Virus record (IMG/VR): IMGVR_UViG_3300037336_000053
Location: 59,363 to 123,362 of that record
Source of the DNA: a virus
Strand: one strand, 5' to 3'
Length of the DNA stretch: 64,000 bases
In this document: in pieces, positions 1 to 64,000 of the stretch
Numbering within the stretch: position 1 is the stretch's first letter
Layout: every line of letters starts with the position of its first letter
Notes under the pieces: generated by a model
What the model was told of the DNA's origin: nothing
The model's input: the letters and a program-made list of their open reading frames with translations, nothing else
The model's database searches: none
Program-made: the position numbers and the translations under genes

Positions 1-841
1 TCATGTGTGCTTCGTCAATAAACATAATAGTTTTGCCTTTTTTCTTTAAGGCTTGAAGGACTAGTTTAAAACGTTCTTCAAAGTCACCACGATATTTACT
101 ACCAGCAAGCATACTACCAATGTCTAGATTATAAACATTGTAGTCTTGTAGGAATGCAGGAACAGTTTTCTGTTCAATATTAAATGCTAGGCCTTCTGCA
201 ATAGCAGTTTTACCTACACCCGGATCACCAACTAGCAATACGTTGTTTTTATTACGACGACCTAATGCAAGAGCAATTGCATCCAATTCTTCTTTACGTC
301 CAATAACTGGATCAATAGTTTTCTTTTTAACTTCGTCGTTGAGATTAGTTGTAAATGATCGCAGAGCTTTAGCTGCTGCACCGCTCATTTCTTCTTCTTC
401 TTCGACTTCCACTTCGCTACTTAGATAGCTAGCAAACTTATCCTTGACAATACCTGCTTGATCACAGTAGAATGCTGCGTGGGATTTCTTCTCACTGATA
501 ATGCTTAACATCACATCGCTTAGTTCAATATGACTACGACCATTAAACAGCGTCTGTGTAAACGCACGATTCAAACAGCGTTCGACAGTTTGTGTCTTCT
601 TAGGTTTAAATTTTTCAACTTCTGTTTTAATGTCGTCGCAACTATTTTTTAGATAATGTTCTAGATTAGATTTTAGATAATCAGGATCAGCACCGAACCC
701 TTTAACTAGATTGTAAAAGTTTTCACTGCACAACATTGAGAACAACAAATGCTCTAGTGTAACATATTCATGTTTTAATTTCTGAGCATCTTTGACAGCC
801 TTATCAAATACTAGTTGTAGATCTTTACTTGGTTCAACCAT
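1..841 (-). CDS. clpA: ClpA-like AAA+ unfoldase, N-terminal part (truncated by window edge)
   Basis: About 280 codons are visible before the window edge. ClpA is the hexameric ATPase that unfolds substrates and feeds them to ClpP in the cytoplasm. The visible part has a Clp N-domain of about 150 residues (starting [15 protein letters not shown]), an acidic EEEEE linker, then the D1 AAA+ module with VIGRKEELDAI, the Walker A motif GDPGVGKTA, LDIGSMLAGSKYRGDFEERF and the Walker B motif MFIDEAHM. The ATG at 841 overlaps the deformylase stop by 8 bases, so the two are translationally coupled. A ClpP gene lies at about 54.5 kb in the same window, so the phage may carry a full ClpAP pair. The C-terminal half, including any ClpP-docking loop, is outside the window. 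Confidence 0.93.
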   Translation of the reverse strand, partial: MVEPSKDLQLVFDKAVKDAQKLKHEYVTLEHLLFSMLCSENFYNLVKGFGADPDYLKSNLEHYLKNSCDDIKTEVEKFKPKKTQTVERCLNRAFTQTLFNGRSHIELSDVMLSIISEKKSHAAFYCDQAGIVKDKFASYLSSEVEVEEEEEMSGAAAKALRSFTTNLNDEVKKKTIDPVIGRKEELDAIALALGRRNKNNVLLVGDPGVGKTAIAEGLAFNIEQKTVPAFLQDYNVYNLDIGSMLAGSKYRGDFEERFKLVLQALKKKGKTIMFIDEAHM

Positions 842-1343
842 TTGCATGTTCCTTTATTAATTTCTTTTGTTTCTTTTTAGCCATTGATAATTTTAATTTA
901 CTTGTTCTATCAGTAAATTCAATTCCTTGAAGATGATCATATTCGTGTAAGAAGCAACGTGCATCTATCCCACTAAACTGTAGTATACACTCTTTTGCAT
1001 CAATGTCAAGAAACTGCGCCACCAAACGTTTAGGTCTATTAACATTTAATATTAATCCTATGTGACTTAAACATCCTTCTTTCCCTGTAACTGTGTCTTC
1101 GCTAATTTCTAATATAACAGGATTAATTACTGCAAAAGGTTTAGTAACTTCTGCATGTTCAACGGGTCTCATAACAAAAATCTGTGCATCTAATCCAACT
1201 TGATTAGCAGCAAGCCCGAGGCCATTCTTTGCCATCATTATTTGACACATCTCTCCGGTAATTTGTTTAGCATCCATTGTTTCAAATTCAAAAGGTTTTA
1301 CAGCCTTGTTTAAAAAATCATTAGGAGAGCTTATTAATTTCAT
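834..1343 (-). CDS. def: Peptide deformylase
   Basis: Peptide deformylase removes the formyl group from nascent N-terminal methionine. All three family motifs are present: GLGLAANQ at residues 41-48, EGCLS at 89-93 and HEYDH at 133-137, which supply the Cys and two His metal ligands and the catalytic Glu. At 169 residues it is close to bacterial size, so it should be active. It overlaps the DnaJ-like gene upstream by 23 bases and clpA downstream by 8. Deformylases are known in marine phages, where the usual hypothesis is support for fast-turnover host proteins during infection. Here it sits in a proteostasis cluster with DnaJ and ClpA. Confidence 0.95.
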
Positions 1344-2163
1344 CTTTTATATCCTTTAGTCTTTGTAATATTTCTTCGTCTTTTATTTTTGGAATGTCTG
1401 CTTCAACTTTGATATGTGCATTACCTGGCCTTCTTGTATTTACATTAGGCACACCTTGTCCTGATATACTAAAGACTGTTCCGGGCTTAGTTCCTTTTGG
1501 TATAGTTAAACTAAAATGCTTATTTGCAGGGGTTGATATTTCTATGTTAGTTCCTAACATTAAATCAAATACAGAAATGTTTTCTGTTGTAATAATATTA
1601 TCATTATCTCTAGTCCACTTTGGATGAGGTTGAACTTTAATATTAAGAACTAAGTTTCCTCTTGGCACTTGCGGGAAACTATCATCTCCCATACCACCAA
1701 ATCGAACACTATCATTTTGTTTCACGCCTGGCGGAACAGCAGCATCTAGTATTTCTGTTTTTCCGCTAGGAAGTCTATATTGTATGTTAACAGCTTTTCC
1801 AGTAAACAATTCTTCAAATGTCAGTCTATATTCTATTGTAACATCTCTATTGCGGGGTTGTCTACTCTGTTGGCCACCAAACCCAGGATTTGTGCTATAT
1901 TGACGGAACAAATCTTCAAACGAACCTGTATTACCCCCAGCATTAAATCCTCGACTATTATTAAATTTAGGTTGAGGATTGTCGTATTCTGAACGTTTTT
2001 GCAGATCACTTAGTGTAGCATACGCTTCTTGAATTTGTTTGAACTTAGTATCATCACCGCCATTGCGATCAGGATGGTGCTGCATCGCAAGTTTGCGATA
2101 TGCTTTTTTTATTTCTTCTGGAGTAGCGTTGCGAGCAACACCTAAAAGTTTGTAATAGTCCAT
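1321..2163 (-). CDS. DnaJ/CbpA-type J-domain co-chaperone
   Basis: A 280-residue J-domain protein that should stimulate a host DnaK (Hsp70). The J domain occupies about residues 1-65, with the HPD motif at 30-32. A short Gly/Phe/Asn-rich linker ([11 protein letters not shown]) follows, then two beta-sandwich substrate domains ending in the usual [12 protein letters not shown] segment. There is no cysteine-rich zinc finger, so it belongs to the CbpA/class B group rather than true DnaJ. It is not HscB, despite lying close to iscU/iscA. It overlaps def by 23 bases. Phage J-proteins are otherwise known mainly as replication or morphogenesis helpers; the partner here is unknown. Confidence 0.9.
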
Positions 2164-2206
2164 GCAATTACTTATCGTACGGACTATTACATTTAGTTAG
2201 TAATGA

Positions 2207-2542
2207 TTACTTGTTTGTCATTGCTTCTTTAGCATAGAACGCTGCTACAATTGCCGCAACAGATACAAAGTAAGTAGGTGCCATTGACCCTAGTACTGTT
2301 GCAGCCTGATCTAAGCCTGCAAATACTGCTGCTACAACTGCAAACGGGTATAGTAGCATACCAAATAATGCAAACCATGCCATGTTACGCTGTGCATCAC
2401 GCATAGCATCTTGATCTTCTAAACGCTTGCGTTTAAACTCTAGATCCATTGCTGCTTTAGCTTTGGTAATATGTCCATCACCGTTTGCATCCATAGTGGT
2501 TGCAACTTCACTGTCTATTGTAATTGTTTTCTTCTCAGCCAT
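2207..2542 (-). CDS. Small membrane protein with EF-hand-like loop
   Basis: A 111-residue protein with no family I recognise. Residues 18-29 form a DxNxDGxI loop like the calcium-binding loop of EF-hands and dockerins, although position 12 is Lys rather than Glu, so calcium binding is uncertain. Residues about 52-75 and 82-105 are hydrophobic and likely form two membrane helices. The gene starts on the same base that ends the upstream membrane gene (TAATG overlap), so the two are probably made together and may act together. Two adjacent small membrane proteins near lysis genes could include a holin, but nothing here proves it. Confidence 0.6.
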   Translation of the reverse strand: MAEKKTITIDSEVATTMDANGDGHITKAKAAMDLEFKRKRLEDQDAMRDAQRNMAWFALFGMLLYPFAVVAAVFAGLDQAATVLGSMAPTYFVSVAAIVAAFYAKEAMTNK

Positions 2543-2823
2543 TATTTCTTTTCCTCGAGTTTGTTAAGACGTGCTTCGAGCTCGTCGATCTTTTTAGTAA
2601 CATGAGGATATTTTTGACGCCACGCATCTTCAGGTTGGTCAAACCAAGTCAAACCGTATCGATCTCTTAAGAAATCTAATAGTTGATCAAACTTAGCATA
2701 GCACCATAAGCCTGCTCTAGTGTCTTTAAAATAAGCTAAGAATGCCGCTCCAAGAAGTGATCCTAGTATTGCTGTGTATATCCAGAGAGTATCTCCAAAT
2801 ATCCTATCGATCATTTCAATCAT
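2542..2823 (-). CDS. Small single-pass membrane protein with coiled-coil tail
   Basis: A 93-residue protein with one strong hydrophobic segment at about residues 13-31 and a charged heptad-like C-terminus (KKIDELEARLNKLEEKK). The N-terminus is short and probably periplasmic, leaving the rest in the cytoplasm. It is coupled by a 1-base TAATG overlap to the next membrane protein. An ACTAAATA element at 2871-2878 lies about 50 bases upstream, so late expression is likely. Function is unknown; a holin or a virion membrane role are both possible. Confidence 0.6.
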   Translation of the reverse strand: MIEMIDRIFGDTLWIYTAILGSLLGAAFLAYFKDTRAGLWCYAKFDQLLDFLRDRYGLTWFDQPEDAWRQKYPHVTKKIDELEARLNKLEEKK

Positions 2824-2870
2824 TAATCGCCCCCATTGCTAACGTATAACGCCCTCACGTTATATGCTAT

Positions 2871-2878
2871 TATTTAGT
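2871..2878 (-). promoter_or_regulatory. Late-promoter-like element (ACTAAATA)
   Basis: On the minus strand this reads ACTAAATA, one variant of the T4-type late -10 box TATAAATA. It precedes the two small membrane genes. It is weaker than the GATAAATA/TAATAAATA forms elsewhere in the window. Confidence 0.35.
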
Positions 2879-2904
2879 TGTTATTATACTCTAAAACTTT
2901 TACC

Positions 2905-3495
2905 TTAGCTGATCAATTCATATCGTGCAGTTGCTTTATTAAACATCACCAACCCCTGTTTCACTAGGGCAAAGACAATACTCTCAGATTCGGCATGTAG
3001 TTTATTGTGTTCTGCTACGCTGGTCAGAAACAAATTTTCTATTTTATTATTTTTTTTATCGCCATCGATGTGATGTACTATTTCTCCGCGGGCGAGTCCT
3101 CGTTCTAGATAACATTCCATTACAAACAAGTGTTCCCGTATACACCTATATCCACCTTTTCTATAGGGATAATCTTTGCCTATATAAACTTCTGGATATC
3201 CATCTTTACCATTAACCACCTTCCCTAAGTTAGGTATAAATTTATTCACAACTTTTGAATCGTATCCTGCAACACTAGCGAGTTTATTTAATCCCACTTT
3301 GCTAATACAGGTTTTACAATATGCTTTCACATTGGTATCATACTTTCCATTTCGTGCTTTGGAAAATTCTATAGTACAATTATCACACTTCCAATGCGTT
3401 AAAGTTTTAGTTCGAGTATATTCTGTAAGTTTGGCAAACTTACTTTTTTTTGTATAGGCATTAGTTTCTGTGGTTTCAAATAGGAACATGTACAT
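2905..3495 (-). CDS. Free-standing HNH homing endonuclease
   Basis: A 196-residue HNH endonuclease. An N-terminal zinc-finger-like region has CxxC pairs at residues 37-40 and 60-63. The C-terminal half holds the HNH core, with HHIDGDKKNNKIENL supplying the first His pair and Asn, and a downstream EHNKLH. Such genes are selfish elements that cut neighbouring DNA in related phages. It lies just downstream of iscA and the intein-bearing iscU, so the Isc block has been invaded twice. A truncated relative of its N-terminal half is encoded at 31758-32045. Confidence 0.88.
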   Translation of the reverse strand: MYMFLFETTETNAYTKKSKFAKLTEYTRTKTLTHWKCDNCTIEFSKARNGKYDTNVKAYCKTCISKVGLNKLASVAGYDSKVVNKFIPNLGKVVNGKDGYPEVYIGKDYPYRKGGYRCIREHLFVMECYLERGLARGEIVHHIDGDKKNNKIENLFLTSVAEHNKLHAESESIVFALVKQGLVMFNKATARYELIS

Positions 3496-3556
3496 TCTCC
3501 TTCATTTTATTTAGCCTTACGAAGGAAAAACATAACTTTTATCTTTCATTCGGCTT

Positions 3557-3883
3557 TTAAATACGAAAGCTACTACCACAACCACAACGATCGCGTTCGT
3601 TTGGGTTTGAGAAATCAAACCCTTCATTTAATCCATTACGTATCCAATCTACTGTCATACCATCTAAGTATGCTAGTCCTTTGGCATCTATTAACACTAC
3701 AAATTCAGGCTGAGCAAAATTGGTTACGCCTGCTTCTGCTTCATACACATCTACATACTCAAAAGTATACGCCAACCCACTACATCCTGTAGTTTTAACA
3801 CCTAGTCTAACTCCGTCACCGTGTCCACGATGTTTAAGAAGCTGTGTTATTTTTTGCTTAGCCTTGTCTGTTAAGGTAATCAT
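3557..3883 (-). CDS. iscA: IscA-type iron-sulfur carrier
   Basis: A 108-residue A-type carrier that takes Fe-S clusters from a scaffold and delivers them to target proteins. The three family cysteines are present: the TGCSGLAY motif near residue 35 and the C-terminal CGCGSSF. It lies 27 bases downstream of iscU, in the same direction. It differs clearly from the second A-type protein at 5320-5649, so the phage carries both an IscA-like and an ErpA-like carrier. HesB/IscA proteins occur in other marine phages; a pair flanking a scaffold protein is less usual. Confidence 0.93.
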   Translation of the reverse strand: MITLTDKAKQKITQLLKHRGHGDGVRLGVKTTGCSGLAYTFEYVDVYEAEAGVTNFAQPEFVVLIDAKGLAYLDGMTVDWIRNGLNEGFDFSNPNERDRCGCGSSFRI

Positions 3884-3910
3884 TCACGGCTGCCTTATGC
3901 GTTAGTGTTA

Positions 3911-5302
3911 TCAATGCTTGGCTCGGTAATCTGCCACCGCTGCTTTGATAGCGTCTTCTGCAAGAATACTACAGTGTATCTTAACAGGAGGCAGTGATAG
4001 CTCTTCTGCCAGTTCGCTGTTCTTGATCGCGCCTGCCTGATCTAGAGTCATACCTTTGACCATTTCAGTAATCAAACTGCTGGAGGCAATGGCTGAACCA
4101 CAATTATGTGAACCTACTCGTTCTGAGAAAAACACATGAGCGCCGTCTTCCAATTTAAGATCGTATACCACAACCTTCTTATCATCCCGTTCGCACCCTC
4201 TTAGTTGATTGTGATGAGTAACCGCTGACACTGACACAATTTTCATGCCATTGTGGATAAAGTTTTGTACCTGTTTCAACGAGGTATCAATTTCTTCTAC
4301 AGCTAAAAATAAGGAGTCATATCCGGCTGAAGCTAATTGTTGCTTACGATTTACCACATAATCGGATTCATCAGATCGATCCTGCATAAATTTTGGCATA
4401 TTTTTAGTGTATACTTCGATGCATTTTTTCTTGCCAGGAACAACAAAGTCTGGACTAACTGGCCCAGTACTTGATTGTATCCATACTTTACCTGAACACC
4501 ATTTTGCAGCTACGTTATTTTTTTCAAACAAGTTAATATATTTTTGTTCTATGCTAGTTGGGACGGAACGGTCTATATTCGCCATACCTTGTCTCCATTT
4601 ATCCACATATACAGGATTTCCCCAATTTTTTCTGGAGGCTTCTGCCGATCGTTGTTTTTTTAACGGCAAATCCTTGCACACATATCCTGGCTGATTTTGC
4701 GGTAACACAGAGTGGTCAAACTGTGTATTCCACTCTGTCATTCTTTTGCTGTTTTTTTCTTTCAAATCAACTCTGTGTCGATTGTTAGTGAGAATCCTTA
4801 ACTCATGTTCAGTGATTTCATACAGTTCTTGCCCAGCCACTAGTTGTTGTGCTTCAACTGGAGTGTTATCAGCGTTCCAAAAAATATGTTCTTTAGTACA
4901 TATTAGACTAAAAGTTTTAGATTTAATATTTTTTCTACTTGTTTCTCTTTGAAACGTTACTACTAATAAATCATCAATTGTAACTGAATGTTTGAGTACC
5001 GCTCGAATCTTTTGATTAACGATGTTAGTTCCGTTCCACGCTAATACTTCGTCACCAATGATTAGGTCACTTATTTTTTTTGATTTGGTTGGAGTATTGA
5101 TTAGTGCATTACTAGTAAGGCAGCCATACGTTTTAAAACGCGCATCAATGATAACATCGTCTACGACTTTGATTTGCAACTTCATCACGTCACCACAAGC
5201 TGGCGCGCCGACCATTCCAGTACCAACGGTTTCGTCTATTTCAAACTTTCCCACATTGCGTGGATTTTCGTAGTGCTCGACTACTGCTGCTGAATATGCC
5301 AT
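3911..5302 (-). CDS. iscU: IscU Fe-S scaffold protein interrupted by an intein
   Basis: The 463-residue reading frame is IscU split by a 340-residue intein. The N-extein (residues 1-60) carries the ligand pair Cys36/Asp38 in APACGDVM and ends at FKTYG. The C-extein (residues 401-463) begins CGSAIASSS, whose first Cys corresponds to Cys63 of E. coli IscU, and contains IHCSILAED with the last His/Cys ligands. Splicing would give a 123-residue IscU with all cluster ligands, close to the 128 of E. coli. Because the +1 splice residue is itself a cluster ligand, unspliced protein cannot be a working scaffold. Neighbours are ErpA upstream and IscA downstream. No cysteine desulfurase is visible, so host IscS would have to supply sulfur. 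Confidence 0.95.
   Translation of the reverse strand: MAYSAAVVEHYENPRNVGKFEIDETVGTGMVGAPACGDVMKLQIKVVDDVIIDARFKTYGCLTSNALINTPTKSKKISDLIIGDEVLAWNGTNIVNQKIRAVLKHSVTIDDLLVVTFQRETSRKNIKSKTFSLICTKEHIFWNADNTPVEAQQLVAGQELYEITEHELRILTNNRHRVDLKEKNSKRMTEWNTQFDHSVLPQNQPGYVCKDLPLKKQRSAEASRKNWGNPVYVDKWRQGMANIDRSVPTSIEQKYINLFEKNNVAAKWCSGKVWIQSSTGPVSPDFVVPGKKKCIEVYTKNMPKFMQDRSDESDYVVNRKQQLASAGYDSLFLAVEEIDTSLKQVQNFIHNGMKIVSVSAVTHHNQLRGCERDDKKVVVYDLKLEDGAHVFFSERVGSHNCGSAIASSSLITEMVKGMTLDQAGAIKNSELAEELSLPPVKIHCSILAEDAIKAAVADYRAKH
4103..5122 (-). mobile_element. Intein with Vsr-like (PD-(D/E)xK) homing endonuclease
   Basis: Residues 61-400 of the iscU frame form an intein. Block A begins CLTSNALINTPT; block B is TKEH at 136-139; blocks F and G are VYDLKLEDGAHVFF and VGSHN followed by Cys. 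This gives the standard Cys1, terminal His-Asn and Cys+1 chemistry. The middle (about 185-345) is an endonuclease. A NUMOD-like segment (RSAEASRKNWGNP, 218-230) is followed by Glu252, PDF at 284-286 and IEV at 295-297, which resembles the Vsr-like nucleases seen in other phage inteins rather than LAGLIDADG. All splicing residues are present, so activity is expected. The endonuclease class is inferred from motif spacing. Confidence 0.88.
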
Positions 5303-5319
5303 TATGTTATCCTCTTATA

Positions 5320-5649
5320 TTAAACTGAAAAACTGCTGCCGCACCCACATGTACTTGTAGCACCTGGATTAGAAATACTGAAGCTGCTGCCTTGCAAGTC
5401 TTCTTTATAATCTACGACCGATCCAACTAAATATTGCATACTCATAGCATCAATTAGAACAGTAACATTCTCGCGTTCTATTGTGAAGTCGTCATCATTC
5501 TGCACTTCATCTAATGTAAATCCATAAGTGAACCCGCTGCATCCACCACCTTGAACAAACGTTCTAAGTTTAATTTCAGGATTATTTTCTTCAGCAAGAA
5601 GATCTTGTATTTTTACAAATGCTGCTTCGGTTATTGTTAATTGATCCAT
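5320..5649 (-). CDS. erpA: ErpA-type iron-sulfur carrier
   Basis: A 109-residue A-type carrier. [14 protein letters not shown] near residues 31-44 is the ErpA-style signature, and CGCGSSFSV at the C-terminus supplies the other two cysteines. ErpA normally hands clusters to late acceptor apo-proteins. It lies 17 bases upstream of iscU and starts the block ErpA-IscU-IscA. An ACTAAATA late-type element at 5735-5742 lies about 90 bases upstream. With phage ferredoxin (14556) and Fpr (34495), it points to Fe-S proteins being important during infection. Confidence 0.92.
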
Positions 5650-5734
5650 TATATCAGAGTCTTTTGCATAATAGTATTTCCGTTGGTTAAGGTGACATTT
5701 TTACATAGGTGATATCAGCAGTGTACAGTGTAAG

Positions 5735-5742
5735 TATTTAGT
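5735..5742 (-). promoter_or_regulatory. Late-promoter-like element upstream of erpA
   Basis: The minus strand reads ACTAAATACTTAC, matching the core and downstream CTT of better late elements in this window (TAATAAATACTTGCA). It could drive the Isc block. The first base departs from the T4 consensus. Confidence 0.4.
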
Positions 5743-5776
5743 CATTCCCTATTTGCTTTCATCAATCATGATGGAT

Positions 5777-5905
5777 TCATCCATTGAAAAATCGTAAAGG
5801 TTCTTGTATCAATCCAGATAATAGACCAATACCAATAATACCGATTATACTATAAACAACTGTAATAAATACCGTGACTAATACTGATAATACTTTACTG
5901 GACAT
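5777..5905 (-). CDS. Tiny hydrophobic protein downstream of the spanins (holin candidate)
   Basis: A 42-residue frame beginning MSSKVLSVLVTVFITVVYS and ending FFNG. Residues 4-33 are almost entirely hydrophobic, so it is a single membrane helix with a short cytoplasmic tail. It overlaps a 15-codon frame (5895-5942, MSNEEYWKWIRENVQ) that starts 2 bases from the o-spanin stop, suggesting a coupled series. Position after endolysin, i-spanin and o-spanin makes a holin or antiholin plausible, but sequence alone cannot show it. Confidence 0.5.
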   Translation of the reverse strand: MSSKVLSVLVTVFITVVYSIIGIIGIGLLSGLIQEPLRFFNG

Positions 5906-5943
5906 TCTCTCGTATCCATTTCCAATATTCTTCGTTAGACATA

Positions 5944-6321
5944 TTATTTTTTAGGTTGTTGTAGTGTTTCGGGTTTAACTGCTTCTTCGTAGTAAACAAT
6001 AATTTGTTTTTGCTGTTCGATATAACGCTTTAGTTCAGCAAAGTTTAAACTAAGGTTTTCGTAGTCTTTAATACTAATAGCAATGTATGCAAGCTCACCG
6101 TTCTTTGCTGAAAACCTTTCAACAAATTCGTCGTAGTTTTCTGCTGTAACAACATATATCTTAATGTTATTAATTTGCGCACCCTTAGGATGAGCAACAA
6201 TTGGTACAGTTGTTTTTACAGTATTAGTTACTGTTACTATTTTGGGTTCCTGGCGGAACACTGAGCACCCCATTAGGGTCAGTGATGCCGCGAAGATCGT
6301 CCCATAGCTTATTAGTTGCAT
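5944..6321 (-). CDS. Outer-membrane spanin lipoprotein (Rz1-like)
   Basis: A 125-residue lipoprotein. From the ATG at 6321 the first 20 residues form a lipoprotein signal ending in the lipobox LTLMGC. The mature protein has a short proline/valine stretch and then a charged, partly helical domain. Its first part overlaps the i-spanin gene by about 100 bases in another frame, the classic Rz/Rz1 arrangement. Together the pair would span the periplasm and fuse the two membranes in the last step of lysis. It is longer than lambda Rz1. Confidence 0.75.
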   Translation of the reverse strand: MQLISYGTIFAASLTLMGCSVFRQEPKIVTVTNTVKTTVPIVAHPKGAQINNIKIYVVTAENYDEFVERFSAKNGELAYIAISIKDYENLSLNFAELKRYIEQQKQIIVYYEEAVKPETLQQPKK

Positions 6322-6646
6322 CTTGCATCCTATTTTCAATCAAGCCTGGCTTTTTCTGGGCCAGTGCCGTTAAGTTGTGTTTTTGCAAAGTAGCACGAAG
6401 TTCATCTCCGTACTTTTCTGCTGTTTGTAGTTCTTTTTGCAAGTTCGCACTTAGTTCTGCATTGCGAACTACGTCTCTTTGTAAAGTAGCAATACTAGCT
6501 TCGCTAATTTGTACTGCTACTTCCATTTTTGCAACATTTTCTCGTGCTGTTTCTAAATCACCCTGCAGTTTTTTAACATAAAGAAACCCCATACTTGCTG
6601 TTGCAAGTACAGTCATTACCATAGCAATTTTAATAGCACCAAACAT
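6224..6646 (-). CDS. Inner-membrane spanin (Rz-like)
   Basis: A 140-residue protein with an N-terminal signal-anchor helix (about residues 5-24) followed by a long coiled coil (ETARENVAKMEVAVQISEAS and on to the YGDELRATLQKH region). This is the architecture of i-spanins, anchored in the inner membrane with a periplasmic rod. The gene follows the endolysin by 3 bases and overlaps the o-spanin lipoprotein. Family assignment rests on architecture and position, since spanins are poorly conserved. Confidence 0.75.
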   Translation of the reverse strand: MFGAIKIAMVMTVLATASMGFLYVKKLQGDLETARENVAKMEVAVQISEASIATLQRDVVRNAELSANLQKELQTAEKYGDELRATLQKHNLTALAQKKPGLIENRMQDATNKLWDDLRGITDPNGVLSVPPGTQNSNSN

Positions 6647-6649
6647 AGG

Positions 6650-7525
6650 TTATCCTAATAGTTTACCTAGTGTTGCAGGTCCTGCAATACCGTCAGCAGT
6701 TAAGCCGTTCTTAGTTTGCCACGCTTTTAGCGCACGTTCTGTACCCGGACCAAACGCACCGTCGTCATTAATGCCCAATGCATCCTGCATCATCTTAACG
6801 CCGTCGCCTTTAGAACCTTTGCGCAGTGTACCAATGTCACTTACATCCATATCGTTGTCACCATCGTCATTTGCTTCTGCAATACTAACGGGGCTACCAA
6901 ACACCTGCATAGCTTTAGCATAACGTGTCTGACGATCAGCAAGACCAATGTTACCACCGTTGATCTTTTTAGTCATCTTGGTAACATCATCTGTATCAGC
7001 AATGTCGTTTAGTTTGTTTGCACCCCAAAACCAACACGCTGATTCTACCGCACCCTTTGGTGTTGCTACATATGTTGCTGCTTGTTCTGCTGTCATATCC
7101 ACACTTTTACCAAAGCGTGTGTAGTTGTCGCGTCCAGTAAGTTGTTTTAGTCCACGGCCACGGAACAACCATCCGTCACCTGCTTTGGTATTTCCCATTT
7201 TAGAACTACGGAACTCATCTTGGTAAACATAGTTAGCAATCATTTCTGGCTTACGTGCATACTCAGCAGCACTGCGCTTTGGTGCTGTACCAAAGTAACG
7301 ACCAAACACTGCAAGCAACGACTTCTCGCTGTAGTTTAAGTTTTCTTCTAGTGAGTTAAAGTTATTTGACTCATGAGCGCATTGACTAACAAAGTGTGCC
7401 ATGCGTCTCTCAGTAGTGATACCGTATTTAGGTAGTACATCTACTAATGCTGCATGCCAGGCATCAACATTTTTGTTACCTGGAATAAGTGCAGCTAAGT
7501 TCTCTTTCTTTAATTCAAAGCTCAT
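6650..7525 (-). CDS. Endolysin: GH19 lysozyme/chitinase-like with C-terminal PG-binding domain
   Basis: A 291-residue peptidoglycan hydrolase. Residues about 20-215 are a GH19-type domain. FVSQCAHESNNFNSLEENLNYS carries the catalytic Glu in the family's AHE motif, and GRGLKQLTGRDNY and ACWFWGANKLND are also typical. Residues 233-291 are a PG_binding_1 domain (LRKGSKGDGVKMMQ, DGAFGPGTERALKAWQ, GIAGPATLGKLLG). No signal peptide is visible, so a holin is needed for release. The two spanins follow at once, giving a complete lysis cassette for a Gram-negative host. Confidence 0.92.
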   Translation of the reverse strand: MSFELKKENLAALIPGNKNVDAWHAALVDVLPKYGITTERRMAHFVSQCAHESNNFNSLEENLNYSEKSLLAVFGRYFGTAPKRSAAEYARKPEMIANYVYQDEFRSSKMGNTKAGDGWLFRGRGLKQLTGRDNYTRFGKSVDMTAEQAATYVATPKGAVESACWFWGANKLNDIADTDDVTKMTKKINGGNIGLADRQTRYAKAMQVFGSPVSIAEANDDGDNDMDVSDIGTLRKGSKGDGVKMMQDALGINDDGAFGPGTERALKAWQTKNGLTADGIAGPATLGKLLG

Positions 7526-7679
7526 TTTCTATATCCTTTTTTTCTATTTGGCAAGCATCACAAATGCAATGTTTGCATACTTCTACATCACTTGAGTAGA
7601 CCGTATCACCGTTGTAAAAATCTTTACGAAGGGAAGATCCGCAATGTGATTCATGTCCGCAAGTTCTACAGTGTGCCAT
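7515..7679 (-). CDS. Small zinc-ribbon protein upstream of endolysin
   Basis: A 54-residue frame with several cysteine/histidine pairs: HCRTCGHESHCG near the start and CKHCICDACQ near residues 37-46. It overlaps the endolysin start by 11 bases, so the two are coupled. The late-type element TAATAAATACTTGCA ends only a few bases before its ATG. Function is unknown; it looks like a small metal-binding protein. Confidence 0.6.
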   Translation of the reverse strand: MAHCRTCGHESHCGSSLRKDFYNGDTVYSSDVEVCKHCICDACQIEKKDIENEL

Positions 7680-7684
7680 GCAAG

Positions 7685-7693
7685 TATTTATTA
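7685..7693 (-). promoter_or_regulatory. Late promoter element TAATAAATA for the lysis cassette
   Basis: The minus strand reads TAATAAATACTTGCATGG. The same TAATAAATACTTGCA string recurs at 32420-32434 before another small gene, which argues for a conserved late promoter. It lies just before the zinc-ribbon/endolysin/spanin genes. Confidence 0.55.
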
Positions 7694-8407
7694 TAGTCTT
7701 TTAAGGACCAATACACATTCTGAGTTTTCAAACACAAGTTTATCGCCATATTTGCAAATATTATAATCACCTAAGTATTTTGTAAGAAATAGTATCTCTG
7801 GATATGAATCCATTATATCTAACGATTCATTAATCCGCTTAACTGTTTTTAATGTTTCGCCAAAGTCTACAAATTCAAACATTAACTTATCAGAATATGC
7901 TTTCTTAATAGATATAATGTTATCTTCCATAACAATTTTTTCTACGTAGCTGTTACTAAAGAAGTTTTTATAGTTATTAAGATTACTTTCAGATACTGTA
8001 ATACCGTAGTTATCAGGATCTAATGGAACTTCGCGATCTAAATTTTCTATTGTAACATCGTGGCTTCTAAAGCCTTTGTAGTAACGAAATTTAAAGTCTT
8101 CAACATCTGCTAATTTTGTAACTCCGTCTACAATTTCTATGATGTTTTGGTTTGCAGATTTATCTCTTTCAATTTCGACAAATACTCTATAGTTACCGTC
8201 GCTTTGCTCTCCAGCAGTTACGTCACTATCGAGAATGAAGCTATATCCACCTTCTAAAAACTTTACTAAATCATCAGCTGGTGGTTTATCTTTAACAGTA
8301 AAACTAAGAGTAATAATGTTTTTATCGTCGCCCATTTTACTAGCATATGCATCTATCTCAAAGATATGATATACTAAATCTTTTAAATCGCCTTGTCTAA
8401 GTCCCAT
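7691..8407 (-). CDS. Conserved phage protein of unknown function
   Basis: A 238-residue acidic protein with no motif I can name. It starts MGLRQGDLKDLVYHIFEIDAYASK and looks like a mixed alpha/beta protein with no membrane segments or signal. Its start codon shares a base with the stop of the upstream gene (TAATG), so the pair is translationally coupled. Position between a late element and the lysis cassette suggests a virion or assembly role, which is inference only. Confidence 0.6.
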   Translation of the reverse strand: MGLRQGDLKDLVYHIFEIDAYASKMGDDKNIITLSFTVKDKPPADDLVKFLEGGYSFILDSDVTAGEQSDGNYRVFVEIERDKSANQNIIEIVDGVTKLADVEDFKFRYYKGFRSHDVTIENLDREVPLDPDNYGITVSESNLNNYKNFFSNSYVEKIVMEDNIISIKKAYSDKLMFEFVDFGETLKTVKRINESLDIMDSYPEILFLTKYLGDYNICKYGDKLVFENSECVLVLKRL

Positions 8408-8916
8408 TATACTGCCCCCGGTGTTACTGGAGCTGCCATTGCTGCTTGATCCGCTGCTTGCGGTTGTTCTTGTGCAGTAATATTATCTAATTCTTCGACC
8501 TTATTATATCCGCCATAGATGTCTGCAATTAATTTCTTAGGCATTTGAATTTTAACTAACCAAATAGGATGACGGTCGAGTTTGCCTTTTTTAGATCCTG
8601 GACGAACATCACTAGGATCACGTATTTTACGAGGCTTAATAACATAATCTTTGCCCATAAACACTTTACAATCATAATCTAATAGACGTTGTCCGCCCAT
8701 TGGATCTGGCATCTTGTTACGATCCCACATGAATGTACATGTAATCCAATGACGATCAATAATTGGCCCTTCGGCTACCTCGCCATCCTGCCAATTAGCA
8801 TAGACGTAAATATCTAATTCGTCTAAGACTCTTTCAAAATCTTTTAGTACTTGAAACGAAGTATTACTATCGTAAATGCCTTCGATGTTTTTAACAATGT
8901 CATAGATATCTTGCAT
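8407..8916 (-). CDS. Conserved phage protein, probably virion-associated
   Basis: A 169-residue protein. The N-terminal 130 residues look globular (DIYVYANWQDGEVAEGPIID, HWITCTFMWDRNKMPDPMGG), and the last 30 are low-complexity Ala/Gln/Pro. Similar proteins occur as uncharacterised genes in T4-like marine phages. A GATAAATA element at 8941-8948 lies about 25 bases upstream, so late expression is expected. Function is not known. Confidence 0.6.
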   Translation of the reverse strand: MQDIYDIVKNIEGIYDSNTSFQVLKDFERVLDELDIYVYANWQDGEVAEGPIIDRHWITCTFMWDRNKMPDPMGGQRLLDYDCKVFMGKDYVIKPRKIRDPSDVRPGSKKGKLDRHPIWLVKIQMPKKLIADIYGGYNKVEELDNITAQEQPQAADQAAMAAPVTPGAV

Positions 8917-8940
8917 GGGTCATCCTATTTCTTACATACT

Positions 8941-8948
8941 TATTTATC
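8941..8948 (-). promoter_or_regulatory. Late promoter element GATAAATA
   Basis: GATAAATA on the minus strand, about 25 bases before the ATG at 8916. It lies in the divergent spacer shared with phoH. Confidence 0.5.
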
Positions 8949-9067
8949 GCAGTTTCAGAGTTAACAACTATTTTTACTCAGCGTTCTCGATGCTAAATAT
9001 CTTTGTAGGGCTAGTGCTTTACTCGAAAGCATACAGTCTTACTCCATTACTCATAGGAGGAAAATTA

Positions 9068-9811
9068 ATGGGTGCAAAGCGCAAAGTGGCTGTTAAATCT
9101 AGACAGCATATTAATACTAATTACGATAACGTAATTAACATTAAACCAATGGGACATTCAGTCCAAAAGAAGACGCAAGTCACAATACTTCCCCGTAATA
9201 GAAACCAAGAAACATACGTGTTAGCATTGCTAGATCCAAAGAAAGACATAGTCTTCGGAGTGGGTCCGGCAGGAACAGGCAAAACCATGTTGGCTGTGCA
9301 AGTAGCGGTTAAACTATTTAAAGAAGGTGTAGTTGATAAGATTATCGTTACTAGACCGGCTGTGTCTGTTGACGAAGATCTAGGCTTTTTACCAGGTACA
9401 TTAGAAGAAAAAATGGCACCATGGACTCGACCGATATTCGATGTATTGAGAGAGTATTTTCATGCAAAAGAGATAGAAGGGATGATTGCAGAAGGAGTGA
9501 TTGAAATTGCACCGTTAGCATATATGCGCGGCCGCACATTTAAAGATGCGTTTATTTTAGCAGACGAGATGCAAAACGCAACACCAAGTCAGATGAAAAT
9601 GTTGCTTACACGCTTAGGCACAGGTTCAATGATGGCAGTAACAGGCGATCTAAATCAGGCAGATAGGCTTAAGGATAATGGTCTATTAGATTTTACTAGA
9701 CTATTAGAAGCACGTAACTCAGAACGTTTGGACGTAGTCCAGTTTGCAACAGGAGATATCGAAAGACACCAAGCAGTTAGAGAAGTCCTCAGAGTATATG
9801 GAGACGAATAA
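9068..9811 (+). CDS. phoH: PhoH-like P-loop ATPase
   Basis: A 247-residue PhoH-family ATPase from the ATG at 9068, chosen because a strong TAGGAGG Shine-Dalgarno sequence ends 6-7 bases before it; the frame is open further upstream but without such a site. Walker A is GVGPAGTGKT and Walker B is ILADEMQN, followed by the sensor TGDLNQ. PhoH is very common in marine phages. Proposed roles are RNA metabolism or phosphate stress, and no role is proven. It is one of only three plus-strand genes in the window and sits alone between divergent and convergent neighbours, ending in a bidirectional terminator. Confidence 0.93.
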   Translation: MGAKRKVAVKSRQHINTNYDNVINIKPMGHSVQKKTQVTILPRNRNQETYVLALLDPKKDIVFGVGPAGTGKTMLAVQVAVKLFKEGVVDKIIVTRPAVSVDEDLGFLPGTLEEKMAPWTRPIFDVLREYFHAKEIEGMIAEGVIEIAPLAYMRGRTFKDAFILADEMQNATPSQMKMLLTRLGTGSMMAVTGDLNQADRLKDNGLLDFTRLLEARNSERLDVVQFATGDIERHQAVREVLRVYGDE

Positions 9812-9824
9812 TTAAAGACTAGTA

Positions 9825-9850
9825 ATAGGGGACTTTAATTAGTCCCCTAT
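9825..9850. terminator. Bidirectional terminator between phoH and dCMP deaminase
   Basis: A perfect 10-bp inverted repeat (ATAGGGGACT / AGTCCCCTAT) with a 6-base loop lies between the convergent genes. The deaminase stop codon falls inside the hairpin. T-rich bases follow on one side (TTTAT), so it can serve both strands. Confidence 0.7.
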
Positions 9851-10273
9851 CTTTATGACCTCAACGTCAGACTTTGCTAGAAAGTCAATACCGTCTGTGT
9901 TACGATAAGCATTACGATAGTATACAGTAACTATTCCACTTTGATATATCAGTTTGGCACAATCCATACAAGGAGCATGCGTAATAAACATAGTTGCACC
10001 CGCCCCACTTTCACTACTTTTAGCTAACTTTGTAATTGCATTACTTTCTGCGTGAATTACTTCAGGTTTAGTTTTTAATACCGGCTCGTTTTTATGTACA
10101 CCAATTATATTTTCACAATTATTATCCCATCCACTAGGCATTCCATTATATCCAATACTTGAAATACGATCATCTTTAACAACAATAGCACCAACTTGTA
10201 AACGTGTTGCTGAACTTAGCTGTGCAAACCGTTCTGCAACATCCATAAATGCCGCGATAAATTTAGTTTTCAT
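9839..10273 (-). CDS. Deoxycytidylate (dCMP) deaminase
   Basis: A 144-residue zinc-dependent deaminase converting dCMP to dUMP, the substrate of thymidylate synthase. The catalytic HAESNAI motif and the APCMDCAK zinc motif are both present, and the length fits phage dCMP deaminases. It ends a chain of nucleotide genes (DHFR, ThyA, SHMT) read in the same direction. It overlaps the small membrane gene upstream by 4 bases. No allosteric insertion as long as that of T4 Cd is apparent. Confidence 0.92.
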   Translation of the reverse strand: MKTKFIAAFMDVAERFAQLSSATRLQVGAIVVKDDRISSIGYNGMPSGWDNNCENIIGVHKNEPVLKTKPEVIHAESNAITKLAKSSESGAGATMFITHAPCMDCAKLIYQSGIVTVYYRNAYRNTDGIDFLAKSDVEVIKIGD

Positions 10274-10452
10274 TTAATGTATTTGTCCACTAGTTTCTTG
10301 CCAATGTATAAAACTGCTATTACTGTCATTAAAATTCCTGCCTCTAGGTATAAGTTTCCTGTACTGCTGTCTACTGCAATGCCGTCTGTGCTTATTTCTA
10401 TGCGACAGTCTTCACATGCTCCTGCTGCTATTTTTTCTAATCGTTCACTCAT
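10270..10452 (-). CDS. Small membrane protein
   Basis: A 60-residue protein from the ATG at 10452, which makes a 4-base ATGA overlap with the upstream stop; an upstream in-frame start would overlap far more. It has a Cys pair (ACEDC) near residue 13 and one membrane helix at about 37-54. Function is unknown. It is coupled between dCMP deaminase and a small conserved gene. Confidence 0.55.
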   Translation of the reverse strand: MSERLEKIAAGACEDCRIEISTDGIAVDSSTGNLYLEAGILMTVIAVLYIGKKLVDKYIK

Positions 10453-10673
10453 TTTAATAATTCCAGTAGATATTCGTTCTTTGTAAAAATATAATCCCAA
10501 TTAAGCCTGTATATAGGAGGCTTACCGTTATCGTCGTGGTATGTACGTCTAATGTAATAATATGTTAGCCACACCCGCTTCTTACTACTAGATACTACAG
10601 GCATCCAAGCAAACTTCTTTTCAATTCTATATTGGTCAGGAAGGTTGCTGCCGTTTTTACCGTGCCCCATCAT
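10449..10673 (-). CDS. Small conserved protein, paralogue of the protein at 33063-33302
   Basis: A 74-residue aromatic-rich protein. Its layout (LPDQ, an aromatic beta core such as RVWLTYYYIRRTY, then a C-terminal FTKNEYLLELLK) matches the protein at 33063-33302 (LPDQ, GKYIWFKRCEV, DPKEFLLHELKR), so the two are probably paralogues. It overlaps both neighbours by about 4 bases. Function is unknown. Confidence 0.6.
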   Translation of the reverse strand: MMGHGKNGSNLPDQYRIEKKFAWMPVVSSSKKRVWLTYYYIRRTYHDDNGKPPIYRLNWDYIFTKNEYLLELLK

Positions 10674-11812
10674 TTTAGGATATCAACAATAGTGTATGCA
10701 AGTTGACGGAACCAATGTTCATCGTGACCACGAGTAGTTTCTGCGGCTGTGCCAATTCGGATACCGCTGGTCTCTACAAAGCTGCGAGGATCATTTGGAA
10801 TACCGTTCTTGTTCACTGTGATATCATTTGCTTCCAATAAGTCAGCAGCAGCCCGACCACTGTGCTTGCTGTTACTCAAATCCATCAGAATAACGTGCGA
10901 ATCAGTGCCACCTGTTTGTACACTACAGCCTTCTTTAACAAACACATCACACATTGCTTGTGCGTTGCGTACAACAGCATGTGCATAGTCTTTGAACTCT
11001 TGCGTATCGGCTTCGATAAAGCACTGTGCTTTAGCTGCAATGATATGCATTAGTGGGCCGCCTTGTGTACCTGGGAATATAGCACTATTAATCTTCTTAG
11101 TAAGTGTTTCATTATTCCAAAGTATAATGCCGCCGCGTGGGCCACGCAGTGTCTTGTGTGTAGTTGATGTAACTACATCGGCAAATGGCACAGGATTAGG
11201 ATACGCACCGCCGGCAATGAGTCCACTGTAGTGTGCCATATCAATCACAAGGTAAGCACCTACACTGTCTGCGATCTCACGGAACTTTGCCCAATCAATT
11301 ACTCTAGGATACGCACTAGCCCCGGCTACAATAACATGCGGACGCACATCAAACGCTTGTGCTTGAACAGCATCATAGTCTAGGTATCCGTTAGCACCAA
11401 CACCGTAAGCATAGCAGTCGTATATCTTGCCTGAGATATTAGGTTTGCTACCGTGCGATAAGTGTCCACCACTGGCTAAGTCCATACCCAGTAAACGATC
11501 GCCGGGATGCATCAATGCTTGATATACTGCTGTGTTGGCATTAGCACCGCTGTGCGGTTGCACGTTAGCAAATTTTGCACCGTATAGCTTGCACAGTGTA
11601 TCAATAGCAAGTTGCTCAACTTCGTCCATGTTATCGCAGCCGTTATAATAACGCTTGCCCGGATAACCTTCTGCATACTTGTTGGTTAGTATGCTGCCAC
11701 ACAACTGCATTACTTCATCGCTGGCAAAGTTTTCACTTGCAATAAGTTCTACTGTTGAGTTTTGTCGAATCTCTTCATTCAACAAAATATTTTTAATTCG
11801 TGTGTCAATCAT
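10670..11812 (-). CDS. glyA: Serine hydroxymethyltransferase
   Basis: A 380-residue PLP enzyme that converts serine plus tetrahydrofolate to glycine plus methylene-tetrahydrofolate, the one-carbon donor for ThyA. ELIASENF, GYPGKRYYNGC and the PLP-lysine motif TSTTHKTLRGPRGG are all present. It is shorter than the roughly 417 of E. coli GlyA because the N-terminus and C-terminal tail are trimmed. With ThyA and DHFR it completes the thymidylate cycle in one operon. It overlaps the DadA-like gene by 4 bases. Confidence 0.95.
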   Translation of the reverse strand: MIDTRIKNILLNEEIRQNSTVELIASENFASDEVMQLCGSILTNKYAEGYPGKRYYNGCDNMDEVEQLAIDTLCKLYGAKFANVQPHSGANANTAVYQALMHPGDRLLGMDLASGGHLSHGSKPNISGKIYDCYAYGVGANGYLDYDAVQAQAFDVRPHVIVAGASAYPRVIDWAKFREIADSVGAYLVIDMAHYSGLIAGGAYPNPVPFADVVTSTTHKTLRGPRGGIILWNNETLTKKINSAIFPGTQGGPLMHIIAAKAQCFIEADTQEFKDYAHAVVRNAQAMCDVFVKEGCSVQTGGTDSHVILMDLSNSKHSGRAAADLLEANDITVNKNGIPNDPRSFVETSGIRIGTAAETTRGHDEHWFRQLAYTIVDILK

Positions 11813-12993
11813 CTGTAATCCTTAATTAATTTAGTTAGTCTCACAGCAGTTGCAGGACTCAGTGTCCAACCTAAGTGGCCATGTCCAGTGTGGTAAAACA
11901 CTCTGGGGTTATTCTTACTCCGCTCTACAATAGGCATCATGTCTGGTGTCATAGGACGTAGACACGCCCACGGGGAATAGTCATGTGTATTAATCTTGGG
12001 AAAGTTAGTATGCACCCAATCCAACAGCGGTTTAATACGATCATGCCGTATATCATAGTTCTCACCAGTTAGTTCGGCAGTTCCAGCAACACGGAATCTT
12101 CTACCCAATGTACTGGTCACAATCTTTGCTTGATCGTCTAACAAACTGGTTTGTGGTGTGTGTGCATAACTTTCGTCATCTAAATTGATTGTGATGCTGT
12201 ATCCTTTTACTGGATAGACATCGATTGTGTCTCCTGCCGTTTTAGCAAGTTCTACACTTCCTACACCACTACTAATCACAATAACATCATAGTGTGATAA
12301 GGTATTCACATGTTTAACTTTATCACCAAACTCGAACCTAACTCCGTATTTGGTTTTCAATACTTTAGACAGTTCAGTACAGAACTTGTGTATATCTCCT
12401 ACCCAGTCATCTTTGGTCCAAACACCGCCAACTAACTCGCCATCATTTTGTAATGTAGGTTCAAGCTCGTGCATCTTGTATGGAGATACTATCTGCCACT
12501 GACAACCATTTGCTTCATACAGTTCTGTTACAGATTCAGCGTCTGCAAAATATTTGTCGTCTTTGTAGAAGTGTAGGATACCCCGGAAACTCTGATCAAA
12601 CTCTATACCTTCTTCAGCAATGATCTCTCTATATAGATCACGTGAACGCATACCCATCTGGATAGTTTCGGCAGTGTTCCTTTCATACTGGTTGGTGATG
12701 GTGTTCCACATGAACTTTGCCATCCAACGGATTTTCGCCCATTCAAACGTCGGGCGAATCAACAGTGGAGCATCCTTCTTGAACATCCACTTGATGCCTT
12801 TGGCCACGTTACCCCACGTTGTCCAGACTTCGCTATTGCTAACACTTACTTGTCCACCATTGGCAAAACTGGTCTTCATTGCAGGATAACGCTCTTGTTC
12901 GTAAACAGTTACTTTATGCCCTGCCTTGGCAAGATAATATGCTGCCAACACTCCGCTGATACCAGCGCCGACTACTACAATATTTTTAACCAC
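11809..12993 (-). CDS. dadA: DadA-like FAD-dependent D-amino acid dehydrogenase
   Basis: A flavin oxidoreductase of the DadA/DAO family. The Rossmann motif IVVVGAGISGVLAAYYLAKAG is at the N-terminus, and GQVSVSNSEVWTTWGN and the C-terminal GHGHLGWTLSPATA are family-like. I choose the GTG at 12993, which has GAGAG 7 bases upstream and gives the usual family N-terminus; an ATG at 13065 would add 24 residues. DadA oxidises D-amino acids to keto acids and ammonia. Placement between SHMT and ThyA suggests a role in amino-acid or one-carbon supply, or D-alanine from the dismantled cell wall. Glycine or sarcosine oxidase activity is an alternative. Confidence 0.85.
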   Translation of the reverse strand: MVKNIVVVGAGISGVLAAYYLAKAGHKVTVYEQERYPAMKTSFANGGQVSVSNSEVWTTWGNVAKGIKWMFKKDAPLLIRPTFEWAKIRWMAKFMWNTITNQYERNTAETIQMGMRSRDLYREIIAEEGIEFDQSFRGILHFYKDDKYFADAESVTELYEANGCQWQIVSPYKMHELEPTLQNDGELVGGVWTKDDWVGDIHKFCTELSKVLKTKYGVRFEFGDKVKHVNTLSHYDVIVISSGVGSVELAKTAGDTIDVYPVKGYSITINLDDESYAHTPQTSLLDDQAKIVTSTLGRRFRVAGTAELTGENYDIRHDRIKPLLDWVHTNFPKINTHDYSPWACLRPMTPDMMPIVERSKNNPRVFYHTGHGHLGWTLSPATAVRLTKLIKDYR

Positions 12994-13096
12994 TATATTA
13001 CTCTCAGGTGTATTCCAAATGTCTCGATTATTATCTATACGAGATCGTTCTATCAAATTTATCATGCAACGATAAGTTTACTGTCTATAATGTTAC

Positions 13097-13939
13097 TTAT
13101 ATCGCCATCGGAGCCTTAATTGAATCCATTGGCGTATAGTTAATTAACTTATACCCACTTGTGTTAGTAGCAAGCAATTCATCCAATGTATTAAATGCAG
13201 GCATAAGCAAATGCGGTTCCTGCATTGGCGTGCGAGTAAGTTGTTGATTGACTTGTTCCATATGATTTTTATAGATATGACAATCTCCACCGCTCCATAC
13301 AAAATCGCCTACTTGTAGTTCGCAAATTTGTGCAAGCATGTGTGTAAGCAAACTGTAGCTGGCAATATTAAACGGTACGCCAAGGAACATGTCTGCACTA
13401 CGCTGATACATCTGGCAGTGTAGTTTGCCATTCATTACGCGGAACTGACTTAGTGTGTGACAAGGAGGAAGTGCCATACGATCAATTTCACTAGCATTCC
13501 ACGCACTGAGAATTAAACGCCTGCTGTTAGGATTTGTTTTAATGTCTTTGATAAGCCCAGCAATTTGATCTACACCATTAAAGTTGCGCCATTGGTAACC
13601 ATATACTGGTCCAAGTTCGCCGTCTGCATAACCTAGTGCTTTACCTTGTGCATTAGCATTAGCAGTCCAAATAGTTGTCTTATCTGTAAGTTCCTCACGG
13701 GGCTTTTCAAACGTGCGTTCAGCAAGCCTTCGCTCGTCTGTGCTACCTTCCAAGAACCATAGCAACTCGCCGACTACACTACGCCAGGCAAGTTTCTTTG
13801 TAGTAACAGCAGGAAATCCATCCTGCAAATTAAAACGCATCTGATAACCAAACACACTGCGTGTACCTATTCCTGTGCGATCACTAACATTTTCACCGTT
13901 AGCTAAAATGTATTCAAGAGCGTCTAAATATTGTTTCAT
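13097..13939 (-). CDS. thyA: Thymidylate synthase ThyA
   Basis: A 280-residue folate-dependent thymidylate synthase making dTMP from dUMP. The catalytic cysteine is in LPPCHTLSQF, the Arg-binding RTGIGTRSVFG motif is near residue 20, and the C-terminal APMAI closes the active site as in E. coli. Length is slightly above the bacterial 264. It overlaps DHFR by 4 bases (ATGA), and SHMT/DadA follow, so folate recycling and dTMP synthesis are co-expressed. Confidence 0.97.
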   Translation of the reverse strand: MKQYLDALEYILANGENVSDRTGIGTRSVFGYQMRFNLQDGFPAVTTKKLAWRSVVGELLWFLEGSTDERRLAERTFEKPREELTDKTTIWTANANAQGKALGYADGELGPVYGYQWRNFNGVDQIAGLIKDIKTNPNSRRLILSAWNASEIDRMALPPCHTLSQFRVMNGKLHCQMYQRSADMFLGVPFNIASYSLLTHMLAQICELQVGDFVWSGGDCHIYKNHMEQVNQQLTRTPMQEPHLLMPAFNTLDELLATNTSGYKLINYTPMDSIKAPMAI

Positions 13940-14403
13940 TTTCTAACCCATTTCTCAACATAAATGTCAGTTTCTGGGCTTACGCTGTCAAGATCAAACT
14001 GTTCTAAAATTTTAGTACCTGGAAGGCTAACGTCACAATCGTATTCGCCTTCAATACGGCTAAGCCATAGCTCGTCAATGATATCCAAACAGTGTTCAAT
14101 TAACTGCCCCCCACCAATGATCCAAACTGGATGCTCAAGGTTTAAGTCTACAATTTGTTGTTTAACCCCTTGTCCAAATGTATATGTTGCACCTTCCACT
14201 TTAGTAGAACTTACAACTATGTTTTGTCGACCCGGCAACGGTTTAACAGGCAAACTATTCCAAGTATTACGCCCCATAACAATTGCTTGTCCGTAGGTCA
14301 TTTTCTTAAACCATTGTAGGTCTGCACGATTATGCAGCCACGGCATATCACCGTTCTTGCCAATGCCCCAATTTTCGTCACATGCTAGAATTGCTCTAAT
14401 CAT
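13936..14403 (-). CDS. folA: Dihydrofolate reductase
   Basis: A 155-residue DHFR that regenerates tetrahydrofolate after the ThyA reaction. MIRAILACDENWGIGKNGDM gives the substrate/NADPH loop, and MGRNTWNSLP and WIIGGGQLIEHCL are the usual cofactor motifs. Full length compared with E. coli (159). It overlaps thyA by 4 bases. Confidence 0.95.
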   Translation of the reverse strand: MIRAILACDENWGIGKNGDMPWLHNRADLQWFKKMTYGQAIVMGRNTWNSLPVKPLPGRQNIVVSSTKVEGATYTFGQGVKQQIVDLNLEHPVWIIGGGQLIEHCLDIIDELWLSRIEGEYDCDVSLPGTKILEQFDLDSVSPETDIYVEKWVRK

Positions 14404-14404
14404 A

Positions 14405-14563
14405 TTAATTTCCTTTTAAATCTTCTATTCTTTGTTGCAACCAACTAATAGTAGTATGTATATGACCGGTATCATGCGGCTGCAATTGAGATTTAGCGTA
14501 TTCAACTTCGCTCTCTAGAATTTCTATTCGCATTAAACTGTGAATTAAATCCTTATTAGACAT
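14405..14563 (-). CDS. Small helical protein after ferredoxin
   Basis: A 52-residue protein from the ATG at 14563 ([20 protein letters not shown]), which overlaps the ferredoxin stop by 8 bases; this start fits better than an upstream in-frame codon deep inside ferredoxin. It looks like two amphipathic helices with a coiled-coil tendency. Unknown function; it may bind a partner encoded nearby. Confidence 0.5.
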
Positions 14564-14915
14564 TACCTTTACCTGGTGTTTCACTAAAGTGATTTTCAAA
14601 CTTGTTTCCAATGCCGTTCCATTCAGCAGCATCTAAAGGAACATCTTCAGGACGTACTTGGGTAATTACGGGCCAAAGATTACTATACTTACGATTAATT
14701 TCTTCCCATTTAAACTGTTCGCCTACATCTCTAAAAGTATTATCGGCTACAATTGCATCAACCGGGCATTCAGGTTCACAAACACCGCAGTCGATGCATT
14801 CGTCTGGATTGATAACCAACATGTTTTCACCTTCGTAGAAACAATCTACTGGACATACACTTACACAATCCATGTGTTTACATTTAATACAATTGTCAGT
14901 AACTAAATATGTCAT
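14556..14915 (-). CDS. fdxA: FdxA-type 7Fe-8S ferredoxin
   Basis: A 119-residue bacterial-type ferredoxin. [18 protein letters not shown] and [16 protein letters not shown] supply ligands for one 3Fe-4S and one 4Fe-4S cluster, and the C-terminal extension ([15 protein letters not shown]) is that of alphaproteobacterial FdxA. It is an electron carrier needing Fe-S cluster insertion, which links it to the phage ErpA/IscU/IscA set. Fpr at 34495 is its likely reductase. It shares a base with the clamp-loader stop. Confidence 0.95.
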
Positions 14916-15829
14916 TATAGTCGTCCTAACCTTATGAGCGTGGCTGCAAGATTTATCTCTGCATCAGCAACCAATGCATGATCTACAAGACCTTGCTTAA
15001 TAGTTAGCACGGCATTATCTTGTTGTTCATCGTTTCCGAACAGTTCAACATTGTCATACAGCCAACGATAAATCTCTTCCATTTCTTCTGGTCGAACTGC
15101 ACCACAAAGTAATTTACGTGCATCATTAATCTTACCTTGTTTAAATAACTCAACCATATCTAGTTTCCAGTCACTATTTCCAGTATCACCTTCATTAGGA
15201 CGAAGTAAACTACCTTCTTGTACATTCATCTGTACCATATTGATACATTTGCGCAAGTCTGGATATGTTGCCTTTACATAAGTGTCTAAGATATCCAAAT
15301 CTGGAATAACACCTTCTGTAATAAGAATCTCTGCTACGCGAGCAGTAAACTCAGTCTGGTCAATTTTAGCAATATGAAAGCCCTGGCAACGACTATGGAT
15401 AGCTGGAATAATTCTGTTAGGATAGTTACAAGTTAAAATAAACCTTGCTGTGCTGTGATATTCTTCCATAACACCACGCAATGCTGCTTGTGCGCCAGGA
15501 CTCAAATAATCAGCCTCGTCAAGTAGCACAACTTTAAAGTCACCAAACGGAATCATTTGTACAAAGTTGACAATCTTATTACGAACATCATCTACTGAGT
15601 TAGTACGCGATGCGTTAATTTCTAATACGTCTAAGTCATTCAGATCAAGTTCGTTAAACAGCAGTTTGGCAAGTGTAGTTTTACCAATACCTGCGTTACC
15701 GCTGAATAGCAAATGCGGAATAGTTTTATCTTTAATCCAAGTGTTTACTTGCTTACGTTGTGCCTCATCTCGAAACACATAACCGTCAACTGTTTTAGGA
15801 CGGTATTTTTCTACCCATAGTTCTTTCAT
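14915..15829 (-). CDS. Sliding-clamp loader ATPase subunit (T4 gp44-like)
   Basis: A 304-residue AAA+ clamp loader like T4 gp44 and RFC small subunits. It begins [10 protein letters not shown], has Walker [10 protein letters not shown], Walker B LLDEADYL, the arginine-finger SRC motif in IHSRCQGF and a C-terminal helical collar. It loads the phage sliding clamp during DNA replication. The small subunit (gp62-like), clamp and polymerase are not in this window. It is strong support for a T4-like replisome. It overlaps the MazG-like gene by 4 bases. Confidence 0.95.
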
Positions 15830-16101
15830 TTGATTAACTCACTCCATATCTTTAATTTGTTACGCTTAGTATCTATTCTAGCATCAATCTCGGCTTTTGT
15901 CAAGAGTCCACTTTCAATCATTAGATTTATCATACACTGAACATCGCCAACTTCTTCAAGTAGTAGCACACGCTGTTCTTCTGTAACTTCTTCGAGTGTT
16001 TCGAACTTACGAATAATCTTGCTACAGCGTTGTGCGAGTTCACCACATTCTTCCATAGTAAGAACCATAAGCTCTTGTAGTTTGTTTAGTGTACCTGGCA
16101 T
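15826..16101 (-). CDS. MazG-like nucleotide pyrophosphohydrolase (short)
   Basis: A 91-residue all-alpha NTP pyrophosphatase. EECGEL and LLEEVGDVQ give the EExxE and ExxD metal ligands of the MazG/HisE fold. Such phage proteins may hydrolyse dNTPs or alarmones; the exact substrate is not shown. It shares a base with the exonuclease upstream and overlaps gp44 by 4 bases. A second, different MazG-like gene lies at 16696. Confidence 0.8.
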   Translation of the reverse strand: MPGTLNKLQELMVLTMEECGELAQRCSKIIRKFETLEEVTEEQRVLLLEEVGDVQCMINLMIESGLLTKAEIDARIDTKRNKLKIWSELIK

Positions 16102-16637
16102 TAGCGTTTTAGTCCTAATTCTTTGTAAGCAATTTGAATTGCTTTAGATTGAAAGTATGCATCTGCTAATGCATTATGCAGATCAGTCTGCATGCTTTTA
16201 CGTGGATCCTGTTGGCAACAGCCAAAAAGCGTTCTAGAATCCCGTATAATCCAGAAGTTCCACGGAATCGGCTTTGCAGCGCGGCGGAACATGTCTTCCA
16301 GTATGGTATAGTCAAAACCGTAACCTTGTCCCCATAATGTATCAACACCAACGACCCACTTGTTAACTTGACGTAAAGCCTCATCTACGCTAACTGCACC
16401 AGTCTGATCAAATGCTTCTTCCATAATCTTAGGATCTTGTTTGCCCCACCACTCAATAGTGCTGTCACTAGCAGTACGCCCAAGAGTATCTTGCTCGTCA
16501 ATGCTAATTTTTAGGTAAAGTTCTGAGTGAGGTTCGCTGTCATCTAGCGGATTAAACTTAACTGCACCTAGCGACAGGACAGTTGCAGTTGGACTAGTAT
16601 CAATAGTCTCTAGGTCGATAGTGCCGTGTGTAGCCAA
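16101..16637 (-). CDS. DexA-like 3'-5' exonuclease (DEDD family)
   Basis: A 178-residue RNase H-fold exonuclease. Metal ligands are visible in IDLET near residue 8, GYGFDYTILEDM in the middle, and HNALADAYFQ near the end, the DEDDh pattern. The wider family includes T4 DexA and Rv2179c-like RNases, so DNA or RNA may be the substrate. It is the first gene after a near-consensus sigma-70 promoter, which suggests early expression. Confidence 0.85.
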   Translation of the reverse strand: MATHGTIDLETIDTSPTATVLSLGAVKFNPLDDSEPHSELYLKISIDEQDTLGRTASDSTIEWWGKQDPKIMEEAFDQTGAVSVDEALRQVNKWVVGVDTLWGQGYGFDYTILEDMFRRAAKPIPWNFWIIRDSRTLFGCCQQDPRKSMQTDLHNALADAYFQSKAIQIAYKELGLKR

Positions 16638-16663
16638 AAGAAAACTCCTTAATTATTATATAC

Positions 16664-16692
16664 ATTATAGCATATAGCAACTAAGGAGTCAA
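16664..16692 (-). promoter_or_regulatory. Sigma-70 promoter for exonuclease/clamp-loader operon
   Basis: The minus strand has TTGACT (16687-16692), a 17-base spacer and a perfect TATAAT (16664-16669), followed by TTAAGGAG before the ATG at 16637. It should be read by the host enzyme without phage factors. Confidence 0.85.
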
Positions 16693-16695
16693 GTA

Positions 16696-17052
16696 TTATT
16701 TTACAAATTGTGCAAGGTTTGGCGGCACCCAATCCGGGCCTTTTAATACTTTCCCGTCTGCACGTTTGATTACTTTGCCTGTTGTAGGGTCTACTTTAGC
16801 AAAGTTAGTACGCATTACTTCGTTCCAAGCTGCTTCGCCATCCCACCCTGCTGCTCTAATAGCACCAATAGTAACAACTAGTATATCTACAAGTGCATCA
16901 AGTTGTTCTACGCTATCACCTGCAATAATGGCATCTTTTAGTTCGCCTGTTTCTTCTGAAATCAAATCAAGATACATGACATAGTTGTCAATGCTAGGTG
17001 TTTGATCACATGCGGTTTGAAATAAGTCAACGTCTTTAAATGGATTTGTCAA
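16696..17052 (-). CDS. MazG-like nucleotide pyrophosphohydrolase (long)
   Basis: A 118-residue all-alpha pyrophosphatase with SEETGEL and LDALVDILVV as metal-ligand helices. The C-terminal tail (KRADGKVLKGPDWVPPNL) is typical of MazG-like proteins in T4-like marine phages. Cyanophage relatives act on dNTPs, but the substrate cannot be read from sequence. Co-directional with the nucleotide operon downstream. Confidence 0.85.
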   Translation of the reverse strand: MTNPFKDVDLFQTACDQTPSIDNYVMYLDLISEETGELKDAIIAGDSVEQLDALVDILVVTIGAIRAAGWDGEAAWNEVMRTNFAKVDPTTGKVIKRADGKVLKGPDWVPPNLAQFVK

Positions 17053-17061
17053 TTTTAACTC

Positions 17062-17472
17062 TTAATATTGTGGATTTATAAATGAACCGGGGTCCACAGT
17101 AGCATGGGCGCCGTCTGTATATTCTGCTCCAATATAGATGTCGTTTGGTTTCTCTTCAGAATACCCAATAACACTTTCGGTTTCTACCATACGTAATTCT
17201 ACTTCGCCGTCTGGGGTTTCTACGGTAAAGGCTCTAGTCCAACGACCGTGTTCGATTAGAATCCAATGACCGATATTATAATCATCTTTATTACGTGGTC
17301 CCTTTGAATAAACTTTAGCCCAACGTGGATAAATTCCACGTGTAGTGCCGTCGTCGTCTTTAATGATTAGTCCACCTGTAGTCTTTTGTTCACCAAAATA
17401 CATATCTGATACAATTACACGATTGCCCACTGCAAGCGGCGTGCCTTTAATTTTGCTTAATTGAATAGCCAT
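17062..17472 (-). CDS. GroES/gp31-like co-chaperonin
   Basis: A 136-residue protein resembling phage GroES-like co-chaperonins. LAVGNRVIVSDMYFGEQKTTGGLIIKDD fits the GroES start plus mobile loop that binds GroEL, and HWILIEHGRWTRAFTV continues the barrel. It is longer than GroES (97), as T4 gp31 is. It could adapt the host GroEL for folding the major capsid protein. Family assignment rests on the mobile loop and barrel pattern. It shares a base with the gene upstream. Confidence 0.68.
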   Translation of the reverse strand: MAIQLSKIKGTPLAVGNRVIVSDMYFGEQKTTGGLIIKDDDGTTRGIYPRWAKVYSKGPRNKDDYNIGHWILIEHGRWTRAFTVETPDGEVELRMVETESVIGYSEEKPNDIYIGAEYTDGAHATVDPGSFINPQY

Positions 17473-17780
17473 TATTTACCTTTTTGTACAAAGTTGCCTG
17501 CGCTATCTTCTTCCCAATCGGCCGCTTCTGCTGCCGTGGGTTGATTTTTTGCTACAGATTGTTCTTCTCTTACACCTGGATTAGATTGGTAGTAGTCTTT
17601 GAGAAGTTCTTCTTTCTTGCGAACGATTTTACCACCTGTACCAAGCTGATCGCCGCGTGCATTTACACGAGCATTACCTACTGCTGGTATTAGTTCATTG
17701 CGTTGACGTAGCATATCCATGTCAACAATTTTGCCGTTAGCGCTTCTGTGGACTTTACGTCCTGGTTGTTTCATTGCCAT
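17472..17780 (-). CDS. Conserved phage protein, unknown
   Basis: A 102-residue polar, probably flexible protein (many Asn, Gln, Lys and Gly), with no membrane segment or motif I recognise. It starts MAMKQPGRKVHRSANGKIVD, preceded by a good AGGAGG. It is coupled by one base to the GroES-like gene, which might hint at a folding or assembly role. Confidence 0.55.
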   Translation of the reverse strand: MAMKQPGRKVHRSANGKIVDMDMLRQRNELIPAVGNARVNARGDQLGTGGKIVRKKEELLKDYYQSNPGVREEQSVAKNQPTAAEAADWEEDSAGNFVQKGK

Positions 17781-17808
17781 TTTAATAGCCTCCTAGTTAT
17801 ATACTTAC

Positions 17809-18330
17809 TTATCTCAGGAACTCTCTCCAATCCAGGTCATATTGGATTGAATCTATTTTATGAACCCCAATAAGAAATAAAACGTAGGAACTGACGCTGC
17901 TGCCGCGGCCTACACCCCAAACGATATTATTCTCACGCATAAAGTCCACAAGATACTTCATGTAGCATAACAGTGGCAACATTCCACGTTCGTCAAATGC
18001 ATCAAACTCTTGTGTCAAACGTTTCTTTTTTTCTATAGTATCGCATTGCGCTAAACAAAAGTCATAGATAGGATATGTTTTATATTCATCAGGCATGAAC
18101 CATTCCGACTGTAACGCACCGTCAAAAGTCTTTTGGTCTACATCTAGAGGAATATATTTTGTAAGTTCAGGGAGATATTGTTCACGCATTGCTGCGTTAA
18201 ACTTTTCTATATCATCTGAAGGATCACATAGTACTACATGACACTTGTCAACATGACCACTATAGATCATATCAACGAGGTCGCAATTAGTAAAGCGTGG
18301 AATACCTAGTTCATCTGTTTTCATAAGCAT
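17809..18330 (-). CDS. DNA polymerase III alpha (DnaE)-like fragment
   Basis: A 173-residue protein related to a piece of bacterial DnaE. The C-terminal VWGVGRGSSVSSYVLFL-IGVHKIDSIQYDL segment matches the GRGS region of the DnaE palm, and the preceding helices fit too. The frame ends (WREFLR) before the region that would hold the catalytic PDxDxDF aspartates, and no PHP domain is present, so it cannot be a polymerase. Similar short DnaE-like genes occur in T4-like marine phages. It may bind primer-template or a replisome partner. Confidence 0.75.
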   Translation of the reverse strand: MLMKTDELGIPRFTNCDLVDMIYSGHVDKCHVVLCDPSDDIEKFNAAMREQYLPELTKYIPLDVDQKTFDGALQSEWFMPDEYKTYPIYDFCLAQCDTIEKKKRLTQEFDAFDERGMLPLLCYMKYLVDFMRENNIVWGVGRGSSVSSYVLFLIGVHKIDSIQYDLDWREFLR

Positions 18331-18339
18331 GTTAACAGT

Positions 18340-18576
18340 TTAACTGATATTGATTAAACTGTCAAGTCCTGATTTGCCGTTTTGTTGTGTTTGTTGGAGA
18401 TATTGTTTTGCACGTCTTGCTCGTGACTCTTCTCGATACATGTCTAGTATCGCAGAAATTTGCTCCTGTACCTGAGGATTCTGAGTCATAAAATATTTAC
18501 GCTGGAGGTCGAGCACTTTATTCTCAACCTCAGTGTCACTAAGTTGTTCAAAACTATCAACTAGTGGGTTAAACAT
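18340..18576 (-). CDS. Small helical protein, unknown
   Basis: A 78-residue, Gln-rich, almost entirely helical protein (SDTEVENKVLDLQRKYFMTQ). It shares its first base with the stop of the fibre-like gene upstream (18576), so it is probably made with the structural genes and could be a chaperone or linker for them. No family recognised. Confidence 0.55.
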   Translation of the reverse strand: MFNPLVDSFEQLSDTEVENKVLDLQRKYFMTQNPQVQEQISAILDMYREESRARRAKQYLQQTQQNGKSGLDSLINIS

Positions 18577-19133
18577 TAATCAAATGTTCCGTGGTCTTGT
18601 GCAAACACACTAACGCCACCGTTAATAGACCAAAAATCAATTATAGTTGGATTAGTCTGTGAAGCCAACACAGTTGTTCCGCTAAATGCTCCTGCACCTT
18701 TAAAGCTACCACCGCCCGAACTTGCCCAAGTAATTGTTCTTGGAGTTCCGTCGCTTGTAAGTTGTAGGCGCATTCTGCCCATTACACCACTATCTGGCCA
18801 ATCAGAAAGAGTAAGTGTAATATCTGAACCAGCTTGTAGTGTTTGATAGTGACCGTTGGCCCAGCTAACGTTTTGACTTGCACCAACATTACCAGCAGGA
18901 TATACTGTTTCAGTATTTGCCTTAAGTTTAGCATCGCTAATTACGCTACCGTTAAAGTCGTTATCTGCATCTAATTTTGCAGTGCTACTTTGTAGTGTTG
19001 TAATTTCACTTTCTGCTGCTTCTAGTGCAACCTTAGTCACATTGAAGTTTGTACGAAAGCCTTGACTGTCGTTATCTTGACCGGCCACTGGAAAAGCAGC
19101 GTTGAATCCTATTGTACTAATTGTACTTGCCAT
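18576..19133 (-). CDS. Short tail-fibre or adhesin-related protein
   Basis: A 185-residue protein with a Gly/Ser/Thr-rich C-terminal beta domain. Its N-terminus (NDSQGFRTNFNVTKVALEAA) is a divergent form of the DGTGDxLRxAFxKVNxNF module found in the two fibre proteins at 22.7 and 31.7 kb. It follows a GATAAATA late element by about 20 bases. It is probably a virion fibre part; host-binding is inference. Confidence 0.65.
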   Translation of the reverse strand: MASTISTIGFNAAFPVAGQDNDSQGFRTNFNVTKVALEAAESEITTLQSSTAKLDADNDFNGSVISDAKLKANTETVYPAGNVGASQNVSWANGHYQTLQAGSDITLTLSDWPDSGVMGRMRLQLTSDGTPRTITWASSGGGSFKGAGAFSGTTVLASQTNPTIIDFWSINGGVSVFAQDHGTFD

Positions 19134-19153
19134 ATTTTATATCTCCTACAATA

Positions 19154-19161
19154 TATTTATC
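19154..19161 (-). promoter_or_regulatory. Late promoter element GATAAATA
   Basis: The minus strand reads GATAAATATATTG about 20 bases before the ATG at 19133, with AGGAG following as ribosome-binding site. Confidence 0.5.
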
Positions 19162-19165
19162 GTTG

Positions 19166-21946
19166 TTAAGTGTTAAATTCGTAATTTGCGAACAATATAT
19201 ACTGTTCTTGTGAATTACCTTCAGCGTTGTCTATTACATATCTATCAATATCTAACTCGTATTGTTTAAAATCAATTTTATAAAAATCAATGGTATTAGC
19301 AATTATGTTTGCAGTACCTGGCTTACAATAGCATAACGGTATAGCATTAACAAATCCTAACTCCGTTATTGTGTCTACTTGTGATGATCTCATCCAAAGA
19401 GGTAGAAAGTTCTTTTCTGTTTCACCTATATTCTTAATAGCTGCTCGCATATGTGTCATATTGGATATATAACGTGTTGTACTATTTGCACCGTCTGCAA
19501 GTATAGCATTACTATCAGTGGTGATTACATTAGTAGGCCACGGTCTATATTTGTTACTTTCTATCACGCCAGGTGTAAATGGCACGCTTACAGAATAACC
19601 TGCTTGATTTATAATCTCTAACAAACTTGTTACGGGTATATTATAGATTTCATCACGCCCGTTAATATTTAATAAATCAATCCAGCTTACTGCAACTTCG
19701 CCTTCTTCTCTAGTAGTAATAGTAACCTCAGAAAATTCACTTGCATATGTGTCATTAATATCGGTATATTTTGCGCTGTTAACTAAAACTTTGTCATTAT
19801 TTTTAATCTTAATTTGATTAGCTGTCTTATGATTTCTCTTAGTAGACTGTTGTGGGTCGATAACTTCTAAATATACTACTTCGTAAACTACATCTTGAGT
19901 CCCTGGTGTTTTAGCAATCGCTGTTTTTACGCTACCAATTTTAAGATTGCGTCTTTTATGATTTTTTGCAGCCGCAGCTACAAAACTTTCAATAGCCTTT
20001 GCTTCTATTCCCGAATAAGCAAGTATTTTAATTTTGGTTTGTATACCAAAATTAGTATCGTTTGGTCTGTAAAGATATTCTGGAAGGAATATCTCTGCAT
20101 TGTTTACAAAATTAACGAAAGCTAATCGTTGCACTTGCGGTAATAGTGGTTGTAAAAAAACATTACTATATTGTTTATTGTCTGGGTCAGATAATTTAAC
20201 ACTAAATGTTCGCTCAATAGCACTAAATCCAAATTGATCCTGTGCTTTAATTGTAAAATCATATGTACGATCGAGTGTAGTAGTATTTCCGTCCAGCTGC
20301 AACTGTTGACTATCAAATACAGTTAATCCAGGTTGTGACTCTGTACCAAAACTATTTACTTTACCAATTAATTCGCCGCTTAATGATAACGTTAACCCTG
20401 GAGGAAGTGTACCTAATGTTACAGTATATAATAAATTAGCATTTGGTACAGTAGTAGTTGCTCTAACATTAAGTGTACTGATATAGTTGGCACTAAACGA
20501 TCCTAAATTTCTTGGAGTAATCCATGCAATAGTTGAATCAACTTCGCCTAATAGCTTTACAACAAATGTTTTTTCACTAACTGTATTTTCTGTTTCAACA
20601 ATAGCAATTGTGCCAAAATTAATGCTAGTACCACTATTAAATGCAGTAAGTAAAGCTCTGTTTAGTGTTAACACATCAAATGCGGCATTACCAGTATTAA
20701 TGCTTATAACAATATAAGTATTCCCTTCTACGGTGAATTCTTTATCAATAGCATACTCTGAATATGCATCAAATTTACTAACTTTAATTTGTGCTGTTCC
20801 AATATTAGCGGCTTCATACATATATTCAATTAGCTGAACACTATCAACATCGTATCCTATACGCTGCGCCGCAATGGTAAATTTATATTCTTGTGTTACA
20901 GCAGGCTGATAAGGTACTCTACCAGCAATTTCGCCTGTAACAGTATCAAGTGTTAGGCCTGGAGGAAGTATACTAGGAGTGCTATCATCATTGAGAGAAG
21001 CTTGATAGTAACTAACAACACCTGATAGCGTATTAGGATCAATCACATCTAGTATTAGTGTAACATAATTATTAGCTCTTCTATACCCAAAGTCTCTTGG
21101 TGTTAACCAAATTGGCACACGAATATGAGTATTGTCGGCACTAAATACTCCGGTACCTACATTCATAACAGTAGTGTCCGATCTAAAGAAATCGTCGCCT
21201 ACTACATACAATTTAAATGTACGACTTGCAACGGTATCTCCGTCACTTACACTAACTGTAAATTCGTAATAGCGATTAAGTTTCTTAGGAGACTGTGTAG
21301 GAGTACTTAGATCGTAAATTGTAGTGTCATAATAAAAACTGTCAAAGCCGTTAGAACTAGGAACACTCCAGTCGTATGCACTGGTACTTCCTGCATCATA
21401 TCCTGCATCATCATAATAACCAGCTGCTGATGATTTTTCTATCGCAAGGATAGGATCAACAACGCCGACTAATCTACCATCGCGTGTTAGTTGTATGCCC
21501 GGAGGTAGAGTGCCACCTTTAGCTGGAACAAAATATTCAAGAACTTGTCCAGCAGCAGTATCAGTATCTATCACTTCTAATTGAAAGTCAACTGGTGCGC
21601 TGTCTAAGATATAGTAAACACCGTTATTACCTGCTGCTAATAAGTCTGCAGGAGTTTGCCAAACTGGTATATCGGCACCTTGTACTGTTATTTTAAATGT
21701 TCTGTCACTTATTTGTGAATTATATGTTGCTCTAAGTACAAATGTACTAACAGTTTCTCTTGCAACCTCTATTGGAGTTCCTGCTATTGTATTATTAGTT
21801 AATCTTAATCCTGCCGGCAAACTTCCACTTATTAGTTTAACAGTTGCACTCGGTTGTGAAAGTAGTAGTGATAACGGAGCAATCGTCACCTGCTCTTCGA
21901 GAGTGCCAAGACTATCACCGTTATTGCTTGTCCAAAAGTTTGCCAT
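19166..21946 (-). CDS. Large fibre/adhesin with repeated Ig-like (He_PIG) domains
   Basis: A 926-residue protein built from repeated putative-Ig modules. At least four copies of the LPPGLxLxxxGxxxGxV signature are visible, each followed by an F-x-V/I-x-V strand such as DRTFKITV or ERTFSVKL. These folds are common in phage tail and surface-binding proteins. The C-terminal 300 residues are different and may be the tip. It has its own GATAAATA element (21969-21976). It lies among fibre genes; the receptor is unknown. Confidence 0.8.
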   Translation of the reverse strand: MANFWTSNNGDSLGTLEEQVTIAPLSLLLSQPSATVKLISGSLPAGLRLTNNTIAGTPIEVARETVSTFVLRATYNSQISDRTFKITVQGADIPVWQTPADLLAAGNNGVYYILDSAPVDFQLEVIDTDTAAGQVLEYFVPAKGGTLPPGIQLTRDGRLVGVVDPILAIEKSSAAGYYDDAGYDAGSTSAYDWSVPSSNGFDSFYYDTTIYDLSTPTQSPKKLNRYYEFTVSVSDGDTVASRTFKLYVVGDDFFRSDTTVMNVGTGVFSADNTHIRVPIWLTPRDFGYRRANNYVTLILDVIDPNTLSGVVSYYQASLNDDSTPSILPPGLTLDTVTGEIAGRVPYQPAVTQEYKFTIAAQRIGYDVDSVQLIEYMYEAANIGTAQIKVSKFDAYSEYAIDKEFTVEGNTYIVISINTGNAAFDVLTLNRALLTAFNSGTSINFGTIAIVETENTVSEKTFVVKLLGEVDSTIAWITPRNLGSFSANYISTLNVRATTTVPNANLLYTVTLGTLPPGLTLSLSGELIGKVNSFGTESQPGLTVFDSQQLQLDGNTTTLDRTYDFTIKAQDQFGFSAIERTFSVKLSDPDNKQYSNVFLQPLLPQVQRLAFVNFVNNAEIFLPEYLYRPNDTNFGIQTKIKILAYSGIEAKAIESFVAAAAKNHKRRNLKIGSVKTAIAKTPGTQDVVYEVVYLEVIDPQQSTKRNHKTANQIKIKNNDKVLVNSAKYTDINDTYASEFSEVTITTREEGEVAVSWIDLLNINGRDEIYNIPVTSLLEIINQAGYSVSVPFTPGVIESNKYRPWPTNVITTDSNAILADGANSTTRYISNMTHMRAAIKNIGETEKNFLPLWMRSSQVDTITELGFVNAIPLCYCKPGTANIIANTIDFYKIDFKQYELDIDRYVIDNAEGNSQEQYILFANYEFNT

Positions 21947-21968
21947 ATATACTATTCCCTATATAGCA

Positions 21969-21976
21969 TATTTATC
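21969..21976 (-). promoter_or_regulatory. Late promoter element GATAAATA
   Basis: GATAAATATGC on the minus strand about 25 bases before the ATG at 21946. Confidence 0.5.
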
Positions 21977-21982
21977 TAAATT

Positions 21983-22684
21983 TTAGATACTACTGTAATC
22001 TGATACTAATGAGCTCGGAGCTGTAATTGAACCGTAGTCGATTGTAGTAGCTCTAAACAATAATTCTATACTTGTTGTTATATTATCAGATATTAATCCG
22101 TAGTCTGCACCTGTAACAATTCTATCTAATTCTTCTACATCAATACCGTTAACTGTACCAGTTAATGCTCCAACCACTGAAGTTGCATTAACAGTTGTTG
22201 CAGTTAGTGTACCTACATTATTAATATTAAATGCGTTAGCATCAAGAGCAGCTCCTAATGCTGGATTTTTATCTTGGAATATCAAATCTGTAGCATTAAT
22301 TGCAACAGTGATATTACTTCCGGTTAACGAAGTGTCAATGTTCTGTCCGCCGTTAATGCCAAATGCTCTACCTACACCTGAAAGACTTAGTGTACTTCCA
22401 TCAGTTCTAACAGTAATATTACCATTGTTGGTAATTGTAATACTTGTACCGTCGGAGCTAAGTGACATATTATCACCTGCAATTAGACTTCTAAAGTTTA
22501 GTATACTATTTTCTTTAGTATAAAATACTCCAGTACCTGTACCTAAGTTTGCTGCATTATTTTGCGGCACAACTCTTGCATCAAGTTCGTCAAAGTTGTT
22601 GTTAACCTTAACAAATGCCTGGCGGAGATCATCGCCTGTACCGTCGTTTGCTATATTACCTACATTAATTCTGCTGATTGTCAT
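21983..22684 (-). CDS. Tail-fibre-related protein with DGTGDDLRQAF N-terminal module
   Basis: A 233-residue beta-rich protein. Its start (INVGNIANDGTGDDLRQAF and KVNNNFDEL) is the same module as the start of the 2,697-residue fibre, so the module probably mediates attachment to a shared virion part. The rest is Asn/Thr/Gly-rich strands typical of fibres. It follows the neighbouring fibre gene by 14 bases with no separate late element visible. Confidence 0.72.
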   Translation of the reverse strand: MTISRINVGNIANDGTGDDLRQAFVKVNNNFDELDARVVPQNNAANLGTGTGVFYTKENSILNFRSLIAGDNMSLSSDGTSITITNNGNITVRTDGSTLSLSGVGRAFGINGGQNIDTSLTGSNITVAINATDLIFQDKNPALGAALDANAFNINNVGTLTATTVNATSVVGALTGTVNGIDVEELDRIVTGADYGLISDNITTSIELLFRATTIDYGSITAPSSLVSDYSSI

Positions 22685-22698
22685 TTGTTATTCTCCGT

Positions 22699-23535
22699 TT
22701 ATAGTGCTGCTATTCTTGATTGGAAATCTGTAAAGTTTGTACTTGCTGCAACTTCAGTTTTTAATGTTGCTAGTGTAATTGTTTCACTTATTAATGCGGC
22801 CGTAGTTTGAACAGAAGCATCTGGGAATGTTATTGTACCGTTTAAATACAAATCTTTAAATTTATGAGTAGGAGCACCTAAATCGTAAACGCCGTTTGCT
22901 GCCGGAACTACATTAGTTCTAATAGTGTGATCTAAGTTAAATGCAGCAAGTACACTATCAATCATCAGTGTCGAATCGTCAGCAAATACACTACCAACTA
23001 AATCTCCCGTGTTGTTAACATCAACTGTGATTAATCCATTTGATAAATCTGCTGCTGTTAAGTACCCTGAATTATTAAACAGTGTACTAATATTAGCACC
23101 TGGTTGTACAGCAGTCGCTGCCAATCCTCCTTGCACACTTGTAGCAGCATCAGTAATGCCGTATCCTCCAAGTGTAGTTGGAGTAACAGTTAAATTACCA
23201 AACGCAACAGTGGTTAAATAACCAACATTGTTAGTAAGTTGACCAATATTGTCGCCAGGCACTAGTACATTCATGTCATCTATTAAATCACTAAGTTGCG
23301 TAGGACGATTACTTAAATCATTGTAACTGCCTGTTACTGCAACAGTTGCAATTTCAGTGCCACCTTTTTTAATACTTGCAGCACTTAGTACACCTGCTGC
23401 AACAGTGCCACTAGCAGTAACATCAGTTACGCCAATAATACCGTTGCTTGTAAGTTGTAGATTATCTCCACTGGGTATTTCTTTTAATTTGTTACCATCA
23501 GTTGTGTCAACTATTAGTGGGTATCTATTCGCCAT
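22699..23535 (-). CDS. Tail-fibre-related protein
   Basis: A 278-residue protein with repeated small beta elements (NNVGYLTT, NNSGYLTAADL, GGYGITDAA) of the kind seen in phage fibre shafts. It contains AANGVYDLGAPTHKFKDLYLNGT, a motif common just before fibre tips. It has a late-type AATAAATA element 20-30 bases upstream. It probably belongs to the same fibre assembly as its neighbours. Confidence 0.72.
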   Translation of the reverse strand: MANRYPLIVDTTDGNKLKEIPSGDNLQLTSNGIIGVTDVTASGTVAAGVLSAASIKKGGTEIATVAVTGSYNDLSNRPTQLSDLIDDMNVLVPGDNIGQLTNNVGYLTTVAFGNLTVTPTTLGGYGITDAATSVQGGLAATAVQPGANISTLFNNSGYLTAADLSNGLITVDVNNTGDLVGSVFADDSTLMIDSVLAAFNLDHTIRTNVVPAANGVYDLGAPTHKFKDLYLNGTITFPDASVQTTAALISETITLATLKTEVAASTNFTDFQSRIAAL

Positions 23536-23556
23536 GTGTATTTTCCTCGCTTAGTG

Positions 23557-23564
23557 TATTTATT
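23557..23564 (-). promoter_or_regulatory. Late promoter element AATAAATA
   Basis: AATAAATACAC on the minus strand, about 22 bases before the ATG at 23535, followed by GAGGAA. Confidence 0.45.
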
Positions 23565-23574
23565 TGCTTTGCCA

Positions 23575-26500
23575 TTATACTCTACCCACAACTGCTTCAA
23601 CTGTTCCGCGATCGCTATCAGTCTTAACTCCAACTGCTTTACCAATAACTGTTCCTACTTTTGGATCATTATCAACAACTGCATAACCTGGTATTGAACT
23701 TGCAACTAACATATCACCTTTGGCAACTGTACCAATTACATTAACCGGAACACGACCTTGCAATGCTACACAAGTTTTAATACCTGGGCAACCTGCGTTC
23801 ATGATATAAGCACTTTGATCACTTACTACGCCTGCAACTCTTGTTGTACGGTGTGTAGTGCTTTCGGTAACTTCTTTATCACCGCCAAATACCAGTACAG
23901 TACCTACAGCATATTCACGATCGCCTTCATAGTACTCTGCTAAGTCAGCGTATGTTGCTTGCATGCGTGATCCAGCAGTTAAACTCCAGTTACCTGTAAT
24001 AGTACCTGCTGTTGCTGCTGCACCAGTTGTAAGAGTTGTAGTAGTTACACTGCCGCCTGTTGTAACAGTTGTAGTTGAACTTGCAGTAGTTGCATTACCG
24101 CTCAGTGCCGCTGTAATTGTACCAGCACCAAAGTTACCACTTGCATCTCGCAATACAATTGTGCTACCAACGTTTGTTGATGCTGCTGTAATTGTAGCTG
24201 AGTTTGCTTGGCTTGTAATTGTACCAGCATTACCAGTTACGTTACCAGTTACGTTACCGGTTACATTACCTACAACTGCTCCTGTAAATCCTACTGAACT
24301 TATTTTTCCGTAAACAGTACCGCCAGTAACAAATGTAATAACGTCTGCACCACCACCAGCAAATCCAGTACCAGCACCTAGTCCAATACCTGTACCTGCT
24401 GCATCTTTCTCACCTGGCGCCTCAATAAAGCTACTGTAAATCCAGCGTGATGATATTGCACTAGTTTCAGCACCTGCACCACCACCTATGCTACCATACG
24501 CACTGTTTGCCTGGAAAGTACTCTCAGTAGGAGCAACTGCCATATCGCCAACTTTAATATTACCGCCAGTGTTTATTTGTGGTTTACTTGCTCCACTTGC
24601 TGTTAAAATAACTCCTTGTGCAGGAGTTTTAAACGACAGTGTACCCGAGCTTTCTGCTAGTATTTCGTATGTACTTGTACCACCAATAACATATGCAGTA
24701 GCTTGTAGTCTACCCGTATTATCACGTTTTGCAATACTGGTGTTTTCGTTGTCGTATGATATTTCACTAGTAGTATATGCTCCGGTTGCAGTTTTTACAA
24801 GTACTTGACCCGGATCATTTCTTGGTGAACCATAAGCAATAACTGATGCAAAGTCGCCATCTGCTAAGCCGCCGCCTTCGTCGATTACTGTACTAAATGC
24901 AACTGCACTCGGATCACCTGTTCCAGCAGCACTGCGACCAATAACAGTGTCAGTAGCAATTTCCGGTAACTCGGCAAATCCAACACCTTGGTCTTTAATA
25001 CCAACCCAGCCGCTAGTAATTTCAAAGTTTGCACTATCAAAACTTGCAAGTCCTAAATCAACTTGTGCAATACCAGTAGCATTAGCTCTAGTAGTAGCAG
25101 CACTCATTGCTAGTTTGCTTTGAGCAATTGCCGCTGTATCATTAACATCGCTGTTGATAATTGCTTGCGGCTCAATTTGTAAATTAACTTCAGTATTTGT
25201 ACTACTACGAGTTACAGTAATATTAATATCACTAGTAGTTGATTCTACTGCGTTAGTAAATTCATCTACAGGATTTTCTAATACAACTGCTGTTGTTGCA
25301 CCTGACGAGCCAACAACTCCGTTATTAATTGGACTTGCTGTGGTATTAAACTCGCTTGCAGTAGTTAATGTATATGTAATAACTCTTACATTTTTGTTTA
25401 ACACTTTATCAAATCTAGACTCAAGTGCTACTACTGTACCTTGTGCAGTACCGTTGGTAATAGTTCCTCCAACGGTAAACAATCCTGGAGTTTCTGGATC
25501 TGTTAGCAATCTACGCTTGCCTGTTGGAACAAATAGTTGTTTAGCAACATTACCGGCTGCAACTGCATGTATTGTAACGTTTCTTAAATCGTCTAATTCG
25601 TCGTAGCTACTAACCGCTTGAACAACGTAGTCTTTAGTAGTTGCATCATTATCATCTGTAGGATCTAGCAAGTTTTTAATTTGCTTGCTGTTAGCATTTA
25701 AGTTAGCTTCTAAAGGTGTTGATCCGTCTAGTGCTAAGAAGCCTGGAGCAAATCTACTTGTACCAGTTAGTTGCGCACTGCCATTATGACCCAGTCTACG
25801 ACTTACATAGTTAGCAACGGCTTTTTCTGTAGGAACAGCAGTGTCAGATAAGTCAATAAACAATTCGTCATTGGAGAACTCGCTAATTGTAACACCTTCC
25901 TTAAAGCCCAATGATGCTGCTCTTGAAATACCAACATCTCCAGCAAATGTAACACTACCAGTTGATTGGTCAACGACAAAGTACTTACCTACACGGAAGA
26001 ATCCGTCGTTATCACTACTGATAAAGAATACTCTACCTTTACGTCTTTCCCATACTTGCGCAGATGTTGCGTTATCTTCGTTAGTATATGCTCCTGCTTT
26101 TGCCGCTGCGCCACCAACTGGTGCACCTAACAGTACGTTAGGATAGTTACTAGTGTTAAATCCGCCAGTACCAATTTCAGTAAAATCATGTCCTGTTGCA
26201 CGGAGTAACGATATAGCAACTGTAATCTCAGCAGTTGATCCTGCTACTAGACCACAGTAAATATTTCTTTCAGCAACTGGAACTAGTCTAATACCAGCAG
26301 CTCCTGAACCATTAACATCTGTACTTGAAACTAATTGTGTATTAATATACCATACACTGTCAGTAGGAATCCAACGTCCACCAGTAGTATATGCTGTAAA
26401 TTGTGTACCATCTAGAGGATTTGATAATACATCATCAGTAAACAATGCAAATGTATTTGTAGTTACATTACCTACATAATAACTATTGCCGTTTAATTCA

Positions 26501-29500
26501 GTTGTGCCACCAATTGATTCAAATTCTATTTTGTCACTGTTACTTAACCCGTGACTTGCACTTGTAACTACCACTGGAGTTGCACTGGTTATACCAGTAA
26601 TATCACCGGTAGTAATTGGATTATACTCAATTACTTGTAATGTTCTACCGCCATATGCAAAAACCATACCACCATTATATCCAAGGTCTCCTGGATTTAA
26701 TATTGTTTGATTTGATGCATCTGTCGCATCTTGAACAATTCGTGTAGCATTTATTGAAGTTAACTTCTCAACTGCAAGATACGTATCAGATACTGCGTTA
26801 CCAAGTGTGCCACCGCCGGCTGGAGCAGCAGTACTAATGTTTATATAATTGATAGTAGCAACAACATAACTATAATCAATGTCAAATGTAGCTTTAATTT
26901 GATTAGCATCTAAGTCTTGATTTTGATCATCTTTTGTAGTAAAACCTGTACTTCTATAGGTAACAGTATCGCTTTCATCAAAGTTAATAGCAGTACTTGG
27001 ACGTGAAGTAATGTCACTAGTATCTACATTACCAAGTATAACATTTTCTCCGTGTCTATATTCAAATATAGAACTGTGACTTAGTCCGTCTTGCAAGTCT
27101 GGATAGAAATCTGTATTTGATCCTGCTTCTTGAACAGTGAGTCTATAAACTTCATTACTAAATTGTCCTGGCGTAGCAGTGTATACTAACAGTACTGGAA
27201 TAGTTAAGTCGTTAGTTACATCTACTCCGCCGATATTAGCACCTGATATTGTTATTGTGTCTCCAATATTATATCCTTCACCTACATTAGTTACAGTAAA
27301 TACTGGAGTTCCTGATGTTACTGTAATAGCAAACACTGCACCTGCACCACTACCACTTGTTGACTTTTGTGCAACAAGAGTATACACACCGTTGGGCCCA
27401 GGAGTACCAGTAATACTTGAATTATCAACAGATTCAATACCAGTAACTACAACTGCTCCGCCTACTCCAGTAGTACCGCTGTTAGTAGGGTCTGATAAGT
27501 TTTGTATATTAGTAATTCTATAGTTTAATGCACCTACAATTCCGCCATGATTGATGTATACAAACGCATTTTTCATTGGTGCTTCTTTAAAGTCATAGAC
27601 AGTAATTGCAGTATCTCCTGATGCGTTAGTATATCCGCCATATGTAAATGCTTTAACAGGTTGCACCATATTTCTTGCAATAGTAACCTGATCTGGAATT
27701 TCGTTTGGATCAGCACCCTCTGCAACTAAACCAAAGTTACCATAACCATTTGAACCGTTGAGCGAACGTATTTCTGAACCGTTTGCAGCATAATATGCAA
27801 CATGGCAATAGTATGTAAACATACTAACCATCTCAGAAAACGCACCGTTATTAGTTACAAGTCCGTATGCTAAGTCGTTAATTTGTGTAAAGTCGTTACC
27901 GAGTATACTTCTGTTACCTGCACTTTGTAAGAATATGTCTTGTATAACATCATCTTGATCGTGGCCTACATCACCTATATCATCGGCACCTACAAAGTTC
28001 CAACCGTTACCACTATTTGAACCTGGATCAAGATATATAACTGCTCTACCTAAGGCACTGTCATAGTTTGATATAGCGTTAACTTGGTAACGCTGGCCTT
28101 TGTAGTAGAACGGCGCAGGCAGTTCGGGTAATCTTAATTTAAGGCCTTGTGCTTGGCCACCAACATCTTGACTTTCAACATACAGAGTTAATGCATTTAG
28201 TCCTATTGAACCGTTTGCATCGGTATAGCTGCCTGAACTTTGTTGTACACGCATTGGTATATTACCAGCAAACGCATCAACATACATACCACCACGGAAT
28301 GCTTTCTTATTTTCACTTCTTGAGAAACTTGATGCTGTTTGGATATATGGAGATTTAGTTAGAATTTGACCTTCTGGATCAAGGACACACATAAATCCGC
28401 CGTGACCTTGTACAGTAACATTTCTAATAATAGTTGCGTCATCCATCAAGAACACATCCATCTCGTCATTTCGCTTAGGTGGATTATAATTTACATCAAA
28501 TGCAAATACAACTACGTTAACTAGCTCGCCAACTACACTAACACTACTAATAACTGGTGCCCACAGCAGTGTATTTGTTAATTGTCCAAATGTTGCACTT
28601 AGATTATCAGTATTTTCGTCGCCGGCTACTGATTTGTGAGTTCTTAATGCTCTGTAATATAGCGTTCCTTTTTTAACAAATGCTCCTTGCAGGTAGCTAA
28701 CACCTGCAGCCCAATCTGGTTCAGCTTTTCCTAAACTTATATCTGGATCATAATCTGTGCCTAGATTCTTTGTAGGAGCAACTCCTATAAGTAGTTGCGC
28801 AGTAAGTGTTGATATGTAATTAATCGCTGCTGCTGTTTCAATTTCTTGACCTGCAAACCCTGAACTTACATATCCTGACCAATATTGACCTTGATTTTCA
28901 AGAGCAAATTCTTTACCGCCCTTTAATAGGTCTTTAACAATACCGTCTACAATATATCCAGTATCTCTACGACAGGTTGTTTCGTTATAAACCAGCGAAG
29001 GATACGTAGTTTCAATAAAATAAATTACCTCATCTTGTATAAATTCTTTGTTACTTTTGACAATTTCACTAGCAGCAAGATATTTTCCTAGATTAGTAAA
29101 TGTCGGTCCGACATTTGATGGCTTAGTATTATCAGTAAGGTAGTGTCGACCAAAATAACCTTGTGTTGCACCAGTTTGGTTAACAAATGGTGTGCCGGTT
29201 GTTGTTACAGTTAATCCGTCAAATGTTGCATCTCTATAAAAATATGTATCAGCATACACACTTTGAGACTGTCTGCGCTTCGGACGAATAATTACTCGTC
29301 TAAATTCGTCACCTTTTAGTGATATGTTTTTACTAATTCTGATCGGAAAGTCTTCTTCGTAAATACCTGTTTCAACTCTGATAAGAACCTGTTTAGCTTT
29401 AACATAATTACCTAATTCAATTTCTTCACCTGTTTCAAACTCTATAGGTGATAATAATTGCATAAAGAAGGTAGTTGAGGCAGTATCTTGTGTATACGTA

Positions 29501-31668
29501 ACAATACGTCCAATTGCTGCTGTGCGTTTACCTCTTAACACTTTACCAGGTATAGCATCAACATTGCCGGTTGATGTTTGATCTAATTCACCAGCAGTAC
29601 TATTTGTAAGTTCAAGAGCATATCTATTACCAAATGCAACGTCTGCCGCTGTAGGTGAGTCAATACCATTAGTAATGATATTTCTTAACAATCCTACATT
29701 TGCAGTAATTGATGCTGCTCCGTTTGGCTCAGCTCCGCCAGCACTGCCATCCCATACAGTTGTTTGACTTATGTCTTGTGCAAATTTAGTTTGATATCTC
29801 AGTCCAATATTACCACTTACAAACGGAGTATATGCACTATTATCAAAGTTAGTTATTAGGTTAAAGTCTGCATACAATTCAAAACTACTCGCATCAACAA
29901 CTTTTACATATGCAAATTCACCTTCAATTTCTGTCATGCCTGAGATAGTATCAAACACTACAATATTTCCATCTTGTAATCCGTGATTAGTAGTAGTAGT
30001 AACTAGTGAAGGAACATCTCCAGCCTTGCGAACTATGCTTTGTATAGTCTTTTGATTGTACAATGTATTTTGTAGAATAGAACTAGTAATTAGTGTTCCC
30101 AGGAATGCAAAACTATCACTAGTTTGTTCTAATTGTGAACTAACAGCAATTCTACCACTTACACTTGAGTAGTAGCGCTCAGCCGCTGTCCTTGATAGAT
30201 AGTTAGCGTTGTTACCACGTTCAGCATCAATTCTAAGACTATCAATAATTAGCCCTAAATCTCTTTCGCATGTAGCAACAGTATAAACAAAATTTGGATA
30301 AGTGTAAGCAAGATATCCAGATACTTCTGAAATTAGATATTTTTTGTTTAGTCTTAGCGTTGCACTTGTAATTATATTTACACCGTTTTCCACACCTGAA
30401 CTAATTGTTACAGCAGGAGTAGTGAATGCCGAATGTGTTAATGTTTGGAAATATGGTCCAGGTTCTTCTGGTGCAGTTCTAATTAATTCTGCTGCTTTAC
30501 GTGCAGCGGCATTAATAGTTCTAAATGCATATGTTGACGATGTACCTTCTTTACCATTGGGAACACCTTGCATAGTATCATCACCAATGGTACTAACATT
30601 TAATACTTCTGGACTTGAGTATGCAGTGTTATCTACATAATACTTTGTTGCTGCTTGTAGGTCTTCTGGACCATTGGGCGCACCATCACCGGCTAAGTCG
30701 CCCGGATGATCATGTAAAAACAACGCCCCGGTCATAGTATCACCTTGACGTCTAGTGATACTAGTTCTAGGCATTGCAATATCTGCTAAGAAGTTTCCTG
30801 TTAGCGTAACATCGTACCCTGCATCTACAACTGTGTGTAAATCACTTACTGCAATAGTTCCTGATATACTGAGTTTGTTAGTTGCAGCTTCTAACGTACT
30901 TTCTGTAGAAGCTTGCTCTGCTGTAGCATATAGAGCAAGTTGATCATCATTTACATAACGTATGTAGTAAGTTACACCGCTTGTGAGATTGTTAGGATCA
31001 GTATTTTCTGCATTAAAAATAAACCCAGTACCGTTAGCACCACTATCATAACCGTGACCTGATATAAACAGGTTTCCGTCTATGTAGTTTGTAATTGTTA
31101 ATGTATATTGTGTATTTGTTGCTGGCTCTGCTGCAACACGCACAGGCAAGCCACTAGTGATATAACGTCTATCTGCGTAACCTTTAGTAATAACTAAATC
31201 ATCAATAGTGTAATTAGTAGTTCTTCCTAGTTGCGAATTAAGTGCAGTTGCAGCACTTTCTGAAACAGCAACACCGCCGATAGCAAAGTTTGCAGCTGAA
31301 AGATGATTGCCTAGTGTAGGATTAACGTTGTCATCAACAAGAGCACTAAATGTTGTTGATAATATAATTTTTCCTGGAACACTAACTACATCAACTGCGA
31401 TACTATCAGTTGCATTTACATCAAGGTCGCTGTTACTACCAATAGTACTGTATACAATTCCAGTACCTGCACTATTTGTTGTGATAATTTGCCCTGATTC
31501 AATAGTGTTTGGAGTATCACCTAGTGTAGTAAATCCAATCTGGCCACCTTGACCAAATACTGCGTAAATCTCTTGGAAGTTTTCATTTACTTTGCGAAAC
31601 GACTCACGAATACTATCGCCTGTGCCGTCATTACCTTCTACACCAATGTTTACATCTTGTTTTGCCAT
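23575..31668 (-). CDS. Giant tail-fibre/adhesin protein, 2,697 residues
   Basis: The largest gene in the window. It begins with the GNDGTGDSIRESF and KVNENFQEIY module shared with the 21983-22684 protein. A region near residues 310-400 (RRQGDTMTGALFLHDHPG, TKYYVDN) and several later ATKDYV repeats are typical of fibre proteins. The middle has parallel-beta-like stretches (SGNIPMRVQQSSG, RNVTVQGHGG). The last 130 residues (YADLAEYYEGD, GTVLVFGGDKEVT, VPVNVIGTVAKGDMLV) form a compact C-terminal domain common on T4-like marine phage fibres. It is likely a host-recognition or tail structural protein with a late element upstream. Confidence 0.88.
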   Translation of the reverse strand: MAKQDVNIGVEGNDGTGDSIRESFRKVNENFQEIYAVFGQGGQIGFTTLGDTPNTIESGQIITTNSAGTGIVYSTIGSNSDLDVNATDSIAVDVVSVPGKIILSTTFSALVDDNVNPTLGNHLSAANFAIGGVAVSESAATALNSQLGRTTNYTIDDLVITKGYADRRYITSGLPVRVAAEPATNTQYTLTITNYIDGNLFISGHGYDSGANGTGFIFNAENTDPNNLTSGVTYYIRYVNDDQLALYATAEQASTESTLEAATNKLSISGTIAVSDLHTVVDAGYDVTLTGNFLADIAMPRTSITRRQGDTMTGALFLHDHPGDLAGDGAPNGPEDLQAATKYYVDNTAYSSPEVLNVSTIGDDTMQGVPNGKEGTSSTYAFRTINAAARKAAELIRTAPEEPGPYFQTLTHSAFTTPAVTISSGVENGVNIITSATLRLNKKYLISEVSGYLAYTYPNFVYTVATCERDLGLIIDSLRIDAERGNNANYLSRTAAERYYSSVSGRIAVSSQLEQTSDSFAFLGTLITSSILQNTLYNQKTIQSIVRKAGDVPSLVTTTTNHGLQDGNIVVFDTISGMTEIEGEFAYVKVVDASSFELYADFNLITNFDNSAYTPFVSGNIGLRYQTKFAQDISQTTVWDGSAGGAEPNGAASITANVGLLRNIITNGIDSPTAADVAFGNRYALELTNSTAGELDQTSTGNVDAIPGKVLRGKRTAAIGRIVTYTQDTASTTFFMQLLSPIEFETGEEIELGNYVKAKQVLIRVETGIYEEDFPIRISKNISLKGDEFRRVIIRPKRRQSQSVYADTYFYRDATFDGLTVTTTGTPFVNQTGATQGYFGRHYLTDNTKPSNVGPTFTNLGKYLAASEIVKSNKEFIQDEVIYFIETTYPSLVYNETTCRRDTGYIVDGIVKDLLKGGKEFALENQGQYWSGYVSSGFAGQEIETAAAINYISTLTAQLLIGVAPTKNLGTDYDPDISLGKAEPDWAAGVSYLQGAFVKKGTLYYRALRTHKSVAGDENTDNLSATFGQLTNTLLWAPVISSVSVVGELVNVVVFAFDVNYNPPKRNDEMDVFLMDDATIIRNVTVQGHGGFMCVLDPEGQILTKSPYIQTASSFSRSENKKAFRGGMYVDAFAGNIPMRVQQSSGSYTDANGSIGLNALTLYVESQDVGGQAQGLKLRLPELPAPFYYKGQRYQVNAISNYDSALGRAVIYLDPGSNSGNGWNFVGADDIGDVGHDQDDVIQDIFLQSAGNRSILGNDFTQINDLAYGLVTNNGAFSEMVSMFTYYCHVAYYAANGSEIRSLNGSNGYGNFGLVAEGADPNEIPDQVTIARNMVQPVKAFTYGGYTNASGDTAITVYDFKEAPMKNAFVYINHGGIVGALNYRITNIQNLSDPTNSGTTGVGGAVVVTGIESVDNSSITGTPGPNGVYTLVAQKSTSGSGAGAVFAITVTSGTPVFTVTNVGEGYNIGDTITISGANIGGVDVTNDLTIPVLLVYTATPGQFSNEVYRLTVQEAGSNTDFYPDLQDGLSHSSIFEYRHGENVILGNVDTSDITSRPSTAINFDESDTVTYRSTGFTTKDDQNQDLDANQIKATFDIDYSYVVATINYINISTAAPAGGGTLGNAVSDTYLAVEKLTSINATRIVQDATDASNQTILNPGDLGYNGGMVFAYGGRTLQVIEYNPITTGDITGITSATPVVVTSASHGLSNSDKIEFESIGGTTELNGNSYYVGNVTTNTFALFTDDVLSNPLDGTQFTAYTTGGRWIPTDSVWYINTQLVSSTDVNGSGAAGIRLVPVAERNIYCGLVAGSTAEITVAISLLRATGHDFTEIGTGGFNTSNYPNVLLGAPVGGAAAKAGAYTNEDNATSAQVWERRKGRVFFISSDNDGFFRVGKYFVVDQSTGSVTFAGDVGISRAASLGFKEGVTISEFSNDELFIDLSDTAVPTEKAVANYVSRRLGHNGSAQLTGTSRFAPGFLALDGSTPLEANLNANSKQIKNLLDPTDDNDATTKDYVVQAVSSYDELDDLRNVTIHAVAAGNVAKQLFVPTGKRRLLTDPETPGLFTVGGTITNGTAQGTVVALESRFDKVLNKNVRVITYTLTTASEFNTTASPINNGVVGSSGATTAVVLENPVDEFTNAVESTTSDINITVTRSSTNTEVNLQIEPQAIINSDVNDTAAIAQSKLAMSAATTRANATGIAQVDLGLASFDSANFEITSGWVGIKDQGVGFAELPEIATDTVIGRSAAGTGDPSAVAFSTVIDEGGGLADGDFASVIAYGSPRNDPGQVLVKTATGAYTTSEISYDNENTSIAKRDNTGRLQATAYVIGGTSTYEILAESSGTLSFKTPAQGVILTASGASKPQINTGGNIKVGDMAVAPTESTFQANSAYGSIGGGAGAETSAISSRWIYSSFIEAPGEKDAAGTGIGLGAGTGFAGGGADVITFVTGGTVYGKISSVGFTGAVVGNVTGNVTGNVTGNAGTITSQANSATITAASTNVGSTIVLRDASGNFGAGTITAALSGNATTASSTTTVTTGGSVTTTTLTTGAAATAGTITGNWSLTAGSRMQATYADLAEYYEGDREYAVGTVLVFGGDKEVTESTTHRTTRVAGVVSDQSAYIMNAGCPGIKTCVALQGRVPVNVIGTVAKGDMLVASSIPGYAVVDNDPKVGTVIGKAVGVKTDSDRGTVEAVVGRV

Positions 31669-31716
31669 TTTATGCTCCGTTAAATTGCTGGCTGAGCCAG
31701 TTTATCCATATGTATG

Positions 31717-31725
31717 TATTTATTA
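31717..31725 (-). promoter_or_regulatory. Late promoter element TAATAAATA for the giant fibre
   Basis: TAATAAATACATAC on the minus strand, about 50 bases before the ATG at 31668. Same core as the elements at 7685 and 32426. Confidence 0.5.
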
Positions 31726-31757
31726 TTTAATTTTATAATCTTAATGTAAATATAGTT

Positions 31758-32045
31758 ATGTTTATAAAAGAATTTAAAGAAGAAACTTGGCACATTCGTA
31801 AGAGCAAATTAGGAACAGAGCATCCTTATACTCGCATATGTACCTATGCTGTATTTAGGTGTGATAGTTGTGATATAGAATTTGTGCGTCCGAGAGGAAG
31901 TATGAATCCTAAGAGATTAAGTAATAACTACTTTCACGTATGTAATACCTGCGATAGTAAGAAATTTGCCCAAAGAAAGGGTGTAGAACGCAAGCAAGTT
32001 TGGAATATGAGTGCTAGCAGTTCTAGACCAATTGGGAAACTTTAG
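31758..32045 (+). CDS. Truncated relative of the HNH endonuclease (zinc-finger half only)
   Basis: A 95-residue plus-strand protein. YTRICTYAVFRCDSCDIEF followed by VCNTCDSKK lines up with YTRTKTLTHWKCDNCTIEF and YCKTC of the HNH endonuclease at 2905-3495. The HNH catalytic half is absent and the frame ends shortly after. It may be a remnant or a domesticated DNA-binding protein. Its stop overlaps the end of the convergent frameshifted gene by a few bases. Confidence 0.6.
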   Translation: MFIKEFKEETWHIRKSKLGTEHPYTRICTYAVFRCDSCDIEFVRPRGSMNPKRLSNNYFHVCNTCDSKKFAQRKGVERKQVWNMSASSSRPIGKL

Positions 32046-32202
32046 TCTTCTTTTTTCCAAAGAGTCCAAGCGCCGTAGCCAATAGCAGCATATGCTACTA
32101 AACTAGCAATTGGTTTAAAAATGCAATGCCGGCACCAATTAATATAGCACCGTCAAGTGTAGTACGTTCTTTAAGTCTAGCAGTAATCCATTTTTGTAAC
32201 AT
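32042..32202 (-). CDS. Small membrane protein apparently made by -1 frameshifting
   Basis: From the ATG at 32202 (AAGGAG 7 bases upstream) the zero frame gives MLQKWITARLKERTTLDGAI and stops after 34 residues. The sequence TTTAAAC (32113-32119) is in the X XXY YYZ register, and a -1 shift there continues into NPIASLVAYAAIGYGAWTLW-KKED and ends at 32042. The joined product of about 53 residues has an amphipathic N-terminus and two hydrophobic stretches, and looks more complete than the zero-frame product. A TGCTA/TAGCA stem lies just downstream. The alternative is a plain frameshift mutation or sequence error. Confidence 0.6.
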
Positions 32203-32215
32203 GTTATTCTCCTTG

Positions 32216-32404
32216 TTATTTCTTCAAGCCGTCTGTTGTTACGTTAGCAACAGTTTTCATAGATTTTAGCGGAACAGGTAACGATGTGTCTGGTTTTACT
32301 AGACTTCGAATAGGAGTAGCACGTTGACCTAGATCGTGTCGAATACCGACTATTTTATCAAGTACTAACTTTCCTGAATAACCCGAACTATTATTTCTTG
32401 CCAT
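32216..32404 (-). CDS. Small conserved protein, unknown
   Basis: A 62-residue basic protein from the ATG at 32404 (MARNNSSGYSGKLVLDKIVG), chosen because GGGAGA lies about 8-10 bases upstream of it; an ATG 15 bases earlier has no such site. No family recognised. It follows the late-type element at 32426 and is probably a minor virion or assembly protein. Confidence 0.5.
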   Translation of the reverse strand: MARNNSSGYSGKLVLDKIVGIRHDLGQRATPIRSLVKPDTSLPVPLKSMKTVANVTTDGLKK

Positions 32405-32425
32405 TTTTGTATCTCCCATTGCAAG

Positions 32426-32434
32426 TATTTATTA
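32426..32434 (-). promoter_or_regulatory. Late promoter element TAATAAATA
   Basis: TAATAAATACTTGCA on the minus strand, identical over 15 bases to the element before the lysis genes at 7685. Confidence 0.55.
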
Positions 32435-32460
32435 AATATTACTCCTAAGGAGAAAATATC

Positions 32461-32781
32461 ATGATTAATTGGATTAAAAATCTATTCACAGGAACTGTAG
32501 TTCCTACCCCAGTTGTTGAAGAGCCAGTTGTTGAAGAGCCAGTTGTTGAAGAGCCAGTTGTTGAAACTCTAGTTACCGAGACACCCTTGACCCCGCAAGC
32601 AGCTTGGCCGTTTCCAACTGACTCAGGGTTTATTGCAGTAGAAGGTATGGGCGTAATTAAAGTAGCTAAACCAAAAACAGCAGACGTAAAAAAAGCAGCA
32701 CCAAAGACTGCTTCTAAAAAACCTGCTGCAATTAAACCAACTGCGCCTAAAAAATCTAGACGTAGGCCTAAGAAGGTCTAA
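32461..32781 (+). CDS. Repeat protein with EEPVV repeats and basic H1-like tail
   Basis: A 106-residue plus-strand protein preceded by TAAGGAGAA. An N-terminal hydrophobic start (MINWIKNLFTG) leads into PVVEEPVVEEPVVEEPVVE, encoded by tandem 15-base DNA repeats. The C-terminal 40 residues are Lys/Ala/Pro-rich (KKAAPKTASKKPAAIKP, KKSRRRPKKV), like histone H1 or AlgP tails. It may bind nucleic acid or act as a flexible linker. The repeat number is likely to vary among relatives. Confidence 0.6.
   Translation: MINWIKNLFTGTVVPTPVVEEPVVEEPVVEEPVVETLVTETPLTPQAAWPFPTDSGFIAVEGMGVIKVAKPKTADVKKAAPKTASKKPAAIKPTAPKKSRRRPKKV
32517..32561 (+). repeat. Tandem 15-base repeats encoding VVEEP
   Basis: About three exact copies of GTTGTTGAAGAGCCA in tandem within the gene at 32461-32781. 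A partial fourth copy follows (GTTGTTGAAACTCTA). Confidence 0.8.
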
Positions 32782-33055
32782 TCATACCCTTTAACTGTTC
32801 AATTGCAGTTTCACAGCGAGTTAGCTTACGTTCTAGGACGGTTATAGCTGCTCGCTGTTTTCTTGACTGCTCTTCCAAACTCTGCACATAGCGTTGTGTA
32901 GGAATCTGTTGTTCCATACCATTCTCAGCTATCATAGTAAAGTGATCACCGCCTTGTGCTTTCAAGCCGCCGCTAACACGATTAGGATTCTTATCAGGTG
33001 ACTGTGTTAACGCTGATTGTGGCTTGCGCCCGTACATTTGATTTAAGTAGCTCAT
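32768..33055 (-). CDS. Coiled-coil protein, unknown
   Basis: A 95-residue protein. The N-terminal half is polar (MSYLNQMYGRKPQSALTQSP), and the C-terminal half is a coiled coil (LEEQSRKQRAAITVLERKLT) that ends MIRPS. Its end overlaps the convergent plus-strand gene by about 14 bases. No family recognised. Confidence 0.55.
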   Translation of the reverse strand: MSYLNQMYGRKPQSALTQSPDKNPNRVSGGLKAQGGDHFTMIAENGMEQQIPTQRYVQSLEEQSRKQRAAITVLERKLTRCETAIEQLKGMIRPS

Positions 33056-33062
33056 ATTTTAT

Positions 33063-33302
33063 TTACCTCTTTAATTCGTGTAACAGGAATTCTTTGGGAT
33101 CGCACCAGTAGGTTTCAAAACAGGCTTCTCCTGGCCCTGTTACCATACTTGTTACAACTTCACAACGTTTGAACCAAATATATTTCCCAGATAGATAACA
33201 CTGTCTAGGTAACAACGAGAGCTTCTGCTCTTGATGTATTCGTCTCTTGTTGAACATCCATTGATCGGGCAAGCCCATGCTTATTTTTTCTGGTATTGGC
33301 AT
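33063..33302 (-). CDS. Small conserved protein, paralogue of the protein at 10449-10673
   Basis: A 79-residue protein whose LPDQ start, aromatic core (GKYIWFKRCEV) and ending (DPKEFLLHELKR) mirror the protein at 10449-10673. Its first ~100 bases overlap the 3' end of uvdE in another frame, so uvdE's C-terminal tail is probably a by-product of the overlap. Function unknown. Confidence 0.55.
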   Translation of the reverse strand: MPIPEKISMGLPDQWMFNKRRIHQEQKLSLLPRQCYLSGKYIWFKRCEVVTSMVTGPGEACFETYWCDPKEFLLHELKR

Positions 33303-34320
33303 AGTTATATAACTCTATTGATGCTAAATTCTTAAATTTACTCTCCGCCATAATATCTGCGTATTCAAGGAACGATAACGCATACTCATTTACAAGAGGA
33401 TTAGGATATCTGTCGCTATGCGCTCGCAATTTAGCCTTCTTATGTCCTGCTTCTAATAGTGCTGGAAAGTTAGGCATAGTATCGTGTGCAAATCCCTCAG
33501 GTAGTGCAGTGTCTCTACTATACGAATAATGTATTGCAGGGCGTACACCTCTCCAAGAATCTACTATGCGTTTAAATCTATCGTCGGTTGGTGAAAGGTA
33601 CTCTCCTTCACGACACCACGTATGGTGTAAATCAAGTACAAGGGCACAATCGTTGACAAGTTCGAGGCTTGAATCAATGCCCCATTTGTTTTCGTCGTTT
33701 TCGATTGTGATGCAGTTTCTTGCTTCAGGTGAAAGTCGGCGTAACGCTTGTCGGATACCCTCGGGGCCTTTTCGACCGGAGATATGCACGTTGCATTTGA
33801 AATCTTGGAAGGTCTTGCCGTAGCCCATCCAGCGTACCATATCTGCATGATATTCAAACTCCTCTATACTCCGCTCTACTATGCCAGCGTCATCACTAGC
33901 AAGTACAGTAAACTGGCCAGGATGCATAGACAAACGTACATCAAGCCTACGAGCAGTCTCGCCCACCTTGGCAAACTCTCTTTCACAATAGGCCCTAACG
34001 TCTGGTAGTCTCCAATAGTACCGCCAATCCTGCTGAGTGTAAACAGGAAGACAATCGCTGCCGAGTCTAACCATTCTAAGACCTTCAGGTAAGCTACCAA
34101 CATATTCAATTAATCTCCCGTAAGCTGCAATGTTGTGTTGCATAATATCCCACAACCGTTGCTCTGCAACTTCTTTAGTTTGACGGTTAAGCCATTGTAC
34201 AGTAGTTGACTTAGTATTTAGTGGCCGCTGAATTTCTTCTAGAAGTTTTTTAGGTTGAGTTTGATCTGGGTGCATGTATTTGCATGCGAATCCTATACGT
34301 TTAATAGTCGAATTTGTCAT
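33205..34320 (-). CDS. uvdE: UV-damage endonuclease UvdE
   Basis: A 371-residue TIM-barrel endonuclease that nicks DNA 5' of UV lesions and other distortions, using metal ions. IGFACKYM at the start, RLSMHPGQF, CNVHISGRKG, ITIENDENKWG, LVLDLHHTWC and IHYSYSRD carry the conserved His/Glu/Asp ligands. The ATG at 34320 is preferred over an upstream in-frame codon because it gives the family's IGxxC start and overlaps the upstream gene by only 20 bases. In a sunlit marine phage it would repair UV damage without photoreactivation. Confidence 0.9.
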   Translation of the reverse strand: MTNSTIKRIGFACKYMHPDQTQPKKLLEEIQRPLNTKSTTVQWLNRQTKEVAEQRLWDIMQHNIAAYGRLIEYVGSLPEGLRMVRLGSDCLPVYTQQDWRYYWRLPDVRAYCEREFAKVGETARRLDVRLSMHPGQFTVLASDDAGIVERSIEEFEYHADMVRWMGYGKTFQDFKCNVHISGRKGPEGIRQALRRLSPEARNCITIENDENKWGIDSSLELVNDCALVLDLHHTWCREGEYLSPTDDRFKRIVDSWRGVRPAIHYSYSRDTALPEGFAHDTMPNFPALLEAGHKKAKLRAHSDRYPNPLVNEYALSFLEYADIMAESKFKNLASIELYNYANTRKNKHGLARSMDVQQETNTSRAEALVVT

Positions 34321-34498
34321 ATTTTTTGCCTTGTGCCTTAAGTTCTTGCCAATTAGTAGGATATCTATAATCACCGTTTAGCAAATGTGTGCCTGAATTG
34401 TGTAGTGCGTATTGCCAGCTTGCCCACCAACCGTATTTTGGGCTCAGCTTTTTATACCATCTTACAAATAGTATAACACGCTTTTTAATGTTTGTCAA
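34301..34498 (-). CDS. Small protein with TTG start, between fpr and uvdE
   Basis: A 65-residue Trp/Tyr-rich frame (SPKYGWWASWQYALHNSGTH, YPTNWQELKAQGKKYDKFDY). No ATG is available near the start; TTG at 34498 overlaps the fpr stop as TTGA, which suggests termination-reinitiation. The same TTGACA is also the -35 box of a sigma-70 promoter, so start codon and promoter share bases. Function unknown. Confidence 0.5.
   Translation of the reverse strand: MTNIKKRVILFVRWYKKLSPKYGWWASWQYALHNSGTHLLNGDYRYPTNWQELKAQGKKYDKFDY
34470..34498 (-). promoter_or_regulatory. Sigma-70 promoter upstream of uvdE
   Basis: TTGACA (34493-34498), 17-base spacer, TATACT (34470-34475) on the minus strand. It would allow uvdE to be expressed early and independently of the upstream operon. 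Confidence 0.8.
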
Positions 34499-35190
34499 CC
34501 TACAAACGCCCGCTCTTGTACAAACGTACCCTGTGTCTTTTTACTGCCTTCACAAAATCCTAATGTACTAAAATGTTCTTTTAGGTCGTTGTTAAATCCT
34601 ATACTGCCACACAACATCACACGTTGAAAAGACGGATCGTCAATCTTAACAGTCCCGTCCTCCATAAATTTTTGAATACGTCCTTTTAGTTTGGCATCTT
34701 CTTGTGTCACTGTGCTAATATATTTAATAGGCATTTCGTTTAAAAAGTCTCTGTAACAATCTTGTTCGGCATTTAATCTAGTTGTCCATGTCACTGTTAT
34801 GTTTTCAAACAAGTCGTATGTTTCAGGATCACGCAGTATACTAATAAACGGAGCAATGCCTGTGCCACTTGCCATCATTACTAAGTGCCCGCCTAGTTCT
34901 AAGTTAGCAAGCAATAATGTGCCAGTTGGTTTCTCTCCCACTTCTAGCATATCGCCTACTTGTATATTTTGTAACTTGCTAGTAAGTGGGCCATTTGGTA
35001 CTTTGATACTGTAAAATTCAATCCAGTCATCGTACGGTCCGCTTGATATACTGTATGCCCGTTTAGGTGTACCTTCCATACTTATCATTACAAACTCACC
35101 TGCTGTAAATCTGTATGTTGACGGCCGTTCAACACGTATTCTAAACAGTGTGTCTGTGTAGTGTTTAACATCAATTACGCCTAGTAGCAT
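34495..35190 (-). CDS. fpr: Ferredoxin/flavodoxin-NADP+ reductase (Fpr)
   Basis: A 231-residue FAD enzyme passing electrons between NADPH and ferredoxin. The FAD site KRAYSISSGP, the NADP-binding ASGTGIAPF and VMLCGSIGFNND, and a C-terminal aromatic end (FVQERAFVG) match bacterial Fpr. With phage FdxA at 14556 it forms an electron-transfer pair that could serve ribonucleotide reductase, Fe-S assembly or oxygenases. It lies 1 base from the glycosyltransferase upstream. Confidence 0.93.
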   Translation of the reverse strand: MLLGVIDVKHYTDTLFRIRVERPSTYRFTAGEFVMISMEGTPKRAYSISSGPYDDWIEFYSIKVPNGPLTSKLQNIQVGDMLEVGEKPTGTLLLANLELGGHLVMMASGTGIAPFISILRDPETYDLFENITVTWTTRLNAEQDCYRDFLNEMPIKYISTVTQEDAKLKGRIQKFMEDGTVKIDDPSFQRVMLCGSIGFNNDLKEHFSTLGFCEGSKKTQGTFVQERAFVG

Positions 35191-35191
35191 A

Positions 35192-36031
35192 CTATCTCCA
35201 ATTGTCTACCACCCATGAATCTTCGCAATTATGTGGTTGAGGATCTCCGTGGAATACTGCTATGCAACATTCTACTCTTGGAGTAACATTTTCAATTGTT
35301 TTCAATATACGATTGCCTTTTGTTCCGCCTGGCGAAAATTCTTTTGTTTTTCGAACTTCCCATTTCCAACTTAATATCCAACTATCTGGATAAAGCATTG
35401 CTTGCTGACTTCTAGTTGCTTCGTACAGCCAATCCTGATCACCAAACAGTCTACGCTGAATGTTGACTCTGTCTTTATCAAATTCTTCCCAAACATGACT
35501 TAATTGTCCAGTTTTAAATCGTATAACACTGCTGTTATATTTTGGCCATTTAGGCCGCATTGCTCTAGTAAAGTCTCGTATTGTACACCAATGATTTGGT
35601 TGATAGGTAAACAGTTTATCTATATTACTTGCAATTACAACATCTAGATCAATGTAAAGTATAGTACCCTTTATTGGGAGATCATTTGAAAACATGTAGG
35701 GCTTGTACCACCAGCCTGATAATCCCTTGGGCAATGATATTACTTTTATATTTGAATCTAATCCGTTTGCATCTTCAGTCATGCACACAAATTCGTAATC
35801 TATTCTACAATTACGTTTAACCATATTGTACAAACGATTAACATAATCAGCAGAATACTTTGTGCCATGTTTTAAGCATAGCACAAAGAATTTATTTTCT
35901 GTTACCGGAGCAGGAACTGTAACAATTTCAACAGGAATAGATTGATGTTTAGCTTCTTTTTCCTGCTTACGTTGTTCTTTTATTCTGCGCCATTCCTCTT
36001 TGGAATATTGACTCTTGTCAATCTTAGCCAT
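35192..36031 (-). CDS. Glycosyltransferase-like protein (GT-A fold)
   Basis: A 279-residue protein from the ATG at 36031 (MAKIDKSQYSKEEWRRIKEQ), which overlaps queD by 8 bases. After a charged N-terminus, NKFFVLCLKHGTKYSADYVN begins a GT-A-like domain, with ILYIDLDVVIASN giving the DxD metal/sugar-nucleotide motif and a later FGDQDWLYE. It may glycosylate virion proteins, host surface or modified DNA bases; the substrate is not evident. Confidence 0.72.
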   Translation of the reverse strand: MAKIDKSQYSKEEWRRIKEQRKQEKEAKHQSIPVEIVTVPAPVTENKFFVLCLKHGTKYSADYVNRLYNMVKRNCRIDYEFVCMTEDANGLDSNIKVISLPKGLSGWWYKPYMFSNDLPIKGTILYIDLDVVIASNIDKLFTYQPNHWCTIRDFTRAMRPKWPKYNSSVIRFKTGQLSHVWEEFDKDRVNIQRRLFGDQDWLYEATRSQQAMLYPDSWILSWKWEVRKTKEFSPGGTKGNRILKTIENVTPRVECCIAVFHGDPQPHNCEDSWVVDNWR

Positions 36032-36503
36032 TTGCAAATAATATCTTTTGAACTTCAAAAGGTGTGTAGATTGCTGAGTTAGCACCATGCTCTGAACACT
36101 CTGCTGATTCACACCAGCAACGTCCACCGGACATTTCTTTAACCAATGCATCTGCAAAACGCCATGCATGTTCTGCAAACTTCTCTACACCTACGCCGTC
36201 CATTACTACAACTTCTGCTAATCCCATTGCTTCAAGTTCTGAAAATTTATACAAGAACGGATCTTCTCGATCAATTACAGTCTTGTGATCAAAACTATTT
36301 TCAAGCCAAGCCTTCAAAGGTTTTAGCCCGCCAAAGTCTACTGCCCAGTTTTTGTTATCTAATTCTTTACAACCAAATGTAAATTTAAATGCCAAACTGT
36401 AACCATGTAGCAAATGACAGTGTGAATGTTCTGCGTTAGGTTGACGGAACACTGCACTAAGCCCGATCTGATGTCCGTATGTTTTTGTTGAATAGTAAGC
36501 CAT
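36024..36503 (-). CDS. queD: QueD-like 6-carboxytetrahydropterin synthase
   Basis: A 159-residue pterin synthase-family protein. HSHCHLLHGYSLAF carries the catalytic Cys and zinc His residues, SFDHKTVI holds the second catalytic His, and CSEHGANSAIY has the substrate Glu. QueD acts in making preQ0, used for queuosine tRNA or, in some phages, 7-deazaguanine DNA. Other pathway genes (folE, queE, queC, dpdA) are not in this window. It follows a sigma-70 promoter and a TATAAATA element, so it may be expressed both early and late. Confidence 0.85.
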   Translation of the reverse strand: MAYYSTKTYGHQIGLSAVFRQPNAEHSHCHLLHGYSLAFKFTFGCKELDNKNWAVDFGGLKPLKAWLENSFDHKTVIDREDPFLYKFSELEAMGLAEVVVMDGVGVEKFAEHAWRFADALVKEMSGGRCWCESAECSEHGANSAIYTPFEVQKILFANG

Positions 36504-36535
36504 TTTATACTCCTAGGTTAATGGAGTGTGCGGAA

Positions 36536-36543
36536 TATTTATA
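36536..36543 (-). promoter_or_regulatory. Late promoter element TATAAATA upstream of queD
   Basis: Perfect T4-type TATAAATA on the minus strand, about 33 bases before the queD ATG, with CTAGGAG as ribosome-binding site. Confidence 0.5.
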
Positions 36544-36577
36544 GAGGGAACGAACACCAAGTCCTCTTACAATATAC

Positions 36578-36606
36578 ATTATATTACAAACTACTTATCT
36601 TGTCAA
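36578..36606 (-). promoter_or_regulatory. Sigma-70 promoter upstream of queD operon
   Basis: TTGACA (36601-36606), 17-base spacer, TATAAT (36578-36583) on the minus strand. It overlaps the end of the gene at 36584. Confidence 0.85.
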
Positions 36607-37165
36607 CCATTACGTTAGAATATTTCCAGGCGTTTGGTAATTCAAACGCATCATTATGTATAACAAAACTAACTTTTGGATAGCATTTAAACACCATTCC
36701 AATTTGATGTATCCAATACCTAGGATCAACTGCTCGTTTGTTTGCATCGTCGTAGTTGCTAGTGCCCTTGTACACGTTGTTTACAGTTTGCGTAGGGCTG
36801 TACAAGTCAAAGCCTATTAAACGCACTGTAGGGCCCTTACACAGCTTCGCAGCCAGCAATACAGCGTAAGGTCCGCTGCCCCATTGAAAGGGCTCGTCCC
36901 ATCTTTCGGTTCCGTTATAGGGAAGTTTTGGAACAGCTCGAATCCGTTTAAATTGGTTGTAATGACCTACCCAATCTTCTCTAGTGTATACTAGTGCATA
37001 ATCGTTTATACCATTGTCAATTGCTTCGTTAACCATTCTACGATCAACACTCACTAAATGATCCACAGCATAGTCGCGATAGATTGCATTGCATCCTATT
37101 TTGGTGCCACTTAAATCATCAATGTTTATGGAGGTGCGACTTTCGCCATTGCCGAATACATACAT
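36584..37165 (-). CDS. Conserved phage protein with FGNGES motif
   Basis: A 193-residue protein beginning MYVFGNGESRTSINIDDLSG, then KIGCNAIYRDYAVDHLVSVD. This Rossmann-like start (GNGxS, then xxxCNxI) is seen in glycan-related proteins near phage glycosyltransferases, and VRLIGFDLYSP would be a later strand. A sugar-transfer or nucleotide-sugar role is plausible but not proven. It lies upstream of the QueD/GT operon. Confidence 0.55.
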   Translation of the reverse strand: MYVFGNGESRTSINIDDLSGTKIGCNAIYRDYAVDHLVSVDRRMVNEAIDNGINDYALVYTREDWVGHYNQFKRIRAVPKLPYNGTERWDEPFQWGSGPYAVLLAAKLCKGPTVRLIGFDLYSPTQTVNNVYKGTSNYDDANKRAVDPRYWIHQIGMVFKCYPKVSFVIHNDAFELPNAWKYSNVMVDKISSL

Positions 37166-37173
37166 ATATATAT

Positions 37174-37638
37174 TTACTTTACTATAAGCAATATGTTATC
37201 GTAGGATTGGATTTTTTCTTGTTTAAAAACTATGTAAGTGCAAACAAACTCGCCTGTTATGCTCACACGATACATCCCCGGAATTAGCTCTTTAGGCTTT
37301 ACTAAGCTCCAGCTGTTGGGTATTGCATCACCCGGGGTCGTATTGTATATATACTGTTTTGAAAAGCGATCTAAAATTATAGCACGATTATCTTCACTGT
37401 ATGCAGTTCCGTAGACTCTAGTACTTGCACAGTCGTGTCGTTTTGATCCTATCATAGCAAACTCAATATCTTTATCACCTGTAACAGGATTATTAATAAT
37501 TTGAATTTGTACGTCTTGATATACAAAAGAATTCTTAAAACTCATATAGGCAACTCCTAATACAATTAGTGTTACCATACTAAAGCCACTGATGATGTTA
37601 GTGGCTGCTTTTATTAATGCGTAGTTGTTAAGATTCAT
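37174..37638 (-). CDS. Single-pass membrane protein, unknown
   Basis: A 154-residue protein with one N-terminal membrane helix (about residues 17-35, SGFSMVTLIVLGVAYM) and an outside domain of about 110 residues with two or three cysteines. It overlaps the upstream membrane gene by 11 bases, so they are likely coupled and may interact. No family recognised. Confidence 0.55.
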   Translation of the reverse strand: MNLNNYALIKAATNIISGFSMVTLIVLGVAYMSFKNSFVYQDVQIQIINNPVTGDKDIEFAMIGSKRHDCASTRVYGTAYSEDNRAIILDRFSKQYIYNTTPGDAIPNSWSLVKPKELIPGMYRVSITGEFVCTYIVFKQEKIQSYDNILLIVK

Positions 37639-37939
37639 TTCTAATACTTTTCACTTCTTGAGTAATGGCTTTTACTTCTTGATTAACTTCTTGTAGGTTT
37701 TTACTAGCTCTATTTAGTGTGGTTATCAAGTACTTGATAGTGAATATTGCCCACCACCACCATACTACAGCAGTTATTGCAAATCCAACCAACCCTACGT
37801 AGAATGCAGTTTCAAAATCAATAATATCAAATAGTATTAGTATTATACTACTCAGCAGAAATACTGTGGGAGTTAACCGTGCGTATAAGTCCCAGCGTTC
37901 TACCTGTTCAGTAATAATTTGATTCTTTTTATCGTCCAT
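37628..37939 (-). CDS. Two-helix membrane protein with coiled-coil tail
   Basis: A 103-residue protein with membrane helices at about 22-38 and 45-68 (FYVGLVGFAITAVVWWWW) and a C-terminal coiled coil (NQEVKAITQEVKSIRNES). A perfect TATAAATA late element lies 5 bases before the start codon. Small size, topology and late expression would fit an auxiliary lysis or virion membrane protein, but this is not established. Confidence 0.55.
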   Translation of the reverse strand: MDDKKNQIITEQVERWDLYARLTPTVFLLSSIILILFDIIDFETAFYVGLVGFAITAVVWWWWAIFTIKYLITTLNRASKNLQEVNQEVKAITQEVKSIRNES

Positions 37940-37943
37940 AAAG

Positions 37944-37951
37944 TATTTATA
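37944..37951 (-). promoter_or_regulatory. Late promoter element TATAAATA
   Basis: TATAAATACTT on the minus strand, very close to the ATG at 37939. Downstream CTT matches the other late elements. Confidence 0.5.
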
Positions 37952-37984
37952 GACGCTACACTGTGTGTAATAATGTGCTTTTAA

Positions 37985-39091
37985 TCAAGCACTTATTTGG
38001 CCGAAGGGCTTCCATTCGCCTGGGGTACCTTCTCTAATACAAATCCATCCTACGTATCCTGTTGGTTTTGGACTACTATTCCAAACAACATCACCCAATG
38101 CGTATGAACCTGAAGTTGGTGTGCTTGTACCTACTTCAAATTTCTTACCCTGCATGCGTATTGGTCCAGCAGTAGTAATGTCGGCGTCACTTGCAAAGTT
38201 TTTAACACCTACACCAATCTTACCATTAAACACTGCTTTAGATGCAAATATAACATCGCCACTTGGTTCAATACTAATGCGTTTAGTATCGTCAGTAACA
38301 ATGTCTAATCCACTAGTAGTCCAAGTACCAATTTTAAATCGGTAGTCATCAGTTGCATCAATTAAAAATTCGTGGTCTAAACTAGCAATACTAAATGCAC
38401 CATTTGGGCTACTGATTCCTAATCCTAAACGCATACTATCAGCATCATAGAAGATATGTTCGTCGATGGTGACTGCGCCAGCAACACGTAACGAATCTAA
38501 TGTACCTACACGTTGTAGGTTACTGTTAACAATTCCTAACCCAATACTGTCTTCGCTTATTACAGTTTGATTAGCAATACGATATTCCTTACCTTTAGAA
38601 ACATCAATTGTTTCACTACTAAACAATCTGTCCGGACTGCCTTGCATAGTTAACTGTCTAGTATTTCCAGCACCTGTCCAAATTAATCCTTTGCTATAGA
38701 TGTTACCACCTTCTGCTTTGAATTCTAAAGGACCTGTTCTTTCGTTTCTTACATCAGCACTAATCTCATCTACGTGTAATTTAGTTGCAGTAATTTCACC
38801 CTTAACAGTTAAACTACCTTCAATGGTTAGTGGGTTAACAATAGTGTTAACACGCAATACTGTAACAGTAACGCCATCGTTACCAACAAGTAACGTTGGT
38901 GCAGTTGCAGTATCTTTAATACCAGTACTTGCAAAATTAGTAATTGTTCCACCGTTAATCTTATTACCTGATAATTGTCTATCAAGTATTTCAGGCTTTG
39001 GTGCAGGCTGTTTAGATATTGCTTCTACCGCTGCACTTACGGCAGCAAAGCCATTTCTCATTTCTATTAGTTTATTTTCCATATCGCTCAT
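37985..39091 (-). CDS. Tail-fibre-like protein with C-terminal tip
   Basis: A 368-residue protein with a short N-terminal helix (MENKLIEMRNGFAAVSAAVE), then beta-rich fibre shaft with LxVxGxITATKLHVDEIS, ADSMRLGLGISSPNGAF and other strands. The C-terminus (YALGDVVWNSSPKPTGYVGW, REGTPGEWKPFGQI) is a common tip domain of marine phage fibres. It has a GATAAATA element inside a 12-bp inverted repeat at its start. Confidence 0.8.
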   Translation of the reverse strand: MSDMENKLIEMRNGFAAVSAAVEAISKQPAPKPEILDRQLSGNKINGGTITNFASTGIKDTATAPTLLVGNDGVTVTVLRVNTIVNPLTIEGSLTVKGEITATKLHVDEISADVRNERTGPLEFKAEGGNIYSKGLIWTGAGNTRQLTMQGSPDRLFSSETIDVSKGKEYRIANQTVISEDSIGLGIVNSNLQRVGTLDSLRVAGAVTIDEHIFYDADSMRLGLGISSPNGAFSIASLDHEFLIDATDDYRFKIGTWTTSGLDIVTDDTKRISIEPSGDVIFASKAVFNGKIGVGVKNFASDADITTAGPIRMQGKKFEVGTSTPTSGSYALGDVVWNSSPKPTGYVGWICIREGTPGEWKPFGQISA

Positions 39092-39128
39092 TGTGATAAA
39101 TCCCTGCTGTTACAGTATTTATCACAAT
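39090..39128. repeat. Perfect 12-bp inverted repeat at the start of the 37985-39091 gene
   Basis: ATTGTGATAAAT (39090-39101) and ATTTATCACAAT (39117-39128) are separated by 15 bases. The right arm contains the GATAAATA late element on the minus strand and the left arm overlaps the gene's ATG, so a hairpin could occlude the ribosome-binding site. Confidence 0.7.
39116..39123 (-). promoter_or_regulatory. Late promoter element GATAAATA
   Basis: GATAAATACTG on the minus strand about 25 bases before the ATG at 39091; part of the inverted repeat there. Confidence 0.5.
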
Positions 39129-39138
39129 GAGTTATAGA

Positions 39139-40440
39139 TTATGATACTTTAAGCAAGATAGTATCGATGTTAATACGTCCATTCATCCTAGTATCTACTG
39201 CACTAATGTTATCAAGGAATGTACGCAACGCTACTTTGCCAGCTGCCTTGAACGCTTTAAGTTGTTCATCTGGCTTGCGCAATGTCTTTTGAATACTAAG
39301 TTCTTCGTTAAACCCTGTAATAGTAGTGCCTTTAACCTGCAAGCCACTGGTACCGCGTCCCATTCCAGTTGGATCAATGTTAGTTGCAACATACTTGCCC
39401 AGCTTGCGAGTCTTAACATTAAATGTCCAAAGTTCGTTTGCTCCTACAACGTCTGTAGGATTAACACTTGCAAGTTTATACTTGTCGTCCAACTTCAAAA
39501 ACTTCAGCTTACTAACAAGTTTATCAGCACTCTTAGGGTTGGCAATACGCGGAGCACGAGTTGCTTTGGCTGCATCAATGATATACTCAAGTGCTTGCAT
39601 TAAATTTTCAATAGCACTAGTATACTTTGCAATATCTGATTTCTTAAGATGTGCGTAGCCTTCTTTAAGCTGTGCCCACATGTCTGTTTCTAGCTCATCC
39701 ATCTTTTTCAACTGGCCAGCTGTGGGCATACGATCCAGTTCTTCAAAATCTAACAGTTCTTTTTCAAAGAATGTTTTCATCTTACGAGCATGTGCTTGCG
39801 TAGTACCAGCTTTGCTAAAATGTGTTTTAAAGTTAAACCCTGTTGGATCAAAGCCTGGTTTGTTTGTAATAAAGCCTTCTAACCATTCTTCAATTGGCTC
39901 AGCAGTTGCTCGCGCTTGGTCTGTAATACGCTCTTGGATAGTGGGAACATATACTTTAGAACTTGCTTTTTCGTCTAGCTTTGCTTTAGCAACTTCTTTA
40001 GCACCGCCTACGATTGTTTTTTCTAGCACTCTTTTAATATACTCACTTACAGGCGTCATTTGGCCTATTGTGCCTGCCAAACTATCCCAGTGTACAGCAT
40101 GCTTTGGATTAAGATCCATCATTCCAGTGCGCAACAATTTACACAAGATAGCAGTATTAACACTAATGCTGTCTGCACCTTTAGCTGCACGAGCACATTT
40201 AATCTGTTCAGCAGTGTAATCGTTTTCTTTCATCCACGCCCAGCAATCAGGTTCTAAATCAGCGGACTTATAGTTGTCATAGTAAAACGATTTAGAATGA
40301 CGCTGGAAAACATGATAATCATACCCGCTCCAATTTTCGCAACCTTCCCAGCTTGGACCCGTGACTTTTGCACCACGTCTAACTACTGGTGCCGAACGGG
40401 CCTTTTTCTTTGGAATTTTAATACCAACGCTTTTTGCCAT
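39139..40440 (-). CDS. Conserved marine phage protein, unknown (433 residues)
   Basis: The ATG at 40440 (MAKSVGIKIPKKKARSAPVV) has AGGAGAG 5 bases upstream and a sigma-70 promoter in the leader; an in-frame ATG at 40560 lies upstream of that promoter and is rejected. The protein is mostly helical, with WEGCENWSGYDYHVFQRHSK near the start and a C-terminal beta region. It resembles uncharacterised proteins of T4-like marine phages. Early expression argues against a structural role. Confidence 0.65.
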   Translation of the reverse strand: MAKSVGIKIPKKKARSAPVVRRGAKVTGPSWEGCENWSGYDYHVFQRHSKSFYYDNYKSADLEPDCWAWMKENDYTAEQIKCARAAKGADSISVNTAILCKLLRTGMMDLNPKHAVHWDSLAGTIGQMTPVSEYIKRVLEKTIVGGAKEVAKAKLDEKASSKVYVPTIQERITDQARATAEPIEEWLEGFITNKPGFDPTGFNFKTHFSKAGTTQAHARKMKTFFEKELLDFEELDRMPTAGQLKKMDELETDMWAQLKEGYAHLKKSDIAKYTSAIENLMQALEYIIDAAKATRAPRIANPKSADKLVSKLKFLKLDDKYKLASVNPTDVVGANELWTFNVKTRKLGKYVATNIDPTGMGRGTSGLQVKGTTITGFNEELSIQKTLRKPDEQLKAFKAAGKVALRTFLDNISAVDTRMNGRINIDTILLKVS

Positions 40441-40470
40441 GCTAACTCTCCTATTGCTGTTTATGTTACT

Positions 40471-40499
40471 ATTATATAGCCGAGAGGCTACAATGTCAA
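40471..40499 (-). promoter_or_regulatory. Sigma-70 promoter
   Basis: TTGACA (40494-40499), 17-base spacer, perfect TATAAT (40471-40476) on the minus strand, about 30 bases before the ATG at 40440. It overlaps the end of the mini-paralogue array. Confidence 0.88.
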
Positions 40500-40762
40500 C
40501 TCTTTTTAAGAGCCCAGAACGTGGCTTGTTTGCCACTGAGATATCCTGTGATAACCACACGGTTTGTGTATGTGGGCAGATCCAACCATGTGTGGTGGGT
40601 TATTTCTGTGGCGTTTTCCATACAGAATTTGCCTGCAGGTGTTTGCTGCCATTCATAAATTGGTTGTGCCATATAGACCTCAACATCCTCTACATCACCC
40701 ATAGTAAATTCGTGTAGCTTATATTTTTCTCTAACTTCGCCGTTGACTAGTTTATATTTCAT
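40496..40762 (-). CDS. Mini-paralogue array member 7 (divergent)
   Basis: An 88-residue protein from the ATG at 40762, which makes a 4-base ATGA overlap with the preceding array gene. The C-terminal YLSGKQATFWALKKS is a divergent form of the array's DATxFxLRWS ending. The N-terminus (MKYKLVNGEVREKYKLHEFT) is unrelated to the others. Last and least typical member of the series. Confidence 0.5.
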   Translation of the reverse strand: MKYKLVNGEVREKYKLHEFTMGDVEDVEVYMAQPIYEWQQTPAGKFCMENATEITHHTWLDLPTYTNRVVITGYLSGKQATFWALKKS

Positions 40763-40938
40763 GAGCTCCATCTTAGAGTGTACAACATGTGATCTTTTTC
40801 GTGTTCGAAGCGAATTTCAAATATAGGTTTAGGAAACCATCTTGAGTGACTCATAGGTCCAAAAGTCTGTACGCACCATGCAACACGTTCGTCCCATTGT
40901 TGCTGTGACATGCCACCACACTTGCCTTTATACTTCAT
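40759..40938 (-). CDS. Mini-paralogue array member 6
   Basis: A 59-residue protein from the ATG at 40938, chosen for its ATGA overlap with the preceding stop. It ends IRFEHEKDHMLYTLRWSS, the array signature. A WDERVAWCVQTFGP helix precedes it. Confidence 0.55.
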   Translation of the reverse strand: MKYKGKCGGMSQQQWDERVAWCVQTFGPMSHSRWFPKPIFEIRFEHEKDHMLYTLRWSS

Positions 40939-41174
40939 GAACTCCACCTCAACAGGAACCATACATAATCCTGTTCATACACAAAACAAAATCTATACTG
41001 ATCAAAATGATCTCTCCCAGCCCAGAATACACACCAGATGCCGGCTCTATTGCCCACCGCCTGCCACCGTGTGTCAAATTGTTCCTCGCACCACTTCATA
41101 GCATCTTGGTGCTGATCCTTGTGAATCAACACTTCGTAGTTGAACTGACTGTGAGTAGGGACCTTGATTATCAT
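40935..41174 (-). CDS. Mini-paralogue array member 5
   Basis: A 79-residue protein from the ATG at 41174 (MIIKVPTHSQFNYEV), which overlaps the preceding stop by 4 bases; upstream in-frame codons would overlap that gene much more. It ends FCFVYEQDYVWFLLRWSS. A helix with AMKWCEEQF precedes, as in member 3 (ALEWAKKHC). Confidence 0.6.
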   Translation of the reverse strand: MIIKVPTHSQFNYEVLIHKDQHQDAMKWCEEQFDTRWQAVGNRAGIWCVFWAGRDHFDQYRFCFVYEQDYVWFLLRWSS

Positions 41175-41272
41175 GTCCCGCTCCATCGTAGAGTAAACCA
41201 AGTGGCATCTCTATCTTCACTGAAGAAATAATCAATCTGAACCGGATAGTTGCTGCGTTCTATAACTTTCAT
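41171..41272 (-). CDS. Mini-paralogue array member 4 (33 residues)
   Basis: A 33-residue frame, the shortest member: MKVIERSNYPVQIDYFF then SEDRDATWFTLRWSG. It keeps only the conserved C-terminal strand unit. It overlaps both neighbours by 4 bases (ATGA at each end), which is good evidence it is a real gene. Confidence 0.6.
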   Translation of the reverse strand: MKVIERSNYPVQIDYFFSEDRDATWFTLRWSGT

Positions 41273-41451
41273 GCCCACCTTAATGTAAACATAGTAACGT
41301 CCCGCTCATCACTAAAATAATAAACAATACTATAACAGTCTCCCGCATGGTCATTAGTAGTAAGTACCGTATTCGTGGTATAACTTGTGCAGTGTTTTTT
41401 AGCCCATTCCAGAGCTTTCCACTCCGGATCATAAGGCAATGTCACTGTCAT
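41269..41451 (-). CDS. Mini-paralogue array member 3
   Basis: A 60-residue protein (MTVTLPYDPEWKALEWAKKH) ending YYFSDERDVTMFTLRWA. Overlaps both neighbours by 4 bases. Likely a small alpha/beta unit: one helix and a two- or three-stranded sheet. Confidence 0.6.
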   Translation of the reverse strand: MTVTLPYDPEWKALEWAKKHCTSYTTNTVLTTNDHAGDCYSIVYYFSDERDVTMFTLRWA

Positions 41452-41660
41452 GACGAGAACTTCAATGCAAACAAGGTAGCATCTCTGCCTTCTTTAAAAT
41501 AAAAGTCAGTGCTGTTATGATGATAGACAGCATTCCACTGATCCTTAAATGACCCTAAGTGTTTGCCTAACCATATTTCAACATTGTCAATTTTCATTCC
41601 TGTGTCATCTACACCAAGATTCACACAGTGTGGCCACAGTTCTTTTTTCAGTATTCTCAC
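41448..41660 (-). CDS. Mini-paralogue array member 2
   Basis: About 70 residues from a GTG at 41660, which would give a 4-base GTGA overlap like the rest of the array; an in-frame ATG at 41672 is the alternative. It ends FYFKEGRDATLFALKFSS, close to the array consensus. The middle has KIDNVEIWLGKHLGSFKDQW. Confidence 0.55.
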   Translation of the reverse strand: MRILKKELWPHCVNLGVDDTGMKIDNVEIWLGKHLGSFKDQWNAVYHHNSTDFYFKEGRDATLFALKFSS

Positions 41661-41941
41661 GATCCACTCCACCTCAATGCAAACAGAGTAGCCAGCTTGG
41701 GATCTTTCACAGTGATTGTGGGAATGTAATCACCAGCAGTGTCATGAACCTGTTTATCATCAACCCGTTTATCATAGGGCACAAACCTACGCTCATAGTA
41801 CCACGCACACTCATCAAAGCCAACTCCGTTAGCATTATCCACACCTGAGCCTACATGCTCCTTTAACCATTCTGTACACCCATCAGGCACGCCTTGAGGG
41901 AAATCTACTCTCATGGACTCCTGATGTAGGTTAGCGTTCAT
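41657..41941 (-). CDS. Mini-paralogue array member 1
   Basis: A 94-residue protein; ATG at 41914 preceded closely by AGGAG is an alternative start. The ending KDPKLATLFALRWSGS fits the array signature, and the N-terminal VDFPQGVPDGCTEWLKEHVG resembles the helix of the other members. First gene of the array after the exonuclease. Confidence 0.55.
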   Translation of the reverse strand: MNANLHQESMRVDFPQGVPDGCTEWLKEHVGSGVDNANGVGFDECAWYYERRFVPYDKRVDDKQVHDTAGDYIPTITVKDPKLATLFALRWSGS

Positions 41942-42356
41942 ATACTTTGCTTAACTCTTGATCTGCAATAGCTCTTGCATCGTGCAGTGCATTGTGTGGA
42001 ACTTTGCTGTCTGCACTGCTTAGATCTCTGCGTATCTCCATAGTAATCGGAGGATAGTTTAAACACATGCCTGGCCCTGTAATCAAAGCATCACAGAAGT
42101 GTTTGATATCTTCTGACCAGTCGGAGATTAAATGTATGCTGTGATATTGGAATAAGAACTGTTGAAGTTTAGTTTGAAACACGTCTAGTTCGATAGGTTC
42201 TTTTTCTAGGAACGGCATAACATGTTCAGCGACCCAATCTTTTGGACCAGCACAGTGCAACACTTCGTAGAACTCGTTGCCATCTTCACCAACCAGTGCC
42301 ATACTGATAAGCTCGCCTTTGAACTCGTTAAATTCTGTATCTATATAAATTTTCAT
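41931..42356 (-). CDS. DEDDh 3'-5' exoribonuclease (RNase T-like)
   Basis: A 141-residue nuclease. IYIDTEFNEFKGE carries the first Asp/Glu pair, LISDWSEDIKHFCD the middle Asp, and VPHNALHDARAIA the His/Asp pair, which completes DEDDh. It resembles Rv2179c-like 3'-5' exoribonucleases. With the RNA ligase and tRNA island nearby, tRNA or mRNA 3'-end trimming is a reasonable guess. Overlaps the neighbouring genes by 4 and 11 bases. Confidence 0.82.
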   Translation of the reverse strand: MKIYIDTEFNEFKGELISMALVGEDGNEFYEVLHCAGPKDWVAEHVMPFLEKEPIELDVFQTKLQQFLFQYHSIHLISDWSEDIKHFCDALITGPGMCLNYPPITMEIRRDLSSADSKVPHNALHDARAIADQELSKVYER

Positions 42357-42682
42357 TCTATTATTGCTTTCTGTTTTGGACTATTGTACAGGCAGTTGCC
42401 TCGCTCTCGAATCAAATTAACAAGTTGTTGAGGATCAACTTTTGCAATTTCTTTAAGTTCAATTTCAGTAATACTGTCAACTGTAGTAAACGACCAAATT
42501 TCAGGACTACGCTGAGGATTATATCGAGCTCTCATTGTCATTGCGTGTAGGCTAACCGGAGCAGGCTTTAGCTCTTTGCCTGCAATTACGTTCAGCAGAG
42601 AATTACGTTCCCAACTAGTACAGTCTACAATGCACTCAAATCCTAGGCAGTCCCAGGATGCAATAAATTTACGTTCTTTCAT
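42353..42682 (-). CDS. Conserved phage protein, unknown
   Basis: A 109-residue protein (MKERKFIASWDCLGFECIVD) with mixed alpha/beta prediction and several cysteines. A segment VSLHAMTMRARYNPQRSPEIW may be a surface loop. It overlaps both neighbours by 4 bases, so it belongs to the ligase operon. No family recognised. Confidence 0.55.
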   Translation of the reverse strand: MKERKFIASWDCLGFECIVDCTSWERNSLLNVIAGKELKPAPVSLHAMTMRARYNPQRSPEIWSFTTVDSITEIELKEIAKVDPQQLVNLIRERGNCLYNSPKQKAIIE

Positions 42683-43053
42683 CTGTAATGAATATCAACT
42701 AATCTTAAAATATTTTGATACTTATCGTATGCAATCTTTGCCGCGGGATTTTCATGTCTAATTCGAGTTTCGCGATCATGCTGTTCTACAATATAGACTG
42801 CCTCGTTTCCTATAATGTAGTTGCTCGTCCGTGCGTCGTATAGCCATTTGTCATGTTCTAATAGAGCACGGAAGCGATCCTCTGGCATGTGTACTTCTAC
42901 ACATTTAACTTCGGTGATGGGCATAGTTTCAAATATTTCAGGATCACTGTCACTGCATACAGCATATGACACTGGTTTAAGTCTGCGATGCATACGACTA
43001 CTTTCACGCACATAAGCATCGTACTTTTGGCAAAACTTGTCAACTTCTTTCAT
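42679..43053 (-). CDS. Conserved phage protein, unknown
   Basis: A 124-residue protein (MKEVDKFCQKYDAYVRESSR) with a central strand region (TEVKCVEVHMPEDRFRALLE) and a helical C-terminus. Overlaps DNA ligase and the next gene by 4 bases each. No family recognised; probably co-translated with the ligase. Confidence 0.55.
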   Translation of the reverse strand: MKEVDKFCQKYDAYVRESSRMHRRLKPVSYAVCSDSDPEIFETMPITEVKCVEVHMPEDRFRALLEHDKWLYDARTSNYIIGNEAVYIVEQHDRETRIRHENPAAKIAYDKYQNILRLVDIHYR

Positions 43054-44372
43054 AGTTTTTCGCCAGGTTCAAATCCGCGGAATGTTTTAAAACGCGGAAA
43101 ACGCAAACTGTAGGTGCCGTCTTGGTTCTGTGTTACAGCATCTGCCCTAACTTCAACAAGCTGACCAATAAGAGAATCCCGAGTATGCCAAAAAGTGGAT
43201 CTCTGCTCATCCGCAAAACCACTGCCCACATTAACACGTATATCCTTGCCGTCATCCTGCCCAGCACATACAAAAGCCCCAAGTCTTCCTTCATTGCGTC
43301 CAGTTCCTTCTTCTAAATTGGTAATACTTAATGTTACTTCAATGAATGGTTTGGCTTTGAGCCAAGCATGACTGCGTTTGCACTCATATCCTGCGTCCAC
43401 ATCTTTGATCATAACACCCTCATATCCTCCGTCTACAGCCGCTTTATTCAGCTCTACAAAGCGTTGTTCACCTTCTACAGTGTCTAAGTCAACATCTTCC
43501 CACTCAAGCGCTTGTACGTGCTGTAAGAACGCCTGGTGTTTTGCAACCCAATGTACTACAAGTTGACTACGGACGTTCTGTGGCTTATTCCATACACCTT
43601 TTTGGAATTCATCTAACGGAACACAGTCAAACAAATGTAGTACAGCATCGCTTGCTGTTACATTGTCCTTGCGATGTACCTGTTTCATTAGGTCTTGGAA
43701 GTTAGCACTCATTACTTCTCCGTCCAAAACCAAATCATATGGCGGTGGATCAAATTTAGCTACAGTTTCAATTTCTTTAATAATGTGTCCAAAGTTGTGA
43801 AATTCTTTGCCATTGCGACTAAACATATTAATACGTCCGTCTACACGGACAATAGTAATAACTCGAACACCATCTAGTTTGACTTCGATCTGTTTCTTGC
43901 CAGTCATCTTCTTTTCGTGATTGGCGCTGTCGTGTGCAAGTTGGCAAGTGAACACAGGAACTGCATATTGCGGGAAGTCTTTAGCAACCTTGTTTACAGT
44001 CTTTTCACTTACACCGCATCGCAAGTCTTTGATAAGGATACGACGATAAAAGCCGTTCCACTGTGCTGTGGTAGCAACACTCATTGCAAGTTCAATTGCA
44101 TCACGAGCAGCATGTCCGGTAAGCTCACGGTTGATCAATTGATCGGCAAGTACTTTAAATGTAGGCCAATCAAGCCCCTGTCCTGTAAGTACATCTGAAC
44201 GTTCTGGAACTGCTTTAACACCGAATGTGATCATAGCATCTAGTGCCATACGCACACCTTCAAAGAACTCGTCTAGTCCTTCTTGCATTGCAGATTCAAG
44301 AATGCCTTCTTTGTTAAGACGACTAGGATGATCCTCTAGCGATGAAATAATACTTTGTGGCTGTGTTCGCAT
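43050..44372 (-). CDS. ATP-dependent DNA ligase (T4 gp30-like)
   Basis: A 440-residue ligase sealing nicks in DNA. Motif I is EVKLDGVR with the adenylated Lys, followed by MFSRNGKEF (III), LVLDGEVM (IIIa/IV region), EGVMIKD (IV) and AWLKAKP (V). An OB-fold C-terminus (GRLGAFVCAGQDD) follows. Length fits T4-like phage ligases. The start overlaps the end of a small upstream gene by about 36 bases. Probably acts in Okazaki fragment joining. Confidence 0.95.
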   Translation of the reverse strand: MRTQPQSIISSLEDHPSRLNKEGILESAMQEGLDEFFEGVRMALDAMITFGVKAVPERSDVLTGQGLDWPTFKVLADQLINRELTGHAARDAIELAMSVATTAQWNGFYRRILIKDLRCGVSEKTVNKVAKDFPQYAVPVFTCQLAHDSANHEKKMTGKKQIEVKLDGVRVITIVRVDGRINMFSRNGKEFHNFGHIIKEIETVAKFDPPPYDLVLDGEVMSANFQDLMKQVHRKDNVTASDAVLHLFDCVPLDEFQKGVWNKPQNVRSQLVVHWVAKHQAFLQHVQALEWEDVDLDTVEGEQRFVELNKAAVDGGYEGVMIKDVDAGYECKRSHAWLKAKPFIEVTLSITNLEEGTGRNEGRLGAFVCAGQDDGKDIRVNVGSGFADEQRSTFWHTRDSLIGQLVEVRADAVTQNQDGTYSLRFPRFKTFRGFEPGEKL

Positions 44373-44533
44373 AATTGTTCCGGTTCCATTTCTAGTGATT
44401 GGTGAAAGTCAAAAACTTCGTGCCCTTGTAATGCATATATTGTAGCACACTTAGGAGTACAGAGCAAGATCTTTTGTTCTACAATCTTGCCCTGTTCCCA
44501 TTTTTCAATGTCATACAGCCTATGTTCTATCAA
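44336..44533 (-). CDS. Small protein, unknown
   Basis: A 65-residue protein (MIEHRLYDIEKWEQGKIVEQ) with a strand-like middle (KILLCTPKCATIYALQGH). It overlaps the phosphoesterase stop by about 14 bases and the ligase start by about 36. No family recognised. Confidence 0.5.
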   Translation of the reverse strand: MIEHRLYDIEKWEQGKIVEQKILLCTPKCATIYALQGHEVFDFHQSLEMEPEQLCEHSHKVLFHR

Positions 44534-45056
44534 TTCTTAACTCCTCAATATTGATAGGTATGTAGTTGATTTGCTCTACACTTACGCATCTGTGGCTAGG
44601 CGACGGTGGAGGATTTTGGTGAATGTGTCCGTGTACATTTAACATACTGCCTTCACCAAATCTGTGGCTTTCACCCAACGTGCTGTTGTGTACAGGTACG
44701 TGGGTTAACAACAACCCAAACTCTGGGAACATTCTCCACATCATCACTTCGCTGAAGTAGTTGCCCAACAATTTGATGTTGTCGTGGTTACCAACAACCA
44801 AACGTTTCTTACCGTTCAATCTGTTGAAGTTAGCATCCAACCACGCTGGCTTGTCCATTCCAAACAACACATCGCCCAAGTGGTAGACTTTGTCACCGGG
44901 CTTAACAACACTGTTCCAGTTGGCAATCATTTGCTCGTCCATATCTGTAACGTCCGTAAAACGGTCGCCACGAGTTGGAGCACCATCTGCATCTTTAAAA
45001 TTTAAGATACCTGCGTGGTTAAAGTGTGTATCGCTGATTACCCAAATATCTGACAT
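44520..45056 (-). CDS. Calcineurin-like metallophosphoesterase
   Basis: A 178-residue phosphoesterase. All metal motifs are present: SDTHFNHAG near residue 8, HLGDVLFG, VGNHDNI, LTHVPVH and HGHIHQN. The substrate may be a cyclic nucleotide, a dinucleotide polyphosphate or nucleic-acid ends; a 2',3'-cyclic-phosphate role would fit the nearby RNA ligase but is inference. First gene after a sigma-70 promoter. Confidence 0.88.
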   Translation of the reverse strand: MSDIWVISDTHFNHAGILNFKDADGAPTRGDRFTDVTDMDEQMIANWNSVVKPGDKVYHLGDVLFGMDKPAWLDANFNRLNGKKRLVVGNHDNIKLLGNYFSEVMMWRMFPEFGLLLTHVPVHNSTLGESHRFGEGSMLNVHGHIHQNPPPSPSHRCVSVEQINYIPINIEELRIDRT

Positions 45057-45083
45057 TGTGAGCCTCTTTTTGTTTATACATAC

Positions 45084-45111
45084 ATTATAACATATTATAG
45101 GCTTTTGTCAA
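45084..45111 (-). promoter_or_regulatory. Sigma-70 promoter for phosphoesterase/ligase operon
   Basis: TTGACA (45106-45111), 16-base spacer, perfect TATAAT (45084-45089) on the minus strand, about 28 bases before the ATG at 45056. Confidence 0.88.
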
Positions 45112-45116
45112 CCTAT

Positions 45117-45284
45117 TTAATGTACTGATGCTTTTGCATCTACTTTGCACTCAACTACCCAATCGTTGAATTGAGTAAACTTGTTAACTTCAACACCAAG
45201 CCCAACTGCTTCATTTACAAAGTGCTGTAGTAATGCGTTGTACAGTGCATCGGGCATTGTTTGTTTATCAAATTTAATTTTCAT
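45117..45284 (-). CDS. Small protein, unknown
   Basis: A 55-residue frame (MKIKFDKQTMPDALYNALLQ, EAVGLGVEVNKFTQFNDWVV). Its ATG overlaps the stop of the upstream gene by one base, and its end lies just before the next promoter. Composition and coupling support a real gene. Function unknown. Confidence 0.55.
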   Translation of the reverse strand: MKIKFDKQTMPDALYNALLQHFVNEAVGLGVEVNKFTQFNDWVVECKVDAKASVH

Positions 45285-45478
45285 TACCAATTCTCCACGC
45301 CTGCAATTTCTACACTAAACTTACAGTCTAACTCATTTACTTGCGTTCGAATAGTAAGGGTAATTACACTGCCAATACCTGAACTAGCTTCATGTGCTAG
45401 CGCAAAAGATTCTGCATTTGGAAACTTGTTCATAACTTCTAAAATCTTTTCTACATCTCGTTTATTAATATACATCAT
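45284..45478 (-). CDS. Small protein, unknown
   Basis: A 64-residue protein from the ATG at 45478 (MMYINKRDVEKILEVMNKFP), chosen for its ATGA overlap with the upstream stop; an ATG 12 bases earlier is possible. An alpha helix then three beta strands are likely (ITLTIRTQVNELDCKFSVEI). Unknown function. Confidence 0.55.
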   Translation of the reverse strand: MMYINKRDVEKILEVMNKFPNAESFALAHEASSGIGSVITLTIRTQVNELDCKFSVEIAGVENW

Positions 45479-45789
45479 GCTATCATCCAATCCATTTCTT
45501 CTTTTACTTCAATACTTTCACTACCATCATATTCATTTATACGGAACAATGTACCTTCTGGAAGCCAAGCAATTTCCAAACTGTCCATGCCGCCTGTGTA
45601 CATATCTGGATACCAAAGAGTCATGTAAGTGTTCAACTTATCAAAGTCTCCTGTTTCAACACACTGTACTACCATAGGATCAAACAGCGCTTTGTTGCCA
45701 TAGTCGCCGTGGCCCCAAGAGCTCCAACCAGCGCCGAACCCTGGACTGTATAGTACAGCAACTTTTCCGTCTCTAATTACTTTGTCCAT
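45475..45789 (-). CDS. Conserved phage protein, unknown
   Basis: A 104-residue protein (MDKVIRDGKVAVLYSPGFGA, GWSSWGHGDYGNKALFDP). The Gly/Trp-rich first half and the middle TLWYPDMYTGGMDSLEIAWL are typical of an uncharacterised family common in large phages. It lies 1 base from the RNA ligase. Function unknown. Confidence 0.6.
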   Translation of the reverse strand: MDKVIRDGKVAVLYSPGFGAGWSSWGHGDYGNKALFDPMVVQCVETGDFDKLNTYMTLWYPDMYTGGMDSLEIAWLPEGTLFRINEYDGSESIEVKEEMDWMIA

Positions 45790-45790
45790 A

Positions 45791-46807
45791 TTAATTACCG
45801 CCTTTCAATAAGAACTTATTAGAAATTGCTTTGAACGAACATTGCATATCTAGAATCTTAAACACAAGTCCTTCTCGTTCACAACCAACCATTCCCATAA
45901 CTGACTTACCTTCTGCAGACATTAGCAGATCAGCAATGGTAGTTGACTCATCCATTGTGAGGGTTCCAAGAACAGGCACATGTTTAATATCAAACTCATC
46001 AACGAATGCTTTTCGTTCTGCAGGAGTAAAGTACTTGTTGGTATCAATATTGTAGATGTCAAACAAGAAAAAATCTTGTCCTTTGCTCTTATATGGATTA
46101 CCTTGAATACCTTCTCCAATCAGTTCACCTTGCAATGCAATATTACGATTAGCACGACGAAGTTTTAATTCTAGATCATTGGCAACTGCAACTTTCCACA
46201 GGCTGTTAGTTTCGCTTGGCTTGAGATCAAGATTACGTGAACAAACTCCAAACTCTCCATCACGCAAGTAAGCTGTCATTGACGCACCGTCTAGCTTTTC
46301 AGTAATTTCCCAAGCATGCTGTTCTTTAGCCCAGTATGCAAGTTCTTCCTTTAGATTCTGAATACGTTCTTGATCAGTCTTTTGAAGCCAACTTGGAAAC
46401 ATACCTTTAACTTCACCAGCAAGACATGCAGGAATAGGAGCTTCATACTTAGTGATACTAAGGATAGCAGAAACATCCATTCCTACTTCAAGACCAAGAA
46501 CACAAATACCGCCGATGTTTGCTGGCAGCAACAATCCTTGCGATAGTTGTCCACGCAGTCTAATAGTACGCAAGCGTTCGCCTGCAACACCGTCATACAC
46601 TCGCGGCTCGTTGCCTTTGCTGAGGAATGGTGCTAGTGCATGCGGGATCCATGAATCAATTTCACAGTAGACTGCATGGTCGCCAGTAGTATACTTATCG
46701 ATGGTGTCGACTACCCACCAACCATTCACCCGATATGCACAAATTTTATCAGCACCGTTGATAGGTTTAATTTCTTCAATTTTACGGATAGAAGCTAGAT
46801 TACGCAT
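45791..46807 (-). CDS. RNA ligase, Rnl5/DRB0094 type
   Basis: A 338-residue nucleotidyltransferase-type RNA ligase. An N-terminal OB-like domain (MRNLASIRKIEEIKPINGAD, GDHAVYCEIDSWIP) precedes the ligase core: ITEKLDGASMTAYL is motif I with the adenylated Lys, then CSRNLDLK, LQGELIGEGIQGNPY, and REGLVFKI. This order is that of Deinococcus Rnl5. Its promoter abuts the tRNA island, and such ligases can reseal tRNAs cut by host anticodon nucleases. Substrate not shown. Confidence 0.88.
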   Translation of the reverse strand: MRNLASIRKIEEIKPINGADKICAYRVNGWWVVDTIDKYTTGDHAVYCEIDSWIPHALAPFLSKGNEPRVYDGVAGERLRTIRLRGQLSQGLLLPANIGGICVLGLEVGMDVSAILSITKYEAPIPACLAGEVKGMFPSWLQKTDQERIQNLKEELAYWAKEQHAWEITEKLDGASMTAYLRDGEFGVCSRNLDLKPSETNSLWKVAVANDLELKLRRANRNIALQGELIGEGIQGNPYKSKGQDFFLFDIYNIDTNKYFTPAERKAFVDEFDIKHVPVLGTLTMDESTTIADLLMSAEGKSVMGMVGCEREGLVFKILDMQCSFKAISNKFLLKGGN

Positions 46808-46833
46808 GGTATTCCTTTAAACATTATATTTAT

Positions 46834-46861
46834 ATTATAGCACCTTTTGTACTATTGTCAA
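46834..46861 (-). promoter_or_regulatory. Sigma-70 promoter for RNA ligase
   Basis: TTGACA (46856-46861), 16-base spacer, perfect TATAAT (46834-46839) on the minus strand, followed by AAAGGAAT before the ATG at 46807. Confidence 0.88.
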
Positions 46862-46871
46862 GACTAAAAAT

Positions 46872-46948
46872 TGGTGCTGCCTACAGGAATCGAACCTGTT
46901 TCACCGGGACTTCAATCCGGAGCTATAACCATATCAGCTAAAGCAGCA
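46872..46948 (-). tRNA. tRNA-Phe (GAA)
   Basis: Acceptor TGCTGCT pairs with the 3' strand, the T-loop is TTCGATT, the anticodon loop is TTGAAGT, and CCA is encoded. Last tRNA of the island in reading direction. Confidence 0.9.
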
Positions 46949-46953
46949 TATAC

Positions 46954-47029
46954 TGGGGAGAAGTATGGGAATCGAACCCATATTAACGGAATCACAATCC
47001 GTGGTGTTAACCTTTACACTAACGACTCC
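46954..47029 (-). tRNA. tRNA-His (GTG)
   Basis: Anticodon loop TTGTGAT, T-loop TTCGATT, CCA encoded. An extra 5' G (G-1) fits tRNA-His. The acceptor stem has two adjacent mismatches near pairs 4 and 5. Confidence 0.88.
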
Positions 47030-47036
47030 ATAAAAC

Positions 47037-47113
47037 TGGTGCGCCTGGAGAGACTCGAACTCCCAACCTGCGGTTTCGAAGACCGACGCTCTAATCCATT
47101 GAGCTACAGGCGC
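47037..47113 (-). tRNA. tRNA-Arg (TCG)
   Basis: Acceptor GCGCCTG pairs fully with the 3' strand, D-loop GCTCAATGGATTAGAGC, anticodon loop CTTCGAA, T-loop TTCGAGT, CCA encoded. Confidence 0.92.
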
Positions 47114-47114
47114 T

Positions 47115-47190
47115 TGGTGGTAATGACTGGACTTGAACCAGTAACAGCTTCCTTATGAGGGAAGTGGACTACCATTGTCCTACATTACCA
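47115..47190 (-). tRNA. tRNA with CAT anticodon (Met or lysidine-modified Ile2)
   Basis: Anticodon loop CTCATAA with stem CTTCC/GGAAG, T-loop TTCAAGT, CCA encoded. Because the phage encodes a TilS-like enzyme (62538), this or the other CAT tRNA may be Ile2 reading AUA. Confidence 0.9.
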
Positions 47191-47199
47191 TACTAAAAC

Positions 47200-47276
47200 T
47201 GGAGTGCGTGACAAGACTTGAACTTGCATAAACGAGATTTGCAATCTCGGGCCTAACCATTCGGCTACACACGCAC
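47200..47276 (-). tRNA. tRNA-Cys (GCA)
   Basis: Acceptor GTGCGTG/CACGCAC, anticodon loop TTGCAAA on a CGAGA/TCTCG stem, T-loop TTCAAGT, CCA encoded. Confidence 0.9.
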
Positions 47277-47283
47277 ATAAAAC

Positions 47284-47357
47284 TGGCAGAGGGTACAAGA
47301 ATCGAACTTGTGACAACGGAATCAAAATCCGCGGTTATACCATTTAACTAACCCCCA
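47284..47357 (-). tRNA. tRNA-Gln (TTG)
   Basis: Anticodon loop TTTTGAT, T-loop TTCGATT, CCA encoded. The first acceptor pair is a mismatch (T1, T72), in line with the weak 1-72 pair of glutamine tRNAs. Confidence 0.88.
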
Positions 47358-47362
47358 ACAAA

Positions 47363-47434
47363 CCATATATAAACGTTTTCATTCTGGCCGTTCCAGGGCC
47401 TGCGTTATACGTCTTTGAAAACGTTTATATATGG
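47363..47434. repeat. Perfect 18-bp inverted repeat capping the tRNA-Lys 3' end
   Basis: CCATATATAAACGTTTTC (47363-47380) pairs with 47417-47434 across a 36-base loop. The right arm contains the complement of the CCA end of tRNA-Lys, so in the transcript the CCA and 15 following bases form one side of a long hairpin. The loop holds a GGCC/GGCC mini-hairpin. Confidence 0.9.
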
Positions 47435-47505
47435 TAGGACTGCTCGGTAACGATCCGAGTTCTACTGGTTAAAAGCCAGTTGCTTCACCTTAAAGCTTCA
47501 ATCCC
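47432..47505 (-). tRNA. tRNA-Lys (TTT) with swapped T-loop
   Basis: Acceptor GGGATTG/CAGTCCT, D-stem GCTT/AAGC, anticodon stem ACTGG/CCAGT with loop CTTTTAA, T-stem CTCGG/CCGAG, CCA encoded. The T-loop is ATCGTTA, so the usual T54-A58 pair is A54-T58, and positions 8 and 14 are A and T rather than T and A. All stems pair well, so it is probably functional. Confidence 0.8.
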
Positions 47506-47555
47506 CTATCTTGCCACTCTTGTCACTATTCATGACAGATCTCCTTTAATTAACA

Positions 47556-47633
47556 TGGTACCCGGTGCAAGATTTGAACTTGCGACCCCAACCTTATCAA
47601 GATTGTGCTACTACCAACTGAGCTAACCGGGTA
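47556..47633 (-). tRNA. tRNA-Ile (GAT)
   Basis: Acceptor ACCCGGT pairs with ACCGGGT, D-arm TAGCTCAGTTGGTAG, anticodon loop TTGATAA, T-loop TTCAAAT, CCA encoded. Standard structure. Confidence 0.92.
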
Positions 47634-47637
47634 AAAT

Positions 47638-47711
47638 TGGCATAGGTGCAGGGATTTGAACCCCGATCGACGGTTTTGGAGACCGCTGTGTTGCCATTAC
47701 ACTACACCCAT
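47638..47711 (-). tRNA. tRNA-Trp (CCA)
   Basis: Acceptor ATGGGTG/CACCTAT, anticodon loop CTCCAAA, T-loop TTCAAAT, CCA encoded. First tRNA of the left sub-cluster, 30 bases after the GAAA-capped terminator. Confidence 0.92.
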
Positions 47712-47733
47712 ATAAAACTTTTCACTTATCCAT

Positions 47734-47770
47734 AAAAAAACCCCTGCTTGTATTTCTACTAAGCAGGGGT
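47734..47770 (-). terminator. Rho-independent terminator/attenuator before the left tRNA sub-cluster
   Basis: Minus strand: ACCCCTGCTT then a GTA-GAAA-TAC inner stem, then AAGCAGGGGT and seven T residues. It lies between a sigma-70 promoter (47903-47931) and the first tRNA downstream, so it would truncate that transcript unless read through. Confidence 0.85.
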
Positions 47771-47796
47771 GTATTAATCTTTAACTGACTGTTATG

Positions 47797-47868
47797 TCAA
47801 GATACACTCCTGCCTTCGCTAAACCAGCGAATGCAATGTTGTTTAATCTGTTTCATCATTGTAGTCAT
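47797..47868 (-). CDS. Possible leader peptide (23 residues)
   Basis: A 23-codon frame, MTTMMKQIKQHCIRWFSEGR and three more, lies between the sigma-70 promoter at 47903-47931 and the terminator at 47734-47770. AAAGAGA precedes the ATG. The spacing is like that of attenuator leader peptides, but no run of regulatory codons is obvious. Confidence 0.35.
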   Translation of the reverse strand: MTTMMKQIKQHCIRWFSEGRSVS

Positions 47869-48265
47869 TTTTAAATCTCTTTTAATTTCGTTGTATGTGT
47901 TTATTATACACAGTTATTTATCATTTGTCAACCACTATTAACAATTTAGATAGACTTTTTTAAATAAAAACGGAAGCGAAAAAGCAAGTAATGAACTGTG
48001 CAAAGTGCAGTCGAGATAGCCGTTAGCGTTTCTCACAAGCAAAATACAAAAATCAATATGCACAAGACTCGTATATTTCCAGTTTCAAAGTGCAAACGTT
48101 CTATTAACACTGGAGCATACAAGTACAGACACGTTTCAGGTGTGAGCCAGATTAGTTTATCGTTTAAACTTCAGACGAAGTTGTCAGTAACGACACTGGG
48201 GTCCATCCTCTCTCAATTTCTCTTCCGGGCAGCTTACGCTTCCAACGCATAGCCGCCAAAACTTT
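47869..48265. other. Gene-poor stretch with one promoter
   Basis: Apart from the promoter at 47903-47931 I see no convincing gene. A 28-codon minus-strand frame (48164-48250, MRWKRKLPGREIERGWTPVS) directly follows the stop of the 48266-48832 gene, and an 84-codon plus-strand frame lacks any ribosome-binding site; neither is supported. Confidence 0.4.
47903..47931 (-). promoter_or_regulatory. Sigma-70 promoter before the attenuator and left tRNA sub-cluster
   Basis: TTGACA (47926-47931), 17-base spacer, TATAAT (47903-47908) on the minus strand. The transcript meets the terminator about 130 bases later. Confidence 0.87.
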
Positions 48266-48832
48266 TTAAAGGATGTCTGCTTGCGTTAGAAACGACGCAG
48301 TAGTTTCATCCAATTTGATTTCTGCTTTTACATTTAGCTCTAGCAGTGAATCCTGTAATTTTTGTTTCTTACGTTTTAGTCCTGCAACTTCACGTTTGAA
48401 TTCATTGATTTCAGCAGTATCAAAGATGCCGGTATCAATTGTATCGAGTCGACCGTATAGCCGACTCTCGTCTTTGCTGTTGCGAACTTTGTCCAGCTTG
48501 CCTTCAATAACTGCATCACTTACACGAGCTGTCTTGGTTGCCAAACTGTTGACATGTTGAATGTTTTTCTCTAACATTGCAACTTCTGCCAGCATGTCAT
48601 TGATGCCTTGCGCTGCATTTACACTTGCAACTGCTTTGCGGATTTCAAACAATGCTCCCACTAGTTTGGTACGAGTCGTGTTGTTAGAAACAAAACGAGC
48701 ATGAACAGCATTGATTTGATCTTTGCTGTCTTCGTATTCGTTCAACGAAACACTGGCTTGAAAATCAAGTCCTTTGATTGCTTCATTGATTGATAGCTGT
48801 ATAGCATTTGCCTTACGTAGTGTGATTTGCAT
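48266..48832 (-). CDS. Coiled-coil protein inside the tRNA island, unknown
   Basis: A 188-residue almost fully helical protein (MQITLRKANAIQLSINEAIK, REVAGLKRKKQKLQDSLLEL). No catalytic motif seen. It is conserved-looking (balanced composition, own sigma-70 promoter at 48859-48887) and separates the two tRNA sub-clusters. It could bind RNA or a host protein, but I cannot assign a family. Confidence 0.6.
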   Translation of the reverse strand: MQITLRKANAIQLSINEAIKGLDFQASVSLNEYEDSKDQINAVHARFVSNNTTRTKLVGALFEIRKAVASVNAAQGINDMLAEVAMLEKNIQHVNSLATKTARVSDAVIEGKLDKVRNSKDESRLYGRLDTIDTGIFDTAEINEFKREVAGLKRKKQKLQDSLLELNVKAEIKLDETTASFLTQADIL

Positions 48833-48858
48833 TTTGATTCCTTTTACCTTATGTATTA

Positions 48859-48887
48859 ATTATAATGTCTTTTCTTGATCTTGTCAA
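48859..48887 (-). promoter_or_regulatory. Sigma-70 promoter
   Basis: TTGACA (48882-48887), 17-base spacer, perfect TATAAT (48859-48864) on the minus strand, about 25 bases before the ATG at 48832. Confidence 0.88.
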
Positions 48888-48898
48888 GCACTTTTTAA

Positions 48899-48985
48899 TT
48901 GGTGGAAGATGATGGTAACGCTCCACGTGCCTTGACTTCACTACCTTTAGGAACGGTTTTACAGACCGCCGTAGTGGGTATCTTC
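48899..48985 (-). ncRNA. tRNA-like RNA with GTA (Tyr) loop, no D-arm and swapped T-loop
   Basis: The ends form a perfect 7-bp acceptor (GGAAGAT/ATCTTCC) followed by ACCA. A GCGGT/ACCGT stem carries the loop CTGTAAA (GTA). A T-arm-like hairpin has the loop AGCGTTA. Only 10 bases separate acceptor and anticodon stem, so a D-arm is absent; instead CACTAC there can pair with GTAGTG beyond the anticodon arm. Total length (87) is like a class II tRNA. It may be a variant tRNA-Tyr or a tRNA mimic. Confidence 0.55.
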
Positions 48986-49012
48986 CTTATTTCTTATAAT
49001 CCTATATAAACT

Positions 49013-49086
49013 TGGTACATCGTGACAGGATCGAACTGCCGTCTCTGCCGTGTAAAAGCAGGGCCCTACCATTAGACGAACGATGC
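49013..49086 (-). tRNA. tRNA-Val (TAC)
   Basis: Acceptor GCATCGT/ACGATGT, anticodon stem CTGCT/GGCAG with loop TTTACAC, T-loop TTCGATC, CCA encoded. Confidence 0.88.
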
Positions 49087-49094
49087 ATTAATTG

Positions 49095-49185
49095 TGGCGG
49101 AAGGCTAGAGAGTCGAACTCTAAAGGCGCTATTAACGCTCGACGCATTTCAAGTGCGGTCCCATCGCCAATTGGGTTGGCCTTCC
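49095..49185 (-). tRNA. tRNA-Ser (TGA)
   Basis: Acceptor GGAAGGC/GCCTTCC, anticodon loop CTTGAAA, a long class II variable arm (GAGCGTTAATAGCGC), T-loop TTCGACT, CCA encoded. Confidence 0.92.
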
Positions 49186-49207
49186 TAAGACAAACAAGAT
49201 ACTCTGA

Positions 49208-49281
49208 AGCGGGGGATGGATTTGAACCAACGATCTCTAGCTTATGAGACTAGTGAGGACGACCAGACTCCTCTACCCCGC
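49208..49281 (-). tRNA. tRNA with CAT anticodon (Met or Ile2), no encoded CCA
   Basis: Acceptor GCGGGGT, anticodon stem CTAGT/GCTAG with loop CTCATAA, T-loop TTCAAAT. The 3' end continues TCA, so CCA must be added by an enzyme. The D-arm (AGTCTGGTCGTCC) resembles that of initiator tRNA, but the anticodon stem lacks the three GC pairs of initiators. Confidence 0.85.
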
Positions 49282-49518
49282 ATCAGAATACCCTACTCGC
49301 AATAACTTATACTTACCATTAGTTGTATTGTCTTGTTATGGACAACAATCGCCCTGTTGTCGTTTGCTTTTAACTTGGTAACTAGTATAGAAGCATCGGC
49401 CGATGCCAACTCTACTTTTGTTACTTCAAACTGGATATTCGATGCCTGCAGGACAGAGCGAACATTGCCAGTGCATTAGGCTAGTGGACACAGCCTTTTT
49501 CCAAAACAATACAACTAA
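49282..49518. other. Intergenic stretch between tRNAs, structured, with one unstarted frame
   Basis: This gap is mostly the loop of a 17-bp inverted repeat. It contains a 14-base palindrome (GCATCGGCCGATGC) and a GACAACA/TGTTGTC hairpin. A 61-codon minus-strand frame (49293-49475) without an ATG or GTG begins TGNVRSVLQASNIQFEV, faintly like the start of HisH amidotransferase; I do not count it as a gene. Confidence 0.4.
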
Positions 49519-49522
49519 TGGT
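49315..49522. repeat. Perfect 17-bp inverted repeat capping a tRNA-Glu 3' end
   Basis: ACCATTAGTTGTATTGT (49315-49331) pairs with 49506-49522 across 174 bases. The right arm includes the complement of the CCA end of tRNA-Glu, the same arrangement as at tRNA-Lys (47363-47434) and the second tRNA-Glu (50359-50446). Confidence 0.9.
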
Positions 49523-49593
49523 AACGCTACGGGGAGTCGAACCCCGCTCTTCAGGATGAAAACCTGATGACCTAACCGATAGTCGATAGCGTC
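49519..49593 (-). tRNA. tRNA-Glu (TTC), copy 1
   Basis: Acceptor GACGCTA/TAGCGTT, anticodon stem TCAGG/CCTGA with loop TTTTCAT, T-loop TTCGACT, CCA encoded. Confidence 0.9.
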
Positions 49594-49603
49594 ATATTAA
49601 AAC

Positions 49604-49678
49604 TGGTGGAGGTTAAGGGGATCGAACCCTTAACTCTGCCTTGCAAAGGCAGCGTGTTCCCATTAGCACTAAACCCCC
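49604..49678 (-). tRNA. tRNA-Ala (TGC)
   Basis: Acceptor GGGGGTT/AACCTCC, anticodon stem CTGCC/GGCAG with loop TTTGCAA, T-loop TTCGATC, CCA encoded. The usual G3-T70 identity pair of tRNA-Ala is present. Confidence 0.93.
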
Positions 49679-49683
49679 AATTT

Positions 49684-49757
49684 TGGTCTCCGATGCAAGA
49701 ATCGAACTTGCGCTCCTTGGTCCCAAACCAAGAGTGATACCATTTCACCAATCGGAG
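49684..49757 (-). tRNA. tRNA-Pro (TGG)
   Basis: Acceptor CTCCGAT/ATCGGAG, anticodon stem CTTGG/CCAAG with loop TTTGGGA, T-loop TTCGATT, CCA encoded. Abuts the omega-like gene. Confidence 0.92.
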
Positions 49758-49985
49758 TTATCTAATCTTTCGAATATACTCTAAGCCAATTTCACCGTTT
49801 TGGACTTCAAGTAATGCTGAAATAGGAGCATTAAATTGAGTACCATCATCTTTGTATCTATGTTGCCTTGCAAGCTCTCTTGCTCTTTGCGAAGCAATAA
49901 CTACCATAGTAAACCTATTTCCGATGTTGTCAACAATTTTCTCGTTGTCAAGAAGTCCTATTCGGCTATGTGTCTTGTCATTCAT
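49758..49985 (-). CDS. RNA polymerase omega (RpoZ)-like protein
   Basis: A 75-residue protein with the core of bacterial omega: DNIGNRFTMVVIASQRAREL matches the conserved NRFxLVxxAaxRARxL helix, and PISALLEVQNGEIGLEYI matches the following TVIALxEIxxGxI. Omega wraps the C-terminal part of beta-prime and stabilises RNA polymerase. The gene sits between tRNA-Pro and tRNA-Thr, ending on the base after tRNA-Pro. A phage omega could alter the host polymerase during infection. Similarity is judged by eye. Confidence 0.75.
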   Translation of the reverse strand: MNDKTHSRIGLLDNEKIVDNIGNRFTMVVIASQRARELARQHRYKDDGTQFNAPISALLEVQNGEIGLEYIRKIR

Positions 49986-50010
49986 ATGTTCCTTTTGTTG
50001 TTAAAAATAT

Positions 50011-50084
50011 TGGTGCCCCTTGACAGAATCGAACTGCCGTAGCCTGATTACAAAACAGGTGTAATACCATTATACTAAAGGGGC
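50011..50084 (-). tRNA. tRNA-Thr (TGT), copy 1
   Basis: Acceptor GCCCCTT/AAGGGGC, anticodon loop TTTGTAA on a CCTGT/TCAGG stem with one terminal mismatch, T-loop TTCGATT, CCA encoded. Confidence 0.9.
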
Positions 50085-50358
50085 GTTAATCTACTTATCT
50101 TCGTCTACTAAGCCCGTTTCCGGATTTGAACGTTTTGTTTCATACTGCTGCATCATCAATTCTTGTAACTCAGCAACATCGACTTCAGGTAATCGAGACC
50201 TCGTTTGATGTAATATGTTTCAATATGCAAACTCATTGTAGGTTGGATTTTGCAACCAACATGCAAGCCGAATATTGGCTCTGTCTTGTCTGTTAGACCA
50301 CTACGAGTTTTTGAGGTAATTACTCCCCAATCTGATTCAAGGTAAATTACTCCTTGCT
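50085..50358. other. Intergenic stretch, no confident gene
   Basis: On the minus strand a frame ends QQYETKRSNPETGLVDEDK at about 50091, open for about 34 codons upstream but with ATG only near the end, and no clear ribosome-binding site. It might be a remnant. The rest shows no tRNA or promoter that I can see. Confidence 0.35.
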
Positions 50359-50446
50359 ACCATATAGAAACATCCTAAGTTATCGACTGTTCTTGCGAAC
50401 TCCCTGTGAATAACAATTGGGGGAAATAAAGATGTTTCTATATGGT
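50359..50446. repeat. Perfect 16-bp inverted repeat capping the second tRNA-Glu 3' end
   Basis: ACCATATAGAAACATC (50359-50374) pairs with 50431-50446. In the minus transcript the CCA of tRNA-Glu opens the stem. The 56-base loop contains a nested GTTAT/ATAAC pair and GTTC-GCAA-GAAC, a GNRA-capped hairpin. Confidence 0.9.
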
Positions 50447-50518
50447 ACTCGGTAGGGGATTTGAACCCCTGTAGCCACCGTGAAAGGGTGATGTCCTAGA
50501 CCACTAGACGAACCGAGT
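50443..50518 (-). tRNA. tRNA-Glu (TTC), copy 2
   Basis: Acceptor ACTCGGT/ACCGAGT, anticodon stem TCACC/GGTGG with loop CTTTCAC, T-loop TTCAAAT, CCA encoded. Its sequence differs throughout from copy 1, so the two are not a recent duplication. Confidence 0.9.
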
Positions 50519-50544
50519 ACAGTACAATATTAAAGAACATTTAC

Positions 50545-50562
50545 AGAGTTACGATCAACTCT
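50545..50562. promoter_or_regulatory. Third copy of the tRNA-promoter dyad
   Basis: AGAGTT-ACGATC-AACTCT, a dyad sharing the GTTACGAT(G/C)AAC core with the operator-like repeats in the two tRNA promoters at 51529-51548 and 51616-51635. No promoter boxes are evident around this copy. Confidence 0.4.
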
Positions 50563-50627
50563 TTTTTAACCTATACGTTTATATACAACATATTTTTCAA
50601 ATAAAGTACACTACTTTTTAATAATGT

Positions 50628-50669
50628 TGGTGAGTAGTTACGGACTCGAACTCTCAATCTTTTCGGCAT
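50628..50669 (-). pseudogene. 3' half of a decayed tRNA
   Basis: The minus strand has a T-arm-like GAGAGTTCGAGTCCGT and an acceptor end AACTACTCACCA, but directly upstream lies the CCA of tRNA-Leu (TAG), so the 5' half is missing. Probably a remnant of recombination between tRNA genes. Confidence 0.6.
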
Positions 50670-50746
50670 TGGTGCCCTGGGAGAGACTCGAACTCTCAGC
50701 TTACGGCTTCTAAGACCGCTGTGTTTACCAATTTCACCACCGGGGC
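50670..50746 (-). tRNA. tRNA-Leu (TAG) with short variable region
   Basis: Leu-like D-arm (GTGAAATTGGTAAACAC), anticodon loop CTTAGAA, T-loop TTCGAGT, CCA encoded. The variable region is only about 5 bases, whereas bacterial leucine tRNAs have a long variable arm. One acceptor mismatch (pair 5). Confidence 0.82.
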
Positions 50747-50751
50747 ATTTT

Positions 50752-50830
50752 ACTCTACTGGCACACTCGTGCTCGTCAAATGTCCGGTGAGCTAACCGGT
50801 TCCTTTACTATGTAGAGTCTTTGAGTGTGC
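50752..50830 (-). ncRNA. Pseudoknot-like element between tRNA-Thr and tRNA-Leu
   Basis: Two complementary pairs interleave: ACTCTAC (50752-50758) with GTAGAGT (50812-50818), and GCACACTC (50761-50768) with GAGTGTGC (50823-50830). That order forms an H-type pseudoknot. Between them CCGGT/ACCGG makes a small hairpin. Confidence 0.5.
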
Positions 50831-50837
50831 TTTTATA

Positions 50838-50911
50838 TGGTGCCCCGTGACAGAATCGAACTGCCGACCGCTGATTACAAAACAGCAGTTATACCATTTA
50901 ACTAACGGGGC
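50838..50911 (-). tRNA. tRNA-Thr (TGT), copy 2
   Basis: Acceptor GCCCCGT/ACGGGGC, anticodon loop TTTGTAA, T-loop TTCGATT, CCA encoded. Very similar to copy 1 around the anticodon and T-arm, so the two probably share an origin. Confidence 0.92.
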
Positions 50912-50953
50912 CATATTTTACTTATCATACAGACTGTGCTGTATACTTAAAAC

Positions 50954-51027
50954 TGGAGCGGGATAGGAGAATCGAACTCCTGACATTAGATTGGAAATCT
51001 AAGGTAATACCATTTTACGAATCCCGC
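50954..51027 (-). tRNA. tRNA-Gly (TCC)
   Basis: Acceptor GCGGGAT/ATCCCGC, anticodon stem TTAGA/TCTAA with loop TTTCCAA, T-loop TTCGATT, CCA encoded. Confidence 0.93.
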
Positions 51028-51034
51028 ATAAACT

Positions 51035-51109
51035 TGGCGGTCTCAAGGGGTAACGATCCCCTTCTTCGACAGTGACAGTGTCGTGTGCGTCCATGAACAC
51101 TTTGAGACC
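51035..51109 (-). tRNA. tRNA-Asp (GTC) with swapped T-loop
   Basis: Acceptor GGTCTCA/TGAGACC, D-stem GTGT/GCAC, anticodon stem CGACA/TGTCG with loop CTGTCAC, T-stem AGGGG/CCCCT, CCA encoded. The T-loop is ATCGTTA (A54, T58), position 8 is A and 14 is T, exactly the exchange seen in tRNA-Lys. Confidence 0.82.
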
Positions 51110-51116
51110 TAATTAT

Positions 51117-51200
51117 TGGTGGAGCGTAATGGAATCGAACCATTCGTGGCTTTCGCCGGAGGATTTACAGTCCCCTGCCACACCTTGTAGCATACACTCC
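51117..51200 (-). tRNA. tRNA-Tyr (GTA)
   Basis: Acceptor GGAGTGT/ACGCTCC, anticodon stem GGGGA/TCCTC with loop CTGTAAA, class II variable arm CGGCGAAAGCC with GAAA loop, T-loop TTCGATT, CCA encoded. A normal tRNA-Tyr, unlike the odd RNA at 48899. Confidence 0.92.
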
Positions 51201-51210
51201 ATCAAATTCT

Positions 51211-51289
51211 TGGCTCCACATCTGGGTGACGATCCCAGCTAACCACGGATTAACAGTCCGGCCCATGCACCACGCTCGGGTTCTGTGGA
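51211..51289 (-). tRNA. tRNA-Asn (GTT) with swapped T-loop
   Basis: Six acceptor pairs (TCCACA/TGTGGA), D-stem CCCG/TGGG, anticodon loop CTGTTAA, T-stem CTGGG/CCCAG, CCA encoded. The T-loop is ATCGTCA (A54, T58) and position 8 is A, though position 14 stays A. The seventh acceptor pair is G-A. Confidence 0.75.
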
Positions 51290-51291
51290 AT

Positions 51292-51411
51292 AAACTTTGC
51301 TTACAAATACACACTCACAGGAATTGAACCTGCCCACTGAACTTTGAGCCCAGCTGTAATCCGCTACATCTGCCTGGCCTAAGCATTTGTGTGTATGTGT
51401 AAGCAGAGTTT
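51292..51411. repeat. Imperfect 23-bp inverted repeat extending the tRNA-Leu (CAA) acceptor
   Basis: 51292-51314 and 51389-51411 pair at 21 of 23 positions (core TGCTTACA/TGTAAGCA and ATACACAC/GTGTGTAT). The arms begin inside the acceptor stem and run outward, so the precursor would have a stem of some 23 bp in place of the normal 7. Confidence 0.75.
51309..51393 (-). tRNA. tRNA-Leu (CAA)-like, unusual D-region and extended acceptor
   Basis: Anticodon stem CTGGG/TTCAG with loop CTCAAAG (CAA), T-arm GCAGG-TTCAATT-CCTGT. Five acceptor pairs are good and two are mismatched, CCA is not encoded, the D-region is long and irregular and the variable region short. First tRNA after the triple promoter. 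It may be functional or degenerating. Confidence 0.6.
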
Positions 51412-51522
51412 AGTGGTGTATGTTGGTGCATACATCACTCTACTTACAGTGTTAGCCTTGCGACTAACATATTGTATCTAAATTGTTAAAGAACGTGCAA
51501 GCATTGCTGCTTACTAGTGTTT

Positions 51523-51551
51523 AGTATAACATGTTACGATGAACATGTCAA
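51523..51551 (-). promoter_or_regulatory. tRNA-island promoter 1 with internal dyad
   Basis: TTGACA (51546-51551), 17-base spacer, TATACT (51523-51528). ACATGTT-ACGATG-AACATGT (51529-51548) is a perfect dyad filling the space between the boxes, an operator-like position. Confidence 0.85.
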
Positions 51552-51609
51552 CTGTTATTTTTAATCTTCTTAGCAACTCTAAACTACTGTTCTTTGTTGC
51601 TATGTATTG

Positions 51610-51638
51610 ATTATAACAAGTTACGATGAACTTGTCAA
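51610..51638 (-). promoter_or_regulatory. tRNA-island promoter 2 with internal dyad
   Basis: TTGACA (51633-51638), 17-base spacer, TATAAT (51610-51615). ACAAGTT-ACGATG-AACTTGT (51616-51635) has the same centre as promoter 1, with one base changed in each arm so the pairing is kept. Confidence 0.87.
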
Positions 51639-51716
51639 CTAATTTCCTAACTTTTTTGTTGTATTTTTACAACACTTTTTAACCTATTGCCTGCTGTATT
51701 GCTACAGTATGTCACT

Positions 51717-51745
51717 AGTATATGCGAACTTTCTCACTCTGTCAA
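51717..51745 (-). promoter_or_regulatory. tRNA-island promoter 3
   Basis: TTGACA (51740-51745), 17-base spacer, TATACT (51717-51722) on the minus strand. It lacks the dyad of promoters 1 and 2. Confidence 0.8.
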
Positions 51746-51818
51746 CTGTTTTTTTGCCTTTATTGAACGTTTGCATGTATCCACTTCCAGTATTCTTCTG
51801 CTGTCATAGTGTGCCTCC

Positions 51819-51853
51819 ATAAAAAAAGCCCCTAACATTTCTGCTAAGGGCTT
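51819..51853 (-). terminator. Rho-independent terminator before the tRNA promoters
   Basis: On the minus strand a 12-bp stem (AAGCCCTTAGCA / TGTTAGGGGCTT, two GT pairs) closed by a GAAA tetraloop is followed by seven T residues. It ends transcripts from the 52-55 kb genes and isolates the tRNA promoters. Confidence 0.88.
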
Positions 51854-52029
51854 GTAAAATTTAGTAGTACGTTCTACTTAACTTTGCAAACCCCTGCAGG
51901 TATCCGCACCCGGATTACTTGATCCTAGTGTTGAATATTCTACTGTTGTTAGCGTTAGTTTCATTGAACTTACTTTTCCTTTGTTATGCATTTATTTATC
52001 ATCTTAACAAAATATACGCATATAAATGG
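51854..52029. other. Gap with one weak small frame
   Basis: Between the terminator and the nucleotidase stop there is a 37-codon minus-strand frame (51878-51991, MHNKGKVSSMKLTLTTVEYS) with a weak AAGATG upstream. Composition is unremarkable and I do not assert it as a gene. Confidence 0.3.
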
Positions 52030-52611
52030 TTATTTTTGGCTAGTTACGATATCGTAGATTTCTTTCCAGTTAGCTACACGTTTTGCACTACCTGCATAAT
52101 CTTCATTATGTTCATGTGCAATTAGAATACCATCTAGTCCCATGTTAATTCCACAGTCTACATTTTGTGGCTTATCTTCAATCCAGTAACAATCTGTGTT
52201 ACGATACTGTTCGAGTACAGCATCTTTATCGGCACCTGTATCAAGATAGATGTACTTTTCAAATACGCTGTCTCCAAACATCTCACGCAAGTTCTTTGTA
52301 CGCAAATGCTGTGAGTAATCATCGTTGCTCAAGCTAGTAATTGCGTGGAAGATAAATCCGTGTTCTGCATGTAATTTTTTAACATAATGAATAGCATCAC
52401 GTAGTGGAGGAAGTTTGCGGATCCAAGCACTTTCGTTAAACATACGGATCAATCGAGTTGCTTCATCCTTATCCATGTCATACATTGCTGCAATTGAATA
52501 TTGACGAGTAGCGTTTTTTATATAACCGTGTCGCTTCATCCATTGATCAAATGCGTATTCCCAATCGAACAACACGCCATCACAATCAGTTAAAATACAT
52601 TTATTTTTCAT
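52030..52611 (-). CDS. HAD-family 5'(3')-deoxyribonucleotidase-like phosphatase
   Basis: A 193-residue HAD phosphatase. ILTDCDGVLFDWEYAF holds the nucleophile DxD, FHAITSLSND the Ser/Thr motif, and YWIEDKPQNVDCG the acidic metal motif. Short helical cap after motif I fits NT5C-type nucleotidases. It may dephosphorylate nucleotides made by host-DNA breakdown or balance dNMP pools. Follows a sigma-70 promoter and ends before the GAAA terminator. Confidence 0.78.
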   Translation of the reverse strand: MKNKCILTDCDGVLFDWEYAFDQWMKRHGYIKNATRQYSIAAMYDMDKDEATRLIRMFNESAWIRKLPPLRDAIHYVKKLHAEHGFIFHAITSLSNDDYSQHLRTKNLREMFGDSVFEKYIYLDTGADKDAVLEQYRNTDCYWIEDKPQNVDCGINMGLDGILIAHEHNEDYAGSAKRVANWKEIYDIVTSQK

Positions 52612-52645
52612 CTATTGTTTTTCCTATTTGCCTTATTATGTTTGT

Positions 52646-52675
52646 ATTATAGCATCGGAAAGGCACTGTTGTCAA
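52646..52675 (-). promoter_or_regulatory. Sigma-70 promoter for the nucleotidase
   Basis: TTGACA (52670-52675), 18-base spacer, perfect TATAAT (52646-52651) on the minus strand, about 35 bases before the ATG at 52611. Confidence 0.82.
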
Positions 52676-52678
52676 TTG

Positions 52679-53227
52679 TTATTTTTGGTTAGAAGCAAAA
52701 TTAGGTAATTTAGGATAACCAGATACTTTACTAAGGTTAATACTTATACTTACTCTTGTGTCTTTTACACCTTTTACATCATGCACTTGTTGATGATCAA
52801 ATTTATAAAATTTACCTTGTTCTAAATAATAAGATTTTTTAAGGGTTATTTGGTCAAACGTATAATATAGTCTGTTAAGCAGTGTAGTTGAATTAGTCTC
52901 ATACCAATTTGTTTGACACACTTGACTAGTATGTAAATATAGAATAGACTCATGCCGCCAGTAGTCTCTATGCGGCGGAAAATCTCCAGAATCGTCTCCT
53001 TTTATAACTGCTACCAAATAACTTAACGGAAAAATAGATTGATTATTTAATAATTCTGTTAATCGAGGTTGAGAATCTTTAGGAACATCGTATGATTTAT
53101 ATACATCATCTTGTTGAGATTTTGATGCACTTTTAAACTTATTAGAATTATCAATAATATCTCTGCAGATTTGATTTAAAATTTCTTTTATCTTGACACT
53201 ATTTTCTAACTCCACTTCTTCTATCAT
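52679..53227 (-). CDS. 2OG-Fe(II) oxygenase-like protein
   Basis: A 182-residue protein with the double-stranded beta-helix pattern. FPPHRDYWRH gives the HxD iron ligands, and HQQVHDVKGVKDTRVSISIN gives the distal His and the 2-oxoglutarate Arg. Spacing is normal for the family. It could hydroxylate protein, nucleotide or a small metabolite; 2OG oxygenases are frequent in marine T4-like phages. It overlaps the upstream gene by 4 bases. Confidence 0.72.
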   Translation of the reverse strand: MIEEVELENSVKIKEILNQICRDIIDNSNKFKSASKSQQDDVYKSYDVPKDSQPRLTELLNNQSIFPLSYLVAVIKGDDSGDFPPHRDYWRHESILYLHTSQVCQTNWYETNSTTLLNRLYYTFDQITLKKSYYLEQGKFYKFDHQQVHDVKGVKDTRVSISINLSKVSGYPKLPNFASNQK

Positions 53228-53619
53228 TTATTATACCACTCTGTTAGATATTCTTCAACAATGTTTACACTGTTGATACGATCATAACGGAAACTCCGCC
53301 AACCTTTTGCGTTTACGTCCCAAACACTTACTACAGCGTCTGACACTTCACGAACTTTCTTTTGGCTCATAGCGTCCGTTTTAGTTGCCGCAGGTTTAAT
53401 GTCCTCTCTAAGTGTACAAGTCATTACTCGTTTGTCACCGTCGAGTTTGAGAAAGTCAACTGTTACTACGTTTTGTTCCAGTAGGTTCTTTAGATCCAGT
53501 TTTGTCGGAATCCCCTTTAGTGTTGCCACTGTCTCGCTTACCAAAGATTCTGTCGTAGTTGTGTCTGTATTTGTCATCGTCTGCTCCTTTTCTTCGTTTA
53601 TCACCTTTACCTCCATCAC
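53224..53619 (-). CDS. SH3-like phage protein of the DUF2693/WYL-like kind
   Basis: A 131-residue protein with a variable Thr-rich N-terminus and a conserved C-terminal part: VDFLKLDGDKRVMTCTLRED, then VWDVNAKGWRSFRYDRINSV. This small beta-barrel is widespread and uncharacterised in marine T4-like phages. Internal ATG at 53577 is an alternative start. Overlaps the oxygenase by 4 bases. Confidence 0.65.
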   Translation of the reverse strand: MMEVKVINEEKEQTMTNTDTTTTESLVSETVATLKGIPTKLDLKNLLEQNVVTVDFLKLDGDKRVMTCTLREDIKPAATKTDAMSQKKVREVSDAVVSVWDVNAKGWRSFRYDRINSVNIVEEYLTEWYNK

Positions 53620-53826
53620 TCATAGTTCCTCCGCAATTCCTAAAAATTCAGCGGCTGCCAAGAATAGAGCTAGTAATACTACTGAGCTTGTATATATTGC
53701 AACCAAACATCCTGCCAACCGCAACGCACTTTTTACAATACTGATATAAAAGTGTCGCTTGCTTGTGTCTTTAGGTTGAGGCACATGATCTTCATATTTA
53801 ATTGACATTTTATTTACGATTTCCAA
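53620..53826 (-). CDS. Small membrane protein
   Basis: A 68-residue protein with one membrane segment at about 31-60 (LRLAGCLVAIYTSSVVLLAL). ATG at 53808 (MSIKYEDHV) is an alternative start that would remove the overlap with the Bax-inhibitor gene. It lies between two conserved genes in the same direction. Unknown function. Confidence 0.5.
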   Translation of the reverse strand: MEIVNKMSIKYEDHVPQPKDTSKRHFYISIVKSALRLAGCLVAIYTSSVVLLALFLAAAEFLGIAEEL

Positions 53827-54484
53827 ATAGTTGTAGCAAGTGAATAAACAAGTTGATAAAGTCTAGGTACAGTGTTAGTGCGCCCATGACTTCTTGTTTG
53901 CCGGTGTCGCCACCTACACTTACCATTTCACGGATACGCTGTGTGTCATATGCAGTCAAGCCCAAGAACACAATGATAGCAATAGCTGAGATAACCATCT
54001 GCATTAGTGTACTACCAATAAAGATGTTCACAACACTGGCAATAATAATTGCAATTAATCCTACAATCATCATCTGTCCCATTGAGCTTAGATCCTTTTT
54101 AGTAAAATATCCGTAAATGCTCATAGTGCCAAACAGCACCCCTGCACCCATAAAGGCTGTAAAGATACTGCCCATTGTGTAGACTGCAAAGATTGTAGCA
54201 AAACTCAATCCCATTAAGCCAGCAAACGCATACAGAAACATCTGTAGTCCCGACTTGCTGAAATTAGCACTGGCAAAACTCATCACAAGGATTGCGGCTA
54301 ATGGTGCAAATATAACCACCCATTTTAGCATTCCTGTAAAAAAGAATTGCAATAGCTCTGGGCTAGTTCCTACATAGTAACTGACCAGCATGCTGATAAA
54401 CACAGCAATGCCCATCTGAGAATAAACTCTGCCCATTGCTTCATTGATTGCAGAAGCGTCTCTATAATTTGTTGTTGCGTACAT
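53810..54484 (-). CDS. Bax inhibitor-1/YccA family membrane protein
   Basis: A 224-residue integral membrane protein with seven predicted helices. SAINEAMGRVYSQMGIAVFIS at the start, AGLMGLSFATIFAVY in the middle and ITxxGLTAYDTQRIREM near the end match the BI-1/YccA/YbhL family. In E. coli YccA blocks the membrane protease FtsH, so a phage copy could restrain host quality control or control membrane ion leakage. The gene lies directly downstream of clpP, which supports a proteostasis theme. Confidence 0.9.
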   Translation of the reverse strand: MYATTNYRDASAINEAMGRVYSQMGIAVFISMLVSYYVGTSPELLQFFFTGMLKWVVIFAPLAAILVMSFASANFSKSGLQMFLYAFAGLMGLSFATIFAVYTMGSIFTAFMGAGVLFGTMSIYGYFTKKDLSSMGQMMIVGLIAIIIASVVNIFIGSTLMQMVISAIAIIVFLGLTAYDTQRIREMVSVGGDTGKQEVMGALTLYLDFINLFIHLLQLFGNRK

Positions 54485-54497
54485 TTAATATTTCCTT

Positions 54498-55112
54498 TTA
54501 TCGTTTATCTACAACCATATCAGCAAGACCATACTCAACTGCTTCAGCTGCATTTAAGAATGTGTCAAACTTCATAGTTTCAAACAGTTCAGCATACTGT
54601 TTACCTTTTGAGTTATGACGAACATACAGTTCTGTCAAACGAACGTTGATTTTCTTTGATTCTTCCATTGAACGGATAGCATCTTCAAACTGTAGTTCTT
54701 GTACATGTACACTACCGCTAGTGCCGCGTGTGCCTGAGCTAACACGGTGGATCATTGTACGACTCTCCGGTAGTACTACCCGCTTGCCTGCTGTACCCGC
54801 TTGTGCTAGGAATGAACCCATGCTACACGCTTGGCCCATTACAATAGTACGCACATCGCATTTGATGTACTGCATAGTATCATAAATTGCAAGACCTGCT
54901 GTTACTGCACCACCTGGGCTATTAATATACAAGTTAATGTCTTTGTCAGGATTGTCTGACTCTAGAAACAACATCTGCGCTACAATCAAGTTAGCCATGT
55001 TATCTTCTACTTGACCGTTAAGCATAACGATACGGTCTTTCATCAAGCGACTATAGATATCATAACTACGTTCGCCAGCTGAGGTTTGTTCTACTACCAT
55101 TGGTACTAGCAT
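54498..55112 (-). CDS. clpP: ATP-dependent Clp protease proteolytic subunit ClpP
   Basis: A 204-residue serine protease from the ATG at 55112, which has AAGGAAG 8 bases upstream and gives the usual length; an ATG at 55154 overlaps the previous gene. The catalytic Ser is in [10 protein letters not shown], the His in MIHRVSSG, and the Asp further on, so the triad is present. ClpP forms a tetradecamer that degrades proteins fed by ClpA or ClpX. With ClpA at the left end of the window it may form a phage protease, or mix with host subunits. Confidence 0.95.
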
Positions 55113-55113
55113 A

Positions 55114-55341
55114 TTAATATCTTCCTTGTTTAGTTGTATGTTGTTTTGGTCCAAGTGTGGTAAATTCCATACCTGCTATATTACCTACGTAAATTTTACC
55201 GTTCCATTTCATATGGATTTTAGTGTTTGCAACGAATGCATTTAGTGAATCGTGCTCACGCACGTCGTCAACTTCTGCTTCTACGCTTTGTGCATTGCGA
55301 GTATTAGTTAATATTGCTGTTTTATCAAATACAGTTTTCAT
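55114..55341 (-). CDS. Small protein next to ClpP, unknown
   Basis: A 75-residue protein ([20 protein letters not shown]) with a likely beta-barrel C-terminus ([20 protein letters not shown]). It ends one base before the clpP ATG and overlaps the gene upstream by 4 bases. The constant position beside clpP might mean an adaptor or regulator, but no family is recognised. Confidence 0.55.
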
Positions 55342-55580
55342 TTTTTTCCTAACAGTTTGAGATTCAAAACAAAGTTCTCTACCATTAGTTTAACAATGAT
55401 TGCTGCATCTGTCAAGTTATTTCTTTCCATTTCTAGCACATGAGCTGCCATCATTACATAGGCCTGGTCTTCTGTTATGCTCAATACACCCCAATCAATT
55501 GGATCAGATATCGCACATTCTTTTGCAAGTTCTACTAATACCTTAACTTGTGGATTAGTAATATCAAACATACCAGTCAT
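55338..55580 (-). CDS. Small helical protein, first gene of the clpP operon
   Basis: An 80-residue mostly helical protein (NPQVKVLVELAKECAISDPI, EDQAYVMMAAHVLEMERNNL). ATG at 55571 is an alternative start. It follows a sigma-70 promoter by about 25 bases and is coupled to the next gene by 4 bases. Function unknown. Confidence 0.55.
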   Translation of the reverse strand: MTGMFDITNPQVKVLVELAKECAISDPIDWGVLSITEDQAYVMMAAHVLEMERNNLTDAAIIVKLMVENFVLNLKLLGKK

Positions 55581-55607
55581 AATAATCTCAATCTTATTTG
55601 TTTATTT

Positions 55608-55636
55608 AGTATACTATCATTATGAATCATTGTCAA
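55608..55636 (-). promoter_or_regulatory. Sigma-70 promoter for the clpP operon
   Basis: TTGACA (55631-55636), 17-base spacer, TATACT (55608-55613) on the minus strand. Confidence 0.83.
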
Positions 55637-55689
55637 CTATTAGCGTTTCGTTTGCACGAAACAACTCTATGGCTAATCGCCATATCGTA

Positions 55690-56046
55690 TTTTGTCTTCT
55701 TAATAATGATTTAATATAATTTCATGTAGATCATTTCAGTCAGACGGAACCTTCACAGGTCCCATCTAACTTTTGGATAACTTCATGTGAGTCGTATCCA
55801 GCCATAGACTTTGGAAACAGGTATTTTAAATGCATCTCCAAGGACTCTAGTCTTTTCCTTACCTGCACTGACATAGCACGTATGCTATCTATAACCTCGT
55901 TCCTAGGTGTTATAGTGTTTAGGAGATGTTTGCTTGACGCAAAGGGGTGAACACGCTACTCCACCGGCAACGAGCTTTACCTCGGCAGGATTTTAGCGAG
56001 TCGAGCTGCCTCGACCAAATGGGGTTCTGATGTGCCTAGAGAGTGC
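55690..56046 (-). ncRNA. Structured, mostly non-coding stretch
   Basis: Several stable hairpins occur in a row on the minus strand: GTCGAG-GCAG-CTCGAC (near 56010), ATAGCA-TACG-TGCTAT with a UNCG-like loop (near 55880), TGGATA/TATCCA (near 55775-55800), and GGGACCT-GTGA-AGGTTCC with a GNRA loop (near 55750-55767). The stretch lacks a convincing gene and differs in base composition from its neighbours. I do not recognise RNase P, tmRNA or 6S features. Confidence 0.4.
55740..55874 (-). CDS. Possible small protein inside the structured stretch
   Basis: A 44-residue frame (MSVQVRKRLESLEMHLKYLF, PKSMAGYDSHEVIQKLDGTC). The open frame runs another 26 codons upstream without an ATG, and there is no clear ribosome-binding site. 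It could be real, or the region could be an RNA gene instead. Confidence 0.3.
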   Translation of the reverse strand: MSVQVRKRLESLEMHLKYLFPKSMAGYDSHEVIQKLDGTCEGSV

Positions 56047-56202
56047 CTAATCGTTTACTATATTTGGTGTGATAGCGTCAACAGTATTGATTACTGTTTT
56101 GCCAGCATATATTACTGTACTAGCAGTAACGTCTACTATTGCTATTGCTGTAGAACATCCTGTTAGTACAAGTGCTAGCAGACTAATCCCACAAATTCTC
56201 AA
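56047..56202 (-). CDS. Small lipoprotein with TTG start
   Basis: A 51-residue lipoprotein. From the TTG at 56202 the product starts MRICGISLLALVLTGCSTAI, a compact lipoprotein signal with lipobox LVLTGC. It overlaps the end of the upstream gene by about 20 bases in another frame, leaving no better start. The mature 36 residues are hydrophobic and polar mixed. It may act in the outer membrane, for example in superinfection exclusion, but this is not shown. Confidence 0.55.
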   Translation of the reverse strand: MRICGISLLALVLTGCSTAIAIVDVTASTVIYAGKTVINTVDAITPNIVND

Positions 56203-56902
56203 GATATTTTCCAAATAAGCGGAAGCCGTTTGAAATACGTTCTTGGTATTTCTTGCGCCCTTCCCAATCATATACTTTGGTGTGATTAGGGCCGTCAATC
56301 ATTTGGCTCATGCCGCCTTCAAGTGTCTTCCACTGTAGATCACTTTCTCCAGTTTCAAACTGTTCTTCCCAACGGTCGTCGCCTACCTTAGTTTCAAAAG
56401 CAAAGATCATTTCGTTCAGCACCCAGTCCCAGCGTTCGAAATGTTTGTTGTCAACTTCACCTTGGTTTTTCTGCTTCTTGGTAAGTTTCTTGCCATGTAG
56501 TTCTTTGGGCACATCCTTCGAGTCAACATAAGGAGCACCGTTTTTAGTGGCTTTTAGTTGTACAAGCATAGGTAGGATGATGTGAGCAAGTGTATAATCC
56601 ATACTCCAAGTATCCCATCGATCTATGCGTACCTCAATTGTACGATGCTGCTTGCTGTGAATCCAACTCAACAACTTTGATAATAAAGTGGTGTGACGCT
56701 CACGATTCCAGCTGGTAATATCACCTACTTTTGCGTCGGGCTCTAAGCTGCCGTGTGCTAACCATTCACCAAAGTTGTGTACCCAGTCAGGTTTGCTTTT
56801 TATACCGTATTCGCCTTCTACAGGCTTAGCCCAGAAGCACAATTTTTCTGCTAGTTGGTAGGGTCCAAACCAATTTGTATAGTTTCCAATCTTAATCTTC
56901 AT
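56183..56902 (-). CDS. Conserved marine phage protein, unknown
   Basis: A 239-residue protein from the ATG at 56902 (MKIKIGNYTNWFGPYQLAEK). The core IDRWDTWSMDYTLAHIILPM followed by LVQLKATKNGAP, and a later HFERWDWVLNEMIFAFE, belong to an uncharacterised family very common in T4-like ocean phages. Rich in Trp and charged residues; no membrane segment. The small gene upstream overlaps its start by 11 bases. Confidence 0.68.
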   Translation of the reverse strand: MKIKIGNYTNWFGPYQLAEKLCFWAKPVEGEYGIKSKPDWVHNFGEWLAHGSLEPDAKVGDITSWNRERHTTLLSKLLSWIHSKQHRTIEVRIDRWDTWSMDYTLAHIILPMLVQLKATKNGAPYVDSKDVPKELHGKKLTKKQKNQGEVDNKHFERWDWVLNEMIFAFETKVGDDRWEEQFETGESDLQWKTLEGGMSQMIDGPNHTKVYDWEGRKKYQERISNGFRLFGKYLENLWD

Positions 56903-57050
56903 AATATTCTTCCGTTTCAATATCAATTCTCAAATTACCGTAAAACTCTAACAAGTCTCGGTTACTCCATTGATCCCACGGCTTAATGTCGTAATGGATG
57001 GGCAGGAGTTGCATCAATTTTAAAATTTCAGCAATTGCTAGATTTCTCAT
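56892..57050 (-). CDS. Small protein, unknown
   Basis: A 52-residue frame (MRNLAIAEILKLMQLLPIHY, DIKPWDQWSNRDLLEFYGNL). It overlaps the upstream stop by 4 bases (ATGA) and the downstream ATG by 11, which argues that it is a real, coupled gene. Function unknown. Confidence 0.6.
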   Translation of the reverse strand: MRNLAIAEILKLMQLLPIHYDIKPWDQWSNRDLLEFYGNLRIDIETEEYYED

Positions 57051-57334
57051 TCTTCAACTCCAAAATGTTGTTTCAAGGCGTCGCCGCTCAAGTATGCTTG
57101 CACATGGTTCACTGTGTTCAAGCACACCCGGTCAAACTCTGCGTTGGGTTCTGCCATATCCACCAACACACCCATTATGTTGTAACTTTGTTTCCTGTTG
57201 AGTTTGGCACATTCTTCAATGAGCAACACTGCAAACTTTTTCAAATAGGTTTCTTCTAACGTATTCGCAAAATCAAACCCATGTAACGGTTTGTACCCTG
57301 CCTGTAGAGCAAGTTCTTCAATTCGTTTGTTCAT
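57047..57334 (-). CDS. Small conserved protein of the MNxRIxxLA...FGVEE family, copy 1
   Basis: A 95-residue helical protein (MNKRIEELALQAGYKPLHGF, KKFAVLLIEECAKLNRKQSY) ending LKQHFGVEE. It is a paralogue of 63241-63492, which has the same start, the FAxLIVEECA middle and the HFGVEE end. The family is very common and uncharacterised in marine phages. Coupled to its neighbours by short overlaps. Confidence 0.7.
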   Translation of the reverse strand: MNKRIEELALQAGYKPLHGFDFANTLEETYLKKFAVLLIEECAKLNRKQSYNIMGVLVDMAEPNAEFDRVCLNTVNHVQAYLSGDALKQHFGVEE

Positions 57335-57896
57335 GCCTGTTCTGCCTTATAAACACACCAACTATAAACATGACACTAATCCAAAAAACAGAACCAGGTA
57401 CGCTAAGAATAGAGAATGATTTACCACGCATAAGACTAATGGCATTTTCAAATGTCCACTTAAAGTACCGGGCACGTAATGAACTAGATTTTTTAACTGC
57501 TGGTACAAATGTATGTTGCGCCACCACAGGGTATCCGCGATGGAATGCACGACCGTACCAAGTGTCGTCTAATACTTCTGTACCCCAGCGTTCTAGATCA
57601 GCGTATTCTGTTTTTGTCCACAGTCGTTGTTTGGCCAATTCAGTTGCTACAATACAGCGCCCGTTTTTCAGTGGCGGCATTCCTGGTGGCTGCCCGCTAT
57701 TAGCCCTCGATGCTCGGGCTGCGTCTGATTGGACACAATGTGTGTTGTACCTGTTATTAAAATTCGCAATAAACTTATCTGTTGACACTTGGTCTGCTGA
57801 ATATACATCAGTCAGTGCGCCGCGAATTGCTTGATCAAATTCCCCTACATAGGTTAGTGGACTTTGCTTTAAATTAAACTTGATATTATCTGGCAT
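57318..57896 (-). CDS. Conserved phage protein with C-terminal membrane helix
   Basis: A 192-residue protein. The soluble part (MPDNIKFNLKQSPLTYVGEF, SRANSGQPPGMPPLKNGRCI, GRAFHRGYPVVAQHTFVPAV) is followed by one membrane segment at about 164-184 (SVPGSVFWISVMFIVGVFI). Tail-anchored topology is likely. No family recognised. Confidence 0.55.
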   Translation of the reverse strand: MPDNIKFNLKQSPLTYVGEFDQAIRGALTDVYSADQVSTDKFIANFNNRYNTHCVQSDAARASRANSGQPPGMPPLKNGRCIVATELAKQRLWTKTEYADLERWGTEVLDDTWYGRAFHRGYPVVAQHTFVPAVKKSSSLRARYFKWTFENAISLMRGKSFSILSVPGSVFWISVMFIVGVFIRQNRHEQTN

Positions 57897-58011
57897 ATTA
57901 ATCTTTTCCTTCTTTTATGTTCTTATTAAACTTCTAATACAATATTAGGGTTCCATCCAGTGTTTTCGCCGTACCCTTCGTTTTCGTAACCTTCTGTTGC
58001 ATTACTTCATC

Positions 58012-58509
58012 TCAACTAGGTGCAGGCATATTGTTTATACAATATTTTTCAATTGCTTCCCTAAGTGCAGTCTCTACAAGTTCGTTAAATGTAATATCAC
58101 GTTCGTGTGCAATTTTCATGTAGACTAACAGATCTGCATCAGGAATTTCAATTGGAACAATAACACGAGTGTCGTAATCTTCACCAGCCTTGATAGCTAA
58201 CGCCTTTTGGATAAAGTCATCATCAACATCTAGGTCAATCCAGTTAGTACCATCCCACGCCTGCGCGAATTTATCAACTCCTGTGTATTCAGGATTGACC
58301 ACACGATACGCACGGTTATTCTTGAAGTCGCAGGCTTCTACACAGTATACAACGTGTGTTTTATTATCAAAGATGATTTCCATACTGTAACCATCATGCT
58401 CGCCATTCCAGGAGCTGAGTGCATATGCATTAGGACTGTAGAGATTATAGATACTGCCTTCAGTGATCCGGTAATCAACTATTTCCATCCATTCTTTAAG
58501 TGTAATCAT
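58012..58509 (-). CDS. Conserved phage protein with ribbon-helix-helix-like C-terminus
   Basis: A 165-residue protein. The N-terminal 115 residues are a conserved phage domain (MITLKEWMEIVDYRITEGSI, YALSSWNGEHDGYSMEIIFD). The last 45 (VIVPIEIPDADLLVYMKIAH, FNELVETALREAIEKY) have the strand-helix-helix pattern of RHH DNA-binding proteins. It might be a regulator. Overlaps the upstream gene by 4 bases. Confidence 0.6.
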   Translation of the reverse strand: MITLKEWMEIVDYRITEGSIYNLYSPNAYALSSWNGEHDGYSMEIIFDNKTHVVYCVEACDFKNNRAYRVVNPEYTGVDKFAQAWDGTNWIDLDVDDDFIQKALAIKAGEDYDTRVIVPIEIPDADLLVYMKIAHERDITFNELVETALREAIEKYCINNMPAPS

Positions 58510-58757
58510 TTTCTACCTTCTTCGTAATCTAAAATTAGTAATGTTAATTTATCTATAGGATCGTTTGTTTCAAACACAGTGGGCGACAATGTTGCTGCAA
58601 CGTCCATATTCTGCTTGCTAGGATAGTGATGTAAGCAATGGTATGCTTGCTGTCTTATATCTTTAGGTACACGGGGCGTTTTCTTAGGATCGCACAGTTC
58701 TTTTAAGAACTGCTCAGTTCGTGTTACAGCATGATAGCGTTCATAAGGTAATGTCAT
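58506..58757 (-). CDS. BPSL0761-like small protein
   Basis: An 83-residue protein. MTLPYERYHAVTRTEQFLKE and RVPKDIRQQAYHCLHHYPS match the pattern of the BPSL0761 family (MTLPxERTRAxxxTRxFLxxL, then RxxARxLLRHYP), uncharacterised in bacteria. The C-terminus differs. Overlaps both neighbours by 4 bases. Function unknown. Confidence 0.6.
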   Translation of the reverse strand: MTLPYERYHAVTRTEQFLKELCDPKKTPRVPKDIRQQAYHCLHHYPSKQNMDVAATLSPTVFETNDPIDKLTLLILDYEEGRK

Positions 58758-59197
58758 AGTAACTCCATAGCATATTCATAGTTTACTGACATTGAGTTAA
58801 CTTGTAGTACTGTTGCACCGTTTGCTAAATGGAACTTACGAGCCATTTCAGTTTGCGGGCTTAGTGTTACATAACGCTTAACTGGCTTAGTTTCTTTGAT
58901 ATGCTTGGCTACAGTTAGCACCATATCACGTCCTGCACCTTTGGCATAACTCCACACCGTGTAGAAGACTGCAATGTAACCGTCGTCACAACTCAACCGA
59001 TCTAACTCACCTTCGTCCTTGGGCACTTCTTTCGTATACGCAACACAAATCATTGCTCGTAGTTCGCCTTCTTCATCTTCAAGAGCATACACTTCACGAC
59101 CGTTGCTAATACGCCACACCATTTGCAAGTGCGGACGCACTGGATCATCCTTGATAAAGTTCAAGTAGTGATCCGTTTTTGCGTTGATTAATGTCAT
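58754..59197 (-). CDS. GNAT-like acetyltransferase
   Basis: A 147-residue protein with a GNAT-like core. AVFYTVWSYAKGAGRDMVLT carries the strand and pyrophosphate-binding loop (KGAGRDM), and the later YVTLSPQTEMARKFHLANGA and TVLQVNSMSVNYEY fit the last strands. Target unknown; host or phage protein acetylation is possible. It shares a base with the gene upstream. Confidence 0.6.
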   Translation of the reverse strand: MTLINAKTDHYLNFIKDDPVRPHLQMVWRISNGREVYALEDEEGELRAMICVAYTKEVPKDEGELDRLSCDDGYIAVFYTVWSYAKGAGRDMVLTVAKHIKETKPVKRYVTLSPQTEMARKFHLANGATVLQVNSMSVNYEYAMELL

Positions 59198-59625
59198 TAG
59201 AAATTGTTGTTAAATGCTACAGGCGTTTTTGTCAGCCCGGTAATAAGCTGATAGTTGTCCCACGCTTTTTGTTGTGCAGGTGTCATTTCATTTTGCGGAA
59301 CTACACAGTCTAACCAGTAATAGTCCAAGCGGTAAACGTGAGCACCAACCTGTCGCGGTTGGTGCAGTTTGCCTGAGTTGTATAACTCTAGTGTAACGTC
59401 ACGGAACTTCTGCTCATCTTCAACAAGGTAATCTATCCATTCGGGATTGCTGTACGGACTACCAAACGTTTGACCGCCGCCATATCCTTCCCAAATACCA
59501 AGCCACTGCTCGTCGTTACGCGGATCAAAATCTGTGCGAGCAACAATTACCAGCACATCTCGTAATGCTACCTTACCATCAACAATGTCGCGAATACAAC
59601 GACTGTAACTTAATCCAATTTTCAT
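59197..59625 (-). CDS. Conserved phage protein, unknown
   Basis: A 142-residue protein (MKIGLSYSRCIRDIVDGKVA, VLVIVARTDFDPRNDEQWLG, WEGYGGGQTFGSPYSNPEWI). The pattern is a conserved family of large marine phages. It follows a sigma-70 promoter (59658-59686) and a strong AAGGAGC ribosome-binding site, so it is probably made early. Confidence 0.62.
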   Translation of the reverse strand: MKIGLSYSRCIRDIVDGKVALRDVLVIVARTDFDPRNDEQWLGIWEGYGGGQTFGSPYSNPEWIDYLVEDEQKFRDVTLELYNSGKLHQPRQVGAHVYRLDYYWLDCVVPQNEMTPAQQKAWDNYQLITGLTKTPVAFNNNF

Positions 59626-59657
59626 TTTAAGCTCCTTATTAATATAATATTAACTTA

Positions 59658-59686
59658 ATTATAACAGATATTTTCTAATGTGTCAA
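59658..59686 (-). promoter_or_regulatory. Sigma-70 promoter
   Basis: TTGACA (59681-59686), 17-base spacer, perfect TATAAT (59658-59663) on the minus strand. Confidence 0.88.
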
Positions 59687-59689
59687 CTA

Positions 59690-59917
59690 TTAATTAACGT
59701 AGTTTGGAAATTGTTGTGCAAATGTAAGAGCTTGTTCTTCTAGTTCGAAATGAAATGTATGCTCATATACATCTGTGTAGGTTGTAAAACTCCATTGATG
59801 GCGTTCTACATTACGTTTGCACCAAGTTTTACCTTGTACATCTAGATCGCTGTGAAGCCGGACAATAAAGCCCGGCTTCCAGCTGTTCTTATGATCGGAT
59901 TGTTCTTGCGGGGTCAT
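59690..59917 (-). CDS. Small protein, possibly of the mini-paralogue superfamily
   Basis: A 75-residue protein. The ending TFHFELEEQALTFAQQF recalls the xFxxExxAxxF signature of the 40.5-41.9 kb array, though without LRW. The middle is aromatic-rich (HQWSFTTYTDVYEHTF). It shares a base with the stop of the gene upstream. Confidence 0.52.
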   Translation of the reverse strand: MTPQEQSDHKNSWKPGFIVRLHSDLDVQGKTWCKRNVERHQWSFTTYTDVYEHTFHFELEEQALTFAQQFPNYVN

Positions 59918-60141
59918 TAGTGAAGCCTTGGTTGATCTTCGTGTTCTTTAGCATTAGGATTAATATTGAAATATCGACTGCATAATGCTACAATACTTTC
60001 TGGAATTTGATCTGCATCATCTGCACCGTCTGGAATCCAAACTCCTTTTAGTTGACCATCTTTACTAACAATTAACCCATAGTCGTCTTTGGTTAATGCA
60101 TCGTCGAAATTTACTTGCGCAGTTCTCTTATGATTTGACAT
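59917..60141 (-). CDS. Small conserved protein, unknown
   Basis: A 74-residue acidic protein (MSNHKRTAQVNFDDALTKDD, YGLIVSKDGQLKGVWIPDGA, PESIVALCSRYFNINP). It resembles small uncharacterised proteins common in marine phages. Preceded by AAGGAGAATAC. Confidence 0.58.
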   Translation of the reverse strand: MSNHKRTAQVNFDDALTKDDYGLIVSKDGQLKGVWIPDGADDADQIPESIVALCSRYFNINPNAKEHEDQPRLH

Positions 60142-60166
60142 TGTATTCTCCTTATGGTAAAATCAT

Positions 60167-60586
60167 TTACTCTGGGGCATACTCGTGTTTTACAAAGTTG
60201 CCATCCTGGATCTTAAATACGTCTACTGAACCGCTGGTACGAATGTACGCACGGCCACCGTCAATCATTTTCTCACCTACTACTTTGTAGTCATGATGTG
60301 ATTGACTGTAGTAGTATTTACCATCTACGTCAATCATACCAAACTCTAAACCTTCAACTTGGTCTGCAGCGCAAATCATTACACCGCCATGGTTAAAATT
60401 AATGAACATCCCAAAATAACGGTTGCCAAACTCAGGATGAGGAGTTTGCCTATAGAAAATATCAACAGGGCGATCGCTAGCGTTAAGGTCAGTTGTACAG
60501 ATATACGTGATAGGGACTTGGTCCTTCTCTTGGTAGTGTTTGATTACTTTCTTTGTGTCAAATAATGGATAATGTTGAATGTTCAT
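60167..60586 (-). CDS. Conserved phage protein, unknown
   Basis: A 139-residue beta-rich protein (MNIQHYPLFDTKKVIKHYQE, RYFGMFINFNHGGVMICAAD, GGRAYIRTSGSVDVFKIQDG). Overlaps the upstream gene by 4 bases. No family recognised. Confidence 0.55.
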   Translation of the reverse strand: MNIQHYPLFDTKKVIKHYQEKDQVPITYICTTDLNASDRPVDIFYRQTPHPEFGNRYFGMFINFNHGGVMICAADQVEGLEFGMIDVDGKYYYSQSHHDYKVVGEKMIDGGRAYIRTSGSVDVFKIQDGNFVKHEYAPE

Positions 60587-60798
60587 ACTGTTAACTCGAA
60601 GTGGAATGCTTGTTTACTATCTTTGAAGTAATAGTTAGCATCAAGATGTTGGCCTCTTGGATATGTAATTTCAAATTCAAAATCATAGTCTTTATTAGCA
60701 AGCCATGTTAGTAGCTTGCTTCCTATATGGCTGTCAAATTCGGACTTGTTATACTCTCGAGTTACTTTGTATTGATACGCTTTATCAATTTGTTTCAT
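60583..60798 (-). CDS. Small protein, possible mini-paralogue superfamily member
   Basis: A 71-residue protein ending NYYFKDSKQAFHFELTV, close to the array signature YxFxExxxAxxFxL. The first half is helical (MKQIDKAYQYKVTREYNKSE). Overlaps both neighbours by 4 bases. Confidence 0.52.
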   Translation of the reverse strand: MKQIDKAYQYKVTREYNKSEFDSHIGSKLLTWLANKDYDFEFEITYPRGQHLDANYYFKDSKQAFHFELTV

Positions 60799-61049
60799 TC
60801 TTGTGCTGCCTTCTCAATGTACATTTGATGCATCAGCATTTTGGCTGCTTCTGCAACTGCCATAAATTCTTCATAGTCCATTTGAACTTTTCCGGGTTTA
60901 TTACTGTCGTCTTGTTGCTCAATAGTAAGGAACGGTCCGCCTGATTCATCATTTATACTAACATAGGTGTTGCCTTCTCCAAAAATTGGATTTGCATCCT
61001 CAAGATGTATCGAAACTTGCAAAATGGTTGTTTTATATGTAGTCATCAT
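60795..61049 (-). CDS. Small protein, unknown
   Basis: An 84-residue protein: a beta-rich first part (TTILQVSIHLEDANPIFGEG, NTYVSINDESGGPFLTIEQQ) and a C-terminal helix (YEEFMAVAEAAKMLMHQMYI). Overlaps the downstream gene by 4 bases and follows the gene at 61059 by 9. No family recognised. Confidence 0.55.
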   Translation of the reverse strand: MMTTYKTTILQVSIHLEDANPIFGEGNTYVSINDESGGPFLTIEQQDDSNKPGKVQMDYEEFMAVAEAAKMLMHQMYIEKAAQE

Positions 61050-61058
61050 CTTTTCCTT

Positions 61059-61400
61059 TTAAAACGGTACTTCTTCATTAAATGATGGTGTTACTGTACC
61101 CTGTAACAATCTCCAAGTTACATATTTGCTTCGCCGCTGGTCTTTGTCGGCACACCACGCATCTACTGCGGCACAACTTCCCATTGCAGCACTAGGACAA
61201 TTTTCAATAATTGCTGTTGCAATGTCTGCAATAGAAGCCTTGTTCCAATAATCTGCTCGACTAACTGCGCCAAACAAGTCTCCAGCAAGCAATGCTGTGG
61301 TAAAGCCGCCAGGTTGATATCCACGCATCAGATAGTCTTCAAGAGTCTGAGCGAGATCTCTGTTGCGCAGATTCCAATTATGATAATATTTAGATGACAT
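61059..61400 (-). CDS. Conserved small phage protein, unknown
   Basis: A 113-residue helical protein (MSSKYYHNWNLRNRDLAQTL, RGYQPGGFTTALLAGDLFGA, KYVTWRLLQGTVTPSFNEEV). The Gly-Gly-Phe-Thr and Leu-Leu-Ala-Gly-Asp pattern recurs in uncharacterised phage proteins. First gene after a sigma-70 promoter at 61431-61459. Confidence 0.58.
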   Translation of the reverse strand: MSSKYYHNWNLRNRDLAQTLEDYLMRGYQPGGFTTALLAGDLFGAVSRADYWNKASIADIATAIIENCPSAAMGSCAAVDAWCADKDQRRSKYVTWRLLQGTVTPSFNEEVPF

Positions 61401-61430
61401 TTTAAACTCGCTTGTTGCTTCCTATAGTAT

Positions 61431-61459
61431 ATTATAAGCTAAATGCGAACGTTTGTCAA
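61431..61459 (-). promoter_or_regulatory. Sigma-70 promoter
   Basis: TTGACA (61454-61459), 17-base spacer, perfect TATAAT (61431-61436) on the minus strand. Confidence 0.88.
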
Positions 61460-61462
61460 GAG

Positions 61463-61478
61463 AAAAGGGTCAGACCCT
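61463..61478 (-). terminator. Weak hairpin with T-run (possible terminator)
   Basis: AGGGT-CTG-ACCCT followed by TTTTCTC on the minus strand, directly after the stop of the gene at 61477 and just before the promoter at 61454. Stem is only 5 bp. Confidence 0.35.
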
Positions 61479-62040
61479 ATTCCTTTTCAAAGTTTTCCCA
61501 ATCTCCACCAGGCACCAATACCCAGCCGAGACGTTGGAGATCCGATCTGATTTCGTCAGTAACATATCCTTCAGGTACATAACCTTTAGTTCTGTCAGCA
61601 TCGCCGTTGCCCAATCCATCGCCTATGCCCGAGCAGTACCAATTAATATAGTCACCTTCCTGTCGCATGTTGGCTACAATACCTCCGGCGCTGCGCCACG
61701 AAGCTCCCCAAGTCTCTTCTTTTAATATTAAAATAACATCTAGTTTTTGAAAGTCATTATTACAAATGGCTGCATAAACATTTTGAGCATAACCTTCTCT
61801 AGCACGAGCCTTGGCAAGGAACCAATCTGTTGAGCGCATGTCATATTCCATATTGTTCCGTTGCCACTCAGGATCAGCTTCTTGTTCGGCCGCAGACACA
61901 TTCCAGCTTTCGTAATAGTCAACCATGGATTGAGTGTCTGGATCATTGTCCGGAGTCCGTCCCTCTTCGGCACGTCGTTCGAGAAACTTTTCTTTTTGGA
62001 AAGAGTTACGATTAGGGCTTTTTGAAATTTTGGACATCAT
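61477..62040 (-). CDS. Conserved phage protein, unknown
   Basis: A 187-residue protein. The first third is charged and polar (MMSKISKSPNRNSFQKEKFL, ERRAEEGRTPDNDPDTQSMV); the C-terminus (DYINWYCSGIGDGLGNGDAD, KGYVPEGYVTDEIRSDLQRL, GWVLVPGGDWENFEKE) belongs to an uncharacterised family of large marine phages. Overlaps the gene upstream by 29 bases. Confidence 0.6.
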   Translation of the reverse strand: MMSKISKSPNRNSFQKEKFLERRAEEGRTPDNDPDTQSMVDYYESWNVSAAEQEADPEWQRNNMEYDMRSTDWFLAKARAREGYAQNVYAAICNNDFQKLDVILILKEETWGASWRSAGGIVANMRQEGDYINWYCSGIGDGLGNGDADRTKGYVPEGYVTDEIRSDLQRLGWVLVPGGDWENFEKE

Positions 62041-62341
62041 TTACTGCTTTCTTTAGTGTTTCGGCATAGTTAAGAGCTGCTTGCTCGGATAACACAATAC
62101 TAGTTTCAAAATTAGTGTGTCCTTTAGTCAACAGCCGCCAAACATGTGACCACCGTGACATAGACCAAAAGTTAGTTCGTGTCCGTGTATAAACCGTGAC
62201 ATGCACTCCAAAATCATCTGCTTCGATGTCTATTGTGTGAGTGCAATCGTTATCGCCACAGTCACATACAGCTTTATACATCCTCGATGCACCCCAATCT
62301 TTGATTAAAAGAATGCTTTCTGCTGGTGTTTGTGCTTTCAT
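62012..62341 (-). CDS. Conserved small phage protein, unknown
   Basis: A 109-residue protein. A CxCxxxxC segment (AVCDCGDNDCTHTIDIEADD) lies in a beta-rich first half, followed by a helical C-terminus (SEQAALNYAETLKKAVNDVQ). It may bind a metal. Follows a sigma-70 promoter at 62371-62399. Confidence 0.58.
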   Translation of the reverse strand: MKAQTPAESILLIKDWGASRMYKAVCDCGDNDCTHTIDIEADDFGVHVTVYTRTRTNFWSMSRWSHVWRLLTKGHTNFETSIVLSEQAALNYAETLKKAVNDVQNFKKP

Positions 62342-62370
62342 TTGTAGATTTTTTTTGTTTCTATATAGTT

Positions 62371-62399
62371 ATTATAGCACTATTATACACGCACGTCAA
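62371..62399 (-). promoter_or_regulatory. Sigma-70 promoter
   Basis: TTGACG (62394-62399), 17-base spacer, perfect TATAAT (62371-62376) on the minus strand, about 30 bases before the ATG at 62341. Confidence 0.82.
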
Positions 62400-62662
62400 G
62401 CTCTTTTTTGGATGTAATCGCTGTATTTTATCATAAAGAATGTACGTTTTGATTCACTGTAGAAGTCCAGCATAACGCAGTTCTTACTGTGGTCGCCACG
62501 TTTGCCTATGCTGTCGTCCCAGTCTTTATATTCACGATTAGTAAATCCTAACTTTGCTTGCATACGACTGCGTATCAACATTACACTGCGGGGATAGTCT
62601 TGGCAAAGTTGTTGATAGAGTTTGTTCCACTGCGAGTGACTGAGTTCGATTGTGTTGCTCAT
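62396..62662 (-). CDS. Small protein, possible mini-paralogue superfamily member
   Basis: An 88-residue protein (MSNTIELSHSQWNKLYQQLC) ending LDFYSESKRTFFMIKYSDYI, a weak match to the array signature. It overlaps the last 125 bases of the TilS-like gene in another frame. No family recognised. Confidence 0.52.
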   Translation of the reverse strand: MSNTIELSHSQWNKLYQQLCQDYPRSVMLIRSRMQAKLGFTNREYKDWDDSIGKRGDHSKNCVMLDFYSESKRTFFMIKYSDYIQKRA

Positions 62663-63260
62663 CGTCTCTAACCTTCTTTGCGATAACCTTGTGGATACCA
62701 GGGTTTACTCGCAATACATGAGGCATCATCTCATGTCTAATATAGTTACGAGTGTAGCATACATCTGTGTTGCTGTCATCCTCAATGTAGGGTACATTGT
62801 TTAGACTTGCCCAAAGTTTTAGATCACGTTTACGAGTGAGGCGAAACGGACGCAGGATCCTATCGTTGCGACTGTAAGGAATAATCTTAGCTTGTCCGTG
62901 CATGCTGCTCCACACCCAAGTTTCTACACAGTCGTCTAGATGATGTGCTGTAATAACCTGCCGCTCAGTACAACGTTCTAACCAATCATACCGAATCCAA
63001 CGCCAGTATTCTTCTTGGCTTTCATCTGCGTTCTTTTTGCGACTTAGATATAGACCGTTCATTAAAAATTTAATGTCGTTGTCTGCACAATAGTTGCCTA
63101 CAAACTCTATAGCCTTATGACCGTGTGTAGTACCGTGGTTAAAGTGCAACACAAACACATCATGGTTTCGTCTTAGAAAGTCAACAGCCGCCATACTGTC
63201 TACGCCGCCACTACAGGCAACGTATACTTCTCGCGGCAATTTACCTTGCAGCTTGATCAT
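62538..63260 (-). CDS. tilS: TilS-like tRNA(Ile)-lysidine synthetase
   Basis: A 240-residue PP-loop ATPase. SGGVDSMAAVDFL is the nucleotide-binding P-loop, and ITAHHLDDCVETW is the TilS HxLDD-type motif; RPFRLTRKRDLKLW and the YTRNYIRHEMMPHV segment match TilS core helices. It covers only the catalytic domain, about half of E. coli TilS (432). TilS changes C34 to lysidine in a CAT-anticodon tRNA so it reads AUA as Ile. Two CAT tRNAs are encoded in this window. The last 40 residues overlap the next gene and may be non-essential. Confidence 0.85.
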   Translation of the reverse strand: MIKLQGKLPREVYVACSGGVDSMAAVDFLRRNHDVFVLHFNHGTTHGHKAIEFVGNYCADNDIKFLMNGLYLSRKKNADESQEEYWRWIRYDWLERCTERQVITAHHLDDCVETWVWSSMHGQAKIIPYSRNDRILRPFRLTRKRDLKLWASLNNVPYIEDDSNTDVCYTRNYIRHEMMPHVLRVNPGIHKVIAKKVRDDEQHNRTQSLAVEQTLSTTLPRLSPQCNVDTQSYASKVRIY

Positions 63261-63492
63261 GTTCTTCTACTCCAAAATGTTCTTTAATTTTGTGATAGAT
63301 TCGTTCTGCCTCAACTTTTGCCTGCATACTTTTATTGTTTATGTCCCCACTCTTTAAGGCAATAGTAGCACATTCTTCAACAATTAACTGTGCGAACTTT
63401 TCTTCATCAAAATCAACATCAAGCAGTTCGCCATTGATGCCGTATGATTTAAGTTGGCATTGCTCAGCAAGTAGTTTAATTCGTTCGTTCAT
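63241..63492 (-). CDS. Small conserved protein of the MNxRIxxLA...FGVEE family, copy 2
   Basis: An 83-residue helical protein (MNERIKLLAEQCQLKSYGIN, EKFAQLIVEECATIALKSGD) ending KIKEHFGVEEHDQAAR. Paralogue of 57047-57334. It overlaps the TilS start by 20 bases and the gene upstream by 4. Confidence 0.72.
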   Translation of the reverse strand: MNERIKLLAEQCQLKSYGINGELLDVDFDEEKFAQLIVEECATIALKSGDINNKSMQAKVEAERIYHKIKEHFGVEEHDQAAR

Positions 63493-63716
63493 GGTTGAAA
63501 GTTGTCCCTTCCAATGGTATGCTTGGTTGCTTCAGCCAACGTTGACTGCAATATCAGAATCTCTTTGGCTGCTTCGTCTAGTAGATCAGCAAGTCTATCA
63601 GTCTTGCCTTCTGCAACACTCTTGCGGTGTGCAATTTGTCTACGGATCTCTGCACGTTTTTTCAGACGGAATACCAGACTCTGTTGTTCAATGGGCAAAT
63701 TGCTTTCGTCAATCAT
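63489..63716 (-). CDS. Small helical protein, unknown
   Basis: A 75-residue, highly charged helical protein (MIDESNLPIEQQSLVFRLKK, RRQIAHRKSVAEGKTDRLAD). Likely a coiled coil or RNA-binding helical pair. Overlaps both neighbours by a few bases. No family recognised. Confidence 0.52.
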   Translation of the reverse strand: MIDESNLPIEQQSLVFRLKKRAEIRRQIAHRKSVAEGKTDRLADLLDEAAKEILILQSTLAEATKHTIGRDNFQP

Positions 63717-64000
63717 AGTTCTTCTCCCAAATGTTGTTTTTGCGGCTCAGCATTTTATCAGCACGATTTGCAGCATCTAGTCGCTGTTCATCAGTAAGCT
63801 CGTCACAACGACTGCTGTGATCTGGTGCTCGCAACCATTGCACAGTGCCGCCACGCGGACCAGACGTATTCCTCACTGAACGAAACACAGCCCAAGTACC
63901 AAACACCATGCTGATGATGGCAATGTGCCCAATCATGTTGTAACCAATTGTAAGCAATTCACCAATGTAAATACCAAACGCCAAACTCCAAAAACAGCCC
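63709..64000 (-). CDS. Small membrane protein, possibly cut by the window edge
   Basis: The frame is open to the window edge, and within the window the first usable start is a TTG at 63984 (about 91 residues), so the true start may lie beyond. A hydrophobic N-terminal part (LAFGIYIGELLTIGYNMIGH, IAIISMVFGTWAVFRSV) gives one or two membrane helices; the C-terminus is charged (DELTDEQRLDAANRADKML). Unknown function. Confidence 0.5.
   Translation of the reverse strand, partial: GCFWSLAFGIYIGELLTIGYNMIGHIAIISMVFGTWAVFRSVRNTSGPRGGTVQWLRAPDHSSRCDELTDEQRLDAANRADKMLSRKNNIWEKNYD

Follow-up and report, generated by a model that had tools for sequence, protein, structure and literature searches.

The iscU gene described here lies on the minus strand of the window, the 64,000-nucleotide stretch of DNA that was analysed. 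The window is part of a 123,362-base virus record (IMG/VR IMGVR_UViG_3300037336_000053), and the neighbouring genes include phage tail-fibre and clamp-loader families. Carrier genes flank it on both sides, one ErpA-like and the other IscA-like, and its coding sequence contains a long insert. The features of the locus, in window coordinates, are:

3557..3883, minus strand: IscA-like A-type Fe-S carrier gene adjoining iscU (NCBIfam IscA 122.9 bits, below the cut-off of 150.6; subfamily TIGR00049 above cut-off)
3911..5302, minus strand: iscU precursor gene, intein included, 463 aa (reading frame open throughout; NCBIfam and Pfam profiles)
3911..4102, minus strand: C-extein and stop codon, with Cys+1 at 4100-4102, the equivalent of E. 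coli Cys63 (CGSA in 37/37 loci; alignment)
4103..5122, minus strand: intein, 340 aa, codons 61-400, just before the Cys63-equivalent codon (boundaries and fold)
4103..4108, minus strand: C-terminal His-Asn of the intein (HN in 38/38 inteins and in L122)
4235..4792, minus strand: nuclease-like domain, intein residues ~111-296, limits approximate (invariant motifs; I-Bth0305I catalytic-domain match, E 0.026)
4403..4450, minus strand: PDF...EVYTK motif, intein residues 225-240, candidate PD-(D/E)XK active site with a putative catalytic role (PDF and EVYT in 38/38 inteins and in L122)
4886..4897, minus strand: block B TKEH, intein residues 76-79 (TxxH in 38/38 inteins and in L122)
5120..5122, minus strand: Cys1 of the intein (Cys in 39/39 inteins)
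5123..5302, minus strand: N-extein, IscU residues 1-60, ending KTYG (translation)
5320..5649, minus strand: ErpA-like A-type Fe-S carrier gene adjoining iscU (NCBIfam ErpA 162.5 bits, cut-off 117)

The IscU halves on either side of the insert match Pfam NifU_N (2e-44). The interrupted protein as a whole matches the NCBIfam iscU profile at 2.5e-55, its 185.9 bits lying under the 192.4 cut-off, and Pfam Hint matches it weakly, at 2.4e-4 (21.2 bits, under the 29.7 cut-off). The insert begins CLTSNALINTPT and ends VGSHN, after which IscU resumes with CGSAIASS. The predicted spliced extein is 123 aa long and contains the junction peptide KTYGCGSAIASS. Over its full length, the IscU of the intein-free viral relative L010 aligns with that of E. 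coli (PDB 2l4x and 3lvl), which assigns the junction KTYG|CGSAIASS to Cys63. By the same alignment, the spliced IscU of the window has the scaffold residues Cys37, Asp39, Cys63, His105 and Cys106 (E. coli numbering), its own cysteines being at positions 36, 61 and 104. Cys37, Cys63 and Cys106 of IscU are cluster ligands. An earlier note on this DNA, made from the letters alone, had described a phage IscU with an intein placed exactly at its cluster-ligand cysteine, and this description is upheld: IscU profiles match both halves, the 340-residue insert is a complete intein with its splicing residues, and the Cys+1 that follows HN is ligand Cys63. The 123-residue spliced product that the note expected matches the extein computed from the window ORF in length, and its argument that the precursor would be unable to act as a normal scaffold agrees with IscU chemistry.

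A structure model of the intein alone, built from 25 aligned relatives, has a mean pLDDT of 82.1, and its best matches among solved structures are inteins and intein-like domains. Foldseek matches the model to the gp41-1 intein (E 5.9e-5), and VIA matches it to the bacterial intein-like domain 2lwy (Z 19.4, 130 residues, 1.5 A) and to the Mtu RecA intein (Z 18.0, 132 residues). As modelled, the window intein has the Hint fold. A model of the whole precursor from six rows was poor (pLDDT 51.9) and was set aside, and PDB sequence matches to 7mcd and 4ys6, beginning at residue 255 or later, were judged to be chance. The class-1 residues Cys1, TxxH, penultimate His and terminal Asn are found in 38/38 inteins and also in L122, with Cys+1 in 37/37 loci; the splicing residues are retained in all 39 full-length copies when the window is counted. 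There are 29 distinct intein proteins among 38 full-length copies, L122 being additional. To judge from these residues, the Cys63 intein probably splices itself.

The middle of the Cys63 intein is assigned, with moderate confidence, to the PD-(D/E)XK nucleases of the Vsr-like kind, and it would be expected to cleave DNA. Residues E192, D225, E236 and K240 are invariant in 25 inteins, and the interval D225-G267 has no invariant His. The predicted fold of this domain resembles the catalytic domain of I-Bth0305I (PDB 3r3p), although the match of chain 3r3p_B to the intein model is weak (Foldseek rank 49, E 0.026, probability 1.00, 21% identity) and concerns a nuclease that is here embedded within a contiguous intein. 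EDxHD is presumably the motif of the EDxHD/Vsr-like homing endonucleases, a family reportedly described by Dassa in 2009. The family is also mentioned in PMC12350094.

Several searches combined place the same intein at one and the same iscU codon in 44 viral contigs, not counting the record that holds the window. The intein profile recovers 38 loci from viral contigs, and a broader profile recovers 39: L131 and the contig of L122 are gained, and L118, which is truncated, is lost. L119 adds one further contig. A pattern restricted to the Asn-Cys junction plus the IscU codons after it finds 41 viral contigs, 38 already known and three new, and the new ones also carry the Cys63 intein (as a control, the junction pattern matched 46/134 loci). 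The insertion codon is identical in all Cys63 contigs as far as the contigs reach, one side lying beyond the contig end in six of them (L116, L118 and L119 downstream; L154, L161 and L170 upstream). Exact boundaries are common to all 38 profile loci, with the N side visible in 38 and the C side in 36. Full-length copies number 39, window included. Among bacterial genome contigs, the Cys63-intein profile returned 82 pattern stretches and no confirmed relatives, this single search being the basis for its apparent absence from bacterial genomes. In annotated phage records the only match to the intein is a weak one to mycobacteriophage portal genes (28% coverage, five records, E ~0.01). IscU itself is matched by eight records of the annotated phage collection, none covering 80% of the query, and by 35 plasmid records, with none covering 80% of the query among the five matches listed. 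Viral IscU is not rare, contrary to the earlier impression that few such proteins exist: at least 599 viral stretches encode a relative, and IscU had already been described from six genomes of marine viruses (PMC5332604).

All copies of the interrupted gene are metagenomic, annotated phage records supply no IscU match at 80% query coverage, and one pair of contigs (L001/L085) could include a chimera, all of which would suit an artefact of assembly or classification. Such an origin is nevertheless hardly credible, given that the junction recurs in 44 contigs, many of them diverged in sequence, that L082 is 99.0% identical to the window over 9,031 bases, and that phage tail-fibre and clamp-loader genes are found in the neighbourhood. 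The ORF lists of L002, L003 and L007 also look phage-like by eye. Chance or artefact was rejected on the strength of the junction common to the 44 viral contigs.

In 73 of the best 80 viral matches (first scan, at least 599 stretches), iscU has no intein. This intein-free set is skewed toward the window's own extein because it consists of best matches. Both Cys motifs are present in all 73 alleles, which thus preserve the exact empty site. Profiles of nucleotide identity in 120-nt bins reveal sequence transfer at the Cys63 site among phages, some of it recent. Between L092 and L093, the intein bins are 99-100% identical, compared with 77% just upstream and 88% just downstream; for L092 and L094, the intein is 98-100% identical and the flanks 77% and 84%. 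L082 and L083 share 91-98% identity over the first ~720 nt, as against 69% upstream and 72-74% in the remaining intein, while L104 and L106 share 87-96% as against 68% on either side. L001 and L085 are identical from the insertion site onward, to more than 1.4 kb past the intein, with 66% identity just upstream, a pattern that could reflect recombination at the site or an assembly chimera. The extein topology is no proof of transfer, since a single clade made up of the window, L082 and L083 withstands the AU test (p 0.53); the extein tree has few columns, and 50 of its 93 inner branches are open. The exact shared boundaries, the 73 intein-free alleles and the model whose best PDB matches are inteins together make the case for an intein, and the intein-free alleles and transfer footprints fit a selfish element. 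Very probably, the window insert is a class-1 intein that carries a nuclease and interrupts an auxiliary iscU gene of a phage, and is a selfish homing element.

Median dN/dS is 0.094 for the intein (21/406 pairs usable), 0.106 for its nuclease part (41/406) and 0.120 for the C-extein (17/406), the pairs outside the usable set being saturated, as most are, or near-identical. With such low values, the intein, nuclease and scaffold all look to be under purifying selection. An intein that no longer splices, leaving a gene that gives no working IscU, would be in keeping with the damaged extein frames of five of the 39 full-length contigs: L093, L094 and L113 are broken next to the Cys37 codon, L108 has a stop after the intein, and L114 has a late frame change. 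This reading is nonetheless very improbable, as splicing residues are retained in 39/39 copies, dN/dS is low in both intein and C-extein, and the extein of the window is intact and differs by one residue from that of L121. The relatives therefore do not appear to be the dead remnants that the earlier note had envisaged as a threat to its reading, even with the five damaged frames. In L093 (3424-3560), L094 (near 3928) and L113 (3800-3935), iscU is broken immediately past the Cys37-Gly38 codons by a small insertion with a stop; L093 and L094 share the same insertion, and that of L113 is different. Cuts made at the Cys37 site may have undergone error-prone repair, or the gene may be split.

The position of the intein at a ligand may be explained by its own chemistry. 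Exactly three cysteines occur in the window extein and in 70 of the 73 intein-free exteins. Since the three cysteines of the window IscU are all ligands, an intein that requires Cys+1 cannot avoid a ligand Cys. The idea that homing targets the best-conserved DNA within iscU is not supported in that simple form: the 24-nt windows at Cys37, Cys63 and Cys106 rank 61, 110 and 117 of 294 in site conservation and are fairly, not exceptionally, conserved. In the proposed mechanism, the precursor would be translated whole, and the intein would excise itself by means of Cys1, the TxxH block, His-Asn and Cys+1, joining the exteins into a 123-residue IscU in which ligand Cys63 is restored. The embedded nuclease would cut the intein-free iscU of co-infecting phages, and repair would copy the intein into the cut gene and so spread it among phages. 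The Cys63 site would be used because the intein needs a Cys at +1 and the cysteines of IscU are its three cluster ligands; it may also be favoured because imprecise loss of the intein there would wreck the gene. An unrelated intein family would exploit Cys37 in the same way, with some phages carrying both.

This second intein was found in L118, where it lies upstream of the Cys63 intein; GAPA precedes it, and CGDV, whose Cys is the Cys37 equivalent, follows it immediately. Homology and junction searches place it in nine contigs, for two of which (L122 and L129) the viral neighbours were checked, the others being viral by collection label. Pfam Intein_splicing is above cut-off for the Cys37 intein in L119, L121 and L122, and HNH_3 clears its cut-off in L121 and L122 and falls slightly short of it in L119 and L129. 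L124, L125, L126 and L130 have Cys37 mini-inteins of 155-156 residues without a nuclease, those of L125 and L130 being equal in length and near-identical in sequence. The last two residues of the Cys37 family are Lys-Asn (Arg-Asn in L129), as opposed to the His-Asn of the Cys63 family, and a comparison of the two profiles gives a probability of 5.5%, on which basis the families are treated as unrelated beyond the Hint type. Both inteins occur in three contigs representing two distinct sequences: L122, which has a complete frame with both, and L118 and L119, which are 100% identical over the first intein and have the second cut by the contig end. Of the two inteins, L121 has only the one at Cys37; its spliced IscU differs from that of the window at 1/123 residues (339/369 nt identical), and is four residues longer at its end. 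For Cys106, a pattern with Asn directly before the Cys106 context matched no viral contigs, although an intein with another last residue, or a site with other downstream residues, would escape it; the pattern itself works, as its His version matched 106/130 loci. The viral Fe-S scaffold gene hosts a real, mobile and well-conserved intein that is part of a two-site invasion of cluster-ligand cysteines.

A relative of the Cys37 intein is found in L134 (586-3936; LR756501.1), a 735-kb phage, within a gene named by eye as ribonucleotide reductase. The two inteins are 33% identical over 84% and differ in host protein. The L134 intein precedes the Cys in NPC|GEQ, which we take to be that of the catalytic N-x-C-x-E motif of ribonucleotide reductase, and it was seen in a single genome that has two accessions. 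From the Cys-Gly-acid context common to both sites, one may surmise that the IscU Cys37 intein could derive from a ribonucleotide-reductase-type site.

The earlier note had further proposed that splicing could act as a redox or iron switch. In such a switch, oxidation, nitrosation or metal binding at Cys1 or Cys+1 would halt splicing, and IscU would mature only under suitable redox or iron conditions. An accessory Cys, or a Cys at -3, that traps Cys1 is one known route to conditional splicing and not the sole one. The stress response of the M. tuberculosis SufB intein is reportedly the subject of one published paper. Cysteine chemistry at both intein junctions would allow a switch. Responses to oxidative stress and to zinc are reported for mycobacterial DnaB inteins (PMC6195587, PMC7360933), and an intein also occurs in a different Fe-S scaffold, the SufB of M. 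tuberculosis (PMC8891592). Across the 39 inteins, however, no accessory Cys column is invariant: Cys1 alone is, Cys75 and Cys234 occur in 38/39 and others in fewer, though the catalytic cysteines themselves could still act as gates. Position -3 has no Cys in any of 37 loci, residues -4 to -1 being KTYG in 34, KAYG in two and KTFG in one. The intein-free iscU in 73 of the best 80 viral matches indicates that phages do without the intein, and landing on a ligand is nearly forced for a Cys+1 intein in IscU. The proposal is accordingly not supported, and a switch is considered unlikely. It may still have evolved atop a selfish intein, as the two readings can coexist. Extended to both sites, the Cys63 and Cys37 inteins would have been recruited as gates on phage Fe-S assembly, splicing only with reduced, metal-free thiols, which is likewise unlikely. 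Were it true, splicing would draw on the same thiols that later bind the cluster, the precursor would be short of one or two ligands, IscU would be active exactly when it can be loaded, and two inteins in one protein would amount to a two-input gate.

The intein at Cys63 has several known counterparts. The M. tuberculosis SufB intein has 359 residues and an intact endonuclease domain (PMC8891592). It resembles the IscU intein in having an Fe-S scaffold as host and in its Cys1, block-B His, penultimate His, Asn and Cys+1, and differs in belonging to SUF instead of ISC, in being bacterial instead of phage-borne, and in its host protein and sites (PMC8891592). The mycobacteriophage terminase and TOPRIM inteins likewise lie at functional motifs of phage genes and home into intein-less phages, as tested there in vitro, but reside in other host proteins, whereas two unrelated families here occupy two ligand cysteines of one 123-aa protein (PMC5050341). 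M. smegmatis DnaB also has two inteins in one host protein (PMC6195587), whereas both IscU inteins precede a metal-ligand Cys of a small scaffold and carry two nuclease types. Viral auxiliary iscU genes comparable to the present one, with IscU and A-type carriers, were found in environmental viruses, some of them T4-like, and the word "intein" is absent from the main text of that paper (PMC5332604). Among the open-licence papers listed, none was recognisable from its title and the start of its abstract as dealing with an intein in IscU or NifU. Inteins as such are well known; within the material searched, the IscU host, the two sites taken together and the genes with two inteins seem to be new.

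With these inteins, IscU, the central ISC scaffold, joins the intein-invaded proteins, here as the product of a viral auxiliary gene. Related phage iscU genes with neither, either or both inteins form a natural allelic series, including one pair with spliced products one residue apart. This series offers a way to ask whether an intein placed at a metal-ligand Cys is purely parasitic or has an effect on Fe-S biogenesis as well. Viral iscU may also be missed or mis-called when it is split by inserts of 155-374 residues.

Other observations concern the surroundings of iscU and the remainder of the window. An ORF at 2905-3495 of the window, near iscU, has an HNH_3 match (8.3e-9). Further ORFs near iscU look endonuclease-like by eye (L002:4412-5011, L002:6419-7180 and L093:2844-3461) and have no Pfam match at 0.001. 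Two of the flanking endonuclease-looking ORFs of L002, L093 and the window overlap the start of iscU, and the iscU locus may be a homing hot spot. The window has a large set of auxiliary genes, which encode UvdE (33205-34374), a flavin/NAD reductase-like protein (34495-35190), a PTPS-family protein (36024-36503), a Bax inhibitor-1-like protein (53810-54484), a ClpP protease (54498-55154) and a PP-loop protein (62538-63260). At 46872-51200 there are 21 clustered tRNA genes, every one of them on the minus strand. A 173-aa ORF at 17809-18330 has a partial match to DNA polymerase III alpha (PF07733, 1.3e-11) and may be one piece of a polymerase gene that was interrupted.

Follow-up and report, generated by a model that had tools for sequence, protein, structure and literature searches.

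Can a tRNA keep its identity while the tertiary pairs of its elbow are exchanged? The question is raised by a tRNA array in a stretch of viral DNA of 64,000 nucleotides (positions 59,363 to 123,362 of IMG/VR record IMGVR_UViG_3300037336_000053), referred to here as the window. The first-pass annotation reported A54/T58 T-loops in tRNA-Lys, tRNA-Asp and tRNA-Asn, and an exchange of residues 8 and 14 in the first two. Residue numbering confirmed both (Table 1) and placed tRNA-Asn, as had been implied, outside the 8-14 exchange, with A8 and A14. All three have the 7-bp acceptor stem, anticodon arm, 5-bp T-arm, CCA end and isotype discriminator of canonical tRNAs. Lys and Asp fold as cloverleaves, and Asn does so with one acceptor and one anticodon-stem mismatch (minimum free energy fold, z -0.02, not significant). 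The canonical set of T54-A58, U8-A14 and G18-U55 is broken by A54-T58 in all three and by A8-T14 in two; having T58, they are not of the eukaryotic A54/A58 type. tRNA-Lys scores above the RF00005 gathering score of 29, and Asp, Asn and the RNA at 48900 give no match. Canonical TTCRA loops are found in all other array tRNAs scored by the cloverleaf scan. The 7-mer RTCGTYA by itself does not stand out in the window (33 matches versus ~26 expected); the A54/T58 loops close 5-bp T-stems of full cloverleaves with a CCA end. The array holds two tRNA-Tyr genes and adjoins an RNA ligase gene with a possible role in tRNA repair.

Table 1. Features of the tRNA array and its neighbour (window coordinates)
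Feature	Position	Strand	Evidence	Details
RNA ligase gene adjoining the array	45791..46807	minus	PF09414 (Pfam E 3.9e-31), phrog_968	
tRNA-Lys(UUU)	47432..47505	minus	ARAGORN; Rfam tRNA 49.2 bits; fold z -2.66	T-loop ATCGTTA 47448-47454; A8 47498; T14 47492; 15-48 = A-A
tRNA-Tyr(GUA), D-arm-less, predicted pseudoknot	48900..48986	minus	covariation among 56 distinct members	acceptor GGAAGAT/ATCTTCC; end ACCA; anticodon arm 48953-48969; helix a CACTAC (48971-48976) with a' GTAGTG (48939-48944); helix b CCT (48949-48951) with b' AGG (48930-48932); elbow strand AAGTC (48934-48938); T-arm 48911-48927, loop AGCGTTA (48916-48922)
tRNA-Asp(GUC)	51035..51109	minus	ARAGORN; below Rfam gathering score	T-loop ATCGTTA 51051-51057; A8 51102; T14 51096; 15-48 = C-A; G73
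tRNA-Tyr(GUA), canonical class II	51117..51200	minus	ARAGORN and cloverleaf scan	loop TTCGATT
tRNA-Asn(GUU)	51211..51289	minus	cloverleaf scan of this analysis; missed by ARAGORN and Rfam	T-loop ATCGTCA 51227-51233; A8/A14; G73

The loop is not a product of chance, because it recurs in hundreds of viral tRNAs: viral contigs hold 322 distinct class I tRNAs with A54-T58 (213 loci, 24 anticodons), as expected from the earlier proposal of a real subclass recurring in unrelated isotypes. Relatives of tRNA-Asn with the same body are present on three contigs (L056, L060, L080), and relatives of tRNA-Asp picked by their D-arm nearly always have the loop ATCGTTA. Such tRNAs are also carried by some cultivated phages of nine host genera, among them the T5 relative Aeromonas phage TS3 (tRNA-Phe), Bacillus phage BM15, and Synechococcus phage BUCT-ZZ01 of PCC 7942, whose tRNA-Lys has A8/T14 and the loop ATCGTTC. 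A54-T58 was counted in 3 of 432 Leu, Arg, Cys and Pro tRNAs versus 210 of 1440 of all others, in a sample biased towards A54-T58 loops by the search itself, so that these frequencies are not population estimates; viral loci hit by chance yielded 12 tRNAs, too few for an unbiased virus-wide frequency. The highest share is that of Ile, and PMC9976931 lists 54-58 within the Ile identity cluster, which together disfavour a simple synthetase rule. Trees of tRNA bodies imply many apparent switches (Ile 32, Phe 23), counts that have no shuffled baseline and are inflated by short trees.

A host origin of the loops was rejected, as no such tRNA was present at 40 inspected bacterial loci. Among ~700 bacterial genomes, none of the inspected pattern matches was an A54-T58-type tRNA. 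The A54-loop pattern gave ~106 matches in 398 genomes of one phylum, most of them left uninspected, and the A54/G55-loop pattern gave 42 in 296 genomes of another. Forward matches of the A54 pattern outnumbered those of the reversed-pattern control, and thus this control cannot settle the matter by itself; matches to the T54-G55 loop were about as frequent as in the control, or fewer. One real A18-G55 tRNA-Tyr lies in the tRNA array of a metagenome-assembled contig (L503), which is possibly of phage origin. In the open-access literature searched, there was no paper on A54-U58 or A18-G55.

Covariation was assessed on 1872 class I representatives less than 90% identical, with mutual information shuffled within anticodon. 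The z-scores, inflated by relatedness, were 203 for 18-55, 112 for 54-58 and 53 for 8-14. Among the 1713 representatives outside the searched patterns, 54-58 was TA in 1555, AT in 56, AA in 43, GG in 27, CA in 23 and any other pair in at most two (T-T once), and 18-55 was GT in 1592, AG in 100 and mixed in 21. The expected covariation of the flipped pairs in viral relatives is therefore borne out, for 54-58 even outside the search patterns, and for 8-14 as well. In near-identical pairs of tRNAs, residues 18 and 55 changed jointly 19 times and singly never, and residues 54 and 58 jointly 34 times and singly nine times. Discriminators are constant per isotype across relatives and Ala G3-T70 is conserved, in agreement with the earlier argument against decay.

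The first-pass annotation treated the 8-14 and 54-58 exchanges as flipped together. Within the lineages of Asp and Lys, A8-T14 does accompany A54-T58; as a general linked unit the two were rejected, since 143 A54-T58 representatives have T8-A14 and 40 A8-T14 representatives have T54-A58. The 8-14 exchange is lineage-limited, and that at 54-58 can occur without it. Three features had gone unremarked: at 18-55, A-G in place of G-T; at 15-48, loss of the usual pair in A54-T58 tRNAs; and the predicted pseudoknot at 48900-48986. G15-C48 or A15-U48 is found in 10% of A54-T58 and 9% of A54-A58 tRNAs, against a comparison value of 72%.

Many bacterial viruses carry tRNAs whose elbow contacts are swapped in matched pairs, apparently with tRNA identity kept, and the products are quite probably working viral tRNAs whose L-shape would be held by non-cellular tertiary pairs. 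Judging from covariation, 54-58 may be T-A, A-T, A-A, G-G or C-A, 18-55 may be G-T or A-G, and 8-14 may take any of its five observed states (T-A, T-T, A-T, A-A, G-G); partners would change jointly, with bodies and checked identity bases constant. As to the pressure, we tentatively propose that the altered elbows evade host enzymes for which the canonical elbow is the mark of any tRNA, candidates being anti-phage or competitor tRNases. LeuRS, and probably ArgRS, CysRS and ProRS, would need the canonical elbow, and their tRNAs would for this reason have kept it. Escape is preferred over two other explanations.

The first, neutral compensatory drift, is rather unlikely. It holds that phage tRNAs are supplementary, so that weakly harmful single changes linger and are then compensated, giving a new elbow without advantage. 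Several mutually exclusive solutions exist, and the observed loops provide a plausible evolutionary route from TTCGAAA through ATCGAAA to ATCGTAA. Elbow positions are not fast-evolving overall, which also suits drift: 54 differs in 2.4% and 55 in 1.2% of close pairs, versus up to 19% at other positions. However, single-change intermediates are rare at 18-55, as is T-T at 54-58, and the tRNA-Glu genes of two contigs (L397, L007) differ solely by G18A and ATCGT to GGCAG, five concerted changes in otherwise identical tRNAs. A18-G55 is, moreover, strongly clustered by whole phage (306 pairs versus 72 +- 9).

That clustering bears differently on modification independence, to which we give slightly less credence than to drift. 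Bacteria modify tRNAs to s4U8, m5U54 and pseudouridine 55 through ThiI, TrmA and TruB. Swaps that drop these uridines would let tRNAs work without the host enzymes, the new pairs supplying the lost stability. Indeed, most of the frequent alternatives lack U8, U54 or U55, and the A18-G55-type state is phage-wide in some contigs (31/32 T-loops in L286), as expected if one enzyme were unreliable. Against this, the 54-58 type tracks isotype and is not clustered by phage (484 versus 510 +- 21), and many tRNAs of the same array retain all three uridines.

Of the tRNA-like RNA noted near 48899, the AGCGTTA loop stands, with the exact span 48900-48986; the RNA is not a cloverleaf, and the loop therefore belongs to a different fold. 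The RNA is one of a family of 56 distinct tRNA-Tyr(GUA) genes without a D-arm 5' of the anticodon arm, the GTA anticodon loop being fixed by search design. As in class II tRNA-Tyr, A73 is present in 56/56, CCA in 54/56 and G1-C72 in the listed members. A 10-nt leader occurs in 56/56, and the 6-nt strand within it has its pairing partner on the 3' side of the anticodon arm. Since the minimum free energy fold computed for the 48900 RNA lacks significance (z -1.07), the proposed structure rests on covariation, with pair counts taken on structure-anchored fields because the MAFFT alignment misregisters helix a'. All 24 a/a' combinations are fully paired, against a fraction of 0.70 paired after swapping, and b/b' scores 3.64 versus 2.20 +- 0.21. 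The elbow dinucleotide is AG with G55 in 53 members and GG with T55 in three. From these sequences, the covarying 6-bp helix and the crossing helix are predicted to enclose the anticodon arm in a pseudoknot, with the elbow dinucleotide 3' of the arm. A rearranged D-arm is also found in some Arg tRNAs; in both groups the 18-19 strand would come after the anticodon arm, where a pseudoknot would hold it and where its match to residue 55 is kept. Arrays with the pseudoknotted form have a canonical tRNA-Tyr in 3/40 cases versus 109/250 (p = 3e-6), so it usually replaces the canonical gene. Decay into non-translational tRNA-like RNAs, as pseudogene labels or missing annotation in public records might suggest, is very improbable and was rejected, because 54-58, 18-55 and 8-14 covary and stems are compensated while anticodon, discriminator, CCA and Ala G3-T70 are kept, and the two Tyr forms are mutually exclusive.

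On balance, phages have probably evolved this new topology with its covarying 18-55 contact; together with the whole-phage recoding to A18-G55, it would be the elbow-level counterpart of anticodon-loop escape. Elbow pairs are held to be near-universal in tRNA, and natural covarying replacements are candidate working solutions with which to probe the requirements of the ribosome, RNase P, synthetases and modification enzymes. A relocated D-loop, if true, would alter the notion of a minimal tRNA topology and may serve orthogonal tRNA design, and if elbows change to evade nucleases, this would be a new layer of tRNA warfare, testable in cultivated phages. Because gene finders miss or mislabel several of these genes (Asn and Tyr here, and others in cultivated phages), viral tRNA counts are incomplete.

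Among known systems, eukaryotic tRNA-Ala combines A54/A58 with R15/A48; A54/A58 reportedly does not occur in the tRNAs of bacteria or archaea (Westhof et al. 2020, PMC7566577). As there, replacement of 54-58 goes with non-Levitt 15-48 in the viral tRNAs; unlike there, where one isotype has A-A only, most isotypes are involved and the exchange is mainly A-U. Phage T5 shares the 8-14 set (tRNA-Asp G8/G14, tRNA-Thr A8/T14) but differs in its T-loops, those that the scan recovered being canonical. The eukaryotic initiator tRNA has the T-loop AUCGAAA, and thus A54 and A60, and this loop also occurs in our viral tRNAs, which, unlike the initiator, are of elongator isotypes with U58 dominant. Partly from general knowledge, the Tyr family can be set beside D-armless mitochondrial tRNAs, tRNA-Sec, tRNA-Pyl and plant-virus tRNA-like structures. 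These are chargeable non-cloverleaf or pseudoknotted RNAs, which the Tyr family, known from sequence, resembles; in the available part of PMC9976931, none has its D-loop dinucleotide relocated to a place 3' of the anticodon arm; the plant-virus pseudoknots lie in the acceptor arm rather than around the anticodon arm. The main text of van den Berg 2023 (PMC10264068) does not mention the T-loop, D-loop, elbow or tertiary pairs; shared with that study is the idea that phage tRNA variants evade host tRNases, there through the anticodon loop.

In the window, part of a virus record 123,362 bases long, the exchanged A54-T58 pair is found in tRNA-Lys, tRNA-Asp and tRNA-Asn, as the first-pass annotation had proposed, and the accompanying A8-T14 exchange holds for the first two only. 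Pair 54-58 is canonical in the remaining scored tRNAs of the array. The Asp and Asn tRNAs have no match at the Rfam tRNA cut-off.

Features of the tRNA array and its surroundings (window coordinates)
Feature	Position	Strand	Remarks
tRNA array	about 46.9-51.3 kb	minus	21 tRNAs by ARAGORN; Ser, Asn and an odd Tyr in addition
tRNA-Lys		minus	T-loop ATCGTTA; A8, T14
tRNA-Asp		minus	T-loop ATCGTTA; A8, T14
tRNA-Asn		minus	T-loop ATCGTCA; A8/A14
Odd (pseudoknotted) tRNA-Tyr(GUA)	48900-48986	minus	T-loop AGCGTTA
Canonical class II tRNA-Tyr(GUA)	51117-51200	minus	
3' tRNA fragment	50628-50668	minus	behind tRNA-Leu
Degenerate Leu(CAA)-like sequence	about 51300-51395	minus	without CCA
Bax1-I family and ClpP genes	53810-55154		near the array

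IMG/VR was scanned with the T-arm with CCA and with the Asp D-arm. Relatives with the exchanged T-loop exist: A54-T58 is present in 322 distinct viral class I tRNAs from 213 loci, with 24 anticodons. The Asp D-arm scan does not use the T-loop for selection, and nearly all true tRNAs among its 113 distinct matches have ATCGTTA; at two loci, L379 (TTCGATA) and L401 (CTCGATA), an almost identical body carries a change of both partners. The 18-mer of this D-arm scan matched four times in 257 Gb of cellular genomes, and only one of these matches is a tRNA, on a short MAG contig. Cultivated phages encode A54-T58 tRNA-Phe (Aeromonas phages TS3 and LAh_6, Bacillus phages CM1 and BM15, Vibrio phage pv27, Streptomyces phage WRightOn and Stenotrophomonas phage DLP6, the last also with A54-T58 in Ile, Asn and Glu) or tRNA-Lys (Arthrobacter phage Racecar, Xanthomonas phage X1, Synechococcus phage BUCT-ZZ01), and a 642-kb uncultured phage has several such tRNAs; some are unannotated in these records. 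In the huge phage (L489, LR756502.1), tRNAs mostly end in ACAA and CCA is not encoded.

Among 1872 representatives below 90% identity, shuffled within anticodon, 54-58, 54-60 and 18-55 stand out, next to 15-48, as the most strongly linked positions. Since the scans had selected A54/T58 loops, counts were repeated on 1713 representatives without any search pattern, where the expected covariation of 54-58 persists (TA 1555, AT 56, AA 43, GG 27, CA 23) and 18-55 is GT in 1592 and AG in 100. Residue 18 lies outside the T-loop selection, which leaves the 18-55 result unaffected by that bias. Our scan demanded C56 and very nearly G19, and therefore no claim is made on 19-56. In close pairs, 18 and 55 change jointly 19 times and singly never, and the tRNA-Glu genes of loci L397 and L007 differ only at 18, 54, 55, 57 and 58. 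Most non-TA loops go with A60 and loss of the Levitt pair 15-48, which is kept in 10% of AT versus 72% of TA tRNAs. Positions 8-14 also covary (TA, TT, AT, AA, GG), partly with position 21. The proposal that 8-14 and 54-58 flip together survives as an association in Asp and Lys; overall, the two exchanges are separable. The p-values are computed as if the sequences were unrelated.

The tRNAs for Ile, Asp, Lys, Phe and His often carry A54-T58, and those for Leu, Arg, Cys and Pro almost never do (3/432 versus 210/1440 in other isotypes). The near-absence of A54-T58 in Leu fits E. coli leucine identity, which requires G18:U55, G19-C56 and U54:A58 (PMC9976931). Unlike A54-T58, A18-G55 clusters by virus: G55 occupies 31 of 32 T-loops, across isotypes, on one contig (L286), a tRNA set almost wholly A18-G55, and 12 of 13 on another (L305). 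An Enterococcus phage tRNA-Tyr recorded as pseudo has T-loop TGCAAAT and a D-loop with AAG. An A18-G55 tRNA-Tyr also lies in the tRNA array of a MAG contig (L503), perhaps a phage contig, whose phylum is shared by an Acidobacteriota-titled record.

BLAST and descriptor searches, a 17-mer scan and a scan with residue 18 and T-loop free gathered 56 distinct members of the pseudoknotted tRNA-Tyr family. Their order is acceptor, GCC, strand a (6 nt), R, Tyr anticodon arm, strand b, linker, a', elbow strand, b', T-arm, acceptor and ACCA. With a' placed by best pairing with a, all 24 distinct a/a' combinations are fully paired (swapped, 0.70 ± 0.03); b/b' pairing also exceeds swaps, with just 3 bp in the window member. 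Strand b falls within the span enclosed by a/a' and b' beyond it, which makes the fold a pseudoknot. Residue 55 is G in 53 members, with AAGTN or TAGTT after a', and T in three (L113, L382, L642), with TGGTT or TGGCT. This recurrence of the 18-55 rule points strongly to the strand after a' being a relocated D-loop, a step short of final since the GG/T55 members are few, three from about two lineages. Canonical tRNA-Tyr accompanies the pseudoknotted form in 3 of 40 arrays, versus 109 of 250 arrays without it; the window, holding both, is an exception. Arg(UCU) genes of three loci (L079, L260, L342) have the same layout with TGG and T55. The Arg(ACG) tRNA-like genes of L043, L076, L287, L307 and L325 appear to represent a second kind of relocated D-loop; they have a TATCCCC-type leader and a short helix that closes on the 3' side of the anticodon arm, usually with GG between.

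As read from sequence, partners are replaced in pairs, identity bases are preserved and canonical tRNA-Tyr is replaced. Viral exchanged-elbow tRNAs would keep the L-shape, be charged and serve translation. A-A, C-A and G-G can belong to the same trans Watson-Crick/Hoogsteen family as U54-A58. A54-U58, by contrast, is not known to be isosteric with U54-A58 and so would require its own geometry, which may account for the accompanying changes at positions 60 and 48.

The exchange may provide escape from elbow-reading enzymes. One toxin known to cut at the elbow is CdiA-CT E479, whose cleavage site in the T-loop falls between the conserved thymidine and the pseudouridine (review PMC9086364). Cas12a3 makes contact with the backbone of the T-arm (PMC12851939), and a gene for an RNA ligase adjoins the window array; these are context for a candidate escape role. 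In A60 and Levitt pair loss, the viral non-TA loops resemble the tRNA-Ala described by Westhof (PMC7566577). Phage T5 is similar in having tRNA-Asp with G8/G14 and tRNA-Thr with A8/T14, but differs in the canonical T-loops of its scored tRNAs.
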